A stretch of DNA of 64,000 nt. Source: Petrachloros mirabilis ULC683. GTDB taxonomy: Bacteria > Cyanobacteriota > Cyanobacteriia > Thermosynechococcales > Thermosynechococcaceae. Location of the stretch: positions 72,407 through 136,406 of the forward strand of contig NZ_WVIC01000002.1 of assembly GCF_009939295.1 (NCBI RefSeq). The letters are read 5' to 3'. The position numbers and the translations under genes are program-made. Numbering within the stretch: position 1 is the first letter of the stretch; each line of letters opens with the position of its first letter. Shown here in pieces: positions 1 through 64,000 of the stretch. The notes below the pieces were generated by a model, which had not been told where the DNA came from, searched no databases, and saw only the letters and a program-made list of their open reading frames with translations.

Positions 1-6
1 ACACTT

Positions 7-393
7 TCAGAGGTCAGCCCGCTTTGTTGGCTCTATTGCGCGGCGCTCCCCAAAAAGGTGTGACTTGTAGTCATCGGTAGCTAGTGCGTTAAGCGAATCA
101 ATGGCACCTTCGTAGGTAGCCATATCATCCAAAACTATTTCGTCTGCTGCAATTTCTTTGACCCTGAGAATGAAAGGGGCGATAGCCTCAAGGATATGTC
201 GCTGAGGCTCAGCTATATTGCCTCGAACGTATTTGTTTATTGTCACGTTCGAGACTCCAGCTAGACGTGCCAAACCCCGCTCAGACAGCCTTTTAACTCT
301 CAAGGAAGCCTTAATGGCCATTGCCAGCCGATCAATCCCGGCCCTAGTGTAATACCCCTTATCTAGGTCGGAAACGGGCACACGAATTGACAT
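7..393 (-). CDS. Prophage repressor, XRE-type HTH
   Basis: A protein of about 128 residues with one helix-turn-helix (LSERGLARLAGVSNVTINKY). It is leftward, divergent from the transposition genes, exactly where the c repressor sits in Mu. The start is placed at the ATG at 393 (MSIRVPV); a longer reading to 438 runs into the operator region and lacks support. The inferred role is to hold the early promoter silent in the lysogen by binding repeats in the 394-570 gap. The C-terminal half has no domain I can name. I see no RecA-type self-cleavage (Ala-Gly, Ser/Lys) region, so induction may follow Mu-like repressor instability rather than LexA-style cleavage; that is inference. It is likely the only prophage gene read leftward outside the tail-tip cassette. 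Confidence 0.8.
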   Translation of the reverse strand: MSIRVPVSDLDKGYYTRAGIDRLAMAIKASLRVKRLSERGLARLAGVSNVTINKYVRGNIAEPQRHILEAIAPFILRVKEIAADEIVLDDMATYEGAIDSLNALATDDYKSHLFGERRAIEPTKRADL

Positions 394-516
394 AGGTACC
401 ACCCACTTAAGACAAACACCTACCCCTAGTGTACCCATATGGCACCAAAGCGGGATATAGACGCCGTACCGGAGCGAGCGCAGGACTCGGGATTGGTTCC
501 ATGGTGGTTGCGTTTT

Positions 517-568
517 GGGAACACTGATAGTAACTTGTTAATGATGTGTTAGTAACAAGTTGGGAACA
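517..568. promoter_or_regulatory. Operator-like repeats between repressor and early operon
   Basis: The divergent gap holds a perfect inverted repeat, AACTTGTTA (532-540) and TAACAAGTT (553-561), separated by 12 nt. AGTAAC occurs as a direct repeat at 529 and 551, and GGGAACA occurs as a direct repeat at 517-523 and 562-568. This is the place where the repressor should act on the early promoter. I could not assign -35/-10 boxes with confidence. Confidence 0.55.
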
Positions 569-571
569 GAG

Positions 572-763
572 GTGAGCAAAAAGAAGTGGGGCTGTGTAAG
601 GCCCAGGATCCCGGAGGCGATTTACGAAATAGTTAGGCGTGGGTCTGAGGACGCCAGTCTTCCGGAGAGTTTGTGGTTGGCTGACGCAATTCGTGAGAAG
701 GCGCAAAGGCAGGGGGTGTTGGCAAGCGAGGTAGGAGGTGCTGGCGATGCAGGTGCCTCCTGA
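572..763 (+). CDS. Small ribbon-helix-helix-like regulator (Ner position)
   Basis: About 63 residues, the first rightward gene after the operator. The N-terminal part reads like a ribbon-helix-helix fold: a short basic strand around KWGCVRPRIP, then two helices (AIYEIVRRGSE and ESLWLADAIREKAQ). In Mu this slot holds Ner, a DNA-binding repressor of early transcription, and I infer a similar role although the fold differs. The start is uncertain. GTG at 572 is chosen; TTG at 560 would add four residues and place the start inside the right operator arm. The 3' end overlaps the transposase start by 17 nt, implying one early operon. Confidence 0.6.
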   Translation: MSKKKWGCVRPRIPEAIYEIVRRGSEDASLPESLWLADAIREKAQRQGVLASEVGGAGDAGAS

Positions 764-3059
764 TGGCTGCAAGGAGATCGACGTGAAGAAGTGGTATTTG
801 GCGTCTGAGCTTATTGGGCGTTCGGGAATGCCGCAAACCAAAAAAGGCTTTTTCGCGCTTGCCCGCAGAGGGGGTTGGCACAGCCGAGCGGCGACTGGCC
901 GGGGAGGGACTCGGGAGGAATTTCACATATCCTCGCTACCCCAAGAGACGCAAGAGTATTTGAAAGCACAGTATGGCTTGGAGGCAAAGAATAGTGATTT
1001 CGCCGGAAATGGCAGAGCAGATTTTGATGCTGGAGTTGCGGATGATGTTGCTGATGTTGCTGACCCTGGCGCTGCTCCGGATCTTGGTCTGGCGACTCCG
1101 CTAGCCACCGAGCCGAAGTCTGCCCGCCCAGAAGCCTCTTCTATATATATAGATCTCGGAATTGACGCGCAACACGACGGCACCCCCGTCGAGCAACAGC
1201 AAGACGCATGGCTATACCTGCAATCTATGCAGGAGGTGTGGTGCCAGCGCCAGGGGATCGACAAAATCGTCGATTGCGACTTGGCGTTCGCTGCGGCCTG
1301 GAACGACGGCCAGATCGACGCTCCAGCGTGGATGCAGCAGCAAATCAAGCGGCTTTCGCGCTCAACTCTGGCTCGTAAGCGAGCAAAGCGCCAGAAGGCA
1401 GGAGTCGCAGCCCTCGCTCGCAAGAATGCCAGCAAACGAGCAAAAAAGTTTGACCTGTGCGAGGACATGCAGGCCATCGTCATCGGCATGATTGCCGAAT
1501 ACCCCCATTGCAGCCCCGCACAGGTTTATAAAGCACTCTGCACTCGCCTTGGCCACGACGAAGTGCCCACCCGGCGAACCTTGCAACGCTGGATCGCGCG
1601 CTGGAAAGAAGAGAATGCCGAGCTATTCTTGTCGTTCTCCAACCCAGACGCATGGAAGAGCAACTACATGGTTGCCTTCGGCTCACTCAAAGAAGGCATC
1701 GAGCGACTGTATCAGAAGCTAGAAGCCGACTCTACCCCCGCAGACGTGATGTTGCTAGATGGGCGACATTCCATCGTCGGCATGATCGACATCTACAGCC
1801 AGCAAGCCAAGCTGCTGGTCACCAAAACCAGCAGGGGGACGGCTATTAGCACCCTGCTCCGCCATTGGATTTTGAGCAACGGCGTGCCGGAGACCATCAA
1901 AACCGACAACGGCAAGGACTACACCGGTCACCACTTCCGCCGCTGCCTCAGCGACCTGGGCATCGCCCAGCAAACTTGCAAACCCTTTGCCGCTTGGGAG
2001 AAGGGGCACATCGAGCGGTTTTTCCGCACCTTCGCCCACGACCTCCTTGAGTTACTCGCTGGCTTCATCGGCCACAACGTTGCCGAGCGTCAAGCGATCC
2101 GCAGCCGCCAAAGCTTCGCCGAGCGGCTGTTTGTAAAAGGGGATGTCTTTGCCGTGCGCATGTCCTCTGAAGAGCTGCAAAAGTTCTGCGACCAGTGGAT
2201 CGAGTCGTATATGCACCGCCCCCATGCGGGGCTGGACGGCGAAAAGCCATTTCAAAGGGTTGCCAACTGGCAACACCCGATCCGCAGAGTGGCCGACCCC
2301 AGAGCGCTGGACATGCTGCTAGCCGAGGCTCCCGGCACGGGCCTGCGCACAGTCAACAAAGACGGCGTGCGCCTAGACGGAGCCACCTTTATTGCGCCAG
2401 AGCTGGGAGCTTGGATGCGCCGCCAGGTGCATGTGCGCTACGACCCGACCGACATTGGCCGGATCTATTGCTACGACCCCAGCACCCAGGCTTTCATCTG
2501 CGTCGCCGAGTGCCCCGAGCGCACCGGCATTAGTCGCCAAATGGTGACAGGGCAAGCCAGGCGACGCCAGAGAGAGATCTTGGCCGAGGGGCGCAAGCAG
2601 ATGCAGGTCGCCCGCAAAGAGGCCAGCCTGAGCAACATCGCCCAAGAAATACTCGACGCCGACCTAGCGGAAGCCGCCAAAGTGCGGATGTTCCCACGGC
2701 CAGTCGAAGAGCATACCACCCCGGCGCTGGCGGCAGCCGCAGAAGCCGCCAGCTCGGCAACCCCTGCACTCCCTCGGGTGCGGCAGATGCCGACCCAAGC
2801 CGAAGCAAGACCCAGGCCAGATCGGCCACAGATCAAGGATCTGGATGCGGTACTAGATCGCGTTGTGCGGCAATGGCAGTCTGGAGAGTCGCCGACCCTC
2901 GAAGACGCCACCGACGCGCTGCGCTACTCCGAAATCGGAGCAGGCAAAGGCGCATTGCAGTTTTTGGTAGCCGGAGATGACTGGCAAGAAACCGACAAAA
3001 GCTATCGAGCCGTCCGTGAATGGCTCAAGACCCAACTACGGGCCGCCCAAGCGGGCTAA
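747..3059 (+). CDS. MuA-type DDE transposase
   Basis: A 770-residue transposase that cuts and joins prophage ends during integration and replicative transposition. Domains in order are: an N-terminal Mu-type winged DNA-binding domain (about 8-75, with KWYLASELIGRSGMP and a GW...GRGG...SLP pattern); helical DNA-binding segments; an rve/DDE catalytic core with Asp in MLLDGRHS, Asp in KTDNGKDY and Glu in GHIERFFRTF; then the Mu-transposase C domain with a basic tail. ATG at 747 is preferred over GTG at 738 because GGAGG lies 8 nt before it. It precedes the MuB-like gene by 64 nt. Its expected substrates are the 22-bp repeats at the right end (40250-40293) and matching sites at the unseen left end. 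Confidence 0.96.
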   Translation: MQVPPDGCKEIDVKKWYLASELIGRSGMPQTKKGFFALARRGGWHSRAATGRGGTREEFHISSLPQETQEYLKAQYGLEAKNSDFAGNGRADFDAGVADDVADVADPGAAPDLGLATPLATEPKSARPEASSIYIDLGIDAQHDGTPVEQQQDAWLYLQSMQEVWCQRQGIDKIVDCDLAFAAAWNDGQIDAPAWMQQQIKRLSRSTLARKRAKRQKAGVAALARKNASKRAKKFDLCEDMQAIVIGMIAEYPHCSPAQVYKALCTRLGHDEVPTRRTLQRWIARWKEENAELFLSFSNPDAWKSNYMVAFGSLKEGIERLYQKLEADSTPADVMLLDGRHSIVGMIDIYSQQAKLLVTKTSRGTAISTLLRHWILSNGVPETIKTDNGKDYTGHHFRRCLSDLGIAQQTCKPFAAWEKGHIERFFRTFAHDLLELLAGFIGHNVAERQAIRSRQSFAERLFVKGDVFAVRMSSEELQKFCDQWIESYMHRPHAGLDGEKPFQRVANWQHPIRRVADPRALDMLLAEAPGTGLRTVNKDGVRLDGATFIAPELGAWMRRQVHVRYDPTDIGRIYCYDPSTQAFICVAECPERTGISRQMVTGQARRRQREILAEGRKQMQVARKEASLSNIAQEILDADLAEAAKVRMFPRPVEEHTTPALAAAAEAASSATPALPRVRQMPTQAEARPRPDRPQIKDLDAVLDRVVRQWQSGESPTLEDATDALRYSEIGAGKGALQFLVAGDDWQETDKSYRAVREWLKTQLRAAQAG

Positions 3060-3123
3060 AGAAAAGGCCCCACCCGCAGGCAGGGCTGACACTTTTTTTG
3101 AAACACCAACACCCTAGCAAACC

Positions 3124-3855
3124 ATGCGCAAAAAGAGAGACATCAAAATTGCCAGAACCCGAAGCGTTCAGGGTCTGTTGAAGATCTACCAATCTCTTGA
3201 TGGCCGCAGCCGCCACGTACCAGGCATTGGCCTAGTGCTAGGCGAAGCAGGCATCGGCAAGACAACCGCAGTGACCTGGCTCAGAAACCAGTGCAACTGC
3301 TTGATTATAGAGTGCAACCCCCTGTGGACGCCGCACTCGATGTTGGGCGACATCGCCGCCGAGCTAGGCGAATCAACCGGAGGCGGATCGACCGCATTGC
3401 TCAACAGGCTGGTCGCCAAACTTAGGCTCACGGGCCGCGGCCTGGTGCTCGACGAATGCGACGATCGGCTATTTGCCAGTGGCCGCAAATACCACCAGAT
3501 GATCGACTGCCTGAGGGCATTGCATGACCGCACTGGCGTACCCCTAATTTTCGTCGGCTACCTCCAGGCGCGGCGAACCATCAGCTTGTTCCCGCAGTTG
3601 CAAGGGCGCGTCACTCAAGAGATTGAATTTGAGCGCCTCGACCTCGAGGACACTCAAAAATTCATTGACTGCCTAAGTGACTGCCAGATCGAGTCAGACC
3701 TGCTCGAAGAAATGTTTATCAGCACCCAGGGTCGCCCCCGCCAGACGGTGACTGCCATCGAAAATATCAACGCCCTAGCGAGAGAGCAGCAATGGGAGAG
3801 TGTCAGCGCCGAAAAATGGGGCGCTCAGCCGTTTTTCCCAGGAGATCGCCGATGA
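3124..3855 (+). CDS. MuB-type AAA+ ATPase, target-DNA activator
   Basis: A 243-residue ATPase of the MuB/TniB type. Walker A is GEAGIGKTT (about residues 40-48) and Walker B is LVLDECD (about 111-117). Known role: MuB-type proteins form ATP-dependent filaments on target DNA, stimulate the transposase and give target immunity. The N-terminus is a short basic tail (MRKKRDIKIARTRS); the large N-terminal HTH domain of Mu B is absent, so it is nearer the short MuB proteins of B3/D3112-type phages. Its stop overlaps the next start (ATGA at 3852-3855), showing translational coupling. Tn7-like TnsC was considered, but every other neighbour is phage-like. Confidence 0.92.
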   Translation: MRKKRDIKIARTRSVQGLLKIYQSLDGRSRHVPGIGLVLGEAGIGKTTAVTWLRNQCNCLIIECNPLWTPHSMLGDIAAELGESTGGGSTALLNRLVAKLRLTGRGLVLDECDDRLFASGRKYHQMIDCLRALHDRTGVPLIFVGYLQARRTISLFPQLQGRVTQEIEFERLDLEDTQKFIDCLSDCQIESDLLEEMFISTQGRPRQTVTAIENINALAREQQWESVSAEKWGAQPFFPGDRR

Positions 3856-4424
3856 GTTTGAGTTCCAACAAGGCCTGTGTTTTTTCGATGAGGAATCATC
3901 GAATTTGGCGCTATGCCCAGAAGCGCAAAAGGTTTTCGACCAGCAAATTAACCCAGCTCCTAGGGGTTCAATTGGCTGGGCTACGACCCTACCTCAATGC
4001 CTTGAGGGCGGCTGGATACTTTGAGGTCGAAGGGGCTGGGAACATGGCCGGCGAGTACACCTGGCGGCTTGTCCGCAACACCGGCCCGGCGGCACCCATG
4101 CTCTGGAAAGGGCGCACGGAGCTGTATGACCCCAACGGCAGCGGATTTGTGGCGTTCTCGCAGCAGCGGCTGTGGAATGCCCTCAGAATATCCGGCTGCT
4201 TGAGCTATTACGACGCTATGGCCAGGGCTGAGGTTTCGCAAACACTATGCCTGACCTATTTCGCTGCACTAAAACGGACTGGGCTGGCTCAGCGATGTCA
4301 GGAGGCGTATGACGCCCCGGTTTTTTGGCAGCTCGTAAACGATATTGGCCCCTACTGCCCAGTGCTAATAAAGGGCCGATTGTTCGATCAAGTTCGTGAC
4401 ACTTTTTTGGAGGAAACCCGATGA
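3852..4424 (+). CDS. Early protein with two tandem winged-helix-like repeats
   Basis: 190 residues. Not a family I can name. The protein looks like two copies of one unit of about 85 residues. Each starts with an HTH-like segment (RIWRYAQKRKRFSTSKLTQL; RLWNALRISGCLSYYDAMAR), passes a recognition-helix-like stretch (YLNALRAAGYF; YFAALKRTGLA), and ends with W-x-LV-x-(N/D)-x-GP-x-x-P-(M/V)-L-x-KG. The start at 3852 overlaps the MuB-like stop, replacing a longer in-frame reading from 3792. It is probably a DNA-binding early regulator or replication accessory; that is inference from fold pattern and position only. Confidence 0.7.
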   Translation: MSLSSNKACVFSMRNHRIWRYAQKRKRFSTSKLTQLLGVQLAGLRPYLNALRAAGYFEVEGAGNMAGEYTWRLVRNTGPAAPMLWKGRTELYDPNGSGFVAFSQQRLWNALRISGCLSYYDAMARAEVSQTLCLTYFAALKRTGLAQRCQEAYDAPVFWQLVNDIGPYCPVLIKGRLFDQVRDTFLEETR

Positions 4425-4921
4425 ATCCTGTTGTTGACCTGAGTCGCTATCCGATTGAGTTTCAGTACGAGTACGAGTATTTTATGCGCGGACTGCCCGA
4501 CGACCCAGACGCCCTGCGCCGTGTGTGCAGCATTATGTTTTGCCAAAACCTAGAGCAGCGACTAGAGCAACGTTCGCCGCAGCTCCCCCCGATCCCGCGC
4601 AACCCTGCTGCCCTGAAGCTGGGGGTATCGGACGGGCTTTACCGACTGATTCGCCACCAGGTTGAGGCGGTGCAACGGCAGGTGAACGATATCGAGCTAA
4701 AGCTATACGGACTAAGAGTTGAGGCTGGTCGCCAGCGGCGGTACGGCCAGCCCGGACTGGCTTTGGTTTTAGACCGCGAATGGGAGCGCCTGGACGTGAG
4801 CCGCAGCATTTTGATTGCCGAGCTGCGGGGGTGGCTGGCGCGCCAGGGTGATTTGGTGCTGTCTTGTGCTCATGGAGATCGCCACGTTGAGCTAGGCGTT
4901 TGTCGGAGGCATGGAAAGTGA
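4421..4921 (+). CDS. Hypothetical early protein
   Basis: 166 residues with ATG overlapping the previous stop (ATGA at 4421-4424). No recognised family. The N-terminal 40 residues are acidic and aromatic (QYEYEYFMRGLPDDPD). A long charged helix (about 75-135, RLIRHQVEAVQRQVNDIELKL) is probably coiled coil. The C-terminus has three His and two Cys in its last 20 residues (SCAHGDRHVELGVCRRH), a possible but unproven metal site. Its place in the unbroken early operon suggests a role in replication, transposition control or host takeover, without direct evidence. Confidence 0.65.
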   Translation: MNPVVDLSRYPIEFQYEYEYFMRGLPDDPDALRRVCSIMFCQNLEQRLEQRSPQLPPIPRNPAALKLGVSDGLYRLIRHQVEAVQRQVNDIELKLYGLRVEAGRQRRYGQPGLALVLDREWERLDVSRSILIAELRGWLARQGDLVLSCAHGDRHVELGVCRRHGK

Positions 4922-5313
4922 AAGCAATTTTGTTGCTGCGCCAGGATGCTGATCCTTGCTACTGGGGCGTTTTCCCGGAAGGGCGCATCCCCACGCAAGA
5001 GCACTTTGCAGAGGTGATTGTTGATGGGGAGAGCTGTTTTTTGGTGGATGCCCCTCGCCTGAGCTATCAGCAGCGCATTGCCATCCAGATGTTGTTGTGC
5101 GACAGGGGGCTGACGACCGCCCTTGCTGACCTGCAGATCCGGGGAGGCGTCCCCGTGCCGTGGGCGCAGGCAAGGGCAATGGAGGTTGACGCGGACACCA
5201 TCCACTTGGATGAGTGCTCGGAAGATGACCTTTTCTATGCATACCCCCCGGAATCAACTGGATTTGATTTTTTGGATGCCCAGTTATTTGAATTTGATCT
5301 TGAAGGAGTCTGA
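4918..5313 (+). CDS. Hypothetical early protein, acidic
   Basis: 131 residues starting at GTG 4918, which overlaps the upstream stop as GTGA and has GGAGG 9 nt before it. A TTG at 4900 is the alternative. The protein is acidic, especially at the C-terminus (LDECSEDDLFYAY and EFDLEGV). The N-terminal half has alternating hydrophobic strands (KAILLLRQDADPCYWGVF), suggesting a small alpha/beta fold. I recognise no domain. The strong net negative charge in a small phage early protein is compatible with a DNA mimic or host-factor binder, but that is speculation. Confidence 0.6.
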   Translation: MKAILLLRQDADPCYWGVFPEGRIPTQEHFAEVIVDGESCFLVDAPRLSYQQRIAIQMLLCDRGLTTALADLQIRGGVPVPWAQARAMEVDADTIHLDECSEDDLFYAYPPESTGFDFLDAQLFEFDLEGV

Positions 5314-5314
5314 C

Positions 5315-5650
5315 ATGGATTGCTATCTAAGGCTGAAGCCCAAAACCCAAGGGAATGAACTTCTGAGTCTTTTGTGGTCGTGTTGCTCGGACGGGAGAGT
5401 CCCCGTTTGCTCCCCGTTCCCCGTGCCTGAGGGGTTTCGTGTAGATCTGTCTCGCCTACGAAGCGCCGAGCAGCTCCGACTGCTCGACTATGTGGTCGAG
5501 GCGCAAGGCGTAGGCTGGGGCAATTTTGATGACTTCGTTTTCTGGGTGCCCCTGAAATTGCACGCTGCTATTGAGTTTGGCGTGGAAACAACTCGTCAGA
5601 TCGTCAGCGGCGAAATCAACGGCCAGAGGGCACTAGGAGGGGTTGCATGA
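5315..5650 (+). CDS. Hypothetical early protein
   Basis: 111 residues. The start at ATG 5315 sits one base after the previous stop, with AGGAG about 8 nt upstream. A longer in-frame reading from 5123 is rejected because it runs through the upstream gene. The central segment (FRVDLSRLRSAEQLRLLDYV) looks helical and amphipathic; the rest alternates short strands. No family recognised. It overlaps the next gene by 4 nt, so it is part of the same early transcript. Confidence 0.6.
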   Translation: MDCYLRLKPKTQGNELLSLLWSCCSDGRVPVCSPFPVPEGFRVDLSRLRSAEQLRLLDYVVEAQGVGWGNFDDFVFWVPLKLHAAIEFGVETTRQIVSGEINGQRALGGVA

Positions 5651-5997
5651 ACGCTCAATTGCTCCAGAACCCAGGGGTTCGCAGCACCTACGAGCACCTA
5701 ATGCGCTCGTATGGCCAGGCGGTGGCGACTGAATATTTGAAGGTTATGGATAGTGAGCCGCCAAAAGTCGTTTGGCGGCGTGAGAACGATTGGCAGGCTC
5801 GGTTTTGCCAGCTCTTAAAAAAGCATGGCAGTTTAACTGTCCCCGAAACCTGCGGAAGGCTGAACCTGTCATCCCAGGCTCAGCGGCACGTTGCTCACAA
5901 CACGTATCGGGCATTGATCGCCAAGGGGGTTGTCTGCCGCGCCAAAGATCGCAACCTCTGGCGCTATCGCCTGACGGGGGAGGACGAGAGTGTCTAG
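5647..5997 (+). CDS. Winged-helix-like early protein
   Basis: 116 residues. The C-terminal two thirds read as a winged helix: helix (FCQLLKKHGSLTVPETCGRL), recognition-like helix (HVAHNTYRALIAKGVV) and wing strand (RAKDRNLWRYRL). The pattern resembles the two repeats of the 3852 gene product, so the early region encodes several small DNA-binding proteins. ATG at 5647 overlaps the previous stop. No specific family is assigned and the function is unknown. Confidence 0.62.
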   Translation: MNAQLLQNPGVRSTYEHLMRSYGQAVATEYLKVMDSEPPKVVWRRENDWQARFCQLLKKHGSLTVPETCGRLNLSSQAQRHVAHNTYRALIAKGVVCRAKDRNLWRYRLTGEDESV

Positions 5998-6193
5998 GCG
6001 GACGGGAGGGCGGCACCAAAAAGACTGTCACAAGCCGGATCTCCGTAAGACATCAGGGCAGGAGCGCCGCGAGATCCGCAATATCACCAGCTGGCTCTCG
6101 CGTCAGACAGACCCTCTGCAGTTTTTTGTCGACGGACTACGCGAACTCGAATATCGGCAACTTATGAAATCAATTGGAGGATTTGATGAATAA
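5990..6193 (+). CDS. Small basic early protein
   Basis: 67 residues from GTG 5990, overlapping the previous gene by 8 nt. The N-terminal 30 residues are very basic (MSRRTGGRHQKDCHKPDLRK), then a helical segment with LREL and LMKSIGGFDE. It overlaps the next start by 8 nt. It could be nucleic-acid binding by charge; no family recognised. Coupled overlaps on both sides support it as a real gene despite its length. Confidence 0.5.
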   Translation: MSRRTGGRHQKDCHKPDLRKTSGQERREIRNITSWLSRQTDPLQFFVDGLRELEYRQLMKSIGGFDE

Positions 6194-6749
6194 AATTCTA
6201 CTGAAGGGCCAGACTCCAGATTATGCAGTCGGCGTTGCTCAGACTGGCGCAGTCTGGAATGGAGTCCCTCTGCCCTATCGATTTGACGGCGAGGTTGGGC
6301 AGTTTTATTGTGGCAGCGTTGAGGTTGGGGATTCTGTCTGGATCCAGGCGATCCAGTGGCGCTGGGCATCAGGAGAGCGTTGGAGCCGCCCCAACCAGAG
6401 CTGGTTTGACGTGGCCTTTTTGGATTCGGAAAATCTGGTTTCAATTCTTTCGCTCAAAAAGGATTCGGCGGTCAATGTTTTCGAGTTTTTGACTCGGCTC
6501 AGTGCTGACGGCATCCTGGTCGAGGCTGTGCAACTGCGGCTGGGCGCTTGCCAAATCCGACGAGAACCTCGATCTCCTGCTGCCGAATTAAGGGGAATTA
6601 ACCCCTGGGATCTGCCTGACATCCAAGTCTGGCATGTGGTCGACGTGACCGAGGCGCGCTGGATTGGACGTGCCCAATGCGAGGCCGCCCAGGAGTTTAT
6701 GGCTAGCGGCGAATTCGATTGGCGGCTTGTGGGGGAAGTTGATTCGTGA
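6186..6749 (+). CDS. Hypothetical early protein, strand-rich
   Basis: 187 residues. ATG 6186 is chosen because GGAGG (6176-6180) lies 5 nt upstream; an in-frame ATG at 6174 would fall before that ribosome site. The sequence is Trp-rich (WIQAIQWRWASGERW) and strand-rich, with a C-terminal IQVWHVVDVTEARWIG segment. No known family assigned. It sits between the small basic gene and a winged-helix protein in the early operon, ahead of the methyltransferase. Confidence 0.62.
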   Translation: MNKILLKGQTPDYAVGVAQTGAVWNGVPLPYRFDGEVGQFYCGSVEVGDSVWIQAIQWRWASGERWSRPNQSWFDVAFLDSENLVSILSLKKDSAVNVFEFLTRLSADGILVEAVQLRLGACQIRREPRSPAAELRGINPWDLPDIQVWHVVDVTEARWIGRAQCEAAQEFMASGEFDWRLVGEVDS

Positions 6750-7270
6750 TTAAGGCTGAGCAGGTTTTGAGTCTGTTGAGCGATTGTCGAGGTTCCGCCA
6801 ATGGCATTCGCATGTCCGATCTGTGCGAGCTGCTTTGTGGCCGCCAAAATCCTGGCCTGCAGCGGGAGGTGCGAGAGCTAATCACCGTGTTGCGCGAACA
6901 GGGATGGCCAATTTGTAGCCATCCCTCAGTCGGCTACTTCTGGGCCAACTCCCCAGAGGATTTGGAGCAGACCATTGAGTTTTTGCGAGGGCGGGCAATG
7001 ACCTCTCTCCGACAAATCTCGCGGCTGAGGCGGGTAGCGCTGCCGCTCCTGAGTGGGCAGCAAGAGTTGTCGCTGGGTCAGGAGCCGCTAACCCCGGATT
7101 TCGACCCAGATCGTTACAACCGTGAGCCTAAAGTTACCTCTGTTGTCAACATCGCTCCGAACCTGCTCAGTGACCCGGCCAATTTTCTGGAGAAAAATCC
7201 AACCTATGACCAGAATCGGGCGATAGCCGAAGCCCTGGAAACCTTTTTGGAGCTTTTTAACGATGGCTAA
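6746..7270 (+). CDS. Helix-turn-helix early protein
   Basis: 174 residues from GTG 6746 (GTGA overlap with the stop upstream). An N-terminal winged-helix module is visible (about 1-75): VLSLLSDCRGSANGIRMSDL, then LQREVRELITVLREQGWPI and a GYFW wing. It is followed by a helical SPEDLEQTIEFLRGRAMTSL segment typical of phage replication-accessory HTH proteins. The C-terminal 60 residues look disordered. I infer DNA binding; regulator or replication loader cannot be separated from sequence alone. Confidence 0.65.
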   Translation: MIKAEQVLSLLSDCRGSANGIRMSDLCELLCGRQNPGLQREVRELITVLREQGWPICSHPSVGYFWANSPEDLEQTIEFLRGRAMTSLRQISRLRRVALPLLSGQQELSLGQEPLTPDFDPDRYNREPKVTSVVNIAPNLLSDPANFLEKNPTYDQNRAIAEALETFLELFNDG

Positions 7271-8186
7271 CTTAGGCAAACCCTTGACAGAGCTAGAACT
7301 AATTAAGCTCAATGGACATGAGGACACAATTGAGCGCTGTATGCAGTCATACCTGGAATTTGGGTTGGCATTGCGGGCGATCTTGCGCGATCGTCTTTAC
7401 CGCAAGGAGTACAAATCCTTTGAGGAGTATTGCCAGAAGCGCTGGGCGACGAGTCGCCAGGAGGCGTATCGCAAGATCAACGCGGCTGCGGTTGCCCAAA
7501 ATCTAATGTCGGCCAGCAATGTTCAGCCTGTTGAATATCAAACCCGACTGTTGTCTCAGCTGGAACCCGCCCAGCAGCGGATTGTTTGGAAGGCGGCGCT
7601 AGAAGAGTCGAAGGGCCACCCCACCGGCAGAATCATTGAGCAAGTCATGGTGAAGCGGGGACTGCGCTCTAAGCCGCAGGCTGCCGAGCACTCGAGTGAA
7701 AGCGAGGAGTGGTACACCCCTTCGCACGTATTGGAGCGAGTTCTAGCCTGCCTGGGAAGCGTCGACCTCGATCCTGCCGCCGAAACTCTGGAGAACCCCA
7801 ACGTGCCCGCCAATGCTCACTACACAGCCGAGCTTGATGGCTTGAGTGACAGGGTTTGGGCGGGCAAGATTTACCTGAACCCTCCCTACGGGCGTTCAAT
7901 CGGTCGTTGGGTGGAGCGCTTGCTCTGGGAGTATGTGAGCGAAAACGTCACTGAGGCGATTTTGCTGGTGCCTGCCCGAACCGATACTGAGTGGTGGAAG
8001 CAGCTCCAGCATTTCCCTGTTTGCCTCTGCTGGGGCCGCCTAAGATTCTCAGGCTCTAAAACTGGTGCGCCCTTCCCGAGTGCAATTTTCTATCTAGGGA
8101 AGTCAGCCGACGCTTTTTACGACGCTTTTGCTGATCTTGGCGGCATCTGGATGCGAATCTCCAGGGATTCGCTGGCCGATGGTTAA
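7263..8186 (+). CDS. Phage Dam-type DNA N6-adenine methyltransferase with helical N-domain
   Basis: 307 residues in two parts. Residues 1-130 are helical and resemble the DNA-binding N-terminal region found before some phage methylases (FEEYCQKRWATSRQEAYRKI). The C-terminal part (about 140-300) matches the phage Dam family: EEWYTPSHVLERVL, then VDLDPAAE, and motif IV as LNPPYGRSIGRW, the NPPY adenine-MTase signature. It should transfer methyl from SAM to adenine N6, likely protecting phage DNA from host restriction or timing transposition. No cognate nuclease is nearby, so it appears to be an orphan. The start overlaps the previous gene by 8 nt. Confidence 0.88.
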   Translation: MANLGKPLTELELIKLNGHEDTIERCMQSYLEFGLALRAILRDRLYRKEYKSFEEYCQKRWATSRQEAYRKINAAAVAQNLMSASNVQPVEYQTRLLSQLEPAQQRIVWKAALEESKGHPTGRIIEQVMVKRGLRSKPQAAEHSSESEEWYTPSHVLERVLACLGSVDLDPAAETLENPNVPANAHYTAELDGLSDRVWAGKIYLNPPYGRSIGRWVERLLWEYVSENVTEAILLVPARTDTEWWKQLQHFPVCLCWGRLRFSGSKTGAPFPSAIFYLGKSADAFYDAFADLGGIWMRISRDSLADG

Positions 8187-8430
8187 ATTCTTTTCGCGAA
8201 CCCTAAAGGATTTGGCCCGGTTGGTCTATCTGGACCAGGGCGGTTCAGTTACCCACCAGATCCTGCCCGAGGTCGAGATGGAGCCCTTTGAGTATGGTTT
8301 GGAGTCTCGGGTTGGCGCTTGCGCCAACTGCAAGTTTTTTTCTGGCGATGATTTCTTTTTGGCCTGTGCGGTTCACCCCTGCGGCTCGCCAGAACCCACC
8401 TGTCCCGATTACGAGAAGCACGATGCCTGA
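8179..8430 (+). CDS. Cys-box miniprotein 1
   Basis: 83 residues from ATG 8179, overlapping the methylase stop by 8 nt. An upstream in-frame ATG at 8128 is rejected because it lies inside the methylase. The C-terminal half has a Cys cluster: C-x2-CKF, then CAVHPCG, then C-x-DYE. The spacing suggests a small zinc-binding knuckle. The same box appears in the gene at 9952-10131, so the prophage encodes two relatives within 2 kb. The function is unknown; protein or nucleic-acid binding is possible. Confidence 0.68.
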   Translation: MVKFFSRTLKDLARLVYLDQGGSVTHQILPEVEMEPFEYGLESRVGACANCKFFSGDDFFLACAVHPCGSPEPTCPDYEKHDA

Positions 8431-8863
8431 GTATATCCACCCCACTGTGCGCCTGGAAGCTCGAATGCGGAAGGAGTTTCCGTGGCGAAACGATCAAAAT
8501 GTTTTCCGAATTTTCTGCGTCTGGTTAGGCAACCAGAACAAACGAGCATTGGAGTCTGGTATGTCGCCGTATCGAGCTGGACTAGGCTACGTCATTAACT
8601 GCGAAAAGACGTACGACGACATTGAGAAGCTGGACGCGGCATGGGAGGAATTTAAGGCTTTAGAGACCGAACGCGAAGCCAAGGCCAGAGAATTGGCCGC
8701 TAGTAGACCCGAGCTGCCTTCGCTGGCTCCACAGCGAACAGACGAGCGTGAAATTCGCTTGGGGACGCTGCGGAATATGTGCTCTTCTGGTCGCGCGGAA
8801 ATGGCAGCGGCTTGGATCGACGAACATCCTGAATGGGGAATCAGCCTGGAGGAGGTCTTATGA
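8423..8863 (+). CDS. Hypothetical early protein
   Basis: 146 residues starting at ATG 8423 (MPEYIHPTVRL), overlapping the previous gene by 8 nt; the longer in-frame reading from 8288 is rejected. It is almost wholly helical, with a long charged helix about residues 60-95 (KLDAAWEEFKALETEREAKA) and a second helical unit near the C-terminus (RAEMAAAWIDEHPEWGISLEE). No family recognised. It lies directly upstream of and coupled to the NblA homologue (4-nt overlap), so the two are made together. Confidence 0.62.
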   Translation: MPEYIHPTVRLEARMRKEFPWRNDQNVFRIFCVWLGNQNKRALESGMSPYRAGLGYVINCEKTYDDIEKLDAAWEEFKALETEREAKARELAASRPELPSLAPQRTDEREIRLGTLRNMCSSGRAEMAAAWIDEHPEWGISLEEVL

Positions 8864-9030
8864 AACCAACCCTTGAGCAGCAGTTTGAAATTGAGGCTTA
8901 TAAACAACGAATTAAAAACTTAGATCGGGAGCAGTGCCAGCTCGCCCTAGTCAGTCTATACGCGCTAATGCTGGAGCGTGATAACCACTACAAGGCGCTT
9001 TTGCGCGAAAAATGGGGGATTGGGCAATGA
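8860..9030 (+). CDS. nblA: NblA-family phycobilisome degradation protein
   Basis: 56 residues from ATG 8860 with GGAGG 5 nt upstream. It has the usual NblA length (50-65) and pattern: an acidic N-terminus LEQQFEIEAYKQRI, a KNLDREQ turn, then LYALMLERDNHYKALLREKW, matching the LEQxF...DN-x-Y-x-x-LL...W layout of cyanobacterial NblA/Ycf18. Known role: NblA binds phycobiliprotein and directs Clp proteolysis, dismantling the antenna. Known also: some lytic freshwater cyanophages carry nblA. Here it sits in the early operon of a transposable prophage, between a hypothetical gene and GemA, with 4-nt overlaps both sides. Inference: it frees amino acids or limits light stress on induction. Confidence 0.82.
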   Translation: MKPTLEQQFEIEAYKQRIKNLDREQCQLALVSLYALMLERDNHYKALLREKWGIGQ

Positions 9031-9485
9031 CTAGCAAAAATCAACTCCCTGCCAGCGAACGACGGCGCATCTTGGCGCAAATCCACATCGCCCGCAAGCA
9101 GCTCAATATGGACGAAGACGTTTATCGAGACAAGCTCGAAGAGTTGACTGGCAAGCGGAGTGCCGGGGTTCTGGATGTCCAGGGCCTCAAAAAAACGCTC
9201 GACTGGTTTTATTCGGTCGGCTTTCGCCCTACGGGTGGGAGCCTCAGTCCAGTATCTCGTCAGAAGCGCTGCAAAACGCGAGCCGACAAGCTGGTGGCGC
9301 TGTGGATTGAGTTGCACAAGGCGGGAAAGGTGCGAGACAGATCCCACCAGGCGCTGCAAGCCTTTGTTAAGCGACAGATCGGGGGCAAGTTGACCTTGAT
9401 GCCTGGGGCCGACCCCATCAAGGCGGCTACGCCTCAGCAGTTGGCAGATTGCATTCACGCGCTTGAGGTGTGGTTAGATGCCTGA
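9027..9485 (+). CDS. gemA: GemA/gp16-like protein (DUF1018)
   Basis: 152 residues. The start at ATG 9027 overlaps the nblA stop (ATGA). It carries the DUF1018 pattern: IHIARKQLNMDEDVYRDKLE, followed by SAGVLDVQGLKKTLDWF and a basic linker, then a C-terminal helical unit (ALQAFVKRQIGGK). In Mu, GemA (gp16) alters host gene expression and DNA topology and lies just before mor; the same order is kept here. It overlaps the next gene by 8 nt. Confidence 0.88.
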   Translation: MTSKNQLPASERRRILAQIHIARKQLNMDEDVYRDKLEELTGKRSAGVLDVQGLKKTLDWFYSVGFRPTGGSLSPVSRQKRCKTRADKLVALWIELHKAGKVRDRSHQALQAFVKRQIGGKLTLMPGADPIKAATPQQLADCIHALEVWLDA

Positions 9486-9948
9486 TTTGGTTCAAGCCCG
9501 CAAAACCCTAAAGGCGCGGATGCAGATCCTTGGAATTAACGCCGAGCACAGGTGTGTAAAACGATTCCTGGAGCGCTGCGGCATCTCAAATCTGCGGAGC
9601 GCCAGAGCCGAAGACTTACTGGAGCTAGAGCGACAGCTAGGTGGCCTGCTGGACGGCAAGAAGGACTTGTCAGACGACATTGCTGCAGTGGAAGCGCAGC
9701 TTTGTCGCCTTGGTTACGCCAAGCGAGACCTGGCCGTTTTGCTGCTGTGCCGCTCCTACGGGTATGAGCGCTGGGAGGCACTTGATCGAGAGGGGCTGCT
9801 CGCGATTTCCAAGGAGCTGTCTCGCTGTGCCTCAAACGTAGCCAGACTGCAGGTGCTGATCTTGGAGCTGCTGACACTGATTTCAACCTTAGTGCCCGAG
9901 GAGCAAGTCCAAGAGATCACAAAAAAACTAGACATTGGCCGATTCTGA
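9478..9948 (+). CDS. Hypothetical helical early protein
   Basis: 156 residues, all helical. Residues 1-50 resemble a compact helix bundle (QARKTLKARMQILGINAEH); the centre has an acidic coiled-coil-like helix (EDLLELERQLGGLLDGKKDL) and the C-terminal part a second long helix (LQVLILELLTLISTLVPEEQ). No family assigned. It lies between gemA and the Mor-like activator, so a regulatory or replication role is plausible but unproven. Confidence 0.62.
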   Translation: MPDLVQARKTLKARMQILGINAEHRCVKRFLERCGISNLRSARAEDLLELERQLGGLLDGKKDLSDDIAAVEAQLCRLGYAKRDLAVLLLCRSYGYERWEALDREGLLAISKELSRCASNVARLQVLILELLTLISTLVPEEQVQEITKKLDIGRF

Positions 9949-9951
9949 AAG

Positions 9952-10131
9952 ATGGATCCCAAAAGCTGCATCAATTGCCGATTTTGCGAAGTTAGATTCA
10001 AGCCCCTGTGCGCGGTCAACCCCGGATGGCTTGAGGCGAATTTCATCCGGGAACTAGCGACGCCGCTCCCCCGAAAACCCCGACTACTCTCGTACCCAGC
10101 CTGCGAAAATTGGGAAGACTGCCATGTATAA
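9952..10131 (+). CDS. Cys-box miniprotein 2 (59 residues)
   Basis: A 59-residue reading frame from ATG 9952 to TAA at 10129-10131, three bases after the previous stop and overlapping the next start by 8 nt, the same overlap style as its neighbours. It has SCINCRFCEV, then LCAVNPGW, and ends YPACENWEDCHV. This matches the box in the protein at 8179: C-x2-C-[KR]-F...CAV-[HN]-P...C-x-[ND]-[YW]-E. Such Cys spacing suggests one bound zinc. The function is unknown. Confidence 0.6.
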   Translation: MDPKSCINCRFCEVRFKPLCAVNPGWLEANFIRELATPLPRKPRLLSYPACENWEDCHV

Positions 10132-10645
10132 AGCAAAAGATTTCGAGAACATAGCCCAGGCAATCGGACGCGACCAGACCCAGCGCCTCATCGATGAAAA
10201 TAGGGGCAAGTGGTGGATCTACATACCCAAGGCCCCAACCCCGCGCATCGTCGAGATAATTGGACTGCGCGCCTCTCAGAAGCTGTGTGAGCTATACGGC
10301 GGCGATCGACTTCGAGTCCCGAGTTCCGCCAAGTCGGACGCGCAGAAAAATGCCGAGATTTGTCGTGCCGTGATGCGAGGCGAACCCGCCGTCTCGGTCT
10401 GCTGTCGATTTGGACTCAGGGGAGATAGGCTCTTAAGCATTTTGCGCGCCAACATTGGAGAAGCCGAATTCGAGACTTTGCGATCTGAGATTGAAACCTG
10501 CATTGGATACAACGGACTCGCCGCTCGCCACGAGCAAATTCAAAAGCGTCTAGCGGCAGGTGAAACCATCACCTCCGTGGCTCGCAGCTTTGGACTGAAC
10601 CCCACATGGGTTCTGGAGATTGGCAAAAGATCGGCAAAGGCTTAG
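10124..10645 (+). CDS. Mor/C-family middle-late transcription activator
   Basis: 173 residues. The N-terminal region (about 10-60) matches the Mor dimerisation domain, including GKWWIYIPK and LYGGDRLRVP. The C-terminal part holds two HTH-like units rather than one: NAEICRAVMRGEPAVSVCCR...LLSIL and EQIQKRLAAGETITSVARSF...WVLEI, each with a GE-x-x-x-SV-x-x-x-FGL core. Known role: Mor and C in Mu activate middle and late promoters with host RNA polymerase. Its place after GemA and before the lysis/head genes fits. The doubled HTH is unusual for the family. Confidence 0.78.
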   Translation: MYKAKDFENIAQAIGRDQTQRLIDENRGKWWIYIPKAPTPRIVEIIGLRASQKLCELYGGDRLRVPSSAKSDAQKNAEICRAVMRGEPAVSVCCRFGLRGDRLLSILRANIGEAEFETLRSEIETCIGYNGLAARHEQIQKRLAAGETITSVARSFGLNPTWVLEIGKRSAKA

Positions 10646-10700
10646 CCTGACGCTATTTTCGGTAACGGGATAGCCTACCCCTATGAATTTGGGCTAGCAC
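10646..10700 (+). promoter_or_regulatory. Candidate Mor-activated promoter region
   Basis: A 55-bp gap between the activator and the lysis genes is the longest non-coding stretch between 3124 and 17946. It contains an imperfect dyad, GGGATAGCCTACCCC, near 10668. In Mu the Mor-dependent middle promoter lies just after mor. The position and dyad are suggestive only; no -10 box was assigned. Confidence 0.3.
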
Positions 10701-11069
10701 ATGCGTGAAACTCTGATCGGGATGGGGATAGCTGGAGCGGCAGTCGGCGCGGCAGCGCTCTACTTTTGGAAGATAAGAAGGTTGCCTCCGGCAGAAGCCC
10801 TTGAAAGAGCCATCCAGATGGCCTGTCAGATCTGGGTCGCCAGCGACTTTGCGACCCCACGATCGCTCATAGACCCTTCGGCAAATCGCAAGTTAATCCG
10901 AGAAGCGGGGCTAATCTTGAAGGCAGAACTGATGGGGCGATCGACCTACGCATCGCGGCTCCCAGAAGTCATCGCCAAAATCCACCCAGAATTTGCTGGA
11001 GTTGACCCAACCGATCTGGCGCTGGGCGTAAAAGAGCAGATCATCAGAGGAAGCCATGTTGAAGCTTGA
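10701..11069 (+). CDS. Single-pass membrane protein, lysis cassette
   Basis: 122 residues. An N-terminal membrane helix (residues about 5-24, LIGMGIAGAAVGAAALYFW) is followed by KIRR, predicting a cytoplasmic C-terminal domain of about 95 residues (N-out/C-in). The soluble part is helical. It overlaps the endolysin gene by 14 nt. A holin or pinholin function is possible by position, but a single helix with a large soluble domain is not typical of holins, so I leave the function open. Confidence 0.55.
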   Translation: MRETLIGMGIAGAAVGAAALYFWKIRRLPPAEALERAIQMACQIWVASDFATPRSLIDPSANRKLIREAGLILKAELMGRSTYASRLPEVIAKIHPEFAGVDPTDLALGVKEQIIRGSHVEA

Positions 11070-12444
11070 AATCCTTCAACCTACCTTCGCCAAGCAATCT
11101 ACGGCACAAAGCACCCAGCTACTTGATCACGAAAAATACTTCCTGGCGGATGGTGAGTTTGCGGTGCATTCGTGGCAGGTGGTACGCGATCACCTGCGAG
11201 TGGCACTGGCCGAAGCCGTGCTGGATGGCCGGAATACCTGGTATTTTTACGCCCCACACTGCCGACTGGTAGGTCTAAATGGCCAGCCGCTTGCGGGCGC
11301 GGGTCAGCCGCCGACGGAGAGCAACCTGCCAGACGGATTCAAGGTGCCGGAGCGGCAGTTGAGCTGGCCTAACTACCCTGTAGCTCAGACGCGACTGGGG
11401 CAAATCACCTTCACGGGCGGGTTCATGGAACCGCATGGTCATTCTTGGAAGGATGTAACTCGTGCCATTTTTGCGGATGGCGTATTGCGGCAGCTCCCGC
11501 CGAGCAATCGCAACCTCGGGATTGATTACTGCGTAGGTGACAAAAAAATCCGCGCTTGGTATGGCGGCACCGTAACTAAAGTCGGACTTGAAGGGGGATA
11601 CGGACACAGATGCCACATCCACACAAACCTAACCTATCGCCACCAGGGGCAGGATTACCCGCTTTGGACGGCCTATGCTCATGCCCAAAGCTTTAACGTT
11701 CGGGTTAACGACAAGATCTTGCCAGGGCAAGAGATTGGAGTAGAGGGCGGCACAGGCCGGCTTGGTCGCAATGATTATCCTGATCATGTTGACTTCCGCA
11801 CCTGGATTCATGTTGGTGGGCAGAGTGTAGACGTTAGTCCCAATGCGATCGAAGCTCAGCTACGAGCAGATGCCCCAGCGCCAGACTCGGCCCCAGCGAA
11901 AACTGCTCGCTCCGAGTCTGAAATCCTGGAGCTAGCACTGGCGTTTACCCTCCACTGGGAGGGGGGCGCTGTGGACCATGTGGATGATTTGGGGGGAAGA
12001 ACCAATCGAGGGATTACCCAGGGAACCTACGATCGCTGGCGCGATCAACAGGGACTGCATCGCCAGGATGTATGGCTAGTCTCTGAAGCCGAGGCTACAC
12101 GAATCTATCGAGAACAATACTGGGTTCTAGGGAACCTCCCCCAGCGCGCACATCCTGCCTTTGAAATTGTCCATTTTGACACCTGCGTAATGCACGGCAT
12201 AGTGGGGGGTACGATTTTTCTGCAGGAATTGTTTAATCTGAAGATGGACGGCATCCTTGGTCCCCAGACCGAGGCGGCTGTTTTGCGAGGCAATGGGATG
12301 GATTCGGCGCTGAGATACTGCAAAAACAGAGAGGCATACCGACATCAACGAGTGCGTGAAAACCCCAGCCAGCAGGTTTTCTTGCAAGGGTGGCTTAATC
12401 GAGACCAGGACTTGGCTCGTTACATTCAGGAGGTAGTTGCTTGA
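11056..12444 (+). CDS. Two-domain endolysin: degenerate M23-like domain plus GH108
   Basis: 462 residues. The N-terminal half contains an M23/LytM-like fold (about residues 150-270): GIDYCVGDKKIRAWYGGTVT, then AYAHA, VRVNDKILPGQEIGVEGGTG and DHVDFRTWI. The classical zinc ligands HxxxD and HxH appear as NLGID and HVD, so two of three ligands look lost. The C-terminal half (about 285-460) is a glycoside hydrolase family 108 lysozyme: TLHWEGGAVDHVDDLGGRTN with the catalytic Glu in EGG, then a peptidoglycan-binding region. It should cut host peptidoglycan at lysis. There is no signal peptide, so export would need a holin. Confidence 0.85.
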   Translation: MLKLEILQPTFAKQSTAQSTQLLDHEKYFLADGEFAVHSWQVVRDHLRVALAEAVLDGRNTWYFYAPHCRLVGLNGQPLAGAGQPPTESNLPDGFKVPERQLSWPNYPVAQTRLGQITFTGGFMEPHGHSWKDVTRAIFADGVLRQLPPSNRNLGIDYCVGDKKIRAWYGGTVTKVGLEGGYGHRCHIHTNLTYRHQGQDYPLWTAYAHAQSFNVRVNDKILPGQEIGVEGGTGRLGRNDYPDHVDFRTWIHVGGQSVDVSPNAIEAQLRADAPAPDSAPAKTARSESEILELALAFTLHWEGGAVDHVDDLGGRTNRGITQGTYDRWRDQQGLHRQDVWLVSEAEATRIYREQYWVLGNLPQRAHPAFEIVHFDTCVMHGIVGGTIFLQELFNLKMDGILGPQTEAAVLRGNGMDSALRYCKNREAYRHQRVRENPSQQVFLQGWLNRDQDLARYIQEVVA

Positions 12445-12803
12445 TTTTTGCGTACCAAGCCCCCCCACAGCCCCCGACCGCCCCTCAGCCAGTTGTGGCG
12501 TTCCCGCTTGAGGCGATTATTTTAACTTCGATTTTGGGCATCCTAAGTGCTGGATCTGGGGCGTTGGGATGGTTTGCGGTGAGGATGATAAATTTTTCCG
12601 AAAAGCGGATCGAGCGACTAGAGGCTGAGGCCAGACGGATTGAGCGTGAGGCTCATGATCTGCGGCTCAATGTGGCAGCGAATTATGTGCACAACGAGGA
12701 TTTTACTCGCCAATCAATGGTTACAAACGCAGGCATGGAACGATTGGCAGAGCAAATCAGTCAGATTTTTGTTGCGCTTGAAGGGATTAGGAAGGAGTCA
12801 TGA
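12441..12803 (+). CDS. Membrane-anchored coiled-coil protein (spanin or holin-associated?)
   Basis: 120 residues from TTG 12441, which has AGGAGG 7 nt upstream and overlaps the endolysin stop. It has a Pro-rich N-terminus (PPQPPTAPQP), one membrane helix (about 22-48, PLEAIILTSILGILSAGSGA), then a charged coiled coil (about 50-75, EKRIERLEAEARRIEREAHD). Position after the lysin and topology resemble an inner-membrane spanin or a Mu gp25-type protein. No lipoprotein partner (o-spanin) is seen. The function is inferred. Confidence 0.55.
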   Translation: MIFAYQAPPQPPTAPQPVVAFPLEAIILTSILGILSAGSGALGWFAVRMINFSEKRIERLEAEARRIEREAHDLRLNVAANYVHNEDFTRQSMVTNAGMERLAEQISQIFVALEGIRKES

Positions 12804-13108
12804 ATCCGATTGAGAAGCAAGAGCAGCGGCGGCGAGAGCAATTGCGGCGAAGGCTGTTTTCGGACGCCTACCTGGCGGGCAGTTTGGGCTGGTCAGATAG
12901 CCAGGAGATGGGCGTGCTGGCTCAGTTGAATATGCTGGACGTAACAATGCAGCAGGTACGGAATGTCCTGGAGTACCTGGAGGGTCTGGGGTTGATCCAG
13001 GTGGAGAGACGCGCATACGAGTGGCACTACAAAATCACGGCTTTGGGATGTCAGGTCTACGAGGGTAACGCGCCTTGGCCTGTGGGAATTTCGCCGAGGG
13101 TTTTGTGA
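12800..13108 (+). CDS. Winged-helix protein (Mu gp26 position)
   Basis: 102 residues, ATG 12800 overlapping the previous stop, with AGGAG upstream. It has an ordered winged-helix pattern: LAQLNMLDVTMQQVRNVLEY, LEGLGLIQVERRAYEWHYKI, then a strand. It occupies the slot between the lysis genes and the small terminase, as in Mu. Possible roles are transcription control or packaging accessory; not resolved. Confidence 0.6.
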   Translation: MNPIEKQEQRRREQLRRRLFSDAYLAGSLGWSDSQEMGVLAQLNMLDVTMQQVRNVLEYLEGLGLIQVERRAYEWHYKITALGCQVYEGNAPWPVGISPRVL

Positions 13109-13117
13109 GGTGCTCAA

Positions 13118-13651
13118 GTGGGACGTAAATCCAAGATTTTTACAGCCTTGAGCGAAACCCGCCGAGACGAGCTAAACCAGCGGTTGATTGTCAGCGGTTT
13201 CACTAACTACGACGAACTGGAATTGTGGTTGCGAGGGCTGGGCCATGATATTTCAAAAAGCTCGATCCACCGCTACGCGCAACGCTACGAGGACGCAATT
13301 GCTGCGGCATCTGTTACCGCGCAGCAATTGCGTAGCTTAGTTGAAGCTGTGGGGGACGATGCGCTGTCACTTGGAGAGGGAGCGTATATGCTCGCGATCA
13401 ACAAGGCGGTTGAAGTGTTGTTGAGCCTGAATCTGGAGGAGCAAAAAATCTCTTTGACTCAGCTCCTCAAAAATATTGCTGACCTCAACAAATCTGCTGT
13501 ACCCCTGAAGAAATACGCAACCGAGACCAGGGAACGACTGGCCGCCAAATTTGCTGCGTTGGAAAAAGAGGCTGAGACCAAAACGAGTAAACGAACAATC
13601 GACCCAGAGACGCTCCGGATCATCCGTGAGGAGGTTTATGGCCTCGTCTAG
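13118..13651 (+). CDS. Small terminase subunit, Mu gp27 type (DUF3486)
   Basis: 177 residues from GTG 13118. It has an N-terminal HTH region with basic MGRKSKIF, RRDELNQRLIVSGFTNYDEL and the family-typical ISKSSIHRYAQRYE, then a long helical oligomerisation region and a basic tail. Known role: DUF3486 proteins act with gp28 to recognise phage ends for headful packaging in Mu-type phages. It overlaps the large terminase gene by 14 nt. Confidence 0.88.
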   Translation: MGRKSKIFTALSETRRDELNQRLIVSGFTNYDELELWLRGLGHDISKSSIHRYAQRYEDAIAAASVTAQQLRSLVEAVGDDALSLGEGAYMLAINKAVEVLLSLNLEEQKISLTQLLKNIADLNKSAVPLKKYATETRERLAAKFAALEKEAETKTSKRTIDPETLRIIREEVYGLV

Positions 13652-14957
13652 CGCCTTGACGCTGTATGACTATCAGTGCCGATGGCTGGCTGATCGCAGC
13701 CGATTTAAGATCGCCATGTTCGCCCGACAAACCGGGAAAACATTTGCCACAACTCTGGAGATTGTTGACGACTGCTTTGAGGTAGAGAGCCAGGGTCGCC
13801 GCACTCGGTGGGTCATCCTGTCTCGGGGCGAGCGACAGGCCAGAGAAGCGATGCAGGAGGGCGTCAGGCTCCACTTGCAGGCGTATCAGATGGCGGCAGA
13901 CGTAATCGAGAGCGAGTTCGTGGGTGAGTCGGGGCAGGCTTTTAAGCAGCTTGAGGCTCGCTTGCCTGGGGGCAGCCGCATTATCGCCCTGCCAGCCAAC
14001 CCAGACACGGCACGGGGTTATTCAGGCAACGTCTTCCTAGACGAATTTGCGATCCACAAAAACAGCCGCGCCATTTGGGGGGCGCTGTTCCCGGTGGTGA
14101 GTGCTGGTTACAAGGTGAGAATCACCTCCACGCCCAAGGGCAAGGCCAACAAATTCTACGAATTGTGGTCTCTAGATGACCCGCTGTGGCACAAGCACCG
14201 TATTGACATCCATCAGGCAGTGCGAGAAGGGCTGCCCAGGGACGTCGAAGAGCTGCGACGGGGTCTCAATGACCCCGACCTCTGGGCGCAAGAATACCTG
14301 TGCCAATTCGTCGACGAGGCCAGTGCATGGCTCAGCTACGACTTGATCAACAGTTGCGAGTCGCCAGAAGCTGGAGACCCAGACCGATACCAGGGAGGGG
14401 ATGTTTATATCGGCAACGATATTGCGCGCCGCAACGATCTCTGGGTCGCCTGGGTGTTGGAGCGAGTTGGGGATGTATTGTGGACTCGCGAGATTGTGAC
14501 CTTGCGGCGGGCCACATTCGCTGAGCAGGATGCGACAATGGATGCGCTTTTTGAGCGCTATCGGGTGCGCCGATTGGCGATGGATCAGACCGGGATGGGC
14601 GAAAAGCCGACTGAGGATGCACAGCGGCGATACGGGATGCACCGAGTTGAGGGGATACTGTTCACGGCGGCGAATAAGCAAACCCTGGCTCAGATTGGTA
14701 AGCAGGGATTTGAAGATCGCAAATTGCGCGTGCCGGCTGGCGACCTGGAGCTAAGGCAAGACCTGCACAAACTCCGCAAGATTGTCACCCCAACCGGCGG
14801 GGTGCGTTTTGACGCGGACACCGACGCTCTGGGGCACGCCGACCGAGCCTGGGCGTGCTTCCTGGCACAATATGCTGTGACCAACACCTTTAGCCCCATC
14901 GACTACACCCCGATTACGCCCAGCCCAGACCCCGTGCTGAAGGGCTTTTGCGCTTAG
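13638..14957 (+). CDS. Large terminase subunit (TerL), Mu gp28 type
   Basis: 439 residues. ATG 13638 is chosen because GAGGAG precedes it; an in-frame reading back to 13551 lies inside the small subunit. The ATPase motor has Walker A-like FARQTGKT and Walker B VFLDEFA. The C-terminal RNase H-type nuclease has acidic residues in YIGNDIARRND, RLAMDQTGMG and DALGHADRAW. It pumps DNA into the procapsid and cuts it. It is followed after a 38-bp gap by the portal gene. Confidence 0.93.
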   Translation: MASSSALTLYDYQCRWLADRSRFKIAMFARQTGKTFATTLEIVDDCFEVESQGRRTRWVILSRGERQAREAMQEGVRLHLQAYQMAADVIESEFVGESGQAFKQLEARLPGGSRIIALPANPDTARGYSGNVFLDEFAIHKNSRAIWGALFPVVSAGYKVRITSTPKGKANKFYELWSLDDPLWHKHRIDIHQAVREGLPRDVEELRRGLNDPDLWAQEYLCQFVDEASAWLSYDLINSCESPEAGDPDRYQGGDVYIGNDIARRNDLWVAWVLERVGDVLWTREIVTLRRATFAEQDATMDALFERYRVRRLAMDQTGMGEKPTEDAQRRYGMHRVEGILFTAANKQTLAQIGKQGFEDRKLRVPAGDLELRQDLHKLRKIVTPTGGVRFDADTDALGHADRAWACFLAQYAVTNTFSPIDYTPITPSPDPVLKGFCA

Positions 14958-14995
14958 CCTTGGCCTTCGGCTGGCGTGTCTGGCAAAAATACATC

Positions 14996-16495
14996 ATGAC
15001 AAACGCCAACCCCAAACCCAACTGGACAGAACTCGCCACAATCCAAGATGGGCGAGATATTACTCGTGGCTACTTGGGGCCCCTGCTGACCTATCAGGAC
15101 AAGATCCTGCAAATGCGGGGCGGGGGCGATCTCGAAATATACGAAGAAATCCTGCGAGACGACATGGCTCGCGCGGCACAGCGGCAGCGGCGAGAGGGGA
15201 TGCTCGCATGGCCCTGGGAGGTGCGCCCAGGGCGGCGACGATTCCAGGAAGAGACCGAAGCCGATCGCCGAGCGGCAGACTTGGTGCGCGAGATGCTCGA
15301 TGGCATCCCCACCGACTCGATTTTTGGCAAAATGCACTACGGCTTCTGGTACGGCTATGCGATCGCCGAGACTCTTTTTGCCACGGACGACCGCTGGGTT
15401 GTGTGGGACGATTCGCGCGGCGGCCTGAAGGTAAAGAAAGCCAAGCGGTTTAGGTTTGACTCCCAGGGCCAACTGAGGCTGCTGACCTACGGCAAAATGC
15501 ACTACGGCGAGGCTTTGCCGCCCGAGAAATTCTGGCATTTTTGCTACGGGGCCGATAACGATGACGATCCCTATGGCCTTGGTGACGCACACTTTTGTTA
15601 TTGGCCGGTCACAATCAAGCGCCAGGGTCTGACGGCGTGGCTCACATTCTTGAGGCGATTTGCCCTGGGATTCCCCTTGGGCAAATATCCGGCTGGGACG
15701 CCACCGGAGGAGCAAGCGAAGCTCAAGCGGGTGGTCGAAGGGCTGGCCAGCGATGCCGGGGGCATAATCCCAGAAGGTATGGCCATTGATCTGCTGGAAG
15801 CAAGGCGCTCGGGCAATGCTGAGTTTAGTGTCCTTGACGAAAAATGCGACGACGCGATCGCCCGCATCATTCTCGGCGAGACAATGACCATTGACGCAGA
15901 AGGCGGCCAATACAAAGGCGAGACCCATCTGTCGATTCAGCAACAGATGATCTTGGCCGACTCTGATGCGCTGTGCGCTTCATTTAGTCGCGGCCCAGTG
16001 CGGCAACTCATTGAATACAATCGCGCCCGGTTGGGCGATGCCGCCATCCCCTCAGTCTGGCGAGTGCCACCTAGGCAAGATGACCTCAAGCTGACATCCG
16101 AGATCTACGCCAACCTATACGAGATTGGCTTTGAGCCTAAAGAGGTCAGCCAAATTGAAGAGCGATTTGGCGGCCAGTGGCAGCGCAAAGCCACCCCCCC
16201 AGAAGTTCCAGGAGCATTGCTCGACACAGAGTTCGCTGAAACCGACCCAATCGAGGATCAGGAGTCCATCGACACATTCTTGGACGAATTAAGCGATCAG
16301 GAGCTAGCTGCTGAAATGGAAGCGCTGCTGGAACCTCTAGTTAATTTCTTGCAATCTGGCGACGGCGAGGGGGCGATGGAGCGACTAGCGGAGCTGTACC
16401 CAATGCTTGACTCCGCAGCCCTAGAAGAGCGGCTGGCGCGAGCGTTTTTTCTGGCTGAGGTTATTGGGCGAATTGGCGCTCAGGAGGAAGTTTGA
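14996..16495 (+). CDS. Portal protein, DUF935 (Mu gp29 type)
   Basis: 499 residues from ATG 14996; an upstream in-frame ATG (14948) overlaps terL and has no ribosome site. Family features include DITRGYLGPLLTYQDKIL, LEIYEEILRDD, WPWEVRPG, and the long stem and crown segments. It should form the dodecameric DNA channel at one capsid vertex and dock TerL. The acidic C-terminus (EDQESIDTFLDELSDQELAAE) is typical of the family. Head genes follow directly. Confidence 0.93.
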   Translation: MTNANPKPNWTELATIQDGRDITRGYLGPLLTYQDKILQMRGGGDLEIYEEILRDDMARAAQRQRREGMLAWPWEVRPGRRRFQEETEADRRAADLVREMLDGIPTDSIFGKMHYGFWYGYAIAETLFATDDRWVVWDDSRGGLKVKKAKRFRFDSQGQLRLLTYGKMHYGEALPPEKFWHFCYGADNDDDPYGLGDAHFCYWPVTIKRQGLTAWLTFLRRFALGFPLGKYPAGTPPEEQAKLKRVVEGLASDAGGIIPEGMAIDLLEARRSGNAEFSVLDEKCDDAIARIILGETMTIDAEGGQYKGETHLSIQQQMILADSDALCASFSRGPVRQLIEYNRARLGDAAIPSVWRVPPRQDDLKLTSEIYANLYEIGFEPKEVSQIEERFGGQWQRKATPPEVPGALLDTEFAETDPIEDQESIDTFLDELSDQELAAEMEALLEPLVNFLQSGDGEGAMERLAELYPMLDSAALEERLARAFFLAEVIGRIGAQEEV

Positions 16496-16587
16496 TGGCA
16501 TCTGCAAACCTGATTTATGTGCTTGAGGGGGAGAACATAGTCCCCGTGACGCTCACAACCTTGGATTTTCGCTCCCAAAGTAACTAA
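16495..16587 (+). CDS. Thirty-residue reading frame ahead of the MuF-like gene
   Basis: ATG 16495 overlaps the portal stop and has AGGAGG 7 nt upstream, better than the site of the next gene. It encodes 30 residues (MASANLIYVLEGENIVPVTL...) ending in TAA, which overlaps the next ATG (TAATG at 16585-16589). It may be a coupling leader that delivers ribosomes to the MuF-like gene, or the remnant of a longer gene. The product itself is unrecognised. Confidence 0.42.
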   Translation: MASANLIYVLEGENIVPVTLTTLDFRSQSN

Positions 16588-17402
16588 TGGCTATAGCACC
16601 CCTGAAATTTTTGATCAGCCTGCCCCCGCGCTTGGCGATCGCCTGGTTCCGCCGCAAGGGCCACCAGATCACCTGGGACTGGGAGGAAATGCTCGAAGAA
16701 TCCCACAACAGGGCCTTCACGGTGGCCAAGGCCGCCAAGCTCGACATCCTGCAGTCGATCCGCGACGCATTCACCCAGGCTCTAGAGGAAGGCCAAACTG
16801 AGCGATCCTTCCGCCAAAATCTAGAGCCAATCTTAAAGCAGAAAGGCTGGTGGGGCCGCCAGACCGTCGAAGGGCCAGACGGCGAAGAGGAGGTGCAGCT
16901 AGGAAGCCCATATAGATTGAGGACTATTTATCGCACTAACTTGCAAACAGCCATGATGGCGGGGCGACATGCCGAGCTGGCCGAAAATGTAGACGATCGG
17001 CCTTACTGGCAATACGTAGCAGTGCTTGACGCCAGGACGCGGCCCACTCACCGTCAACTGGACGGGTTGATTTTTCGCCACGACGATCCATTCTGGAATA
17101 GCTTTTACCCTCCCAACGGCTTCAATTGCCGTTGCAGAATTCGGGCGCTGTCTCAGCGAGACATTGACCGCAGGGGACTGGTCGTAGGATCCTCTGAGGG
17201 GCTATTAACCCAGGACACAGCCCTGCTGAGCCAACGGTCTGGCCTCACAGTACCTACCGCTGTTTATCGGGGCGCGGAGGGGGCAGTGAGGCCCGATCCG
17301 GGCTGGAGCTATAGCGTCGCACAGGGTCAGCAAGAGCCGGATCTACGCCGCCTCGACCCCGACCTGGCGCAACAGTATCGAGAGGATGAAGGCGATGGCT
17401 GA
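16587..17402 (+). CDS. Head morphogenesis protein, MuF/SPP1 gp7 family
   Basis: 271 residues. Family markers are YRTNLQTAMMAGRHAEL, YVAVLDARTRPTHRQLDG, a PFWNSFYPPNGFNCRC core with conserved Cys, and RALSQRDIDRRG. Known role: minor capsid/head assembly protein associated with the portal. No toxin or enzyme domain is fused at the C-terminus, unlike some MuF proteins. The start is coupled to the 30-residue frame upstream; its own ribosome site is weak. Confidence 0.92.
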   Translation: MAIAPLKFLISLPPRLAIAWFRRKGHQITWDWEEMLEESHNRAFTVAKAAKLDILQSIRDAFTQALEEGQTERSFRQNLEPILKQKGWWGRQTVEGPDGEEEVQLGSPYRLRTIYRTNLQTAMMAGRHAELAENVDDRPYWQYVAVLDARTRPTHRQLDGLIFRHDDPFWNSFYPPNGFNCRCRIRALSQRDIDRRGLVVGSSEGLLTQDTALLSQRSGLTVPTAVYRGAEGAVRPDPGWSYSVAQGQQEPDLRRLDPDLAQQYREDEGDG

Positions 17403-17946
17403 AATCGAAATCCAGATTGAAGTAGAAGACATCAGTCAAGCATTGGCCGAGATTGCTCGGCGACTGGAGGATCTAACACCTGCATTCAGGCGGATCAAGG
17501 GCGTAATGCTGGACGCCGCAGAGGAGAACTTCGCCCAGCAAGGCCGGCCTCGGTGGGTCGATCTAGCCCCTGCGACCAAGAAGCAGCGAGCCAAGCAAGG
17601 ATCTTGGCCTGGATCAATCCTGCAGCGAACCGGTGGACTCGCGGCTAGCATCGTGGGCGACTCTGGCCGCGACTATGCCACAGTCGGCACCAACAAGGAG
17701 TATGCGGCAATTCATCAATTCGGCGGAGAAATCCGCCAGTTTGCCCAAGCTCGCTTCGTTGACTTCAGAATTGATCGTCAAGGCCGCAGTCGCTTTGCTA
17801 AGCGCCGAGACGCCAATTTTTCTCAAGCGGTCACCTTTCAAGCCAGAACGATTCCCATCCCAGCTCGCCCCTTCCTCAGCTTCACTGAGGGCGACCAGGA
17901 AGAAATGCTGGCCTGCTTTGCAGGCTTTCTGTCCGAGAACCTTTAG
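17395..17946 (+). CDS. Virion morphogenesis protein, Mu gpG type
   Basis: 183 residues. The pattern includes LTPAFRRIKGVMLDAAEENF, WVDLAPATKKQRAKQG, LQRTGGLAASI, YATVGTNKEYAAIHQFGGEI and a terminal IPARPFLSF, as in the phage virion morphogenesis (tail completion) family. ATG 17395 or 17386 could start it; the first fits the family N-terminus. Known role: completes head-to-tail joining. It overlaps the MuF-like gene by 8 nt. Confidence 0.9.
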   Translation: MAEIEIQIEVEDISQALAEIARRLEDLTPAFRRIKGVMLDAAEENFAQQGRPRWVDLAPATKKQRAKQGSWPGSILQRTGGLAASIVGDSGRDYATVGTNKEYAAIHQFGGEIRQFAQARFVDFRIDRQGRSRFAKRRDANFSQAVTFQARTIPIPARPFLSFTEGDQEEMLACFAGFLSENL

Positions 17947-17963
17947 CCTTACAAAAAGCGTCT

Positions 17964-17986
17964 AATTCACTGATTCTGGGTGAATT
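17964..17986 (+). repeat. Inverted repeat between gpG-like gene and protease
   Basis: A perfect 7-bp stem AATTCAC/GTGAATT with a 9-nt loop lies in the 55-bp gap before the protease gene. It has no U-run, so it is more likely a processing or binding element than a terminator. The role is unknown. Confidence 0.35.
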
Positions 17987-18001
17987 GCTTCGGAATTCTG
18001 G

Positions 18002-19246
18002 ATGCCAAAAAACAAGCTGCGGTGGGTTGAGATCTTCCGGTCGGGCACGCATGTAGATCGCCACGGTCGGCAGAGGGACTACCCCGTAGAAGACCTACAG
18101 GACGCCGCCCGCAGCTACGAACCGAGAGTTTACAAGGCTCCTTTGATAGTCGAGCACAAAACCAAAGGCATCCCCGACCCAGAAATCCACCGCCAGCCCT
18201 GGGCATTTGGCTGGCCCAGCCAGCTAAAGGTTGAAGGCGAAAAACTCAAAGCTGGATTTGAGCGCATTGCCCCTGAATTTTTGGAGTGGGTAAAAAACGG
18301 GAACCTGCTGGCAATCAGCAGCAGCTTTTACTTGCCGGACGATTTGCGCAATCCAACGCCAGGGCGAATGCACCTGCGGCATGTGGGGGCACTAGGCGAG
18401 CACCCGCCCTCAGTCAAAGGGCTGGCTGGACTCGATGAGCTTTTGGAGTTTCAGGAGTTCTCAGAAGGTGAGGCAACCTATGAGATTCCGGCAAAAGCAG
18501 ATGCTTTTGCTGAGTTCAGCGAACTTGGTGGAACGGACGTCAGGCTGCTGATTGAGGATCTGGTTCGATCTGCTGCCGACGAAATCTTGCGCCAGCAAAA
18601 CAACGAGGAACTTATGGAAGATCTACGCAAATTAGCAGAGACAGCAATTCGGGCTGTAATCAGCCTGGACGAAACGATTCACACGCGCTTAGCAAAAGCG
18701 CTAGAAGTCCCCCCTCACGAATTTGCCGAGTCTCTGTCAGACCTCAAGCTTGAGTCAGATGAGATCGCCAAGCTTACTGGGGCGCTGACGCCAGAGTTTA
18801 GCGAACCCCACCCCAGGGAGGCAGAAATTGCCGCGAAGGAAGCGGAGATTAGCAAGCGGGAGGCCAAGCTGCGCCGCCAGGGGATCGTTGATTTCCTGGA
18901 GCCGTTGCAACGGGACGGCAAGTTGCTGCCAGGGCATAAGGAAGGGCTGATCGAAGTTTTGGACTGCCTAGAGCCACTCGCGGCGGTGGAGTTCTCAGAA
19001 GGTCAACCCGCAAAGCCGCCAGCTCAAATTTTGCGTGAATTTATCTCAGGTCTCCCGCCGCAGATTGACTACAGCGAACGGGCTGCCGGAGAGGACGAGG
19101 GTGATGCCGCTCCAGAGTTTGCCGAAGCGCCTGGGTATAGCGTCGATCCAGATCAAAAGAAGCTCTGGCAAAAGGCGAGAGCCTACCAGAAGGCCAATCC
19201 GAACATAGAACTAGTTGATGCCTACAAGGCAGTGGGAGGCAAGTAA
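18002..19246 (+). CDS. Mu I-type head maturation protease with scaffold
   Basis: 414 residues. The N-terminal protease region (about 1-150) has YKAPLIVEHKTKG and LLAISSSFYLPDD, the His and Ser-containing motifs of the Mu I-like serine protease family, and HLRHVGALGEHPP. The middle and C-terminal region is charged coiled coil (about 270-320, EAEIAAKEAEISKREAKLR), expected of a scaffold. In Mu the scaffold Z is encoded inside gene I. Known role: directs procapsid assembly and then degrades the scaffold. It ends in TAATG, coupling the next gene. Confidence 0.9.
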   Translation: MPKNKLRWVEIFRSGTHVDRHGRQRDYPVEDLQDAARSYEPRVYKAPLIVEHKTKGIPDPEIHRQPWAFGWPSQLKVEGEKLKAGFERIAPEFLEWVKNGNLLAISSSFYLPDDLRNPTPGRMHLRHVGALGEHPPSVKGLAGLDELLEFQEFSEGEATYEIPAKADAFAEFSELGGTDVRLLIEDLVRSAADEILRQQNNEELMEDLRKLAETAIRAVISLDETIHTRLAKALEVPPHEFAESLSDLKLESDEIAKLTGALTPEFSEPHPREAEIAAKEAEISKREAKLRRQGIVDFLEPLQRDGKLLPGHKEGLIEVLDCLEPLAAVEFSEGQPAKPPAQILREFISGLPPQIDYSERAAGEDEGDAAPEFAEAPGYSVDPDQKKLWQKARAYQKANPNIELVDAYKAVGGK

Positions 19247-19614
19247 TGGGGGTAACTTTTCATGATGTACTCAAGCTATCGCTCACAGCGACAGGATCTG
19301 TTAGTGCAGCTAGAGTTGTGGGTTTCGATGGAGCGCAGGCCACCACCAAGGGGCAGCTCGTGGCAGGCGTTGCCGATTATGGGGTAGCGATGGGTGATGA
19401 TTTCCCGGTGACCATGCTGGGGACAGCCCTGGTAGAGGCTGGAGGCGAAATCGCGGTGGGGACTCCGCTTACCTGCGACGCCGCAGGCCGAGCCATAGAA
19501 GCCGACTTTGAAGACGGCCAGTACATTTTCGGCATCGCCATGACCGCAGCAACGGGCGCGGGCAAGCCCATTGAGGCGTTTCTGAACGGCTGGCAGATCA
19601 AACCCGAAGAATAA
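19246..19614 (+). CDS. Capsid-decoration-like protein (DUF2190 type)
   Basis: 122 residues, small and strand-rich with many Gly/Ala/Val, including VGTPLTCDAAGRAIEADFED and GIAMTAATGAGKPIEAFL, typical of DUF2190/head stabiliser proteins found between the protease and major capsid genes. It should bind the expanded capsid surface. Its start is coupled to the protease stop (TAATG). Confidence 0.78.
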   Translation: MGVTFHDVLKLSLTATGSVSAARVVGFDGAQATTKGQLVAGVADYGVAMGDDFPVTMLGTALVEAGGEIAVGTPLTCDAAGRAIEADFEDGQYIFGIAMTAATGAGKPIEAFLNGWQIKPEE

Positions 19615-19629
19615 GGAGTTTTAGATTAG

Positions 19630-20619
19630 ATGAGTACATCCCCCCAAAGCCCTCAGCAAGTTCGGGTTCAGGATCCAATCCTGACTGATTTCGCCCACGG
19701 CTACAAACACAATGAGCGGGTTGGCAATCTTCTGTTTCCGCCCGTGCCGGTGGCTGTTTCTGGCGGCCAGGTGCTGCAGTTCGGCAAAGAAAGCTTCCGC
19801 AAATATCATCTGCGCCGCGCCCCTGGCGGCAAGAAAAAGCGCATTACGTTTGGCTACCTGGGCAAGCCATTCAGCTTGTATCAGGATGCAATGGAGTGTC
19901 CGATCCCCTATGAGCACATGCGCGATGCCACAGTCATGCCAGGGATTGACTTGGGCCAGCAAGCCACAACCTTCGGCATGGACGTGATCAGCTTGCAGGT
20001 TGAGCTTGATCAAGCCGGAATTGCGACCAATGCCGCCAATTACAACTCGAATAATACGGTGGCGCTTACTGGGGGCGATAAATTTTCGTCGAGCACCTGT
20101 GATGTCCCTGCCAAGGTTGATGAGTACAAAGAGGCGGTGCGATCTCAGATCGGCGCGTACCCCAACGTGGGGATCTTTGGCCCCTCGGCGTTCGTTGCGG
20201 CCAAAAACAACCCGTTTGTGGTGGATCGATTCAAATATACGAGTCCCGAGTCGATCACTGAGGCGATGTTGGCGCAACTGCTCGGACTACAGCGAGTAGC
20301 CGTCGGCAAGTCAATCTACTTTGATGACGATGACGAAAGCGAGGACGTATGGGGAAATAACCTGATCTTGGCCTATGTGCCGCCCCTGGCGATTCAGGGG
20401 TCGGTAACCTATGCGCCCAACGGTCGCATCAGCATGATGATGCCCAGCTTTGGCTACACCTACGCAATGGACGGGCACCCCCTGGTGGAACAGCCCTATA
20501 ACGACCGGTCTTGCGATAGCTGGATTTATCCGGTCAAGCACGAGCGCGCCCCAGTCCTCACGGGCCTTGAAGATGATGGCCTTTCGACTAGCGGATTTTT
20601 GGTGCAAGGAGTTGCGTAA
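19630..20619 (+). CDS. Major capsid protein
   Basis: 329 residues directly after the protease and decoration genes. Features include an N-terminal DPILTDFAHGYKHNE, VGNLLFPPVPV, a basic loop (RAPGGKKKR), a long spine helix (IDLGQQATTFGMDVISLQVEL) and the FGPSAFVAAKNNPFVVDRFKY segment that occurs in the Mu T-like/coat protein group with an HK97 fold. It should form the T-number shell. Its stop overlaps the next ATG (TAATG at 20619). Confidence 0.87.
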   Translation: MSTSPQSPQQVRVQDPILTDFAHGYKHNERVGNLLFPPVPVAVSGGQVLQFGKESFRKYHLRRAPGGKKKRITFGYLGKPFSLYQDAMECPIPYEHMRDATVMPGIDLGQQATTFGMDVISLQVELDQAGIATNAANYNSNNTVALTGGDKFSSSTCDVPAKVDEYKEAVRSQIGAYPNVGIFGPSAFVAAKNNPFVVDRFKYTSPESITEAMLAQLLGLQRVAVGKSIYFDDDDESEDVWGNNLILAYVPPLAIQGSVTYAPNGRISMMMPSFGYTYAMDGHPLVEQPYNDRSCDSWIYPVKHERAPVLTGLEDDGLSTSGFLVQGVA

Positions 20620-20861
20620 TGGATCGGTATCGGGTGGTTACCCCCCTAATGGTTGACGGCAAGCGGATTGAGCGAGGCCAAATCACGACCCTCTCGCCCG
20701 AGCAGGCTGCCCCACTAAAAAGTCTGAACCCACCCGCAGTTGAAATCCTAGAGCCGCCTCCAACACCCAAAGAGGGTAAGGCGGGCGGCACTAGGCAGAC
20801 TGCCTCCAAGCAGCGCACAGCGCGCAAAGCCCAACCCGAAGAGCCAGTCAGCGAGGCGTAA
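20619..20861 (+). CDS. Small head-tail region protein (Mu gp35 position)
   Basis: 80 residues. The first 40 form a small folded unit (YRVVTPLMVDGKRIERGQIT); the rest is Pro/Lys/Gln-rich and probably disordered (EPPPTPKEGKAGGTRQTASK). Mu-like phages often have such a short gene after the capsid gene. No specific function known. Confidence 0.6.
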   Translation: MDRYRVVTPLMVDGKRIERGQITTLSPEQAAPLKSLNPPAVEILEPPPTPKEGKAGGTRQTASKQRTARKAQPEEPVSEA

Positions 20862-20873
20862 CCAATCGGACAC

Positions 20874-21305
20874 ATGAGTTACTTGGATGCCAGCGAATGG
20901 ATCAACTTCTACGGCGAAGATGAGGCTCTTATGGTCACTCAGCTTGACAACCCAGCAGCCACCGAAATTAACGCCGCCCTAATCGAGCAGGCGCTGTCAG
21001 ACGCATCTGAGGAGGCGAATGGCTACCTGCGGTCTCGATACTCGATTCCGGTTGAGCCAACGCGGGCGCTGCAGCGCTGGGTGGCTCAAATCGCCAGATA
21101 CATGCTCAATCGCTATAGCCCCCCGGAAATTGTGCGCAAGGACTATGAAGATGCAATGCGCAGCCTGCGCGAGGTGGCTAAAGGACAAAAGAACCTGGGG
21201 ATCGAAACGGCAACCAGTCAGCCTGCGGGAATTTTGGGAGCGCCAGAGCTGGTCAAGCGCCGAGGCGGCGGGCTGTTCCCCGATATTGATGTGGGGGGGG
21301 TCTAG
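20874..21305 (+). CDS. Head-tail connector, DUF1320 (Mu gp36 type)
   Basis: 143 residues. It has the family pattern SEWINFYGEDEALMVTQ, ALIEQALSDASEEANGYLRS, YSIPVEPTRALQRWVAQIAR and YMLNRY. Known role: head completion/connector protein below the portal. It overlaps the next start by one base. Confidence 0.9.
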   Translation: MSYLDASEWINFYGEDEALMVTQLDNPAATEINAALIEQALSDASEEANGYLRSRYSIPVEPTRALQRWVAQIARYMLNRYSPPEIVRKDYEDAMRSLREVAKGQKNLGIETATSQPAGILGAPELVKRRGGGLFPDIDVGGV

Positions 21306-21748
21306 TGCTGAGCGTGGACATCCCATCGGGCGAAATTACGCTCCTGAATCGGCTTGAGAATGCGATTTTGGAACGGCTTAACGTCTTGGTTGATATGGGA
21401 GCCAGGGTCGAGGCACAGCCCGCCAACGAGGAGTCGGGGCGACCCGTACCCAAGGGGCTTTTGACCGTCGCCTACGTCCGCAGCCGCTGGAGTCGCCCCA
21501 AGGATCGGCGCGATCCCGTCCAGGACGAAGAGCTGCAATTCCAGATCTCGTGGCGATTGCGTGATCTGCGAAGTCACCAGGAGACCTACAAGCTCACCAG
21601 GGCGACCAAATGGCTGCTGACGGGCTGGGTGCCAGACGAATGCCTGGATGCGGGGTTTTACCCCCTTGACGCCGAGCTGGTGGAGCAGGACGAGCAAGGC
21701 TACTGGCGGTTTTACATGATGTTTGGCCTGTTGATTCGGAGTGTTTGA
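21305..21748 (+). CDS. Mu gp37-like protein (DUF1834 type)
   Basis: 147 residues from GTG 21305. It matches the slot and general pattern of DUF1834: a helical start (ITLLNRLENAILERLNVLVD), then strands (GLLTVAYVRSRWSRP, LQFQISWRLRDLRSH) and a terminal YWRFYMMFGLLIR. It is probably a tail terminator/connector. It overlaps the next gene by 8 nt. Confidence 0.75.
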   Translation: MLSVDIPSGEITLLNRLENAILERLNVLVDMGARVEAQPANEESGRPVPKGLLTVAYVRSRWSRPKDRRDPVQDEELQFQISWRLRDLRSHQETYKLTRATKWLLTGWVPDECLDAGFYPLDAELVEQDEQGYWRFYMMFGLLIRSV

Positions 21749-21929
21749 CGTGGAGATTATTGCCAAAAAGACTATCGACGGACGACCGACTGGCTCAAGG
21801 CTGGAGCTGCCAGAGCGGATCGCCCAGCGATACATCCAGCAAGGGATCGCCGAGGCCGTCGCCCCACCAAAGCCGAAATCGCCCCCTAGGGCGACCCGCA
21901 AAACCGAGCCTGAACCCCTGGAGGACTAA
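21741..21929 (+). CDS. Mu gp38-like small protein (DUF2635 type)
   Basis: 62 residues from GTG 21741. The folded part is short (IIAKKTIDGRPTGSRLELPE, then IAQRYIQQGIAEAV); the C-terminal 25 residues are Pro/Lys-rich. In Mu and relatives DUF2635 comes just before the tail sheath; here the next gene is instead a tube-like protein, marking the switch from a Mu-type to a siphophage-type tail. Confidence 0.65.
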   Translation: MFDVEIIAKKTIDGRPTGSRLELPERIAQRYIQQGIAEAVAPPKPKSPPRATRKTEPEPLED

Positions 21930-21932
21930 AAA

Positions 21933-22718
21933 ATGGCTATTGCCCCCACCATGCTGCTTTTGACCACGCTGCAAGAGACCCCCGCTAGACGACTGGCGCT
22001 ACCTACGCCCAGCAATATCACCTGGAATCAGGGGATTGAGGAGCAGATCTACACCCAGCGCAATGCGATCGGCGAGCTGCAATTTGATGAGGCGATGGTG
22101 ACCCAGCGCCAGCCTGCCGTGACAGCGGAATACAGCCGCATGACCAAGGAGTTGATGGCGCTTAAGATCGGCAATTTGCTCAAGCAGGAGGCCGCCAACG
22201 GGGTGCCCATCGTCAACTCATTTCGTGTTAATCGCCGCACCTACGCAGGGGCGGCAGCAGGGTTTGAGGGCAACAGTATCGCCGCAAACTCAACTAACAC
22301 CCAGGCTTTTTACCTAAATAACGGCATCTCCGAGCCGCTAACCCGTGTGGCGACCGGAACCTTTGATCCGGAAGCAGATCTGCTTAGCTTTGCTCAGGAT
22401 GCTAATTTCGCGCTGAGCTTTAGCGATGATGTGGTGGCGCTGCGCCCCTGGGTGACCGTCTTTGGGCGGTACGACTCGGCGACCGCTGATGTGCTGAGCG
22501 AAGATCTATTCAACATTTTTCGGATGCTGATTTTCGGCGTACTTCAGGATCAGGGCAAGAAAGAAGTTTTTTACCTTGAGTTTGACCCGGTGGAGCTGAA
22601 CCGCCAAGAGAACTCAGAGATCAATTTCGGGGGCGATACCGTCCCCCTCGCGTTCCGGATCACGGAGCTGAGCTGTAAGCCTAAATTGATTTTCCCCCGC
22701 CGACAACGTAAGTGCTAA
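21933..22718 (+). CDS. Presumed tail tube protein, copy 1
   Basis: 261 residues with GGAGG upstream. It lies where the major tail protein is expected in transposable siphophages; no sheath gene is present. It starts MAIAPTMLLLTTLQETPARR and ends FPRRQRKC. Copy 2 (22729-23514) shares residues 1-81 and the last 55 almost exactly, while residues about 82-185 differ strongly. I infer a tube subunit with shared polymerisation surfaces and a variable domain exposed on the tail. I recognise no named family, so the assignment rests on position, size and gene order. Confidence 0.55.
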   Translation: MAIAPTMLLLTTLQETPARRLALPTPSNITWNQGIEEQIYTQRNAIGELQFDEAMVTQRQPAVTAEYSRMTKELMALKIGNLLKQEAANGVPIVNSFRVNRRTYAGAAAGFEGNSIAANSTNTQAFYLNNGISEPLTRVATGTFDPEADLLSFAQDANFALSFSDDVVALRPWVTVFGRYDSATADVLSEDLFNIFRMLIFGVLQDQGKKEVFYLEFDPVELNRQENSEINFGGDTVPLAFRITELSCKPKLIFPRRQRKC

Positions 22719-22728
22719 GGAGTTTTCT

Positions 22729-23514
22729 ATGGCTATTGCCCCCACAATGCTTTTGCTCACGACCTTGCAGGAGACCCCCGCTAGACGACTGGCGCTACCT
22801 ACGCCCAGCAATATCACCTGGAATCAGGGGATTGAGGAGCAGATCTACACCCAGCGCAATGCGATCGGCGAGCTGCAATTTGACGAGGCGATGGTGACCC
22901 AGCGCCAGCCTGCCGTGACAGCGGAATACAGCCGCATAACCAAAGAGTTGATGGCACTCAAGATCGGCAATTTGTTGGACGATCAGGCCGTTTCGGAGGT
23001 ACCGATTGTCAGTTCGTTTCGAGTGACCCGAAACACCTACGAGCCCGCAGATCTTGGCTTTGAAGGCGAGGGTGCAGGGGCCGATCAGTCCTCAACCGAG
23101 GCGTTTTATCTAACCAATGGGATCTCGACCAGCCTAGAGAGAGTTGCGGCTGCGGGGTTTGACCCAGCAACCGCAGGGCTGCGGTTTGCACAAGATGAGG
23201 ATTTTGAGCTGAGATTCAGCAACGACGTGGTAGCGCTGCGCCCCTGGGTAACGGTTTTTGGACAATACGCAGCGTCCGAAGCGGATGTGCTGACGGAGGA
23301 TCCGTTCAACATTTTTCGGATGCTGATTTTTGGTGTGTTGCAGGATCAGGGCAAAAAAGAAGTTTTTTACCTTGAGTTTGACCCGGTAGAACTAAATCGC
23401 CAAGAGAATTCTGAGATCAATTTTGGCGGGGACACCGTGCCCCTGGCGTTCCGGATCACGGAGCTGAGTTGTAAGCCCACCTTGGTATTCCCTCGAAGAC
23501 AGCGGAAGTGTTAA
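22729..23514 (+). CDS. Presumed tail tube protein, copy 2
   Basis: 261 residues, same length as copy 1, with AAGGAG upstream and an intergenic gap of 10 bp. The N-terminal 81 residues differ from copy 1 at one position (M70 to I); the last 55 residues differ at about three (for example CKPKLIF versus CKPTLVF). The centre is more acidic (LGFEGEGAGADQSSTEAFYL). Both copies retain NNGIS/TNGIS and DVVALRPWVTVFG blocks. The stop overlaps the GTG of the next gene. Two subunit types could form one mixed tube or decorate different tail zones. Confidence 0.55.
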   Translation: MAIAPTMLLLTTLQETPARRLALPTPSNITWNQGIEEQIYTQRNAIGELQFDEAMVTQRQPAVTAEYSRITKELMALKIGNLLDDQAVSEVPIVSSFRVTRNTYEPADLGFEGEGAGADQSSTEAFYLTNGISTSLERVAAAGFDPATAGLRFAQDEDFELRFSNDVVALRPWVTVFGQYAASEADVLTEDPFNIFRMLIFGVLQDQGKKEVFYLEFDPVELNRQENSEINFGGDTVPLAFRITELSCKPTLVFPRRQRKC

Positions 23515-24068
23515 GTGAATGGATTCAGTTGAGCGAGGATATTGCGGGGATTCAGCCAGTGGCTTTTGCGTATTTACCCAATCTAGAGTCGATGTTTTCC
23601 ATCTTCCAATCTCTTTGCGATCTGGGGGAAGTAGCCAAGGCTGATGCGATCGCGCAGCGGATCCTGGATCTCCATGAGCGAGTTGATCGCCCTGGGCATT
23701 ACGGAGTTGAAATCAAAGACTTGGCCGAGGGGGAATTTGAGAGACTTTTTGTCTCAGGAGGGGCAATTGAGCAGCTCAACCGGCTGGAGGTTTCTGATGC
23801 CCCCAAGCGAGAGACAGACGAGTTTCCGCCCTGGAGCAGCGGGGATTATCAAGATGACTGGCTAGCCGATCTCATGCACAGCCTCAATTCGTTTTCTGAG
23901 GCCAACGCTTTACTCAAGAGCCGCTCAATCCAATCTGTGAGCAATCTATTGCGGCGTCTGGCCGACCTGAGCAAGGGGGCAAAGGGTCGCGCCAAGCAGC
24001 AGCTCAACGATTGGTTTTGGGACGAATATATGGCCAGCGAGGACTCGGACTGGATGGACGCGATATAA
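23508..24068 (+). CDS. Hypothetical tail-region protein
   Basis: 186 residues from GTG 23508 (overlapping the previous stop). It is helical and acidic, with LESMFSIFQSLCDLGEVAKA and two C-terminal helices; the terminal EDSDWMDAI is strongly acidic. It occupies the slot of tail assembly chaperones between the tube and tape measure, and a chaperone role is likely by position. I found no slippery sequence of the X-XXY-YYZ type at its end. Confidence 0.55.
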   Translation: MLSEWIQLSEDIAGIQPVAFAYLPNLESMFSIFQSLCDLGEVAKADAIAQRILDLHERVDRPGHYGVEIKDLAEGEFERLFVSGGAIEQLNRLEVSDAPKRETDEFPPWSSGDYQDDWLADLMHSLNSFSEANALLKSRSIQSVSNLLRRLADLSKGAKGRAKQQLNDWFWDEYMASEDSDWMDAI

Positions 24069-24095
24069 GCCCCACTGGGGGCGCTGGAGGACGGA

Positions 24096-24239
24096 ATGAC
24101 GCCAGACCCAGACACGCCAGAGGCAAAACAAAAGCCGCCACGGGCCAGCGAGAGGTCGGAGAACGAATGGGAGGAGATATGCTCTCAGCAAAGGAAGATT
24201 AGAGATCAACGAGAGACACCAGAGGGAATGGAATGGTAA
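24096..24239 (+). CDS. Forty-seven-residue tail-region protein
   Basis: ATG 24096 has GGAGG (24086-24090) 5 nt upstream, and the frame ends at TAA 24237-24239, overlapping the next ATG by 7 nt. The product is Pro/Glu/Arg-rich (MTPDPDTPEAKQKPPRASER), with a charged helix ENEWEEICSQQRKIRDQRET. This layout, a short charged protein between two tail chaperone candidates, suggests a split chaperone module. No family recognised. Confidence 0.5.
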   Translation: MTPDPDTPEAKQKPPRASERSENEWEEICSQQRKIRDQRETPEGMEW

Positions 24240-24682
24240 AAACTGCACAGACGATCACAGTGGCCGGGCAGTTGCTGACTGTTGAGCCATTTACGGACTA
24301 CGCGATGCAATTTTTGGCAGGTTTATACAGCGACGAAAATGAGTTGATCTATGATCTAAAAATCCATAGTCAGTGCCTGGAGCTGATCACTGAATCGATT
24401 TGCGCGTTGCCAGCGAGCCTGGTCAAAATCAGCAAGAATGGTCGATACGTGTGGCAGCAAAGCTTGAGTGCATTTGCCGAGCTAGTTGGGGGATTAACCC
24501 TTTGCTATTGGCGCTGGATTGCGCAGGAGGCGACTGGCCAGGCCAAGGACAATGCTGAGGCGTTGGTCAAGTCTTTGGAGGGACAGCTCCAGGGGTTGCA
24601 GCCCCAGACTCAGGTCGCTCAGAGTCGTGCTGAAATTGAGGCTGAGATTGCCCGACTGCAGGCACTCAGGGCCGGTGATTAG
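24233..24682 (+). CDS. Tail assembly chaperone candidate
   Basis: 149 residues. The N-terminal part reads as a small alpha/beta unit (AQTITVAGQLLTVEPFTDYA) followed by helices (LELITESICALPASLV), then a coiled-coil C-terminus (LVKSLEGQLQGLQPQTQVAQ). Tape-measure chaperones often have this form: a compact head plus a helical tail. The gene lies after the tube genes, but the tape measure is 6 kb downstream beyond an inverted cassette. The function is inferred. Confidence 0.5.
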   Translation: MVKTAQTITVAGQLLTVEPFTDYAMQFLAGLYSDENELIYDLKIHSQCLELITESICALPASLVKISKNGRYVWQQSLSAFAELVGGLTLCYWRWIAQEATGQAKDNAEALVKSLEGQLQGLQPQTQVAQSRAEIEAEIARLQALRAGD

Positions 24683-24709
24683 CCTTGCAAAGCGGTGGAG
24701 GGCAGGGTA

Positions 24710-24734
24710 AAAAGACCGCAAACTGAGGTCTTTT
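24710..24734 (+). terminator. Terminator-like hairpin covering the next ribosome site
   Basis: A perfect 8-bp stem AAAAGACC (24710-24717) / GGTCTTTT (24727-24734) with a 9-nt loop, followed by C and TT. The only purine-rich ribosome site for the next gene (GAGG at 24725-24728) straddles the loop-stem edge, and the ATG starts 4 nt after the stem. It could act as an intrinsic terminator, a translational brake, or both. Confidence 0.6.
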
Positions 24735-24737
24735 CTT

Positions 24738-25166
24738 ATGCCCTGGATATTTACAGATTCAGCTCAGCTTGGCGCACTGGAACAGCGCTACCGAGCAGCA
24801 GCAGCGCCGACAGATTTTACGCTGCTGCTGTGCAGCGGGGGAAATATTAGTGCAGCATCGACACTAACTGAAATTGAGGCAGCCGAGATCTCCGGCAACG
24901 GATACGCGCGCAAAATGGTCACTTTTCCTGCAGGCAGTTTTGACACGATCCAAAATCGCGCTGAGCTACGGGCTGAGGTTACCCAGACGGCTACTGGTGG
25001 GCCGATAACCTGGGATGCGATCGTGTTACTGCGAAACACAGCATCAGCAGTCGAGGCGGTATTCCAGGAAACGACGCTGCAATCAATTGCCGATGGCGTC
25101 ACGCGGCGGATTGCGATTGACTTTAACCTGGCCAATGAAGGGATTGACGTAAGTACCAGTGACTAA
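24738..25166 (+). CDS. Hypothetical minor tail protein
   Basis: 142 residues. Strand-rich with a central EISGNGYARKMVTFPAG segment, then RAELRAEVTQTATGGPITWD and VTRRIAIDFNLANEGIDVST. The GNGYAR pattern occurs in phage structural proteins that form beta-rich surface domains. No catalytic motif is seen. Expression may be limited by the hairpin that hides its ribosome site. It overlaps the next gene by 8 nt. Confidence 0.55.
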   Translation: MPWIFTDSAQLGALEQRYRAAAAPTDFTLLLCSGGNISAASTLTEIEAAEISGNGYARKMVTFPAGSFDTIQNRAELRAEVTQTATGGPITWDAIVLLRNTASAVEAVFQETTLQSIADGVTRRIAIDFNLANEGIDVSTSD

Positions 25167-26211
25167 TCTATTTGACGATCTGGCTGAAAACCGCCGCCAG
25201 TACACCGAAGCCGAACTGAAGGCCGAGATTGAGCGCCAGCGCAACCAAGACACTAAAATCGACGGGCTGGCAAAGGTGCGTGGCTACAATGCCAAGCTTG
25301 GCGGCTGGGATGTGCAAACCGCAGATGGCGGCATTATCAGGGGGGCCAAGCTGCACACAAATCGCGGACTAGGCAAGGGCGACAGCGTGGACGTTTACCG
25401 CCGCGTGGGTGATGCCGCGATTGACGCCAAACCCATACAAGGCAAAGGCTCGGACACCACAGGGGGTGGTGGCAACACGTCCATGGGTGGCACTGGCACT
25501 GGCAGTAGTTTGATTCGTCGCCCAGGGGGACGCACTGGGCGAGAGCCTGTATTTCAGCAAGATTTTGACCCCAACGGAGATGGGGGCTGCACCTGCAAAG
25601 AAGTCTTCACAACTTCAGACAAAGGAGCTGAGGGTCAAGCGCTTTTTGAGACGGTAGACGAGTGCTTGGAGGATTGCGACCGGAAAAAAGGGGACGGCAC
25701 AAATCGCCCTTGGGCCTGTTTCGAGGACTCCACGACAGGAGAAGCGTCGATCCAGTACGTGGGAGAAGGCGGGGACTATGGCAGCCTTGAAGATGGCAAC
25801 GCTGCAATTGAGCCAAAGTTTAAAGGGGGGCAGTGCCGAATTGGATACAAAGTTAAATATCGCTTATATTACGAAAGAGATTTAGGGTTCAGAAGGAGAA
25901 TTGCTTGCAGCGATCCTAGCTCCATTAGAAGAAAAGAGTTTGTGAGCGAAGTGACGGTCACTGGCCCCATACTGGCTGCCGAAACGTTTTCTGGCTCAGG
26001 CATTCGGAGCGAGTTCGCTCAAATAGTTACGGAGTCTAGGAGGTATGTGGTTGGCGGGACGAATGGCCTCTGCCAACCCTTGGCGTTCTCTATCCTATCA
26101 ATTACTCCTGTAAATCCAGAAGACCTGGACAACTGCGGCGATCCTCCTAAGCGCTGCCCACCACCAGGAAGTCTCGACACCCCAGGAAATATTATTGATT
26201 TGGGTGATTAA
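25159..26211 (+). CDS. Cys-rich minor tail protein with N-terminal coiled coil and OB-like domain
   Basis: 350 residues from GTG 25159. An N-terminal coiled coil (LAENRRQYTEAELKAEIERQ) is followed by a strand-rich OB-like unit (KVRGYNAKLGGWDVQTADGG...GDSVDVYRRVGDAAID), a Gly/Thr/Ser linker (about 95-120), and a Cys-rich C-terminal domain (GGCTCKEVF, LEDCDRKK, CFED, CRIGYKVKY, CSDPSS, NCGDPPKRCPPP). The 3' third (from about 25840) is visibly more AT-rich and uses AGA/AGG codons, unlike its 5' part. Its TAA shares the TTAA palindrome with the convergent gene's stop. Likely a tail or fibre component; function unproven. Confidence 0.62.
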   Translation: MTNLFDDLAENRRQYTEAELKAEIERQRNQDTKIDGLAKVRGYNAKLGGWDVQTADGGIIRGAKLHTNRGLGKGDSVDVYRRVGDAAIDAKPIQGKGSDTTGGGGNTSMGGTGTGSSLIRRPGGRTGREPVFQQDFDPNGDGGCTCKEVFTTSDKGAEGQALFETVDECLEDCDRKKGDGTNRPWACFEDSTTGEASIQYVGEGGDYGSLEDGNAAIEPKFKGGQCRIGYKVKYRLYYERDLGFRRRIACSDPSSIRRKEFVSEVTVTGPILAAETFSGSGIRSEFAQIVTESRRYVVGGTNGLCQPLAFSILSITPVNPEDLDNCGDPPKRCPPPGSLDTPGNIIDLGD

Positions 26212-27212
26212 TCAACCAGGTTTTGATTTGGAGATAAAATGTAAGAATCGAAAAACTCAAAAGCATATGCTGCGGTTAATCCCTGCGTTTCAATTTTCAG
26301 GCAAGCCCAGTAATTCGGGTCGTAACAATCAATGAAAAAATTTACATTTGTTGTAATATTGATTGTCTGATCGCAGAGTAATGTCCACAGGGATGTGTTG
26401 TCAACGTTTGCATTTGAAAGGGTTGGCACAGAGTTTGATCCGAATATTTTTATATTCTCGCCAGACAAGTTTTGATTGCGCCTCCCCCCGACTCGGCCAA
26501 CGCGAACCCTGCGCTGATTGTTTGCGGATGATTTAAAGTCAAATGCGATCCGGCGTTGGCCAGATTGGCTAATCCCAAATGTTTGTACACTCGTATTTTT
26601 TGTGGTTAGAGAAGATGCTGCGCTAGAACCGTTAGTCCCTGGGTCTAGTTTTGCTTTGTAAGTTGTCGCGGTAAACCCAAATAGTGGGTTTGCGTAAGTC
26701 TTCGTATAATTTTCAGTCCCAAGAAGATGGAAAATGCCTACTGTTGCTGCCTCTACGTCTCCAGACTGGTAATCAAGAGCATGATAAACGTAGCCATCCT
26801 CAATCGAGAAAACGCCATCGGGGAAAGTGATTCGCAGTGATTCTCCCACGAACTCAGGCATCAAAACTTCACTCTCTTGCCCTCTCAAAATTCCAAAACA
26901 AACAAGTGGATCATCTGTTGCTGGGCTACTCCCCGCTTGTTCGCAAACCAAAAAGCCTCTCACTCTCTCGCCACCGGAATTGAGAGCGGGGAACAGGACT
27001 GGGGATGCCTCTAGCAACGCCCCATCCCAACCAGTCACGCTCAAATACTGAAAACCTGCTGACTCAAAAATATTGGCCTCGGCGACCGCCTCCATTGTGA
27101 TTGCCGGGATGCCCAGCAGTAGCCGCACATACAGAGTTGCAGTGCCAGGGTCTAAGGTTTCGGCTAACCTAGATCGCGCATCTTCAAAAATAAAACCAGG
27201 TATTCCGGCCAA
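26208..27212 (-). CDS. Putative tail-tip/fibre protein on the opposite strand
   Basis: 334 residues, TTG start directly after the stop of the upstream minus-strand gene. It is strand-rich and carries a C-terminal domain (about 240-334) with NITTNVNFFIDCYDPNYWAC and AYAFEFFDSYI, probably a beta-sandwich. The DNA is more AT-rich than the rest of the prophage. N-terminal GIPGFIFEDA echoes the C-terminal GDPGFNFEEI of the neighbour. I infer a host-recognition or fibre role from position at the end of the tip operon, composition and lack of homology I can name. Confidence 0.5.
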   Translation of the reverse strand: MAGIPGFIFEDARSRLAETLDPGTATLYVRLLLGIPAITMEAVAEANIFESAGFQYLSVTGWDGALLEASPVLFPALNSGGERVRGFLVCEQAGSSPATDDPLVCFGILRGQESEVLMPEFVGESLRITFPDGVFSIEDGYVYHALDYQSGDVEAATVGIFHLLGTENYTKTYANPLFGFTATTYKAKLDPGTNGSSAASSLTTKNTSVQTFGISQSGQRRIAFDFKSSANNQRRVRVGRVGGRRNQNLSGENIKIFGSNSVPTLSNANVDNTSLWTLLCDQTINITTNVNFFIDCYDPNYWACLKIETQGLTAAYAFEFFDSYILSPNQNLVD

Positions 27213-27239
27213 TTAGATTTCCTCAAAATTAAAACCAGG
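27184..27239. repeat. 17-bp direct repeat across a gene boundary
   Basis: TCAAAAATAAAACCAGG (27184-27200) recurs with one change at 27223-27239, 39 bp apart. One copy encodes PGFIFED at the start of the 26208 gene, the other PGFNFEE at the end of the 27213 gene. It looks like a scar of duplication or domain splitting at the gene junction. Confidence 0.6.
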
Positions 27240-30200
27240 GTCGCCATCAAGCTCAAGTTGGGGCGTTGCAATAATTAGCGCTGCGTCAAGTTCCACAGTA
27301 GGGGGTGGTGGTGGCTGATTCTCAAGTATCAAGCGCAGTACAGAAATGGTAATTATGTTTTCACTCCCCGATCTGTTTTGGATTGTGACTGGTATGTCCG
27401 CACTAAAAGGTGGATCAAGGTTGCTGCCCACTACTCCGCCGATTTCCAGCCCTTGCAATACGATAGATAAATTGCCCACAGTGGTTGTTTCGTCAACGAT
27501 CAGGCCACGTGGCGTGGGAGGCGGATCGCCAAAAACTCGCCCCACATCTGCCGCCTGTGCTGCCACGCTATTGTAGATCCGCACCCAGGCAGGCTCGCTG
27601 GTGGATAGCTGCAGCACTGAGTAGCTGGCTCCGAGCGGGCAGGTTCCTTGCCACAGGGCAAGGGAATCTAGTACAGGCGTGTCAATCACCACAGTGCCAC
27701 GTCGCAGGGTGGCAATTGGGTCAAAGACTGTAAAAAGTTGAGTAGATCGCACTCTGCCGCCGTCGGCCTGCACGGTGAGGATGCCCGTGCCTGCCAGGGG
27801 GACTTTAGCAAAGATCCGGTGGGTGCCCGTGGGTGGCAAAGCCTCAACCTCAAACTCAGCCTCTTGCCCCTCAAACTGCACAGAGGTTAGGGCTGGGAAT
27901 CGACCAGTCAAAATGACTGCGTCCCCAGGGCGTCCCCACAAAGGCGCGATCGCGGTCAGTTGTGGCGCGGGGCTACTGGCCAGCCTGCGACTGCCCCCAA
28001 CCCAAACCCCGCCAAAGCCCCCTTGCTCTGGCAGCTCTGCCTGGATGCGCCCAAAACCCCCAACCCAAACCCCGCCGCGTTTGCGATCGCGCACATCTGC
28101 CGTGCGCACTCCGCCCACCCAGATGCCGCCGCACTTGGCCTCAGTTGGAATTGCCTCTGGGTCAAAAGAACGCCCACCCACCCAGATGCCGCCCGCATAT
28201 CTGAGGACAGTGACATCGTCGGGGTAGCCTCGGGTGCCCCCCTGCCACATCCCGCCACGCTTGCGATTCGTGGCAATAGTGGGCGTGCGCAACTCCGCCG
28301 TGGGTTTAGGCGGTGGCGGTGGAGCTGGCGGAGGGGGCGGATTGACTGGCGGGGGATCTTCCGGTGGCTCGGGCGGCGAGGGCGGATCGAGCGGGTCAAA
28401 AATAGGGTCAGGATTAGGCTCTGCTGCAATCCCCAGCAGTGGCGCTTCGATTTCAATTGCGGCCTGCTCTCGATTTAGTCCAAATGCAGGCGTGATCCAC
28501 AGAAAAGAGCGGATGGAATTGTCGCGGAACCGAACATCAAAGCGCCGAATCGGGCTGTAGTCATCCAGCACACGGTCGTAGTGGGGCATTTGAAACTGAC
28601 GCGACAAGCTGCGCTGCCAGTGCCAATTGTTTTCAAACTCAGTCAGCTGTTCCAACGACTCACGGCCAACCACGTATCCAAAGTCAACTCGTTTCTCTCT
28701 TTCAAAGAAAGGGGTTACGGTTGCCGATATCTTGGCTTCTGACTCGATAGATTCTTCCTCCAGCGAGTAATCCAGCGGCTTCAGTAACGGCTCCCCGGGG
28801 GGTTCGTCGTCAAACGTGCCCGGTTTTGTGTCCGGAGTGAAAGTGCCTATAAATGGCAAATCAAGCCTCGGGGGAGGCACTTCCAACCGTTCCACCGTGC
28901 GCACCCAGCGACCGCAGCCATCTCGTACCCAGCGCTCACGAATCCCCGCAACCCTCGCCAAAAACGGAAAGCTGCCCTGCAGTCTGCCGCCTTGTAGTGC
29001 GTTGCCCGCCAGCCGATCTGTCTCGGGATTATAAAAAGTGTAGTTAAACGCCAACTTGATAATCAGCCGCTCAAAATAGGTGGTGCGCTCCACCAAATAC
29101 TGATCGTCGTTGTAGCGGTACTCAATCGTTTCTTTGCTAACTGGGCGAGGAATTTCCGGCTGCACCCTAGGCTGACCGGTTAGCGACGGCAACGGCTGCG
29201 CCAGAGGAGGCAATGCGCCTGGGGCCGTCGCAGGCGTTTCTGGAGGGTATATACCAGGCTGCAATATTTCAGTTGTTCGGCGACTGGCAAATCCTTCTAA
29301 CTCGCCAGCCCCGATAAACTCGGTTTCGACAATCGTGCGTTGCGTTTCCTGTTCGTAAAAGACGCGGTCAATTCGCGCGTTGCCCACCAGATCAACCGTG
29401 CCAATGTCTCTAACGCTAGTGCCAAACGTGCGTGTTGTTTCGCGGTACAGATTTGGGGTGACAAACACACGCTCCAAAGTCGTTTTGCTATCAATTACCT
29501 GATCGTCACGCCAAGGCGCAATTGTAGCCAAAACGCCCTGGCTCTGCCCAATTTGACCCTTAGTCGTATAAGTCACGCTGGAGATTAGTGAGAAATCCAC
29601 AGCGCACAGTGTCCAGGTGGTGCCCGTCCCGGTTAATTTTTCATATGGCTGGGTAAACTCGGCGGGGTTGGATCTCTTAATATCGATCAGCTCATCCCAG
29701 CGAACCGTGAATTTAGGCAAGTCAATGGCGCTGCTGTAATTGAGCGCACGAACAGCCCCGACGCCATCGGCATACAAAAACCAGGGGCCACCTGGTGCAC
29801 GATAAGCCAGCTTCCCGGCCTGCCTAATCCAGCTCTCGCTGTCAAATTTCTGGACAGGATAGTTGATGGGGGTGGTCGGCCCACCCCCTGCCAGCCCTGA
29901 CGCGAGCCCCTGCGCCTTGAGCAACCGGTCAATTACAGTCGCGATCGCTGTCGATTCTGTCGGCTCAATTCCTGTCTCATCGCCCTCTGGCCGCCGCGTG
30001 TCGAAAAACGTCAGATTGCAACCACAAAAAACTTCTAGGGTTGCACTGAGGTCATCGTATTTTGGTATTTCCAATATTCTCAGGGTGCCAGCCACGGGAT
30101 GTGGCTGCAGGTCGCCCGATTCGTCCTCGACCTCAATCTCTACCTTTGTTCCAATTGCCCACTGTGCCAAGCTTGTTTCTGGGTCAAGCGATGACGGCTC

Positions 30201-30356
30201 TGTCCCGGTCGATTGCAGGGTAAATGTTCCCTGAGTCAGAATCAGCCCGTCAAGTCGCTCTAGTTGGGCGGTTGGGATGAAGTTGCCAACCCACTGCCCA
30301 GTAAAGTCGAGGCCACCCACACTTAGAGAGACGCGCCGTGCGGCCAGGTCAATCAC
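27213..30356 (-). CDS. Large tail-tip/hub protein with Trp-Gly repeats and IPT/TIG-like domain
   Basis: 1047 residues. The N-terminal 450 residues are strand-rich and hub-like (VSLSVGGLDFTGQWVGNFIP...TGTFTLQS; LRILEIPKYDDLSATLEVFC), as in siphophage baseplate hub or tail-associated proteins. A proline linker (about 655-690) is followed by five copies of GG-[IVM]-W-[VQ]-GG spaced about 20 residues apart (about 695-790), then an IPT/TIG-like Ig domain (about 800-880: LTAIAPLWGRPGDAVILTGR). A C-terminal beta domain ends with GFNFEEI. It likely contacts the cell surface. It overlaps the upstream gene by 4 nt. Confidence 0.68.
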   Translation of the reverse strand: MIDLAARRVSLSVGGLDFTGQWVGNFIPTAQLERLDGLILTQGTFTLQSTGTEPSSLDPETSLAQWAIGTKVEIEVEDESGDLQPHPVAGTLRILEIPKYDDLSATLEVFCGCNLTFFDTRRPEGDETGIEPTESTAIATVIDRLLKAQGLASGLAGGGPTTPINYPVQKFDSESWIRQAGKLAYRAPGGPWFLYADGVGAVRALNYSSAIDLPKFTVRWDELIDIKRSNPAEFTQPYEKLTGTGTTWTLCAVDFSLISSVTYTTKGQIGQSQGVLATIAPWRDDQVIDSKTTLERVFVTPNLYRETTRTFGTSVRDIGTVDLVGNARIDRVFYEQETQRTIVETEFIGAGELEGFASRRTTEILQPGIYPPETPATAPGALPPLAQPLPSLTGQPRVQPEIPRPVSKETIEYRYNDDQYLVERTTYFERLIIKLAFNYTFYNPETDRLAGNALQGGRLQGSFPFLARVAGIRERWVRDGCGRWVRTVERLEVPPPRLDLPFIGTFTPDTKPGTFDDEPPGEPLLKPLDYSLEEESIESEAKISATVTPFFEREKRVDFGYVVGRESLEQLTEFENNWHWQRSLSRQFQMPHYDRVLDDYSPIRRFDVRFRDNSIRSFLWITPAFGLNREQAAIEIEAPLLGIAAEPNPDPIFDPLDPPSPPEPPEDPPPVNPPPPPAPPPPPKPTAELRTPTIATNRKRGGMWQGGTRGYPDDVTVLRYAGGIWVGGRSFDPEAIPTEAKCGGIWVGGVRTADVRDRKRGGVWVGGFGRIQAELPEQGGFGGVWVGGSRRLASSPAPQLTAIAPLWGRPGDAVILTGRFPALTSVQFEGQEAEFEVEALPPTGTHRIFAKVPLAGTGILTVQADGGRVRSTQLFTVFDPIATLRRGTVVIDTPVLDSLALWQGTCPLGASYSVLQLSTSEPAWVRIYNSVAAQAADVGRVFGDPPPTPRGLIVDETTTVGNLSIVLQGLEIGGVVGSNLDPPFSADIPVTIQNRSGSENIITISVLRLILENQPPPPPTVELDAALIIATPQLELDGDPGFNFEEI
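27994..28260 (-). repeat. Five-copy Trp-Gly coding repeat
   Basis: Units of about 60 bp encode GGVWVGG, GGVWVGG, GGIWVGG, GGIWVGG and GGMWQGG. The two copies nearest 27994 share CCCAACCCAAACCCCGCC, and the next two share CACCCAGATGCCGCC, so pairs are recent copies and the fifth has diverged. Confidence 0.8.
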
Positions 30357-31024
30357 GCGATATCCTCACTAACCGGAACAAAGTCCATCTCTCTGGCCGA
30401 AAAAGAGGCATTGTAATATTTCGCCCCCGTTTTGCAATCTCCGCCCGCCAGTACGACGTTTTCGGGCTGCAATAGCAGCTCAATGTCGTACTGGCCCCAG
30501 AAGTAAACCATGCCAGAGATGGTTGGCGCGCCAGCAACTGTGCCGACCCTGGCTCGAGTGCGAGGGCTGACCTGGCGCGAAGCCAGGCGCTGATCGTGCA
30601 GGCGGATGGGCAGTCGCTCTCGCTGCTGACGCTCAAAGAGGGCGATCAGCACCTCGGCTTTCTGGAGGCTGAGCCGTTGGAGCCGCCACTCAAATTCGTA
30701 TGCCTGGAATCGAGGTGCTGTCCAGTAGCTCGCCCCCTCGTTGGTGCGCTGGGTGCGAAATTCGTACTCCTCGTCCGGGCGGCGTGCATAGCCGATAGTT
30801 CGGATGTCTGAATCCTCGTCATTCCCTGGGCGAAACTCGGCAGCCAACAGGGTCAACGTCAGGTCGCTGGCGTTGTTGTAGCGAAAGGTCTGGGTTGTCC
30901 CGTAGGGAAATCCGAGCATAAAGGCAGAGTGGAGCGGCCAACCTGATTTCGCAAGGCTAAGGAGATTGGTTAGCCTTGCGTCTAAGCTTTGCCAGGAATA
31001 GGGTTTAGCTATTTCTGGGGGCAA
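30353..31024 (-). CDS. Distal-tail-like protein, first gene of the inverted tip cassette
   Basis: 223 residues, apparently TTG-initiated at 31024 directly beside the ATG of the tape-measure gene on the other strand. It has YNNASDLTLTLLAAEFRPGN, then a helix with FEWRLQRLSLQKAEVLIALF, and a C-terminal strand part (GMVYFWGQYDIELLLQPENV). Size and position before the hub gene suit a distal tail (Dit-like) or DUF2460-like protein. It overlaps the hub gene by 4 nt, so the three minus genes form one operon whose promoter must lie inside the tape-measure gene. Confidence 0.52.
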   Translation of the reverse strand: MPPEIAKPYSWQSLDARLTNLLSLAKSGWPLHSAFMLGFPYGTTQTFRYNNASDLTLTLLAAEFRPGNDEDSDIRTIGYARRPDEEYEFRTQRTNEGASYWTAPRFQAYEFEWRLQRLSLQKAEVLIALFERQQRERLPIRLHDQRLASRQVSPRTRARVGTVAGAPTISGMVYFWGQYDIELLLQPENVVLAGGDCKTGAKYYNASFSAREMDFVPVSEDIA

Positions 31025-34000
31025 TGATGGAGCGCAATCTCAAGCTCTCGTTGAGCGTGACAGCGCAAACGGCGGCGGCTCAGCGAGAGCTGCAGTCGCT
31101 GGGTCGATCGGTAAGGCCGATTGCAGTCCCGGTAGATTTCACCCCCCAAGAAATCAAGGGCGTCGGCAAGGGGATTGGGACTGAAATTCGCAACGCCCTG
31201 GCGGGGTTGACGGTCGGGCCGGATTTGGCGGCATTCAGTCAGGTCGCTAGGCAGTTCCCTGTGCAGCAGCCATCTGGCAGCATCCCTCAGATGGGGGTTG
31301 CCGCAAGAGCGTCCGGGGGAAACTCGGGAGGCTTGCTGGCCGGACTTGGCGGCATCTTGACGGCCCCCCTGCGCATGGTCAAAGATTCTGCTCGAACAAT
31401 GGGGCAGGCGTATGTTTTTGGTATCGCCCAAGAGGTTTCAAGGGACTTTGGCAGGGGCATCGCCAAGTCGATCAACGCAGCCGGGGCCGAAATCTTTGGA
31501 ACCACAGAACTGCTGGGGACGCTAGCGGCACAAGGCTTTTTAGGTAAGCTGCGCGCGGGATTGAGCTTGCTGCCCGAGACCGTTACCCAAGAAATGGGCA
31601 ATCGGGTTAGGGCTTCGATTGGCGAAGAAGATGTTTTGATTCAGGGCAGGGCTTTTAGGGCGCAGGAGTCGCAGACTCGAACTGAGCGCCAAGGGGTGGC
31701 CCGCGAAGAACTGGCTCAAGAAAGGACGGAGATCCTGAGGGACCTGCAGGCGCGCAGGGAATCTGCTGCTCAGCAAATTGCCACGATCAACGCTCAGATC
31801 GCGGAACTCAGCGCCAACACGATTGAAGAGGCGCGGCGACTGAAGGATCTCATCGACAGGGCGGCTGCGACGGATCGCAGCAAGCTGTCAGAAGAAGACC
31901 AGGGCAGCCTTGAACGGGTTTCTCGAGCGGCACAAATCCGCTTTGATGCGCTGCTCTCGCCAATTGTGGCGCTAGAGCGCCAGCGAGAAGAAATCGAAGC
32001 AGAGCTGCAAGCGATCGCCGCAGAGAACCGAGCGGCGAAAACGCGATTCCAGAAGCTCGGGTCTGGAGCTCAGCGCATTCAGGCACTGGAGAGTGAATTC
32101 AGGGAGATCGAGCGCGAAGTTGTTCCCATCGAGCGTGAAATCGGCAGCCTACAGCAGGAGGGGCGACGGGGAACAGCCGTTTCAGGCCGCCTACTCAATT
32201 TGCTGTCCGAGGAGACAGATGAGCAGGAGCGGCAGCGAATTGAGGCGCTGTTTAAGGAGAATGCTGATTATCTGAACCAGGTCGCTCGGCAGATCGGCGA
32301 CCTGCAGGCCCAGCGACAAAGACTCCTGGGCAAAATGGCTGAAATTGATAGGCAGGCGCAGGAGACGCCAGTTACCCCCAGGGTTGTACAAGACATCCTG
32401 CGGCAGGAGTTGGGGGAGCTGCCTGCCCCTGAAAGAATGCCCCAGGTTGTGCGGGCAACTTCGGCAATGTTGCGTGACGACTCGGAGGCAAATTACGTCA
32501 TCGCGGGGAATTTCGTCAGAGTTCGCGATGACCTCTATAAGGCGATTACTGAGGGCGGGCAGCTCACAACGGAGCAAATGCTGGTCCTCAGAGAAGAGCT
32601 ACTGCACGCGATTCAATTTGACTTCGGTTCAGCCAGGGGGCAGGAGGCCAGCAGCCGCTGGCAGCCAGTTGTGCAGGTGGCCAGCGACATCGACCCCAGT
32701 GAAATTCAGGAGCTGGCGGCAACCCTGGATCAGTATGAAAAGCTGTTTGGCAGTGACGTCAGACAGGTTGAGCTAGAGGCCAAGGTTCGTGCTAGACGTG
32801 GTACCGACGAATATTTAGAGCAGCAGGCCAAGGCCAGTGCCTCACAGGATTTGTTTCGGCAGACGGGGTTTGCAGGTAGCCAACTCGACGCTCAGTTGCG
32901 CCCTAGTATTCAAGCCGCTGAGGCTGAGATTGCGTCTCTAGAGCAAGAGGCGGCGGAAACAGGAGTCAATATCGCTGGCAAGCTGGAGGCGCTAGGCAAT
33001 CTCCAGTCAGTCATCTCTGAGCGAATTGAGACAACGCTGGGCGGCTTGACGAAGGCCGCGACCGGGGATCTGTCTAGCGACGAAATTCAGGATCTCAAGG
33101 CGCAGGCGCAACGGCGCTTGATGGAAATCCGGATCTTGTTCCAGGATATCGAAAAAGTCCGTGACGTAGTGCGGGCTGAAGTCGCAGAGATTGATGCTGC
33201 CCCAGAAGCTAAATCGCCGTCTGCTGGAGCATTGACGGTTGGCCAGACGGCGGAAATTGCCACAGTCGAACCGCCAGGTGGATCGACAGTTGGCGAGGTG
33301 TTGGATGCCATCGGCGGCGGGGCGATTGTCCCTGCGGCTCAGGCCGCCCAGGCAGGCTTGACAGTGATAGGCCAGAGTGCCTGGAAGTTAGCAGAGGTCG
33401 TCGAGGGTCTAGTTCTAGACCTCATCCCGGCTGGTCGGACCATTAAGGCGGGGACTCAATTCGCCGCCAAAAATGTTGCTGCCCCCGCAGGTGCCTTTTT
33501 GGCGGCGGGTCAAGTTCCGGGTATTGCGGAACTCGAAGGGCTGGTCATGGGGGCGGTCGGCAATATTGCCGAGAGGGTCGCAGGTAGTGGAGCCGCCCAA
33601 GTGGGTGGCGTGGTTCAACACGCTCTGCAAGCCGCCATCCCCAGCTTTATTCCCGGATCAGAGGCGATCGTTTCAACGCTCTCGGCGGAAATCACAAATC
33701 TGGTTGGCGGAGTTTTGTCTACAACAGGGGTAGCTTCGGCGGAAGCACTGACAGCCGTCCTGGGCGGTGCGACCCTGCTAAATCTACTCAAAAAAGCGTT
33801 GCACGCTGGAGTTGATCAAGCGCGAAGAGCATTGCCTGCGGCTGGTGAGGCGCTTGCCGAGACTCAGGTTGGTCAGACCGTTCAGGGTATTGGGGAGTTC
33901 AGGCTGCCATTTACTGTGCCCTCAAAAGAGCGGGTGCAAGAGATGGCCTTTGAGGCTGGAGAGGCCACCGCAAAAGTTGCCAACAAGGCAATGGACGTCT

Positions 34001-37000
34001 ATGACGGCGTGAACAGCGCCGTAGACCGAGTCAAGTCGGTTGACCCGCGATCTGTTGCCCAGGCTGGACGGCAGGCAGGTGCAGCCGTCAACGAGATCGG
34101 TGAGAGCGTCCGCGATATTGGTAATGCCGTTGATCAAACGCGCCGAGGCGTTGCCCGGGAGGTTGCCGATGCAGCCGAGGCGGCGAAACGGATTGCCAAG
34201 GGCGATCTTTCAGCAGCGGCGGATCTCAAAGATTCGCTTGAGGGAGCTGCCAGTCAGGTGCAGCGAGGTTTTTCTGAGGTCTCCAAGGGTGTTGAGCGAG
34301 TCAAGGAGTCTGCAGCTAAGCTGATCACGGTGCGGTTGCCGGAGGGGGTCGAACTAGAGGACTTATCACCTCCCCAATTGCAGGGTGTGCAGCGTCAACT
34401 CTCCGGCAAATTGCAGCGCGCCGAAGCTGCGGAGTCTCGGGGTCAGACCGTCCTCGGCGGGAGTGCTGCAATTCGACGAGACCTGGAGGTGGTGCAGGAG
34501 GCCATCTCGATCAAGGCCACCGAAGTTGTGGAAGGGACAGTCCAGCAGGTAAAGGCCGAAATCGCTGGCACGACAGTTGATCGGGCAGATATTTTTCGCG
34601 CCCAGTCCGAAGCTCTAGACCAGGCGTTTCAATCCGTTGAGGAGCAGCTCAGGGCTAAATACGCAAACCTCAAAAATTCTGTCAAGGCGACTCAAAAAGC
34701 GATCCGCTCAGGTGCGCCAGGAGCAGCGGAGCAAGGCCAAGCTGAGGCCAGCGCACAGGCTGACGCGATCTTTGCTCAGGTTGCGGCGGTGCGAGCCGAA
34801 ATCGACGAAGCCCTAGCTGCAATTGCCGAGGTCGGGGTTGACGTGTTTGGGGGGACTCAGATTCGCAATCGCGTGGCTGCAATCCGAGGCTCGCTGACTA
34901 AGACGGAGCGAGGGGCAGAGCAGGCACTCGCAAGGGTTGGGATCCAGAGAGACCCTGACGCAGAGGACTCTCTGGCCAGCCTGAGGGAAACGATCGACGT
35001 GGGGGCGCAGGGAATCAGTGACGCCTTCAAGTCGTTAATTCAGAGAATTTTTGATGTTGAGGGTGAAACTCTTGGCCAGGTGGCTAAGGCGGCTGTCAAC
35101 TCACCGCTCGCTCGGGATCTGACCGTAAATGCTGCGAGCTTTTTGGCTTCGAGTGCCGTGGCAGATCAAGGGATGGTGGCTCAGTTGGGGGCTGACATTG
35201 TTGCAGCACTTGCTACGCGCAATAGCCTGGCGGTAAGCAGCCCTCAACTACAGGAATCGCTGGGGGACGACCTGTTTGGCGACATCACCGGATTTTTGAC
35301 TGGCAACTTGGTTAACCAGGTTTCTGGAGCTGCTGGGAGTGGGGCGATTGCCGCTGCAGCTCTGGTCCCTCGACTCAAGGGGCTTAGGGATTCGGTTCAG
35401 TCTAGGATGACTCCCCCCGAAGACGAGTTTGGTGAAACCTTGCAGTCTTTGCGCCCCATCAAGACCGATGCCGAGATCCGATACCTGCAGGAGGTAGACA
35501 AATTACTGGAAGAGGCGCAGCTTGTCACTTCAACCTTGGACTCTGACCCGACTAATTTAGATCGGCTCCAGCTTGCCTTGGTCAAGCTGGGACAGATGTT
35601 TGGGACGATTCCCAAGCACAGCCCAGAGATAGACGCTCAACTGGATGAGCTGCAAAAGGATGTGCAGAGGGGCACGCTGCCAGCGGTCGGCGAAACCAAC
35701 GTCGAACTGCAGGAGGCTGTTCTGCTTGCGGAAGAAAAGGTTCAGCGGATTTCAGAGGCGTTAGAGCAAATCGACCAAATTGAGCTGGACGTGACGGAGC
35801 AGTTGACCAAGTCGCAGGCCACCCTCGGCCAATTCGGAATCCCTGAGGGGCCAACGCCAGGGGCGACTCCAGATCTAAGCTCGGTCACGCCTGCGCCAGA
35901 CCCAGCGGAGATGCTGGCAGCTTACGAGGAAGCGTTTGGCCAGATTTCCGGGAGGCTGGCTGAGATTCGCGAACTGCCGACCCCTCTTCTGGTCTCAGAT
36001 CTTCTGCAAGAGGCAGAGGATCTAGAGCAGCAGTTGCTCGAAGTTGTACGAGTGATCAACCAACTGGGGCAGCAGTCGAGCGATCTGGCACAGTTCAGTG
36101 CTCGACAAGGGCCAGTCGAGCAGACCTACCGCCCCCCCGCCACCCCGGATGTGGATATCGAAATCGCTGGGTTGACCGGCACTTTCGAAGCGAATCTAGA
36201 GCAGATCCGCCAGGAAGGCCGCAGGCAAATGCAGTCTGCGAAAATTGATTCCAAAAAAACGGTTGAAGAGGCATACGTCGAAGGCCAGCAGGCGATCGGG
36301 GAAATCGAGCAAAGCTTGGCTAAATTTGGCATGGTGCAGAAGGCCATCAATGATGGCACGGCGGACAGCCTGAATCGTTTTGCGACCAGCGCTAAGACTG
36401 CACTCACCTCCCTGGTGGGAGAAGAGGCCGCTGGTCAATTTGCCAATAAGCTCAACGAGATTTCTGAGGGCGCGAGTAAAGCCACCCAGGCGCTGGGCGG
36501 GCTTAAGAATATTGCCAAGACGGCTCTCGGAGCTTTCCTGGCCTTCGCTGGGATGAACACCTTCAATCAGTTCATGCAGCAGGCGATCGGCAAGGCGTCG
36601 GACCTGGAGCGAGTGATGGCCACCACTGGCCGGTTAATCGAGGCAACCGGACGGGCGGGGAGGCTGAGCGCTAAGGAGATCGACGATTTCGCGATCTCTT
36701 TGGGAGAGGCCACCCTCACCAGCAGAGAGGCGGCAAACCAGGCCGCCAAGGTGATGCTCTCGTTCCCCGCAATTGAAGAGTCCCTGTTTTTTGATGCCCT
36801 GGAGTTGTCCCAGGATATTGCAGAGGTGATGGGCGCAGACATGGTCTCTTCGGCTCGTCAGCTAGCGATGGCATTAGAAGATCCGGTGCAGGGAATTAGT
36901 GCCCTGCGCCGCAGCGGTACCACTTTTACCAAAGAGCAGCGGGAGCAAATACAGAACCTGGTTGACCAGAACCAGCTTTTTGAAGCGCAGGAGCTGATCC

Positions 37001-39987
37001 TAGAGAACATTCGCGGCCAATACGGCGGCGCTGCTGCTGCGGCGGCGCAGGGTTTTGCCGGGTCGCAAGATACCTTGGGAGAGCGGCTCAACCGACTGAA
37101 AGAGGCGATTGGAGCCGCTGTGCTGAGTTCTGCGACGGCGGCTATTAATGCCTTGTCTGGGGGTGTTGAGTTTTTGCTTGACGTCACGGAGGCCGGGATC
37201 GGAATACTGAATGAATTTGGCAGCGCAGTTCAATTCATCAAGGATCGGGGAGTTGATCTACTTGAATTGACGGGGCTACCTCGCCTGATTGATGGCATTG
37301 GGGAAGGGCTTAAAAATTTAATCCCAGAGGCGGCGCGAGCGCGCCTAGTAGCCGTAGCCATTGGCACTGCGCTGGCCATCGTGGTCATTCCTTCAATTAA
37401 GGCGCTGGGGGTGGCACTCACTTTCTTGGCGCTCAAGACCCTGCCTCTAGTCGCCAAGGCAATGACCGCAGTTCTGGCGGTCAACCCTCTTTTGGTTGCT
37501 GGGATCTTGGCGATCGCTGCGGCGGCTGCAATCGCTGCCCCCGCCGCAGAAGAGCTGGCGATCCGGCTTTCTGGCGTGTCGAAGGCCGAAATTCAGGCCG
37601 CAGATGAATTAGTCGAAGCAGGAGCTAAATATAGTGGAGCCCTCTCCAGACTTCTTGATGGACAAAGACTGTCGAGGAAAGAATTTGATGCGGCAAATCA
37701 GTCTCTGAACCGGCAAACAACGGCATTTCAAATGCTACGAGACGAAGGCAAGCTCTCCGAGGAAGGCTTCAGGCGCGTCACAAAGGGCGTCGAGACCAAA
37801 CGGGCGCAGCTCCAGCGTCTATTTGTGGCGACCAACGAAATGGCAAAAGCCCAGGCCGCCCTAACCAAAGAATTGGAAAAAACCGCCACAGCCTACCAAG
37901 AGGCCACAGCGGCAGCCGAGCAAGCGGCTCTAGATCGACAAGCCGAGATCGCTGAGGGCAATGCCTTCTTCTACAAGTCCCAGCAGGAGACTAGGGACGC
38001 CGAACTGGCAGCCGAGAAGCAGCACTCAAATGCAATGCTGAAATTACAGCAAGACCGCCTAAGGCAAGTTGCAGGCGAGCAGCGAAAGGTGAGAGCGATG
38101 CTCTCGGCAGCTAGAGACGAACGAGATATTGAACAACGGCAGAAAGACTTGGAAGCCCTCAACAAAGAGGAGATCGAGCTGAATAAATCCATCGCGGGCT
38201 TGCGCCGTCAGGCGGCCCAGCAAATTGCCCAAGGTCGAGAGCAGGCCGAGGCGAATGCCAACGAAGCGATTGTGCAATCAGCGGAGCGCCAGACTGCTAC
38301 TATCGAACGCCTGGAGCGACAGAGACTCCACGCCACCCAGGATCTACTCAATCAACGGATCATCTCAGATGAGGAAGCGAACCTGAAGCAGATCCAGTCT
38401 AGTCGCCGACGCATTAACGACGAACTTCACCTAGAGCGGGCCAAACTACTACAACTCCAGGCGCTAGAGCCAACCCGCGATCGCGACGTTGCCGAGCAGC
38501 GAGCGAAAGAGATTGAAACTACGGCAGCTCGAATTGAGCAGCTACAGATTGACCAGATTAAGACGATCCGAGAGATTGCTCAGGCCGAAGACCAGATTTT
38601 GGCCTCTTCTTATCGGCGCGTAACAGATGCGGTTGAGGACGCCACAGATCTAATCTCGGCAGCCGAAACAGAGCGCCAAGTCGCGGTTCAGCGCCTGATC
38701 AACATTGGCGTATTGGACGCAGAGCAGGCTAATCTGGCCATTCTGCAGAGCGATCGACGCCGCATTCGAGACCAGATTGACTTGGAGCGCAGGAAAATCC
38801 TGGCGATCGAGAGGTTGCCCAGGCCGGACGATCCGGTTGAGGCTCGCAACCGCGAGAGAGAAATTCGGTCGGCTCGACAGCAAACAGCCAACCTTACCCG
38901 CGAGCTGCTCAAAAACGAGTTCGATCAGCAGGAGCGGATCAAAGAGCTGGCCATCAAGCGCCTCAAAGATGAGGCTGAGCTGGCGAAGCTGGTAAAAGAT
39001 CGGCAGTCCGAAGCCCTGGATCGGCAGATGGAGGGCTATCGCAAGATCAATGCCGCCATTGAGCGCCAGGTTCAGCTCACAGAGGCACAGAATCGACTGG
39101 CCAACTCTCAGACCAACCTAGAGCAGGCGAAACTGCAAATCGAGGTTGATCGAGTCGAGGACGTTTCCCGCCGCAGGCGACTAGAGGAGCGGCTTGCCGC
39201 AATTCAGCGCAGGGCACTTTTGCAGCAGCAAGAACAGGCCCGAATCAGCACGCAAGTCGAACTCGATCGTGCCCGCATTGCCGCAGACCGAGCCGTACTG
39301 GAGCAAAGGATTGCCGTACTCAAGGCAATGCAGGCGAAAATTGACGCCGAGGCTGCGTTGCAAGAAGCCGCGCTCTCGGGTGACCCCGCAGCACTCCAAA
39401 GAGCTGCGCTCGGGCTTGAGATCGCGGATCGACAGTTGCAGGTATCTCAGCAGATTCTGGACGAGTCTCGGGAGGGGGTTGCCATCGAAAGAGAGAGAGC
39501 GTCGCTGATCAAGGACGCACTACTCAACGAGCAGAAGGCGGATCGACTTAAGCTAGCTGGTGATATTGCCAAACGGCTAGAGGATCCCTCAAGGGTGAGC
39601 GACTTTGGCGCAGGCAGATCTCGATTCCCCACGCCCAGACGCACCCCAGGTGCGTCCAGAGAGACTGAAGAGTCTTTGTTCACTGGCAGGGATCTGAGTG
39701 ATCTATTGAGAAGCATCCAGCCCACTAACCTGGGCGCTTCCGCCCCCGGAGGCATGGAGTTCCAACGGTCGGTCATAGATCCAGCCCAACTTGTCGCCTT
39801 GGCCTCTCAGGTTAACGGGATCCATCAGGGCGTTCAGGCGCTGATATCAGAGACTCGTGAGGCTGGTCGCCACGCTGGCAGCTTATCCCTCAAGGCCGGG
39901 GATATCGTTGCCAAGGAGATTCAGCGCAAGCCTGTATATCAAGCGCCAAACTCTGCGGCAAGCGCTAGACGTTCTGCTCGCCTGTAG
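31024..39987 (+). CDS. Tape measure protein, 2987 residues
   Basis: The longest gene here. N-terminal coiled coils (about 200-480); a segment with REELLHAIQ at about 522; Ala/Gly-rich hydrophobic stretches (about 760-960); more coiled coil (to about 1700). It then carries the phage tape-measure core (about 1858-2060: KASDLERVMATTGRLIEATG, DFAISLGEATLTSREAANQA, VMGADMVSSARQLAMALEDP). A membrane-like region (about 2113-2180, VVIPSIKALGVALTFLALK) is followed by a long charged coiled coil. Known: tape length sets tail length at about 0.15 nm per residue, so a tail near 450 nm is inferred. It lies last in the prophage, after the inverted tip cassette, not in the usual place before it. Confidence 0.9.
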   Translation: MMERNLKLSLSVTAQTAAAQRELQSLGRSVRPIAVPVDFTPQEIKGVGKGIGTEIRNALAGLTVGPDLAAFSQVARQFPVQQPSGSIPQMGVAARASGGNSGGLLAGLGGILTAPLRMVKDSARTMGQAYVFGIAQEVSRDFGRGIAKSINAAGAEIFGTTELLGTLAAQGFLGKLRAGLSLLPETVTQEMGNRVRASIGEEDVLIQGRAFRAQESQTRTERQGVAREELAQERTEILRDLQARRESAAQQIATINAQIAELSANTIEEARRLKDLIDRAAATDRSKLSEEDQGSLERVSRAAQIRFDALLSPIVALERQREEIEAELQAIAAENRAAKTRFQKLGSGAQRIQALESEFREIEREVVPIEREIGSLQQEGRRGTAVSGRLLNLLSEETDEQERQRIEALFKENADYLNQVARQIGDLQAQRQRLLGKMAEIDRQAQETPVTPRVVQDILRQELGELPAPERMPQVVRATSAMLRDDSEANYVIAGNFVRVRDDLYKAITEGGQLTTEQMLVLREELLHAIQFDFGSARGQEASSRWQPVVQVASDIDPSEIQELAATLDQYEKLFGSDVRQVELEAKVRARRGTDEYLEQQAKASASQDLFRQTGFAGSQLDAQLRPSIQAAEAEIASLEQEAAETGVNIAGKLEALGNLQSVISERIETTLGGLTKAATGDLSSDEIQDLKAQAQRRLMEIRILFQDIEKVRDVVRAEVAEIDAAPEAKSPSAGALTVGQTAEIATVEPPGGSTVGEVLDAIGGGAIVPAAQAAQAGLTVIGQSAWKLAEVVEGLVLDLIPAGRTIKAGTQFAAKNVAAPAGAFLAAGQVPGIAELEGLVMGAVGNIAERVAGSGAAQVGGVVQHALQAAIPSFIPGSEAIVSTLSAEITNLVGGVLSTTGVASAEALTAVLGGATLLNLLKKALHAGVDQARRALPAAGEALAETQVGQTVQGIGEFRLPFTVPSKERVQEMAFEAGEATAKVANKAMDVYDGVNSAVDRVKSVDPRSVAQAGRQAGAAVNEIGESVRDIGNAVDQTRRGVAREVADAAEAAKRIAKGDLSAAADLKDSLEGAASQVQRGFSEVSKGVERVKESAAKLITVRLPEGVELEDLSPPQLQGVQRQLSGKLQRAEAAESRGQTVLGGSAAIRRDLEVVQEAISIKATEVVEGTVQQVKAEIAGTTVDRADIFRAQSEALDQAFQSVEEQLRAKYANLKNSVKATQKAIRSGAPGAAEQGQAEASAQADAIFAQVAAVRAEIDEALAAIAEVGVDVFGGTQIRNRVAAIRGSLTKTERGAEQALARVGIQRDPDAEDSLASLRETIDVGAQGISDAFKSLIQRIFDVEGETLGQVAKAAVNSPLARDLTVNAASFLASSAVADQGMVAQLGADIVAALATRNSLAVSSPQLQESLGDDLFGDITGFLTGNLVNQVSGAAGSGAIAAAALVPRLKGLRDSVQSRMTPPEDEFGETLQSLRPIKTDAEIRYLQEVDKLLEEAQLVTSTLDSDPTNLDRLQLALVKLGQMFGTIPKHSPEIDAQLDELQKDVQRGTLPAVGETNVELQEAVLLAEEKVQRISEALEQIDQIELDVTEQLTKSQATLGQFGIPEGPTPGATPDLSSVTPAPDPAEMLAAYEEAFGQISGRLAEIRELPTPLLVSDLLQEAEDLEQQLLEVVRVINQLGQQSSDLAQFSARQGPVEQTYRPPATPDVDIEIAGLTGTFEANLEQIRQEGRRQMQSAKIDSKKTVEEAYVEGQQAIGEIEQSLAKFGMVQKAINDGTADSLNRFATSAKTALTSLVGEEAAGQFANKLNEISEGASKATQALGGLKNIAKTALGAFLAFAGMNTFNQFMQQAIGKASDLERVMATTGRLIEATGRAGRLSAKEIDDFAISLGEATLTSREAANQAAKVMLSFPAIEESLFFDALELSQDIAEVMGADMVSSARQLAMALEDPVQGISALRRSGTTFTKEQREQIQNLVDQNQLFEAQELILENIRGQYGGAAAAAAQGFAGSQDTLGERLNRLKEAIGAAVLSSATAAINALSGGVEFLLDVTEAGIGILNEFGSAVQFIKDRGVDLLELTGLPRLIDGIGEGLKNLIPEAARARLVAVAIGTALAIVVIPSIKALGVALTFLALKTLPLVAKAMTAVLAVNPLLVAGILAIAAAAAIAAPAAEELAIRLSGVSKAEIQAADELVEAGAKYSGALSRLLDGQRLSRKEFDAANQSLNRQTTAFQMLRDEGKLSEEGFRRVTKGVETKRAQLQRLFVATNEMAKAQAALTKELEKTATAYQEATAAAEQAALDRQAEIAEGNAFFYKSQQETRDAELAAEKQHSNAMLKLQQDRLRQVAGEQRKVRAMLSAARDERDIEQRQKDLEALNKEEIELNKSIAGLRRQAAQQIAQGREQAEANANEAIVQSAERQTATIERLERQRLHATQDLLNQRIISDEEANLKQIQSSRRRINDELHLERAKLLQLQALEPTRDRDVAEQRAKEIETTAARIEQLQIDQIKTIREIAQAEDQILASSYRRVTDAVEDATDLISAAETERQVAVQRLINIGVLDAEQANLAILQSDRRRIRDQIDLERRKILAIERLPRPDDPVEARNREREIRSARQQTANLTRELLKNEFDQQERIKELAIKRLKDEAELAKLVKDRQSEALDRQMEGYRKINAAIERQVQLTEAQNRLANSQTNLEQAKLQIEVDRVEDVSRRRRLEERLAAIQRRALLQQQEQARISTQVELDRARIAADRAVLEQRIAVLKAMQAKIDAEAALQEAALSGDPAALQRAALGLEIADRQLQVSQQILDESREGVAIERERASLIKDALLNEQKADRLKLAGDIAKRLEDPSRVSDFGAGRSRFPTPRRTPGASRETEESLFTGRDLSDLLRSIQPTNLGASAPGGMEFQRSVIDPAQLVALASQVNGIHQGVQALISETREAGRHAGSLSLKAGDIVAKEIQRKPVYQAPNSAASARRSARL

Positions 39988-39995
39988 CCGTTCGG

Positions 39996-40017
39996 CGACA
40001 CGAAAACTGAGATCCCA
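39996..40017 (+). repeat. Transposase end-site copy R3 (inverted relative to R1/R2)
   Basis: A 22-bp copy beginning CGACACGAAAACTGAGATCC, identical to R2 but on the opposite strand. The identity extends over 28 bp (39996-40023 against 40244-40271), making a perfect inverted repeat 276 bp across. It begins 9 bp after the tape-measure stop. Confidence 0.8.
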
Positions 40018-40049
40018 AATTCGACCAAATCGCTTAAGGTTTCCTTAAT

Positions 40050-40097
40050 AAAGCGAGATCCCAAATTCAGAATTTTACGAATTTGGGATCTCGCTTT
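40050..40097. repeat. Hairpin built from end-site half copies
   Basis: AAAGCGAGATCCCAAATTC (40050-40068) and its exact complement (40079-40097) flank a 10-nt loop. Each arm repeats the GAGATCCCAAATTC part of the end sites. It could be a terminator for the tape-measure transcript, an extra transposase site pair, or both. There is no U-run after it. Confidence 0.7.
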
Positions 40098-40249
40098 CCA
40101 ATTGATTCCGCTTTAGAAAGAAATCCCTATCTATTAAGGATTTCAGAGAATCTTTGATTCTCAATAAGGTGATGGCAAAAATCTTGTAATATTTATCTGT
40201 CAATAGTTTTAAGGGCTTGCCGCACATTTTTATTATTGAGATACGAATT

Positions 40250-40271
40250 TGGGATCTCAGTTTTCGTGTCG
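40250..40271 (-). repeat. Transposase end-site R2
   Basis: A 22-bp site reading, from the right end inward, CGACACGAAAACTGAGATCC plus CA. It abuts R1 with no gap. Two adjacent 22-bp sites are the known layout of R1-R2 in phage Mu. Confidence 0.82.
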
Positions 40272-40300
40272 TGGGATCTCAAATTTCGTGTCGCGTTACA
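40272..40300 (-). repeat. Right terminus with transposase end-site R1
   Basis: From 40300 inward the sequence is TGTAACG followed by a 22-bp site starting CGACACGAAATTTGAGATCC (40293-40272). It differs from R2 at two positions. The TG terminus fits the TG/CA rule for MuA-type elements, and 40301 begins the interrupted integrase gene. Confidence 0.85.
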
Positions 40301-40398
40301 GCGCTATCAGCAACGCCACAGGCTAATGTGTGCCGCTTGCCGTGGTATCTCCATCGCAAGCGTAACCGTCCATCGTGATTTTCAATTGTGACTTTCAT
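40301..40398 (-). pseudogene. N-terminal fragment of a tyrosine integrase, cut by the prophage
   Basis: Reading minus from ATG 40398, the 32 codons encode MKVTIENHDGRLRLRWRYHG and continue KRHTLACGVADS, then the frame enters the prophage terminus and stops after about seven more codons. MKV-x-IEN-x-x-GRLRLRW is the conserved start of a family of cyanobacterial tyrosine recombinases. It lies 142 bp from the 3' end of tRNA-Val, on the same strand, as expected for an integrase next to its att site. The rest of the gene should lie left of the prophage, outside the window. Its GGGGTAAA direct repeats at about 40402-40422 may be excisionase or regulatory sites. Confidence 0.85.
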
Positions 40399-40539
40399 GG
40401 CGGGGTAAATATCGGGGTAAACCTACAGCCCCAAACAACCCTTAAAAGCCTATGATTTTGCGCTTATTGACAGCAAAATAAGCCTTCAAGAATCGTTTAG
40501 GATTCCCAAAAGCCTTACTGTATATGGCTCCCCAGCCAA

Positions 40540-40612
40540 TGGGCGGTGAGGGACTCGAACCCCCGACATCCTCGGTGTAAACGAGGCGCTCTACCAACTG
40601 AGCTAACCGCCC
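40540..40612 (-). tRNA. trnV: tRNA-Val (anticodon UAC)
   Basis: A 73-nt cloverleaf on the minus strand: acceptor GGGCGGT/ACCGCCC, D-arm GCTC-AGTTGGTA-GAGC, anticodon stem CCTCG/CGAGG with loop TTTACAC (anticodon TAC), T-arm GGGGG-TTCGAGT-CCCTC, discriminator A. CCA is not encoded. Its 3' end faces the integrase fragment, so it is the likely attachment site of the older integrated element. Confidence 0.95.
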
Positions 40613-40683
40613 TTGTGTGATTCAGTGGGCGCATGTATTGTAGCAAACAAAGAATCCCCTTTTCAGGACTTTATCTGACTCTG

Positions 40684-41241
40684 ATGCCTGCTGGGCATAT
40701 TCACGACCGCATTACCTTAGGCAGCTTGCCCATTGTGGGTGGGGCTTCTCTGGCTCTTACCCAAAGTGCCAGTCAGACCTTGGGGTTATGCACGGCATTT
40801 TTGTTTAGTGGGCTGATGTTTGGCCCAGATCTTGATATTTACTCCCGGCAATTTTGCCGTTGGGGCCCAGCTCGGGTGATGTGGATTCCCTATCAGCGTC
40901 TTTTGAAGCACCGCTCCTGGTGTTCCCATGGCCCCTTTGTGGGTACGGCCTTGCGATTACTGTATGTCCTGAGTTGGCTTGCACTGGGGGGCGGCCTGGT
41001 TTGGATGGTTCTGGATGCTCTGGGCTCAGCCTGGTCTTGGCAGCAGTTGGGCGCGATCGCACACACCAGTTGGCAGCACTATAGACCCGAATACCTGGCA
41101 GTTCTCATCGGCCTGGAGTTGGGAGCTATGAGTCATTCTGGTAGTGACTGGATTGGATCTACTCTAAAAAGGCGGCGACGGTCTCGATCCAAATTGCACT
41201 CCCTCCGCCATCGTCCCGCCAAGTCACGGCGTAGCCCCTAG
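40684..41241 (+). CDS. Cyanobacterial DUF2227-type metal-binding membrane protein
   Basis: 185 residues from ATG 40684 (MPAGHIHDRITL); an upstream ATG at 40633 adds an unconserved stretch. It has several His/Asp motifs placed as in this family (GHIHDRIT, FGPDLDIYS, KHRSWCSHGPFVGTALR) and hydrophobic segments (ALTQSASQTLGLCTAFLFSG; LLYVLSWLALGGGLVWMVL), so it is predicted to lie in the membrane with a His/Asp metal site. The biochemical role is not known to me. The C-terminus is strongly basic. Confidence 0.75.
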   Translation: MPAGHIHDRITLGSLPIVGGASLALTQSASQTLGLCTAFLFSGLMFGPDLDIYSRQFCRWGPARVMWIPYQRLLKHRSWCSHGPFVGTALRLLYVLSWLALGGGLVWMVLDALGSAWSWQQLGAIAHTSWQHYRPEYLAVLIGLELGAMSHSGSDWIGSTLKRRRRSRSKLHSLRHRPAKSRRSP

Positions 41242-41299
41242 TGCCAAAGTACCCTGAAAGTGCCCTTAAATTAAATTTAAGGATAGCCCCCGCCTCGAA

Positions 41300-42499
41300 A
41301 TGCTGCATCATGAAGGTGACTGCCTCAACATGGAGACCATGGCAAATTCTTCAGTAGATGCAAAATTACAGGTCATGCCGGTATCAGACTTGCTGAGCCA
41401 GCCGCTTTCTGTGCAAGCCCCGGCACTGATTACCCAAATTGGCTCTGAAGCCACCCTACATACCCTCAAGGCAGCCCTCCAGGCTCAGCTATCCCTCCAA
41501 CAATCTGTAACCCTGCTCGATGATCTGAATACACCCTCCCCCCAGGTGTATCACTCAACATTGGAGCAGGTGACTCAACACCAAGGACTAGCCTTCCCGG
41601 TCAGTTTGTATATTTCGGCTCAGGTGTCAGCCAGCGCGATCGCAGTGCAGCAACTCGCCAATGTAGTCTCTCACCTCCGTGAACCCGATGGCGGCTGCCC
41701 TTGGGATTTAGCCCAAACCCCCCAGAGCCTAACCCCCTATATTCTCGAAGAAGCATACGAAACCGTTGATGCCATTGAACAAGGGGACACTGACCATATC
41801 GCCGATGAATTGGGCGACCTGCTTCTACAGATAGTCTTGCAAGCCCAAATTGCCAGCGAACAGCAAAACTTCACCCTGCAAACCATTGCCGAAGCCATCA
41901 CCGCCAAACTGATTCGCCGTCATCCCCACGTGTTTGGCGACCTCAAAGTTGACAGCATCGATCAAGTTCATGCCAACTGGGAGCAAATCAAAGCTGACGA
42001 AGAACAATCCCATCCAGATCAGCCCACCTATCTCAGTCACAAGCTCCAGCGCTATGCCCGCAGCCTTCCCCCGCTCATGGCCGGTCTGAAACTATCTGAA
42101 AAAACAGCCGCCTCAGGATTAGAGTGGGAAACCATTGACGGGGTCTGGGCCAAATTTTATGAAGAGCTAGCAGAATTTCAAGAAGCCCTCTTGCAGGACG
42201 ATATTGCCCACCAACAAGACGAACTCGGCGATCTGATTTTTACCCTAGTTAATATTGCTCGCTGGTGTCAGCTTGATCCTTCTAAAGCCCTGCGCAGCAC
42301 TAACACAAAGCTGATTGAGCGCGTCAGTCATATTGAGGCCAATACCTCCAAGCCCCTTACAGAGCACACGCTGCAAGAACTCGACGCCCTCTGGCAACAA
42401 GCCAAGCGGCAATCTGCCCCAGCCATCACCCCCGCAACCCCGGCAGATCCATCACCTGGGCTTGACGCTAATCACACAAACGACAAAGGCGCACCCTAG
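41300..42499 (+). CDS. mazG: MazG nucleoside triphosphate pyrophosphohydrolase
   Basis: 399 residues as read; ATGs at 41330 and 41339 are alternative starts. Two MazG domains are present: the first with LREPDGGCPWD, ILEEAYETVDAI and ADELGDLLLQIV (EExxE...ExxD catalytic metal motifs); the second with KFYEELAEFQEALLQDD and DELGDLIFTLVNIA. The N-terminal 120 residues are extra, as in cyanobacterial forms fused to a tetrapyrrole-methylase-like or small unknown region. It hydrolyses NTPs and dNTPs to NMPs plus PPi, clearing non-canonical nucleotides and lowering (p)ppGpp signalling in some bacteria. The Pro/Ala-rich tail is likely disordered. Confidence 0.93.
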   Translation: MLHHEGDCLNMETMANSSVDAKLQVMPVSDLLSQPLSVQAPALITQIGSEATLHTLKAALQAQLSLQQSVTLLDDLNTPSPQVYHSTLEQVTQHQGLAFPVSLYISAQVSASAIAVQQLANVVSHLREPDGGCPWDLAQTPQSLTPYILEEAYETVDAIEQGDTDHIADELGDLLLQIVLQAQIASEQQNFTLQTIAEAITAKLIRRHPHVFGDLKVDSIDQVHANWEQIKADEEQSHPDQPTYLSHKLQRYARSLPPLMAGLKLSEKTAASGLEWETIDGVWAKFYEELAEFQEALLQDDIAHQQDELGDLIFTLVNIARWCQLDPSKALRSTNTKLIERVSHIEANTSKPLTEHTLQELDALWQQAKRQSAPAITPATPADPSPGLDANHTNDKGAP

Positions 42500-42511
42500 G
42501 GGCACGCCTTT
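42485..42511. terminator. Terminator hairpin after mazG
   Basis: AAAGGCG (42485-42491) and CGCCTTT (42505-42511) form a 7-bp stem with TTTAATTATTAA after it. The stop codon of mazG lies in the loop. It may serve both convergent genes. Confidence 0.65.
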
Positions 42512-42546
42512 AATTATTAATCTGAGTTAACGCGGTCAGCAGCTAG

Positions 42547-42562
42547 AGGATGACATCATCCT
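42547..42562 (-). terminator. Perfect dyad at the psbA stop
   Basis: AGGATGA-CA-TCATCCT is a perfect palindrome-like stem with a 2-nt centre, overlapping the first base of the psbA stop. It could stabilise the psbA mRNA 3' end or help termination. No U-run. Confidence 0.4.
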
Positions 42563-43644
42563 TAGCCGTGAATTGCAGGAGCGGTCAACGCCACAGGAAT
42601 TGCCTCACCCGCCGCCAAGTCAAGGGGGAAGTTGTGAGCATTGCGCTCGTGCATCACCTCGAAGCCCAAGTTGGCGCGGTTGAGCACGTCAGCCCAAGTG
42701 TTGATCACATTTCCTTGGGAATCAATAATTGACTGGTTGAAGTTAAACCCATTCAGGTTAAAGGCCATGGTGCTAATGCCCATCGCCGTAAACCAGATGC
42801 ACACCACCGGCCATGCACCCAAGAAAAAGTGCAGGGAGCGGCTGTTATTGAAGCTGGCATATTGGAAGATCAACCGACCAAAGTAACCGTGAGCAGCAAC
42901 GATGTTGTAGGTTTCTTCTTCTTGACCAAACTTGTAACCGTAGTTTTGAGACTCAACTTCAGTGGTTTCACGAATCAAGCTGGAGGTTACCAGAGAACCG
43001 TGCATAGCGGAGAACAGAGCGCCACCGAACACACCGGCCACACCGAGCATGTGGAAGGGGTGCATGAGGATATTGTGCTCAGCTTGGAACACGAACATGA
43101 AGTTGAAGGTACCGCTAATTCCCAAAGGCATCCCATCAGAGAAGGAGCCTTGACCTAGCGGATAGATTAAGAACACAGCCAAAGCCGCAGATAGTGGGGC
43201 AGAATAGGCCACACAAATCCAGGGACGCATCCCTAAGCGATAGCTGAGTTCCCACTGACGACCCATGTAGCAAGCCACACCCAGCAAGAAGTGGAACACA
43301 ATGAGCTGGTAAGGACCACCATTGTAAAGCCACTCATCGAGAGAAGCCGCTTCCCAAATGGGGTAAAAGTGCAGGCCGATGGCATTAGAGGAAGGTACCA
43401 CCGCCCCAGAAATGATGTTGTTGCCGTAAATCAAAGAACCAGCAACCGGTTCACGGATTCCGTCAATGTCTACGGGAGGCGCAGCCACAAAAGCAATGAT
43501 GAAGCAAATGGTCGCGCTCAATAGCAGAGGGATCATCAGTACCCCAAACCAGCCAATATAAAGGCGGTTATTGGTGCTGGTAATCCAGCCACAAAATCGA
43601 TCCCAAGCATTGGCGCCTTCGCGTCTTTCAAGGGTTGTTGTCAT
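42562..43644 (-). CDS. psbA: Photosystem II D1 protein, D1:1-type (Gln130)
   Basis: 360 residues from ATG 43644 ([20 protein letters not shown]), the normal D1 length; the in-frame upstream start at 43671 is rejected. D1 carries one side of the photosystem II reaction centre in the thylakoid and binds P680, pheophytin, QB and Mn cluster ligands. Visible: Gln130 in YMGRQWEL, the His in MHPFHMLG (QB/non-haem iron region), [13 protein letters not shown] with His332, Glu333, Asp342 and Ala344, and a 16-residue C-terminal extension (AGEAIPV...) removed by CtpA. Gln130 marks the low-light type found in D1:1, rather than Glu130 of high-light forms. Confidence 0.99.
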
Positions 43645-43710
43645 AGTCAATAAATCCGAATGAATGGACACAGTATGACGATTAAACGAGCCATGACTAC
43701 AGGCATCTCA

Positions 43711-43739
43711 GATATGTCGCTCTCATAAATGTATGTAAA
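43711..43739 (-). promoter_or_regulatory. Candidate psbA promoter
   Basis: On the minus strand, TTTACA (43739-43734) lies 17 bp before CATATC (43716-43711), giving a sigma70-like spacing and a leader of about 60 nt before the psbA ATG. The -10 match is weak. The region from 43745 to 43880 is AT-rich and holds no gene. Confidence 0.4.
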
Positions 43740-43938
43740 GTAATATTGAGCGAAGATGGCCTATCGTTGCAGACTCATGGGTCTTATATTAAGCAATTAA
43801 ACTTTATATCCAGAAAGATTAGAAAAGAATCTATGAATTTATTTACGAAAGTAAATATTCTATTATAGAAAAATTAAGATATGACTCACAATGTTAAAAG
43901 TCCCCCGCTTCAAACAAGTCACAAGCTGCTCCGAGCTT

Positions 43939-44187
43939 TTATTGCCGTACATAGATTGCTAACAAGCCGCCCAGAAAAGAGCCAATGCCACCATGCTCAA
44001 TTCCGGAGTTGCCAATATCGACTAATTTTCCATTTGCCAGTTCATAGCGATGGCCATTTTTAGGCAACGCCATAAACTCCTCATCAGTCCAGAATCTTGC
44101 GCCGCCGTTGTCATCCGTCAAGTCTCCTGAGCGTTGCTCACCGTTTTCAGCGTGGCATGGTGAATCAAGGATCGTGACCGTCCTCAA
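43939..44187 (-). pseudogene. Truncated Uma2-family endonuclease remnant
   Basis: 82 residues. The N-terminus of Uma2 (DUF820) is recognisable: WTDEEFMALPKNGHRYELAN, GKLVDIGNSGIEHGGI and LGGLLAIYVRQ, followed at once by TAA. The family is usually about 190 residues and the catalytic PD-(D/E)XK residues lie further downstream, so this copy cannot be active. No continuation is seen in the AT-rich DNA towards psbA. Uma2 genes are very common, often mobile or decaying, in cyanobacteria. Confidence 0.8.
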
Positions 44188-44228
44188 TGCTGCTATCGAA
44201 CTGTGCAGAATTTAGGGTGAGGGCTACA

Positions 44229-44389
44229 AAAGTGGGATGCGCCCCCCCTAGCCCCCCTCGCGCAGCGTGCCCGAAGGGAGTAATTCTGGGGGGAAATGAG
44301 CAGAGTTTTTGGCTTTCTCCCCCCAATTTTGGGGGGTCGGGGGGGCTAATGCAGGGATGAATGAGGCTTTTTAGACGGCCTCTTAGGCT
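44229..44389. repeat. Dispersed intergenic repeat, copy A
   Basis: About 150 bp beginning GCGCCCCCCCTAGCCCCCCT and passing CTCCCCCCAATTTTGGGGGG to GGGGGGCTAATGCAGGGATG, ending near TTTTTAGACGGCCTC. Copy B (52630-52790) matches in inverted orientation with only a handful of changes. It is rich in C/G runs with hairpin potential. The rest of the 44188-44457 gap has no gene. Confidence 0.88.
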
Positions 44390-44457
44390 TTTCAGCTATG
44401 TGTGCGTTAACCAGAACTTTCTCAACCAACGGTCTGCTTGCTTGAATAAGCTGCCTG

Positions 44458-45024
44458 CTACTCTGTCAGAGGTGATGGAATCCAATATTCTGGACGACAG
44501 TTGTTCTGAATCACTTGCTCAAAGACCTTAATGAGCCAGTCCTCAAAAGAGTTAGCAATAACGTACTCTTGCCACTCTTCAAACAAATAGTCATGTTGGC
44601 TGTCGAGCACTTTGTACTCTGAATTGGCATAGGCGGTGACATCAAAACTGCAAAAATCACCACTCAAGAATTGACCTAGATAACAAAATCCAATATATTT
44701 CTTTTCGCCATCTTCTTCAACATAAATTTTATCTGTATCTTCATTGAAGGGTACAATACTGCTGGTGCTTTGAATCAGTAGCCCACTATCCGCCCAAGGT
44801 GGCGTCATATTGTACAGTGGCTGGTCACGACAAAAAAGATGCGCTCCATTGCTCACTCTTAGAAACTCTTTGTAGCTGTTTGGCAGAACCAGTCCAAGCT
44901 CTTCTTCACAGCGATGAATGTCACCCTGAGTCGCAGGAGGGTTAAACTTAAACCCAAGTTGAATGTTCTGAGCATTGAGGATCTGTTGTGCCTGCTCAAC
45001 TTTCTCTGATAACCAATTCATCAT
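44458..45024 (-). CDS. SMI1/KNR4 (SUKH) family protein
   Basis: 188 residues. It has the SUKH pattern: FNPPATQGDIHRCEEELGLV, LPNSYKEFLRVSNGAHLF, and a long acidic middle with YLGQFLSGDFCSFDVTAY and SFEDWLIKVFEQV. Known: many SUKH proteins are immunity proteins against contact or polymorphic toxins; others act in signalling. No toxin gene is seen near it, so an orphan immunity role is only a possibility. Flanked by the repeat A region and a 150-bp AT-rich gap. Confidence 0.82.
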   Translation of the reverse strand: MMNWLSEKVEQAQQILNAQNIQLGFKFNPPATQGDIHRCEEELGLVLPNSYKEFLRVSNGAHLFCRDQPLYNMTPPWADSGLLIQSTSSIVPFNEDTDKIYVEEDGEKKYIGFCYLGQFLSGDFCSFDVTAYANSEYKVLDSQHDYLFEEWQEYVIANSFEDWLIKVFEQVIQNNCRPEYWIPSPLTE

Positions 45025-45176
45025 ATGTAGCTTTAAAATTAAAATTGTTGGGTAATAAGCTTAAAAATCGTTTTTTGGCAATCATCTCAATGATTTTTCT
45101 GTTGAATTTCTGAAATTTATACTGTCTAAGTAGTTCAGCAACATATATCACTATCTGAATATTTTCTGACTGCCCA

Positions 45177-46478
45177 TTATTCCTGATTCAGGCGTCTTTG
45201 CCACTCGGTATCAATGGCATCTTGACGCTCGGCCTCTTGTTCCAGAAGGCTTTTTTCTGTGGTGTAGGTGAGGTTGTCAGAAGTAATGACAGACTGGTTG
45301 GCAAATTGCTGGGCATACCGCAGCTTTTGCTGAAGAGACTCATCCGATTGCTTCAGGCGCAAGACATAGGTTTGACGCTGTTGATTGCGTTGTTCGATCC
45401 GGTGATTTTGGCGCTGAATCCAGTAGTAGCGAATCAGGGGGACGCCTAAAAAGCCAATGCCGTAGGCCAGCAGCAGCCAGAAAATAGACTGCACAAAGGC
45501 AACGAGTCCCCCTAACTCTTGAGCCACTGCCCCATCTGCTAATAGACCTTGCAGCACGAGAGCACCAACCAAATTCACCGCACCGAGGCCAATGGCCATA
45601 AGTACCTGGCTAGAGCTGGCTTGACTAAACTTCCAGGGTTGCTCGACTAGGGCGGCTGGAACAGACTGTTGGGGAGTGTCAGCAGCGGTGGTTTGCAGCT
45701 GTGGAAATTGATAAATAATGTGTCCCTGGGGACTGACTTCTGGCTGGCCTTGGAAACGAACCAGGACAGGCAACATGTAATCCTCATCTTCGGGATTGTC
45801 TTCAGGCAAGTCTAGGTAGGGGGCAATTTGTTCGGCGGCTACTGCGCCTCGATGGTTGCGAATCACGGTGCCAATCAAGGCCCAGCGCCGGTCTTCTAAG
45901 TTGGCATTGGGGTTCCCGTCTCCAAATAAAAACGAGAAAATTGCCTCAAAGAAGTTCATCTCTTCCCCACCAGTCGTATTGCGGGGTGGGGGGCGTCGCC
46001 GACCCCGAGAGCCATAGGGGTTACCGGCAAAAAAGTAGAAAAAGGCATTGCGGATCATCAAGGATTGCAGCAAGCCAGAAGACCCATAGGAGCTGCGTCC
46101 TCGTCCGCTGCTGTTGCGATTGCCGGACATCAAAATAAGGGTGATGGCCAAGACAATCAAAACGATGGATACCAGCAAAAACACCCCGAACGAGATGCGA
46201 ATCAAGTAAAACAAAATGCGCCAGACTTTTTCCCATCCTTCTTGAAGGCGCAGGCGCAGGAACTTGTTGCGCAGAATGGCTCGAAAACTGGGGGGAAACA
46301 GGTAGACGACTTCCCCCGATTCAGAAACTTGTAAATTACCGTTGGCGTTAGAGGCAAGAGCCAGTAAGCCCTGTTGGGTAAAGTTCACCTCTAAGCCAGT
46401 ATGGGTGGCAACATCACCAACGGTGACCCGATAGTTCAGTTGCTCCACGGCTTGCATGATTTTGGGTTCAAGCGTCAT
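45177..46478 (-). CDS. Conserved cyanobacterial/plastid membrane protein with two winged-helix-like units
   Basis: 433 residues. The N-terminal unit (LNYRVTVGDVATHTGLEVNF...VYLFPPSFRAI) and a second near the middle (IRNHRGAVAAEQIAPYLDLP...IIYQFPQLQ) look like related winged-helix folds, each ending in a YxFP strand. Membrane helices lie at about 80-115 (IRISFGVFLLVSIVLIVLAI), in a short region after 160, and at about 285-355 in two helices. The C-terminus is a coiled coil (SLQQKLRYAQQFANQ). The order matches a family conserved in cyanobacteria and chloroplasts whose role I cannot name. Confidence 0.7.
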   Translation of the reverse strand: MTLEPKIMQAVEQLNYRVTVGDVATHTGLEVNFTQQGLLALASNANGNLQVSESGEVVYLFPPSFRAILRNKFLRLRLQEGWEKVWRILFYLIRISFGVFLLVSIVLIVLAITLILMSGNRNSSGRGRSSYGSSGLLQSLMIRNAFFYFFAGNPYGSRGRRRPPPRNTTGGEEMNFFEAIFSFLFGDGNPNANLEDRRWALIGTVIRNHRGAVAAEQIAPYLDLPEDNPEDEDYMLPVLVRFQGQPEVSPQGHIIYQFPQLQTTAADTPQQSVPAALVEQPWKFSQASSSQVLMAIGLGAVNLVGALVLQGLLADGAVAQELGGLVAFVQSIFWLLLAYGIGFLGVPLIRYYWIQRQNHRIEQRNQQRQTYVLRLKQSDESLQQKLRYAQQFANQSVITSDNLTYTTEKSLLEQEAERQDAIDTEWQRRLNQE

Positions 46479-46608
46479 GGTTGAGCGAAGACAGCCTCAG
46501 AGCATTTGGCATGGGGTGGCGTGATCAGCACTCCCTTTCTCCAGTATATGAACTGGCGCAACGTCTCGCCCCGGATAGGCTGGGCTTGGCAACCAGGCAG
46601 TGGCTAAC

Positions 46609-47337
46609 TTAAAGAAAATGAGTGTGGTAAGCCTGGGGTGCTGGTTTGGGGTCGGGGGTGGAGTTTAAGATCTGTATGCCAAACCAGGCCAAGGCTGAAA
46701 CTGAGATCGCAGCCACGGGCACGATCATCAAGCTAGCGCGCAGACCCGCCTTGCCAGTGGCATGAGTCCCACTGGAGACGGTTCCTTTGGGGCTGACAAG
46801 ACTTTGGTTGTCTACTTCATGTACCGTATCGCCCAGGGTGGCCATTGCGACTCGGCGAGGAGGCAGGATCACGTCATCCAGGTTCACTTCGTCCATGCTG
46901 ACTAGGGTGGCCTTACTATCTACCAAGTGGGATTTAATGCTTTGGTAGGCAATGGAGTCGAGGTAGTTCACAAACTCACTCTTACTCATGGAAACGGTCA
47001 GGTATGAGGCTTGAATTTTCCGGCCAAAGCTAATGGTGTCGCCGTTTTTCAAGTCATGGGATTTGCAGCACTCTCCGTTGACATAGACGCCGTTGGCACT
47101 GGGTTTGCCCTCGGCATTCCCATCCATGACTCGGTAGCGATAGCGATGGGTGCCTGGAATCGGCATTCTTAAAAAGATGGCGTGCTGGCGAGAAATCGTA
47201 TCAAAATCAAGGGCGATCGCATTAGAGGGATCGCGTCCAATGGAATAGGCAGCAGCTTCGAGGGCAATTGCGCGGCGCTGGCCATCGTTAATGACCAACA
47301 AATGGCGTTCTTGGCAGTCTGGGGATGATCCACTCAT
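46609..47337 (-). CDS. FHA domain protein with C-terminal membrane helix
   Basis: 242 residues from ATG 47337 (MSGSSPDCQERH). The FHA domain (about 10-115) has SIGRDPSNAIALDFDTISRQ with phosphothreonine-binding Arg/Ser, then PSANGVYVNGECC and NGDTISFGRKIQAS. A linker is followed by one membrane helix (about 200-222, LMIVPVAAISVSALAWFGIQ) and a short tail. It probably recognises Thr-phosphorylated partners of Hanks-type kinases at the membrane; no kinase gene is in the window. Confidence 0.88.
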   Translation of the reverse strand: MSGSSPDCQERHLLVINDGQRRAIALEAAAYSIGRDPSNAIALDFDTISRQHAIFLRMPIPGTHRYRYRVMDGNAEGKPSANGVYVNGECCKSHDLKNGDTISFGRKIQASYLTVSMSKSEFVNYLDSIAYQSIKSHLVDSKATLVSMDEVNLDDVILPPRRVAMATLGDTVHEVDNQSLVSPKGTVSSGTHATGKAGLRASLMIVPVAAISVSALAWFGIQILNSTPDPKPAPQAYHTHFL

Positions 47338-47591
47338 GGTCTTAACCTTTGGCAAAGTTCCGCGATGGAGGGGCAACTCCTGATCTCAGGATGTCCACCT
47401 CCAGGGTTATTTCTATTCAGTCATCTCCATCCCCAAGCAGGTGTGATCTTGATCACGCTTGCTGGTGGGGACTGAACTACTCTGATAGGCCACGTAGCGT
47501 CAAATTTGAGAGGGCATGGGAGGAGCCTGGATGGGGTGTCCCTTTGACCAGAGTGAGATACTGAAGATAACAAACATGTAATCTGGTTGCT

Positions 47592-48248
47592 ATGGCCAAA
47601 TCAGATCCCAATCGTATCTTGCGACTGTTGCCCCTGGTAGCCGGTGGGCTGGGGGGCGTTTTGCTGTTTTGGAACCGTCTGATCACGGCTGATCTGACGC
47701 CCACTCAGTCGCGTTCTGATGCTTTGGGGGTGATTCTGAGTGCGCTCCTAATTTTGGTGGGGCTGCTCTGGCAGCGAGTGCAGCCTCGCATTCCAGATGC
47801 GGTGGAGTTGATGGGTTCAGAGGGGCTAGAGTGGTTGGAAGATCTACCGGCTGCGGTCAAAACGGAATTGGCTTGGGCATCCCATATTCTGCTGACCAAC
47901 ACGGTGACCCGCTCTGTGGTGATCTGGTATCGAGGCCAGGTTCTCTTGCGGCGAGGGGTGCTGGGGCCAACAGCAACGGTCACGCCGGGAGCTATTGTGC
48001 AGCGGGTACTGGAAAAACATAAGCCCGTGTACTTGGTGGATGTCAAACTCTATCCAGGGCGGGTGGAATTTGCCTACTTGCCTGCAAATGTTCAGGGTAT
48101 TATTTGCCAGCCCATTGGCCATGAAGGGGTGCTGATTCTAGGAGCCAACGCCCCCCGTAGCTATACGCAGCAGGATGAAATTTGGGTGGGGGCAATTGCA
48201 GATAAGCTAGACCATACGCTCAGGACGGTGTCTGTCCCTACCCTATGA
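47592..48248 (+). CDS. Cofactor assembly of complex C subunit B (DUF2930, CCB2/CCB4 type)
   Basis: 218 residues. Two N-terminal membrane helices (about 9-30 and 45-62), then a soluble domain with GLEWLEDLPAAVKTELAWAS, VVIWYRGQVLLRRG and IICQPIGHEGVLILGANAPR, a GAF-like core. This matches the CCB factors that attach heme ci covalently to cytochrome b6 in oxygenic phototrophs. The 3' end overlaps the stop of the convergent response regulator by 6 nt. Confidence 0.82.
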   Translation: MAKSDPNRILRLLPLVAGGLGGVLLFWNRLITADLTPTQSRSDALGVILSALLILVGLLWQRVQPRIPDAVELMGSEGLEWLEDLPAAVKTELAWASHILLTNTVTRSVVIWYRGQVLLRRGVLGPTATVTPGAIVQRVLEKHKPVYLVDVKLYPGRVEFAYLPANVQGIICQPIGHEGVLILGANAPRSYTQQDEIWVGAIADKLDHTLRTVSVPTL

Positions 48249-48881
48249 AGGGGGCTTGGATACTGAGGCCATTAACAGCGCTGCTTGGGTGCGATCGCGC
48301 AAGTTCAAGCCGCGCAAAATACTATTGACATGGTTTTTGACCGTCCGCTCTGCGATACAGAGTGCTTCAGCGATTTCACGATTGCTGTAGCCTTGAGCAA
48401 TTAAGGCCAGCACTTCCTGTTCGCGGGGGGTTAACTGTGCCAGTTCTGGGGACGGCAGCCCCTCAGAGGCAACAGGGTACAGCACTTTTTCAAACAGTCC
48501 TGGCCCAAACTGGGTATAGCCCTTAGCCACGGCTCGAACCGACTCTGCTAGCTCCTCCGAGGGGGTGTCTTTGAGTAAATATCCTCGGGCTCCCGCTTGC
48601 ATGGCCTGGGCAATATAGGCATCATCATCAAAAGTAGTCAGCACCAATACCTTGACATTGGGGGCTCGCTCTACCAGTATCCGCGTTGCTGCGACCCCAT
48701 CCATGATCGGCATCCGCACATCCATCAACACCACATCGGGCTGTAATTCTAGAGCCAAGTCTACGGCTCGTTGGCCATTGTCTGCCTCACCCACCACTTC
48801 TAGATCGAGCTTCGAGTCTAGCAGACTGCGCAGACCTTCGCGCACCAGGTTTTGATCATCCACTAAGAGCAACTGAATCAT
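48243..48881 (-). CDS. NarL/LuxR-type response regulator
   Basis: 212 residues. The receiver domain (1-120) has VDDQN, phospho-acceptor Asp54 in VVLMDVRMP, a Thr in LVLTTFDDD and Lys in LLKDTP. The C-terminal LuxR HTH has LTPREQEVLALIAQGYSNRE and AERTVKNHVNSILRGLN. The start overlaps the sensor kinase stop (ATGA at 48878-48881), so the pair is one transcript. The target genes are unknown. Confidence 0.95.
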   Translation of the reverse strand: MIQLLLVDDQNLVREGLRSLLDSKLDLEVVGEADNGQRAVDLALELQPDVVLMDVRMPIMDGVAATRILVERAPNVKVLVLTTFDDDAYIAQAMQAGARGYLLKDTPSEELAESVRAVAKGYTQFGPGLFEKVLYPVASEGLPSPELAQLTPREQEVLALIAQGYSNREIAEALCIAERTVKNHVNSILRGLNLRDRTQAALLMASVSKPPS

Positions 48882-50203
48882 GATGAAAGATGCGATCGCG
48901 GCAACGTCACTTGAACACTACATCCTTGTTCAGGCTGGCTAAACAGCTTAAAAGTTCCCCCCAGAGCCTCCGCCCGCTCTCGCATACTTTGCAGCCCAAA
49001 CCCCGTCGTATTTTGATCTAGATTAAACCCAGATCCATTGTCCTTAATATTGAGCTGAATCTCGCTCTCGTATTCCGCCAAGCTGAGACTCACCTGGGTG
49101 GCGTGACTGTGTTTGGCAATATTGGTAAGAGCCTCTTGGGTAATGCGATAGCAAGCAGTTGCCTGCTCTAGGGGTTGCTGGGTGTCTAGAGACAACTGCA
49201 CCGTGACCGGGATGGCCGTAGTGCCCTCAAATTCTTGAATCACTTGCCGCAGCGCATCTGTCAAGGATCGCTGTTGCAGGGGATGGGCTCGCAGCGTCGC
49301 CACTGATTGACGCACATTTTGGAGGGCATCCTTGCCCAGTTGTCGAGCTGTTTGCAAATGGTGGGTGGCCTGAGCCAAATTCTGGGACAACCACAGCGCC
49401 ACGTTTTCAAGCTGAATACTTTGGGCGGTCAAGGCATGACCCACAGAATCATGGATCTCACGGGCAATGCGGTTGCGCTCCTGGAGTGTGGCCTGATCTT
49501 CAATCAAGAGCGCGTACCGTCGCAACCGATCATGGGCCACTGCCAGTCGGTCTCGACTTTGGCGCTCAGTCAATAACGCCCCCACCATCAGCACCACAAA
49601 AATTAAAACCAAACCAAACAGCAGCGCCGAGTTGAGACTCAAGTTCAGCACCAGCGTTTGCACCTGTTCAGTGGATAGGCGGCGCATCGGAGCCGGAGGG
49701 CCAATTCGCTGCCCCACTTCATAAATGCGGCGAATCCCCAAAGCCAACCGAAGCAAAAAAGACCCGTAGGCCAGCCCCGCCACCAGCAGCCGCCCCCGCC
49801 AGGGAAACAGCAAGCACCCCCGAATCACCACAATCAGCAGCAAAGCCGAAAAGCTGTTGCTATTGCGCCCGCTTAACAGTCCCACCCACCCACTCAGGCC
49901 AAACCCCAGGGCAGTATAGGCAACCTGCTGCCACCGTCCCTGTCGCCAGGGCAACCGCAACCCCATCGCTGCAAACAGGCCAATGCCTAGGAAAACCCCC
50001 GCTGGCCAGGGTTCAATCCAACCGGTGTCCACCATCCAAGGGCGACGGCGTCCCCCTGTCCAAGGCGCTGAAAAAGTCGAGAGGACTGCGATGCCTAGCA
50101 AAATCCACTCTAAATACAGCAATAGGCGAAAGGGATGCTTAGGGTGCCGTACCCAGCCCAGGGCTGCCTCCCGAGAAGATGCAGAATGTTGCGGATGGGG
50201 CAT
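48878..50203 (-). CDS. NarX/DesK-type sensor histidine kinase
   Basis: 441 residues from ATG 50203 (MPHPQHS); a longer reading to 50281 covers the divergent gene's start. Five or six membrane helices fill residues 30-230 (LYLEWILLGIAVLSTF; LLLIVVIRGCLLFPWRGRLL; ALLFGLVLIFVVLMVGALLT). It then has the HisKA_3 dimerisation box with phospho-His in REIHDSVGHALT and HATPase N and G boxes (EALTNIAKHSHAT; IKDNGSGFN; FGLQSMRERAEALGG). No periplasmic loop is large, so the sensor may detect a membrane or intracellular signal. Confidence 0.92.
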   Translation of the reverse strand: MPHPQHSASSREAALGWVRHPKHPFRLLLYLEWILLGIAVLSTFSAPWTGGRRRPWMVDTGWIEPWPAGVFLGIGLFAAMGLRLPWRQGRWQQVAYTALGFGLSGWVGLLSGRNSNSFSALLLIVVIRGCLLFPWRGRLLVAGLAYGSFLLRLALGIRRIYEVGQRIGPPAPMRRLSTEQVQTLVLNLSLNSALLFGLVLIFVVLMVGALLTERQSRDRLAVAHDRLRRYALLIEDQATLQERNRIAREIHDSVGHALTAQSIQLENVALWLSQNLAQATHHLQTARQLGKDALQNVRQSVATLRAHPLQQRSLTDALRQVIQEFEGTTAIPVTVQLSLDTQQPLEQATACYRITQEALTNIAKHSHATQVSLSLAEYESEIQLNIKDNGSGFNLDQNTTGFGLQSMRERAEALGGTFKLFSQPEQGCSVQVTLPRSHLSS

Positions 50204-50243
50204 AAATTCCACAGATAGGAAGAGCCTCGAACTTGGGGGGCAG

Positions 50244-51188
50244 ATGCCAGCCTTCGGTATGTTAGGGGTAGCGCGGTTCAAAGCTCAACTTCACACCCGT
50301 GAAACCACACCTGTGAAACCGTACCTTACGGCTGATGGCTCCTACACCTTTTTCTCCGATACCTTCGGAGAAAGCTTTCATAGCTATTCTGGCGCACGCC
50401 AAGAAGCCCTGGGTAAATTTGTAGCGCCAACCCGCCTAACCGATTGTGCAACCCAAGCATCCAGCCTTTGCCTACTGGATGTCTGCTACGGCTTAGGCTA
50501 TAACACTGCCGCCGCCTTAGAGATGATTTGGCAAGTCAACCCAAGCTGCCATGTCTTGGTATGGGCCTTAGAGCTAGAAGCTGCGGTGCCTTTAGCAGCA
50601 GTCGCCCAGGGTTGGCTCTCAAGCTGGCCTCAGAGCATAGAAACCCCTTTAGCAACCCTGGCAGCAACCCATCAGGTTCAGACCCCCACTTTAGAAGCAC
50701 ACCTGATCCTAGGAGATGCTCGGCAAACGCTCTCAGCCTTAGTGAACCAGGGAATCCAAGCACAGGGGATCTTTTTAGATCCGTTTTCGCCCCCTCGCTG
50801 CCCCCAACTGTGGACGGTGGAATTTTTCCAGCTTTTGCGCCGATGCCTTGCCCCCCAGGGGCGGTTGGCCACCTACTCCTGTGCAGCGGCGGTGCGGGCA
50901 GGTCTTATAGAAGCTGGCTTTTGGGTCACAGAAAGTCCACCGGTGGGTCGACGTTCCCCTGGAACCGTGGCGGCTTTGACTCAATCTGAGGTTTTGCCCC
51001 TATCTCTTCAGGCTCAAGAGCATCTCCAAACTCGCGCAGCGGTTCCCTATCGAGATGCCACAGGCCAAGATGCTGCTGCCGAAATTGTACAACGGCGACA
51101 GCAGGAGCAGCAAAACTCGCCTCTAGCTTCAACCCAAGCCTGGAAAAAACGGTGGTTGGGGAACTCCAGTGCTTCACCATCAACGTAG
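50244..51188 (+). CDS. MnmC-like methyltransferase domain protein
   Basis: 314 residues from ATG 50244. A longer in-frame reading to 49983 overlaps the kinase on the other strand. It has the pattern of the N-terminal half of MnmC: PYLTADGSYTFFSDTFGESF, SYSGARQEALGKF, SAM-binding LLDVCYGLGYNTAAAL, LILGDARQTL, and DPFSPPRCPQLWTVEFFQL. Known: this domain methylates the 5-aminomethyl group of wobble U34 in tRNA; the FAD domain of MnmC is absent here. The ending is a low-complexity Gln/Ser-rich tail. Confidence 0.85.
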   Translation: MPAFGMLGVARFKAQLHTRETTPVKPYLTADGSYTFFSDTFGESFHSYSGARQEALGKFVAPTRLTDCATQASSLCLLDVCYGLGYNTAAALEMIWQVNPSCHVLVWALELEAAVPLAAVAQGWLSSWPQSIETPLATLAATHQVQTPTLEAHLILGDARQTLSALVNQGIQAQGIFLDPFSPPRCPQLWTVEFFQLLRRCLAPQGRLATYSCAAAVRAGLIEAGFWVTESPPVGRRSPGTVAALTQSEVLPLSLQAQEHLQTRAAVPYRDATGQDAAAEIVQRRQQEQQNSPLASTQAWKKRWLGNSSASPST

Positions 51189-51273
51189 TCTGGCCGATGC
51201 TGACCACAAATTTCCGTCAAAGCTCCTAGATGCGCGGTATACTCCGTTGGTGTTGACTGGCTAGAAATCAGGC

Positions 51274-52644
51274 ATGATCGCGGTAGCAGTTTTAGCAGCA
51301 GGTAAAGGCACACGCATGAAGTCCAGCCTGCCGAAAGTTTTACATGAGCTGGGCAGCAAATCTTTGCTGGTGCGAGTCTTAGATACGGTTGATTCCCTTG
51401 ACCCCCAGAAACAACTGGTCATTGTTGGCTATGGTGCCGATAGGGTGCGAGCATCCCTTCAACATCGGCCTGGGATCGAGTTTGTAGAGCAACGTGAGCA
51501 GTTGGGCACCGGCCATGCTGTGCAGCAGCTTTTGCCAGCCCTACAAGGCTTTGATGGCAATTTGCTCATTCTGAATGGGGATGTGCCCTTATTGCGCTCG
51601 GAAACCTTGAAACTCTTGGTGCAAATCCACCACGAATGCCAGAACGATGCCACGATTTTGTCGGCTCACTTACCCCACCCCCAGGGATATGGACGGGTCT
51701 TTTGCGATAGCCATAATCAATTGCGGGAGATTGTCGAAGACCGCGATTGCAATGCGGCTCAAAAGCAAAATCACCGCATCAATGCCGGGGTGTACTGTTT
51801 TCGCTGGTCTAAACTGGCCGCAGTTCTGCCCCGCCTGAGTGCTGATAATGATCAGCAAGAATATTATTTGACCGATGCCGTCACCAATCTATCCCAGGTC
51901 ATGGCCGTGGATGTGGAAGATTATCAAGAAATCCTGGGTATCAACGACCGCAAACAGTTGGCGACAGCCGCCAACATTTTGCAGAACCGGGTCAAGGATG
52001 AGTGGATGATGGCTGGTGTCACCTTAATTGATCCAGATAGTATCTCGATTGAGGATACAGTGGTGATCCAACCTGACGTGGTGATTGAGCCGCAAACGCA
52101 CTTACGCGGTCAAACCACCATTGGCACGGGCAGTTGCATTGGCCCTGGCACTTTGCTGGAAAACTGCACCATTGGAGAAAATGTTACGGTTCTCTATTCG
52201 GTGCTGCGAGCTAGTCAGGTGGCCGATGGGTCCTGTATTGGCCCCTACACTCATTTTCGGGGACAGGTGCAAGTCGGGAGTGGTTGCCGCGTGGGAAATT
52301 TTGTGGAGCTAAAGCAAACCACCCTGGGCGATCGCACCAATGTAGCCCATCTGTCTTACCTGGGAAATACCACCGTAGGCACCCAGGTCAATATTGGTGC
52401 GGGTACAATTACGGCCAATTACGATGGTGTCCACAAGCACCCGACCCAGATTGGCGATCGCACCAAGACTGGATCCAATACCGTTCTGGTCGCTCCCCTC
52501 ACCCTAGGGCAGGATGTCACCGTGGCAGCCGGATCCACCGTTACCGAAGATGTAGGCGATGACGCCCTGGTGATTGCGCGATCGCGTCAAGTGGTGAAGC
52601 CCGGTTGGCGGCTACCCAACTCAGACCCCCCAGAGGCCGTCTGA
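51274..52644 (+). CDS. glmU: Bifunctional GlcN-1-P acetyltransferase/GlcNAc-1-P uridyltransferase GlmU
   Basis: 456 residues. The uridyltransferase domain has [29 protein letters not shown] and LNGDVPLL; the C-terminal left-handed beta helix has repeats ending in the acetyltransferase active-site region ([36 protein letters not shown]). It makes UDP-GlcNAc for peptidoglycan and lipopolysaccharide. The last codons and the stop (EAV, TGA at 52642-52644) lie inside intergenic repeat copy B, so that repeat supplies the end of the protein. Confidence 0.97.
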
Positions 52645-52790
52645 AAAGCCTCATTCATCCCTGCATTAGCCCCCCCTGACCCCCCAATTTTGGGGGGAGA
52701 AAGCCAAAAACTCTGATCATTTCCCTCCAGAATTACGCCCTTCGGGCACGCTGCGCGAGGGGGGGCTAGGGGGGCAAGTGCAAGGTCTAA
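52630..52790. repeat. Dispersed intergenic repeat, copy B
   Basis: Inverted relative to copy A. It begins with CAGAGGCCGTCTGAAAAGCC at the glmU 3' end, passes GCATTAGCCCCCCCTGACCC, CCCCCCAATTTTGGGGGG, GAATTACGCCCTTCGGGCAC and ends GAGGGGGGGCTAGGGGGGCA. Close identity to copy A over about 145 bp suggests recent spread in this genome. Confidence 0.88.
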
Positions 52791-52815
52791 GCGACTTCTC
52801 AAACAAGCTTTCAGC

Positions 52816-55719
52816 CTAACCCTCTGGCTCCAACATCGACACGGTGCCCAGATTGCCGTCCAGGTAAACCCGTTGGCCATCTCGCAACCATTCAGTGGCG
52901 TGGGGAATATCCATCACTGCGGGGATGCCATATTCTCGCGCCACGATGGCTCCATGAGATAATCGCCCCCCCACCTCAGCGATAATGCCACCTGCCCTTG
53001 CCAGTAGCGGTGCCCAGCCCGCATCGGTATAGGGCACCACTAAAATGGTGGTGCGGTCAATCTCCCCACTCAGATCTCGCAGAGATTTCAACACCTTCAC
53101 ACGGCCTTCGAGGGCACCGGGGCTGGCAGCAATGCCCTGCCTGTGAGCGGTATCAAGCTGTGGCTGGCGGCTCAAGGTATGGCGGGGCGGTGGAGTGCCA
53201 TAGATCACAAAGGGAACTTGGGTGAGAGCTTGATCTTGGCCAAATTGCGATCGCCGCTCTGCAATCACAGACCCCAAGGCCAATAGACCCTGGGGTTCAG
53301 CCACACCCCCCCGAACCTCACGTAGCTTCAGAAAGAAAATATCCCCTGGGGTTTGGAGTTGATGGGCTGCCAGCCAATTCTTTTCTATGGACAACACATG
53401 GACACGCAGATGAGCCAGCAGTTGATTATAGACTGTGGCCACTTTACCCTTGAGAGACAATCGCGCTTGTACCTGCTGAACCTGCCAAGTTTGGCCAAGG
53501 ACAGCGGGGGTAGGGGGTGAAGGGTGACTCACCAGTTGCGCTAGCAGCTCACGGACTGGATGGGGATCTTCTCGCCAGGTGGGAACGGCAATATCGGTTG
53601 CCACTTCGCTCAGATGCCCATACTGATCCAGAAATTGCTCCAGTTGAGCCAAAATGCTGTCTCCATCTGGCAGCTCTTCTAGGGTGGCAAAGAGTTGAGC
53701 AGCCGTCCAATGGGGGTGTGTCTGTTGATCTCCGAGGAGGTTCCGGCAGGCAGCAGCCAGATTTTGGAGCGATCGCAGGGCTTGGGTTTCTGGCAAGACA
53801 CCGGTTTCAAGGGCAGCATCGGGTACCTTGAGAATGGCTTGCCGCAGTGCCGCACTCAGGGGAGCCAGAATGCTGAAATAGGTCGCCTTTTTCAGCACCG
53901 TGAGCAGGGTGTCTATCTGAGTTAACACCTGTTCAGGGGAAAGGGTCGAGAGCGACTGATCAGCCAGTTGCTGCAACAGCGGTTGAAAGTGGGTCTGATC
54001 GGCCTGGTCAAAATCGTTATCCAGACGCCATTCTCGCCGCACTAATCGCCACAAGCCCGGTATATTCCGCAAGGTAGACCCCAGGGAGGGGCGGCTGATC
54101 GAGGCCCCCCGCGTCAGAAATTCCAGACTTTCAGGGGGTAAGCCCATCCGCCGAAAAATATCCCCTAGCAGGGTGGCATTGAAGTAAGCCCGACTGTAGT
54201 GCAGGGTTGCGGTTTCCCGAAAGTTTAAGCCCTGAGCCCGGTTAGCCAGCACCAGGGTAAACAAATCGCCCCAGGCTCCGCAGGTGAGGGGCTGGTTAAC
54301 CGACCAAGTGAGCGGGTGAATTACCCCTGGAATCACCTCAGCGGCAATTTTGCGAGTCCAAATAGGCTGAAGGGTAGTAATGGGTCGCGCTTGCAGGAGC
54401 CACAGAGTGTGGCCATCGTAAGTCCACTCCACATCTTGGGGGAGCCCATGGTAGCGGCTTTCTAGTTCTCTAGCCAGGTGTGCCGCCTGCTGAACCAGAG
54501 ATCTGGGCACGACTCCGGTTTGGCCTTCTACAATCAGGTCTTCGGTGTGAACTGCATCTCCGCCTTCTGGGAACCGCACCCGATACTGCTCTGGTGTGAC
54601 TTGGCCTGAGACAACTAGGCTGGCCGCTCCGGGCAGACATTCTACTGCGACCCAATTTTCGTCCCCGGCTAAAGGGTCACGGCTAAAGGCGACGCCGGAA
54701 AAAATCCCGTCAATTTGGTGTTGCACCAAAATGGCCATGCCACCCTCTGCCACCCCTCGATCTTGGCGATACTGAACGGCGTGGAATTGACTGTAGGCAT
54801 CCTGACAGTCTGCAATGGCTTCTCGCAGAATTGCCCGGGACTGCACCCCCAAAAAAGTTTGGTATTGACCCGCTGCCGAGGCTCCTTCTGCATCTTCTCC
54901 AATTGCTGAAGATCTGACCACCAAAGGGTTCTGAGGGCTTGGCTCCAAGGTCATGATCAGAGGCTCTGCGTCATCTCCAGGGGGTAGAACCCAACCCTGG
55001 GGAACTGAATAGCCCCATTGTTTGAGCTGGGCTAGGGTGGCCGCCTTGGCTCCAACTTTACGAGCCTCTAAGGCTTGATCTAGGGATAGAAGGGTACGAT
55101 CGCCTCGAAAAAATTGAAACATGGGCTGGGAATCTGCCTGGGCTTGTTGAGGGCTAAGAGCCAGATCGTCGGGGATCTGCTGGTAAATCCAGGCCATGAG
55201 CGCAGAGAGTGCGATCGCAGCCAAAGTTTCCGGCACATCCTGACGCAACAGCGCGATTGTCATGGGGAGGAGCAATAGCACCAGGTGGCGACCGCGTTGG
55301 CGCTCCCGCACTAGCGTAAAACTGACGCCCCCGATCACAAAAACTGCGAGAGCAACCTGCCAGCTATAGACGACGATCCCCCAGGCGACATTGGTGGTGC
55401 CCGCTCCCCGACCCAACCAGTATCGTCCAGCGACCAAGGCAATCAAGGCCACCAGTTGCCAGGTCGCATCTGCCGGAAACACCCCCCGAGCTGCCAGGAC
55501 GGCGGCAATCCCCTTGGCCGCCTCGAACAACACCGCCAAAATGCCGATGACCGAGCCGCCATGGTAAAACGCTGCCGACACTCCCACGTTGCCAGTCCCC
55601 AACTCAGCCAACCGTTTGCCGGTTAGCAGTTGGGTCAGCCAGCCTGTGATCGGCAGTCCCCCAATGCCAAAGCAGCCCACCAGGAGCAAAAGCGCTCCCC
55701 AAACTTGCGCATACATCAT
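52816..55719 (-). CDS. Fusion: PlsY-like membrane domain plus ATP-grasp/His-domain phosphotransferase
   Basis: 967 residues. Residues 1-190 are membrane helices like PlsY acyltransferase (LAELGTGNVGVSAAFYHGGS, LFEAAKGIAAVLAA), but the GGKG-type phosphate loop reads GRGAGTTN, so catalysis is doubtful. A PEP-synthase/rifampicin-phosphotransferase-type ATP-grasp domain follows (about 200-470: VGAKAATLAQLKQWGYSVP, VVRSSAIGEDAEGASAAGQY, GIFSGVAFSRDP, VEWTYDGHTLWLLQARPITT), then a helical linker. A C-terminal swivelling phospho-His domain carries GGRLSHGAIVAREYGIPAV. The TIM-barrel PEP/pyruvate domain is missing, as in RPH-type phosphotransferases. The substrate is unknown; it could be membrane-associated. 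Confidence 0.87.
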   Translation of the reverse strand: MMYAQVWGALLLLVGCFGIGGLPITGWLTQLLTGKRLAELGTGNVGVSAAFYHGGSVIGILAVLFEAAKGIAAVLAARGVFPADATWQLVALIALVAGRYWLGRGAGTTNVAWGIVVYSWQVALAVFVIGGVSFTLVRERQRGRHLVLLLLPMTIALLRQDVPETLAAIALSALMAWIYQQIPDDLALSPQQAQADSQPMFQFFRGDRTLLSLDQALEARKVGAKAATLAQLKQWGYSVPQGWVLPPGDDAEPLIMTLEPSPQNPLVVRSSAIGEDAEGASAAGQYQTFLGVQSRAILREAIADCQDAYSQFHAVQYRQDRGVAEGGMAILVQHQIDGIFSGVAFSRDPLAGDENWVAVECLPGAASLVVSGQVTPEQYRVRFPEGGDAVHTEDLIVEGQTGVVPRSLVQQAAHLARELESRYHGLPQDVEWTYDGHTLWLLQARPITTLQPIWTRKIAAEVIPGVIHPLTWSVNQPLTCGAWGDLFTLVLANRAQGLNFRETATLHYSRAYFNATLLGDIFRRMGLPPESLEFLTRGASISRPSLGSTLRNIPGLWRLVRREWRLDNDFDQADQTHFQPLLQQLADQSLSTLSPEQVLTQIDTLLTVLKKATYFSILAPLSAALRQAILKVPDAALETGVLPETQALRSLQNLAAACRNLLGDQQTHPHWTAAQLFATLEELPDGDSILAQLEQFLDQYGHLSEVATDIAVPTWREDPHPVRELLAQLVSHPSPPTPAVLGQTWQVQQVQARLSLKGKVATVYNQLLAHLRVHVLSIEKNWLAAHQLQTPGDIFFLKLREVRGGVAEPQGLLALGSVIAERRSQFGQDQALTQVPFVIYGTPPPRHTLSRQPQLDTAHRQGIAASPGALEGRVKVLKSLRDLSGEIDRTTILVVPYTDAGWAPLLARAGGIIAEVGGRLSHGAIVAREYGIPAVMDIPHATEWLRDGQRVYLDGNLGTVSMLEPEG

Positions 55720-55840
55720 CAGCAGGTTCCCTGTTCCAATTCCAAATGCATCAGCAGAACCCAGTTGTTCTTAATTATGCCGCCGGAACGGGAAACCTCA
55801 AAAAACTCTCAAGGTCAAAACTCTGAACCCCACGCTCCCT

Positions 55841-56113
55841 TCATCCTACAGGAGCCAGTTGTCGGGCCAATGGCTTGGGTGCTGGGCAGGGGATCTCACA
55901 AGTAATTGCGGCTGGAATAGACATCACCCGCAATTCGTGGGGGTAGCGAGGGCGGGGATCATTGACCAGCCAAATGGGGGGCACCATCACAGGATCATAG
56001 TAATCAATGACATCAGACACCCCAGGTCGAGCCTTGAGTTCAACCGTTGCCCCCGGGGGGTACTCAAGTATCTCGTCCCAATCGGGAAGCTCAGGGGTGG
56101 CTTTGACATCCAT
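55841..56113 (-). CDS. Hypothetical small protein
   Basis: 90 residues. Acidic/Pro-rich, with DWDEILEYPPGATVELKARP, SDVIDYYDPVMVPPIWLVND and a PRPRYPHELRV region. No family recognised; it resembles short conserved cyanobacterial proteins with a strand-rich fold. Separated by 121 bp from the PlsY-like fusion gene and by 240 bp from the MFS gene. Confidence 0.5.
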   Translation of the reverse strand: MDVKATPELPDWDEILEYPPGATVELKARPGVSDVIDYYDPVMVPPIWLVNDPRPRYPHELRVMSIPAAITCEIPCPAPKPLARQLAPVG

Positions 56114-56239
56114 GATTCAGTGCAAAATGGTATTATTTGCTACTATTCTAGTTCGATTTGGACATGAAGCCAAATTTCTGTATTAAAAAATACAAAATTT
56201 AATTTGTGTCAGGAGTTCAAGACTAGTATGCCGTCAGGA

Positions 56240-56271
56240 AAATTTTGAGGGGTCGAAGACTCTCAAAATTT
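56240..56271. terminator. Inverted repeat in the 56114-56352 gap
   Basis: AAATTTTGAG (56240-56249) and CTCAAAATTT (56262-56271) form a 10-bp stem with a 12-nt loop. It is downstream of the MFS gene on the minus strand and could end that transcript. No gene is seen in this gap. Confidence 0.45.
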
Positions 56272-56352
56272 AACCCTATTCTCCTTCTCTCGTGCAATTT
56301 ACCCCTCAAATCAAAACTGACAGGCTAGTCGGTTTGATTGGGTGGTGCCAAT

Positions 56353-57612
56353 TCAGACGGGGTCGCCCCATGGCAGCGTCGGTTTTTCCTGTCTAAACAG
56401 GGGAATCGCCAGTATTGCAGATAGAAGCTGGACACCGCCAAACAACGCCAGGGTAGGAACAAAGCCCCAGCGCAACACTTCCCCGAAGATTAAGCTGCCG
56501 ACGCCAAATCCGGTAAATAGGGCAAATACCTTCAGTCCCATAATTTGACCCAAGGTCTCATCCGTGCCCAAATCGCTGACAATACCGACAAAGAGCGGCT
56601 GGGTAAAGTCATACCCCAAGGACAGCACCAAAATAGCAGCCGTGGTGGCAAAGGTCGGAATCTCTGGAATCATCGCCAGTCCAGCGACCGCTGCCATAGC
56701 CAGTCCCGGCGGGATTAGCCAGCGACGCCCCCACCGATCTACGGCTCGACCAATCAAGCCACTAAAAATCAAACCAGGGATGCCATAGCCCAAAATGGTC
56801 AATCCAATTCTCAGTTCGCCCATGCCATAGCGCTCGGTTAAATATAAGCCCAGCCAGGTATAGACCCCAGAATGGTAGATGCCGTTCCACAACACATAGC
56901 CATAGGTGCGACATCCCCGAGCGTGGGAGAGAACGGCTCGATACCCCGCAAAAATCTGAGATAGGGTGGGTAGTTTTTCCACTTTGGGGGCGTCAAAGAG
57001 GGCACCATATCGTCGCAGGTGCCACAGGACAAGCGCCGCAGCGGTGGCAGTCCCGATAAATAAAAATTGCCAGCCCGTGAAGGGCTCTAAAATGGCACCG
57101 CCAGCGGAACCCACAGCCATTCCCCCCTCCATGGCGGCAAAAACCAGCCCCAGCTTGGCGCCCCGCTGGTGATAGGGAAACAAGTCTCCAATCAGGGCAA
57201 AGGTCAAAGGAATGACGCCACTAGCCGCCAACCCGGTTAACAAACGCCACAGGGTCATTTGAGTCGCCGTTTGAGCCGTAGCCGTAAGGGCAGTACACAG
57301 AATAAACACCCCCAGGGAAATGCGCATGACTGGCCACCGGCCAAAGCGATCGGACAAAATTCCGTAGAACAACGCCGCGAGTGCATAGGCCAGCATATAG
57401 GCGGGGACGATCAGGCCAATCTCCTGGGCGGGAACCTGAAATAGCATTGCTAGGCGTGGAATCAGCGGGGCAATCATATAGCCCTGTAAGAAAATTAAAC
57501 CCGCTGCGATCGCCAACAACTGAAACATCCGCTCGTGCTGACGCAGCCGCTGGTTTTGATCTATTTCTTCACGGTGACTGCGGTTGAATTCCTGCGGTTC
57601 AAAGTCAGGCAT
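56353..57612 (-). CDS. MFS transporter
   Basis: 419 residues from ATG 57612 (MPDFEPQ); GTG at 57624 is an alternative. Twelve predicted membrane helices after a charged cytosolic N-terminus. MFS motif A appears as YGILSDRFGRWPVM between helices 2 and 3 and recurs as GLIGRAVDRWGRRWLIPPG in the second half. It resembles drug/metabolite H+ antiporters in general; the substrate cannot be read from sequence. Confidence 0.88.
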   Translation of the reverse strand: MPDFEPQEFNRSHREEIDQNQRLRQHERMFQLLAIAAGLIFLQGYMIAPLIPRLAMLFQVPAQEIGLIVPAYMLAYALAALFYGILSDRFGRWPVMRISLGVFILCTALTATAQTATQMTLWRLLTGLAASGVIPLTFALIGDLFPYHQRGAKLGLVFAAMEGGMAVGSAGGAILEPFTGWQFLFIGTATAAALVLWHLRRYGALFDAPKVEKLPTLSQIFAGYRAVLSHARGCRTYGYVLWNGIYHSGVYTWLGLYLTERYGMGELRIGLTILGYGIPGLIFSGLIGRAVDRWGRRWLIPPGLAMAAVAGLAMIPEIPTFATTAAILVLSLGYDFTQPLFVGIVSDLGTDETLGQIMGLKVFALFTGFGVGSLIFGEVLRWGFVPTLALFGGVQLLSAILAIPLFRQEKPTLPWGDPV

Positions 57613-57741
57613 GGCAATCCGCACTCCCCACGGCTTAAGTGCTTCCTAGATATTGTCAGGAAGTCTTGACCTTATAGAGTCTAAAGACCCAGCCCGAATT
57701 GGTCAAGCCAAGCAATAGCGCCTAGTGGTCTGTCAAGAATA

Positions 57742-59124
57742 CTAGGCGTGAGAGGACGCGTGCAGAAAGGCAACACATTCGACGTGAGCCGTTTGGGGGA
57801 AAAAGTCAGCGGGTTGTACTCGATGCAGGTGATATCCCTGTTGGCAGAGAATGTGCAGATCCCGAGCTAGGGTTGCAGGGTTGCAGCTCATATAGACAAT
57901 TCGGGGAGGCTGAAGTTGGCCAAGGTGCTGAAGCAAGCCCAGTGCGCAACCTTTACGAGGGGGGTCAAGAATGAACAGGTCTGCTTGTTGAATGGTAGAG
58001 AAACAATCTTCTACAGCACTGGTCGTAAACGTGACATTGGCAATGTGATTGAGTGCGGCATTGGCCTGGGCTTGAGCCACGGCAGCCCCTTGGATTTCAA
58101 TTCCTAAAACTGACTTAACCCGTTGGGCAATGGGCAGGGTGAGGGTGCCAATTCCGCAGTAGAGATCCACCACGCGCTCGTGACCTTGGAGTTGAAGATG
58201 GGTCAGGATATTCTGCAACAAGGCTTCTGCCTGCTCGGTGTAGATCTGGAAAAAAGGAGTAGCCTCGATTTGCCAGGTCAGCCCCATGAATTGCTCGTAC
58301 AGATAGGATCGCCCCGCAAGGCACTGGGTTTGCTCCCCAAAGATGCGGTTGGTGCGATCGCAGTTCACATTCACACAGACCCCCACCACATTTGGATAGC
58401 GCTGAAGCCAGTCTTGAGCCTGTTCTGCCAATCCGGGCAGATCCGAAGAAAACGCCACCAGAGTCACCAGAATTTCACCAGTCTGACGGCCAATCCGAAA
58501 TCCCAGATGGCGGAGACCGCCTTGATGGCGTTGCTCATCATAAATGGGCCAGCTCTGCTGCTGAATATCCTGCTTGATCTCGGCTAGCAACGGATTTAAG
58601 CGCGGATCCTGAACCGGACATTGGTTCAAATTCACCAAGCGATGGCTACCCTTGCGGTAGTAGCCCGCCAACACCTGACCTGCCTGTCCCCGCTTCAGGG
58701 GATAGGTGACCTTGTTGCGATAGCCCAAGGGATCCGGGGCTGCCAACACCGATTCAACTGGAGGATTGGGGATTTTGCCAATGCGCTGAAGCGCCTGAAT
58801 GACTTGATTGCGTTTGGCTTGCAGTTGGTAAGCGTAATCTACCGTTTGCCACTGGCACCCCCCGCACTTATCGGCCACAATGCAGGCAGGTCGAATCCGG
58901 TGGGGAGAAGACTCTAAAAGCTGGTTGAGGATGCCATGGGCATAGTTGGGCTTGACATGGGTGAGCCGCACTCGCACCCGATCACCCGGAACGCTATCGG
59001 GAACAAAAACAATCTGACGATGCTCACCCCAATGAGCAACACCGGTTCCAGTGGCGCTGAGATCATCAATTTCAAGTTCAAGATATTGACCTGCTTTCCA
59101 CAGGGGTGTGAGCGAATCTAACAA
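57742..59124 (-). CDS. rlmD: 23S rRNA (uracil-C5)-methyltransferase, RumA/RlmD family
   Basis: 460 residues, TTG start at 59124. It has an N-terminal TRAM domain (YLELEIDDLSATGTGVAHWG), a [4Fe-4S] Cys set (CIVADKCGGCQWQ and CPVQDP), SAM-binding VVDLYCGIGTLTLPIAQ, LDPPRKG, and the catalytic Cys in YMSCNPATLARDL. It makes m5U in 23S rRNA (U747 or U1939 type). The exact target position is not decided by sequence; cyanobacterial genomes often have one such enzyme. Confidence 0.93.
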   Translation of the reverse strand: MLDSLTPLWKAGQYLELEIDDLSATGTGVAHWGEHRQIVFVPDSVPGDRVRVRLTHVKPNYAHGILNQLLESSPHRIRPACIVADKCGGCQWQTVDYAYQLQAKRNQVIQALQRIGKIPNPPVESVLAAPDPLGYRNKVTYPLKRGQAGQVLAGYYRKGSHRLVNLNQCPVQDPRLNPLLAEIKQDIQQQSWPIYDEQRHQGGLRHLGFRIGRQTGEILVTLVAFSSDLPGLAEQAQDWLQRYPNVVGVCVNVNCDRTNRIFGEQTQCLAGRSYLYEQFMGLTWQIEATPFFQIYTEQAEALLQNILTHLQLQGHERVVDLYCGIGTLTLPIAQRVKSVLGIEIQGAAVAQAQANAALNHIANVTFTTSAVEDCFSTIQQADLFILDPPRKGCALGLLQHLGQLQPPRIVYMSCNPATLARDLHILCQQGYHLHRVQPADFFPQTAHVECVAFLHASSHA

Positions 59125-59333
59125 CAGAGCACCTCATCAGACCTGCATGAAAATAGTTTTTTCGAGTGAACGTCTATTGTTGAGGATTTAAGGGTAGACC
59201 TCGATTCTCAACTAACTTTGGTCAGAGTATTTTTTGACCATGGCCAGCCCATCCACAGATCCCATAGCAATCCTAAATCCGTTTTGAACCAAGACACCCT
59301 GCATAACCCCCCCGCTGTCACCTCTCCTGTTCT

Positions 59334-59517
59334 GGGCTACGGTGTACACACAAGTCTTGAAAAATTCAAAATCTTTGCACTCGCCCCCCTAGCCCCCCAA
59401 TTCTGGGGGGAACTAGTTCTAACTTTCGGATTTCTCCCCCCAATTTTGGGGGGGTGGGGGGGCTAATGCAGCGTGGAACACGGAGAACTAGAGATGTGTG
59501 TACACGGTAGCCTGTTC
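59334..59517. repeat. Dispersed repeat, copy C, inside an inverted-repeat frame
   Basis: The centre has GCCCCCCTAGCCCCCCAATT...TCCCCCCAATTTTGGGGGGG and CTAATGCAG as in copies A and B. Outer arms GGGCTACGGTGTACACACAA and, in reverse complement near 59495-59517, GGCTACCGTGTACACACA match at about 18 of 19 bases. The element thus looks like a MITE-sized insertion. The region 59125-60049 otherwise has no real gene. Confidence 0.75.
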
Positions 59518-59564
59518 TGGAAGAGGGGCTGGGGGCGAAGGTCTTATGGAGTAACCTCTGCGAT

Positions 59565-59616
59565 CGCAACAACAAAACCCTGGAGCACATCTACATCGGT
59601 CACCGCTTCACGACCA
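59565..59616 (+). repeat. Gene-fragment repeat, left copy
   Basis: AACAACAAAACCCTGGAGCA...CATCTACATCGGTC...CCGCTTCACGACCA recurs with two visible changes at 60937-60992. It encodes NNKTLEHIYIGHRFTT in one frame. The pair flanks the MntA/HepT and HsdS-remnant region, 1.37 kb apart. Confidence 0.8.
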
Positions 59617-60049
59617 ATTTTCCAAGGGGCGACACCGTTCGCGTAGCGTTGCGAAGCAAAATGCCTGGAAAAACTGTTTGAATTGTATTCAAACATGACC
59701 AGTAATGTCTAGCGACCTGGCCCCAAGCTGGGACATGCGGGTCGAGACATAATCACCTTCCATTGTTTGACTAAACTAAGTTCTGACGCTATATGCACAT
59801 ACAAAAATACGCTGTTACAGGTATCGAGGATTTGTTGCTCTGTGGCTGAAATCACCTAAGCTCGCGACCTCAATATAGAATGAAATAACCCTGTCCTTAC
59901 TGGGAGGATTCGGTTAATGGAGAATGGAAAATTGAAAATTGTCTTTTCTATTTAGATCAGAAGCCGCAGGCTTTGGGTGATTTTGGGTTCGACGCTATAA
60001 TTTTGATGTTGTAATTGAGTCGTTCCGGGGATTGGAAGGAATTGCACCA

Positions 60050-60343
60050 ATGGCACTATTGGATACCTTGAGAGAGCAGCGATCTCAGATCTTGCAAGTT
60101 GCAGCGCGGCATGGAGCATTTAATGTTCGCGTGTTTGGCTCAGTCGTGTGGGGAGAAGAAACCGCAGAAAGCGACATTGATTTTTTGATTGATTATGACA
60201 AAGATCAGGCGACGGCTTGGTTTCCCGGCGGCCTATTAATGGATTTGCAAGATTTGCTAGGGCGCAAAGTCGATATTTTAACAGATCAGGGAATCAGCCC
60301 CCGGATTCGGGAAAAAGTTTTATCCGAAGCACAGCCTCTATGA
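60050..60343 (+). CDS. mntA: MntA-type minimal nucleotidyltransferase antitoxin
   Basis: 97 residues from ATG 60050 (MALLDTLREQR). It has the MNT signature GSVVWGEETAESDIDFLIDY (GSx10DxD). Known: MntA antitoxins add AMP groups to the Tyr of HepT toxins (HEPN family) and block their RNase activity. The stop overlaps the hepT ATG (ATGA at 60340-60343), the normal operon layout. Confidence 0.88.
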   Translation: MALLDTLREQRSQILQVAARHGAFNVRVFGSVVWGEETAESDIDFLIDYDKDQATAWFPGGLLMDLQDLLGRKVDILTDQGISPRIREKVLSEAQPL

Positions 60344-60687
60344 TTTCTGAGCGCGATCGAGTCTACCTAGAGCACATTCTAGACTGCACCGCCCTGATTC
60401 AAACCTAAACCCGCCCTGGCAAAGCCGACTTTATGGCAAATTCGCTCGTTCAGGATGCCGTATTGCGGCGGTTGCAAACAATGGCAGAATCGACTCAGCG
60501 GCTCTCTGAAGCCCTAAAGCTCACAGCACCTACGATCGACTGGCGGGCATTAGCGGGGTTTCGCAATGTTTTGGCTCATGATTATCTCGGTGGAATTGAC
60601 CTTGAGCAAGTTTGGGCTGCGGTTGAGCGTTACTTGCCGGAATTAGAAACGGTATTGCAGAGATTCATGGACGAGGATGGACGATAA
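60340..60687 (+). pseudogene. hepT: HepT (HEPN) toxin interrupted by one in-frame TAA
   Basis: Reading from ATG 60340: MISERDRVYLEHILDCTALI, QT, then TAA at 60406-60408, and in the same frame TRPGKADF and on to RFMDEDGR ending at 60687. Without the TAA it would be a full HepT of about 115 residues, with the HEPN motif RNVLAHDY (R-x4-H and the modified Tyr) intact. The stop likely replaced a Tyr or other sense codon. An internal ATG at 60433 could give only an 84-residue N-truncated product. Inference: the toxin has been disabled by one point mutation while the antitoxin remains. Confidence 0.85.
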
Positions 60688-60779
60688 AGAACAAACCGCG
60701 ATCGCAACTATCTTCTCCGAAATGGATGCTGAAATCACCGCCCTCGAACAACGCCGCGACAAAACCCGTGCCCAAAGAC
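60677..60779 (+). pseudogene. HsdS specificity-subunit C-terminal remnant
   Basis: From ATG 60677 the first 33 codons read MDDKEQTAIATIFSEMDAEI and TALEQRRDKTRA, matching the C-terminal coiled-coil end of type I restriction S subunits (EQ-x-AIA-x-I...D-x-EI-x-ALE-x-RR-x-K-x-x-x). It overlaps the hepT 3' end in another frame and then loses HsdS identity. No hsdR/hsdM is present. Confidence 0.75.
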
Positions 60780-60936
60780 CTCTTCCACGAAGCCGTCCCC
60801 CAATACCCCCACCTTGCGCGGCATTGTGCCCGACTGGGACGATCAGACTTGGGCGATCGCACCCTCCTCTGCCTGCCTGCCCAATCTTCAGGAACTTGGC
60901 TAGCGGCTGCCGTGCTGCCTGTGACCGATTCGCTGC

Positions 60937-60992
60937 TCGCCAACAACAAAACCCTGGAGCGCATCTACATCGGTCGCCGCTTCACGACCAGA
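60937..60992 (+). repeat. Gene-fragment repeat, right copy
   Basis: Matches the 59565-59616 copy. In the frame starting 60726 it encodes NNKTLERIYIGRRFTT at the end of a short reading frame (DLGDRTLLCLPAQSSGTWLA upstream) that I do not recognise. Confidence 0.8.
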
Positions 60993-61059
60993 AACTAGCA
61001 ACCTCTGAATGCACACCTGCTGACGGCGCTATTATAGGAACATTGATAAATATTAACTA

Positions 61060-62490
61060 ATGTCAATGTTTGTTTCTGCCTCTCGAACCGGCAAGCTAAA
61101 GCACTCACTCAAAGAACTCCTGTTTTTTGGCCAAGATCCCAGTTGGGAGCTCTTGGCAATTTTGCTGGTGTATTTTGTGCAGGGCATATTGGGTCTGGCT
61201 CGGCTGGCCGTCAGCTTCTTTCTCAAAGATGAGCTGGGGCTTAGCCCCGCCCAAGTGGCTGCCATGATGGGGGTTGTGGCATTGCCCTGGGTTGTCAAGC
61301 CTCTGTTTGGGTTTCTCTCAGACAGCTTACCCCTGTTCGGCTACCGCCGCCGCTCTTACTTGCTGCTGGCTGGGTTGGTGGGGAGTCTCTCTTGGATTTT
61401 GCTGGCGACGGTGGTGCAGTCGGCTGTGGCGGCAACTTTAGTGATTGCTCTAAGCTCAGCTGCGATCGCACTCAGCGACGTGATTGTTGACTCCATTGTG
61501 GTCGAGCGCGTGCGCGGTGAATCCCAGGCAGAAGCGGGCTCATTGCAATCCCTCTGCTGGGCAGCCACCGCCCTAGGAGGACTGATTACCGCCTACTTGA
61601 GCGGCCAGTTATTAGAAGTGCTCACCCCACTTCAAATTTTTGCCATTACGGCCACCTTTCCGCTGCTAGTCTCTGTCACAGCCCTTCTCATTCAGGACGA
61701 CAAAGTAGCCTCTGGCATCAACCTCGCAACCACCCGTCACCAAATTCGGCAACTCCGCCAAACCTTAACCCAGAAACAAATTTGGTTGCCCGTTGCCTTT
61801 TTATTTCTGTGGCAAGCCACCCCCAGTTCAGACTCCGCTTTCTTTTACTTCACCACCAACGACCTAGGGTTTCAGCCTGAATTTCTAGGTCGGGTGCGTC
61901 TGGTCACAAATATTGCCGCCCTAATTGGAGTTTGGGTATTTCAACGGTTTCTCAGAGCCATCCCCGTCCGCACCATTTTCTTCTGGAGCACACTGCTATC
62001 AGCAGCCCTAGGTATGACCACCCTACTCCTTGTCACCCATGCTAATCGCCCCCTGGGCATTGATGACCATTGGTTTAGCCTGGGAGACAGCCTCATCCTG
62101 GCCGTAATGGGGCAAATTGCCTACATGCCAGTTCTGGTATTAGCCGCTCGCCTCTGTCCACCTGGAGTTGAAGCCACCATGTTTGCCTTGCTGATGTCCG
62201 TCAGCAACCTAGCTGGGCTGCTTTCCCATGAATTTGGGGCACTTCTGATGCACAGCCTCGGCATTACTGAAACCCAATTTCAAACCCTCTGGATTTTGGT
62301 GATGATTACCAACCTCAGCACCTTACTGCCCTTACCGCTTCTGCACTGGCTTCCAGGCCGAGAGGAAAACTGGGTTAACCTTCCAGACTCAGAACCCTCC
62401 TTTTTGACCCCCAAAATTCCAGATGCAACTGCCCCAATCTATGTCACCGAACGCGTGGCCGATCGCTTGTCCCCCAGCAATTCTCAGTAA
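61060..62490 (+). CDS. Folate/biopterin (BT1-type) transporter
   Basis: 476 residues, twelve predicted membrane helices. BT1-family pattern: LARLAVSFFLKDELGLSPAQ, PWVVKPLFGFLSDSLPLFGY with the conserved KP-x-x-G-x-x-SD motif, and VDSIVVERVRGE. Known cyanobacterial and plastid members carry folates or pterins. The hydrophilic tail (about 435-476) is unusual in length. The stop overlaps the ATG of the next gene (TAATG), suggesting one operon. Confidence 0.9.
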   Translation: MSMFVSASRTGKLKHSLKELLFFGQDPSWELLAILLVYFVQGILGLARLAVSFFLKDELGLSPAQVAAMMGVVALPWVVKPLFGFLSDSLPLFGYRRRSYLLLAGLVGSLSWILLATVVQSAVAATLVIALSSAAIALSDVIVDSIVVERVRGESQAEAGSLQSLCWAATALGGLITAYLSGQLLEVLTPLQIFAITATFPLLVSVTALLIQDDKVASGINLATTRHQIRQLRQTLTQKQIWLPVAFLFLWQATPSSDSAFFYFTTNDLGFQPEFLGRVRLVTNIAALIGVWVFQRFLRAIPVRTIFFWSTLLSAALGMTTLLLVTHANRPLGIDDHWFSLGDSLILAVMGQIAYMPVLVLAARLCPPGVEATMFALLMSVSNLAGLLSHEFGALLMHSLGITETQFQTLWILVMITNLSTLLPLPLLHWLPGREENWVNLPDSEPSFLTPKIPDATAPIYVTERVADRLSPSNSQ

Positions 62491-63974
62491 TGGAACAGAC
62501 CGTGATGCAAACTGTTGCCGATACTTCCTTTCGCCTGTCTGACTGGCAGGGCGGCCATGAATCTCTAAAGCAAGAACATAGCTACTGGCTAGAGGCCATT
62601 GAAGGCAAAATTCCCACCGACTTGCAGGGAACCCTATTTCGCAACGGCCCTGGCCTACTGGATGTCAATGGCCAGCGCTTGCACCACCCCTTCGACGGAG
62701 ACGGCATGGTCTGCGCCTTCACCTTTGACCAAGGACGGGTTTACTTTCGCAACCGCTTTGTTCGTACCGAGGGGTTCGTCGCTGAACAGCAAGCTGGCAC
62801 AATTCTCTACCGGGGAGTATTTGGAACCGCCAAACCAGGGGGCTGGCTGGCCAATGCCCTTGATCTGCGCATTAAAAATATTGCCAACACCAACGTCATC
62901 TATTGGGGTGGCAAACTTTTGGCTCTCTGGGAAGGAGGACAGCCCCATCGCCTCGACCCCACCACCTTAGAAACTTTGGGAATAGAGTCACTAGACGGCT
63001 TACTGCAGAGCGGAGATCCCTTCTCAGCTCATCCCATCGTTGATCCAGGTGGAGAGGATCACCCGCCCCGATTGGTCAATTTTTCCATTCAGCCCGGTCT
63101 GTCAACCCAGCTTAAGTTGTACGAATTTGACCTCTCTGGCACCCTCCTCCAGAGCCAGACCCACAGCATTCCTGGGTTTGCCTTTATTCACGACTTTGCC
63201 CTCACCCCCAATTACTACCTGTTGTTTCAGAATCCGGTTACCCTCAACCCGATTCCCTATGTGTTAGGACTCTGCACCCCAGGTCAGGCATTGCGCTTTA
63301 ATGCCTATGCACCAACCCATATTTGGGTCATTTCCCGGCAGGGCGATCAACCCATTCGCAAGCTGCAAACCGAGGCTTGCTTTGTCTTTCATCACGCCAA
63401 TGCCCAAGAGCGAGACGGCAAGATTTGGGTCGATTCGATTTGCTACGAGTCTTTCCCCACCCTGGATGCACAGCAAGATTACCGCACCATTGACTTCAAC
63501 CAGATTCCCGCTGGTCAACTGTGGCGATATGAGCTAGATCTACAAACCGCCACCGCCACCCGCCGTTGTCTCAGCCCTCGCAGCATCGAATTTCCCACCG
63601 TACACCCAGATCATGTGGGTCGCCCCTATCGGTTTGTGTACTTAGGCGCGGCTGACCAACATCAAGGCAATGCCCCCTTGCAGGCTATTCTCAAGCTCGA
63701 CCTGGAAACTGGACACTCAGACTGCTGGAGTGCGGCTCCTCAAGGGTTTGTGAGTGAACCCATCTTTGTGCCCAAGGAAGAGGGGGCAGCCCAGGCTGAT
63801 GCTGAAGATCAGGGCTGGTTGCTGGTGTTGGTTTATAACGCTGCCCAGCATCGGTCAGAATTAGTCGTTCTGGATGCAGCGCAGGTCAGCCAAGGGCCAG
63901 TTGCCTGCTTACCACTTCGGCATCATATTCCTTACGGGCTGCATGGTAGCTTTAGCCAGGACATCTTTCTTTAG
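62490..63974 (+). CDS. Apocarotenoid oxygenase (carotenoid cleavage dioxygenase)
   Basis: 494 residues with TAATG coupling to the transporter. Four iron-binding His are visible in the order typical of ACO: HPIVDP, HDFALTP, FVFHHANAQERDG and YGLHGSFSQDIF. Other marks: GTLFRNGPGLLDVNGQRLHH and PFDGDGMVCAF. It cleaves apocarotenoids or related polyenes, giving retinal-type products. A membrane-binding hydrophobic patch is expected; I see only a mild one around residue 105-140. Confidence 0.94.
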   Translation: MEQTVMQTVADTSFRLSDWQGGHESLKQEHSYWLEAIEGKIPTDLQGTLFRNGPGLLDVNGQRLHHPFDGDGMVCAFTFDQGRVYFRNRFVRTEGFVAEQQAGTILYRGVFGTAKPGGWLANALDLRIKNIANTNVIYWGGKLLALWEGGQPHRLDPTTLETLGIESLDGLLQSGDPFSAHPIVDPGGEDHPPRLVNFSIQPGLSTQLKLYEFDLSGTLLQSQTHSIPGFAFIHDFALTPNYYLLFQNPVTLNPIPYVLGLCTPGQALRFNAYAPTHIWVISRQGDQPIRKLQTEACFVFHHANAQERDGKIWVDSICYESFPTLDAQQDYRTIDFNQIPAGQLWRYELDLQTATATRRCLSPRSIEFPTVHPDHVGRPYRFVYLGAADQHQGNAPLQAILKLDLETGHSDCWSAAPQGFVSEPIFVPKEEGAAQADAEDQGWLLVLVYNAAQHRSELVVLDAAQVSQGPVACLPLRHHIPYGLHGSFSQDIFL

Positions 63975-64000
63975 AGTTAAAGATGTATCGAGGATCATGA

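Follow-up and report, generated by a model that had tools for sequence, protein, structure and literature searches.

The window, by which is meant the whole stretch of 64,000 nucleotides of Petrachloros mirabilis ULC683 that was analysed, contains at positions 8860-9030 of the forward strand a small gene, nblA, whose product is, by its sequence, a genuine member of the NblA family (PF04485). The reading frame extends from an ATG at 8860 to a TGA stop at 9028-9030 and encodes a protein of 56 residues, MKPTLEQQFEIEAYKQRIKNLDREQCQLALVSLYALMLERDNHYKALLREKWGIGQ. This protein covers 47 of the 50 positions of the Pfam model with 53.8 bits (E=2.7e-14), the curated cut-off being 25 bits, and scores 53.9 bits when its own genome is searched with the same model; phmmer matches it to the solved NblA of Anabaena (1ojh) with E=1e-7, and NblA is the only clear family match that was obtained. 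The AlphaFold2 model, built from a six-sequence alignment, consists of two helices (H5-19 and H23-52; mean pLDDT 92.5, pTM 0.61) arranged in the helix-loop-helix fold described for NblA (PMC7966870), and the protein has both the length (about 55-65 residues) and the long second helix expected of the family. The preliminary description of this DNA had recognised NblA from the length and the residue pattern of the product: all of the motifs it quoted are present, and the HMM search and the structure prediction it proposed as checks both point to an NblA of the two-helix type. A Foldseek comparison of the model with the PDB gave no significant match and did not list any NblA, two-helix chains of 56 residues scoring poorly in such comparisons.

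The N-terminal (S/T)(L/M)EQ motif, which has been linked to ClpC binding, occurs as TLEQQF at residues 4-9. The phycobiliprotein-binding residues of the Anabaena protein are Leu51 and Lys53; in the alignment with 1ojh the leucine is kept as Leu47, and an arginine, Arg49, stands in place of the lysine. With the narrow NCBIfam equivalog NF045916 the protein scores 22.9 bits, below the cut-off of 100 bits, but six NblA-type proteins of hosts used as controls also fall below it (14-34 bits), so that the window protein lies outside this narrow model only.

The gene is preceded by a Shine-Dalgarno sequence (GGAGGAGG) and its spacer (8846-8859) and is tightly packed between its neighbours. Its start shares the four bases ATGA (8860-8863) with the stop of an upstream early ORF (8423-8863, forward strand) devoid of any recognised family, and its stop shares another ATGA (9027-9030) with the start of gemA, a Mu gp16-like gene (9027-9485, forward strand; PF06252, 82.7 bits; phrog_286). 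A further early ORF (9478-9948, forward strand) is conserved in other elements, downstream of nblA in a second prophage of the same genome and downstream of gemA in a prophage of genome G120. All genes of the block running from MuA to Mor lie on a single strand, with a largest gap of at most 64 bp and overlaps mostly of 4 or 8 bp; the surroundings of nblA yielded no promoter-like site, and stems resembling terminators (one of them at 8310-8335) are in no excess over shuffled sequences. The ribosome site, the overlaps on both sides and the position of nblA in the early block, here an unbroken operon, are thus as previously described. Another early ORF (6746-7270), with a weak DUF2811 match of 20.9 bits, below the cut-off, recurs in the majority of the Mu-like elements of cyanobacteria that were looked at.

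The surrounding element is a prophage of the Mu type. At its left lies a divergent helix-turn-helix protein on the reverse strand (7-438), likely a c-type repressor, with a weak HTH_3 match (22.8 bits, the cut-off being 23) and homologues that adjoin MuA in other elements. The forward strand then encodes a MuA-like transposase (738-3059; PF09299, PF02316; phrog_310, 318.7 bits), a MuB-like transposition ATPase (3124-3855; phrog_296, 116.4 bits), a Dam-type adenine methyltransferase (7263-8186; PF05869, 43.4 bits), a Mor-like late activator that closes the early block (10124-10645; recognised by PHROG only, phrog_836, 65.7 bits, and below the Pfam cut-off), a lysin composed of M23, GH108 and peptidoglycan-binding domains (11056-12444), and packaging and head genes identified by family matches (13551-20619; TerL, Mu portal, MuF and later head genes). 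The order MuA, MuB, Dam methylase, GemA, Mor, lysin, TerL, Mu portal, MuF, Mu Gp36 thus includes the features by which Mu-like phages are recognised, namely a DDE transposase with Mu domains and its MuB partner, together with GemA, Mor, the Mu portal and MuF. Near the right end, an ORF of 2987 residues (31024-39987), searched in three pieces, yielded no significant Pfam family, and a divergent block on the minus strand (26208-31024) is likewise devoid of families.

Both ends of the element, which is intact, have been located. The left end, 5'-TGTAAAGCGACA, corresponds to scaffold position C4:71045, 1362 bases ahead of the window, and the right end (...TGTCGCGTTACA) lies at 40289-40300 of the forward strand, followed by GCGCT at 40301-40305. 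The ends have the form 5'-TGTAA...TTACA-3' (TG...CA) and make up an imperfect inverted repeat that contains repeats of the GAGATCCCA type; GCGCT flanks both of them as a 5-bp target duplication, as expected for Mu. The preliminary description had spoken of a transposable prophage, which agrees with this gene set, these ends and this duplication. The length amounts to 41,662 bp, counting a 100-N scaffold gap that lies shortly before the window. When the flanks are joined and GCGCT is kept once, an ORF of 374 residues with Phage_integrase and arm-binding domains is restored, and the tyrosine integrase gene interrupted in this way (window 40300-40700 and C4:71045) lies close to a tRNA-Val gene (40540-40612); the prophage therefore inserted into an integrase gene that belonged to an older element near tRNA-Val, and is either nested inside that integrative element or has inactivated it. 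Several GAGATCCCAAATT repeats in both orientations occur at the right end (40009-40290) and also at the left end, and are likely candidates for transposase-binding sites. Tandem copies of a 15-bp sequence, GGAAACACTTTCAGA, were also seen beside the 100-N gap in the left part of the prophage (scaffold C4; L213, 19663-19900).

Four NblA genes occur in the genome: two of the host type (C74 and C49), the window copy, and a copy at C25:36347 that adjoins a second gemA. The latter belongs to a separate Mu-like prophage, whose proteins share 34% (MuA), 37% (MuB), 41% (GemA) and 67% (TerL) identity with those of the window element. The two prophage NblAs are 62-65% identical, second only to TerL among the genes compared, and their C-terminal half is the best conserved part (74%, versus 62% overall). 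Upstream of the second nblA, a homologue (34% identity) of the early ORF that precedes the window gene is also found.

A search for gemA that covered two overlapping sets of about 390 genomes each, one from the class and the other from a single order, together with smaller orders, gave 11 cyanobacterial elements over the family cut-off. An NblA-type gene lies within 1.5 kb of gemA in five of them (the window prophage, the C25 prophage, one in G120 and two in G088), which span three genera, the host's own and two others, and in each of the four operons inspected in detail nblA and the gene upstream of it overlap. Under random placement, five of 11 would have a probability below 1e-9 by a rough binomial estimate that ignores shared ancestry. 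Linkage of nblA to gemA recurs among the Mu-like prophages of cyanobacteria. The remaining six elements are devoid of an NblA-type gene, and nblA is therefore dispensable for the Mu-like life cycle. No NblA was found in a contrast set of about 150 other Mu-like loci obtained with TerL as bait, the named ones nearly all proteobacterial or non-cyanobacterial, except for a single match, IMG/VR L128, whose protein is identical to a G088 prophage protein. Single-sequence queries gave no matches, either with MuA in the species-genome collection or with the window NblA in viral contigs.

The two NblA-type genes of the G088 prophages score about 20 bits, under the Pfam cut-off, and their products are 63-67% identical to chromosomal NblA-like proteins of G088, whose genes sit among housekeeping genes and one of which exceeds the cut-off (27.7 bits). 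Over the C-terminal half, the identity to these host proteins reaches 70-75%. All NblA-like proteins of G088, whether encoded on its chromosome or in its Mu-like prophages (L036, 8768-8965; L037, 8983-9186; L038, 10087-10251; L039, 10036-10221), are of this divergent kind (LEKQFAH...LGQQALF) and most of them score under the Pfam cut-off; they possibly represent an overlooked NblA subfamily. Around other divergent NblAs of related genomes (L241-L252) no Mu-like neighbours were found, save a marginal G protein match in L243. NblA-like candidates in Mu-like elements of G175 and G171 were weak, were unsupported by Pfam, and were rejected; the small ORF of the G175 element (L041, 2627-2944) lies between MuF and the portal and displays a weak NblA-like pattern (SLERE...) with no Pfam support.

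As to its origin, the window NblA shares only 28-31% identity with the NblAs that the host itself encodes. In the NblA tree, which rests on about 60 columns so that only its strongest branches are meaningful, the window and C25 proteins form their own branch on a long stem (100/99 support), apart from the host copies, while the G088 prophage proteins cluster with the type of their own host and the G120 protein stands apart. The idea of a recent duplicate of a host nblA was dropped, being contradicted by both the identity and the tree. These comparisons indicate that nblA was acquired beside gemA on two or more separate occasions, from at least two NblA lineages. Between the window and C25 genes, dN is 0.24 and synonymous change is saturated, and the G088 pair has a dN/dS of about 0.08; judging from such substitutions, the prophage nblA sequences are under purifying selection.

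The window gene probably codes for a working NblA, a proteolysis adaptor used as an early gene product by a temperate, transposing phage of the Mu type. NblA is an adaptor that links phycobiliproteins to ClpC (PMC7966870, PMC7760959), and the host, with 13 matches to the phycobilisome domain PF00502, has phycobilisomes by this measure. In the lysogen, the early operon would be silent, kept off by the divergent repressor; upon induction, or in a fresh infection, a transcript running from MuA to Mor would allow NblA to be made alongside the transposition proteins and hence, as an early gene product, it should act ahead of the head genes. The protein would dimerise, bind phycobiliproteins by its C-terminal helix and ClpC by its N-terminal motif, and deliver the antenna to ClpCP, from which the phage might gain amino acids and a reduced photodamage during replicative transposition. 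Since Mu-like prophages of at least two other genera carry nblA in the same position, phages of this kind probably break down the antenna when they are induced. Binding to the antenna of this particular host is not guaranteed, because of the low identity to the host NblAs.

Other readings of the gene have to be weighed against this one. A fortuitous likeness between NblA and a short helical phage protein is extremely improbable: short two-helix proteins can yield weak HMM matches, and Foldseek did not return NblA, but 53.8 bits over 47 of 50 model positions (E=2.7e-14), the independent match to a solved NblA and the lack of any other clear family match all argue for true kinship. It is somewhat less far-fetched, though still unlikely, that nblA is a passenger (a moron) which brings no benefit to the phage or which serves mainly the lysogen, for instance as an extra copy tuning antenna size in starvation. 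The six related elements that manage without nblA and the two copies already owned by the host fit such a passenger, whereas the position of the gene within a compact early operon, where it overlaps both neighbours and no promoter-like sequence was found close to it, its repeated link to gemA in three genera and the purifying selection speak against it.

Mu needs ClpX to remodel MuA, and ClpXP to degrade its repressor. An NblA-derived Clp adaptor could have been retargeted to a phage substrate such as the repressor or transposase, and favour the lytic switch instead of antenna breakdown. In favour of this reading, which has a low probability, NblA is a ClpC adaptor (PMC7966870) and its gene occupies a conserved position here among those for transposition. 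The phycobiliprotein-binding C-terminal half is the part best conserved between the two prophages of this genome and, in G088, it follows the host's own type, so that the antenna is favoured as the target over a phage protein. Of equally low probability is a broader scheme, in which a standing cyanobacterial Mu-like lineage keeps an NblA-type adaptor beside gemA to couple its lysis-lysogeny switch to ClpC proteolysis, delivering antenna as well as phage proteins (repressor or transposase) and linking the nutrient state of the host to transposition.

Phage-encoded antenna breakdown has so far been described mainly for lytic cyanophages. Here nblA lies within the early operon of phages that transpose and form lysogens in several genera of cyanobacteria, and two or more NblA lineages occupy this position. 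If the gene is active, prophage induction would bleach the host ahead of the structural gene products, which offers a testable link among lysogeny, light harvesting and nitrogen recycling, and the prophage variants provide a compact set for dissecting the residues that choose the antenna target.

With respect to known systems, searches of the open-access literature found no report of a Mu-like prophage that carries nblA. In PMC9239245, reference 54 is cited for a marine lineage with lysogenic potential beside phage nblA, and the presence of nblA in non-lytic phages generally may therefore be known. The preliminary description had placed phage nblA in lytic freshwater cyanophages; it is indeed known there, but in marine ones as well (PMC9602691). 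In Ma-LMM01, nblA is an early gene overlapping nrdA, expressed from 1 h and twenty-fold above the host nblA (PMC4103541). Activity has been demonstrated for some phage NblAs, whose expression in Synechocystis or S. elongatus leads to a loss of phycobilin (PMC9602691). The lytic cyanophages (Ma-LMM01, MaMV-DC, PaV-LD and marine cyanophages) share with the window prophage a small early gene of the NblA family, but are unrelated to Mu, whereas the window nblA belongs to a transposable prophage and is coupled to gemA. Only Microcystis-type phages match the window NblA among known phage records, and the Ma-LMM01-type protein is 32% identical to it, with E-values of 0.1 or worse. Four IMG/VR contigs (L044-L047) also carry nblA, and no Mu-like neighbours of it were seen there; in L044-L046 a ribonucleotide-reductase-like gene, noticed by eye, lies near nblA, an arrangement as in Ma-LMM01.

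Host NblAs (1ojh of Anabaena PCC 7120, C74 and C49) resemble the window protein in predicted fold, LEQ motif and length, but the host's two copies differ from it in sequence and leave the prophage pair on its own branch. Mu and Mu-like phages share with the window prophage MuA, MuB, GemA, Mor, the Mu portal, MuF, the 5-bp duplication and the TG/CA ends, but the proteobacterial relatives that were scanned are devoid of NblA. Finally, the prophage of S. elongatus PCC 7942 (Synpcc7942_0759/0760) is likewise a resident prophage acting on photosystem pigments; its effect is independent of nblA, and its authors propose a parallel strategy (PMC9239245).
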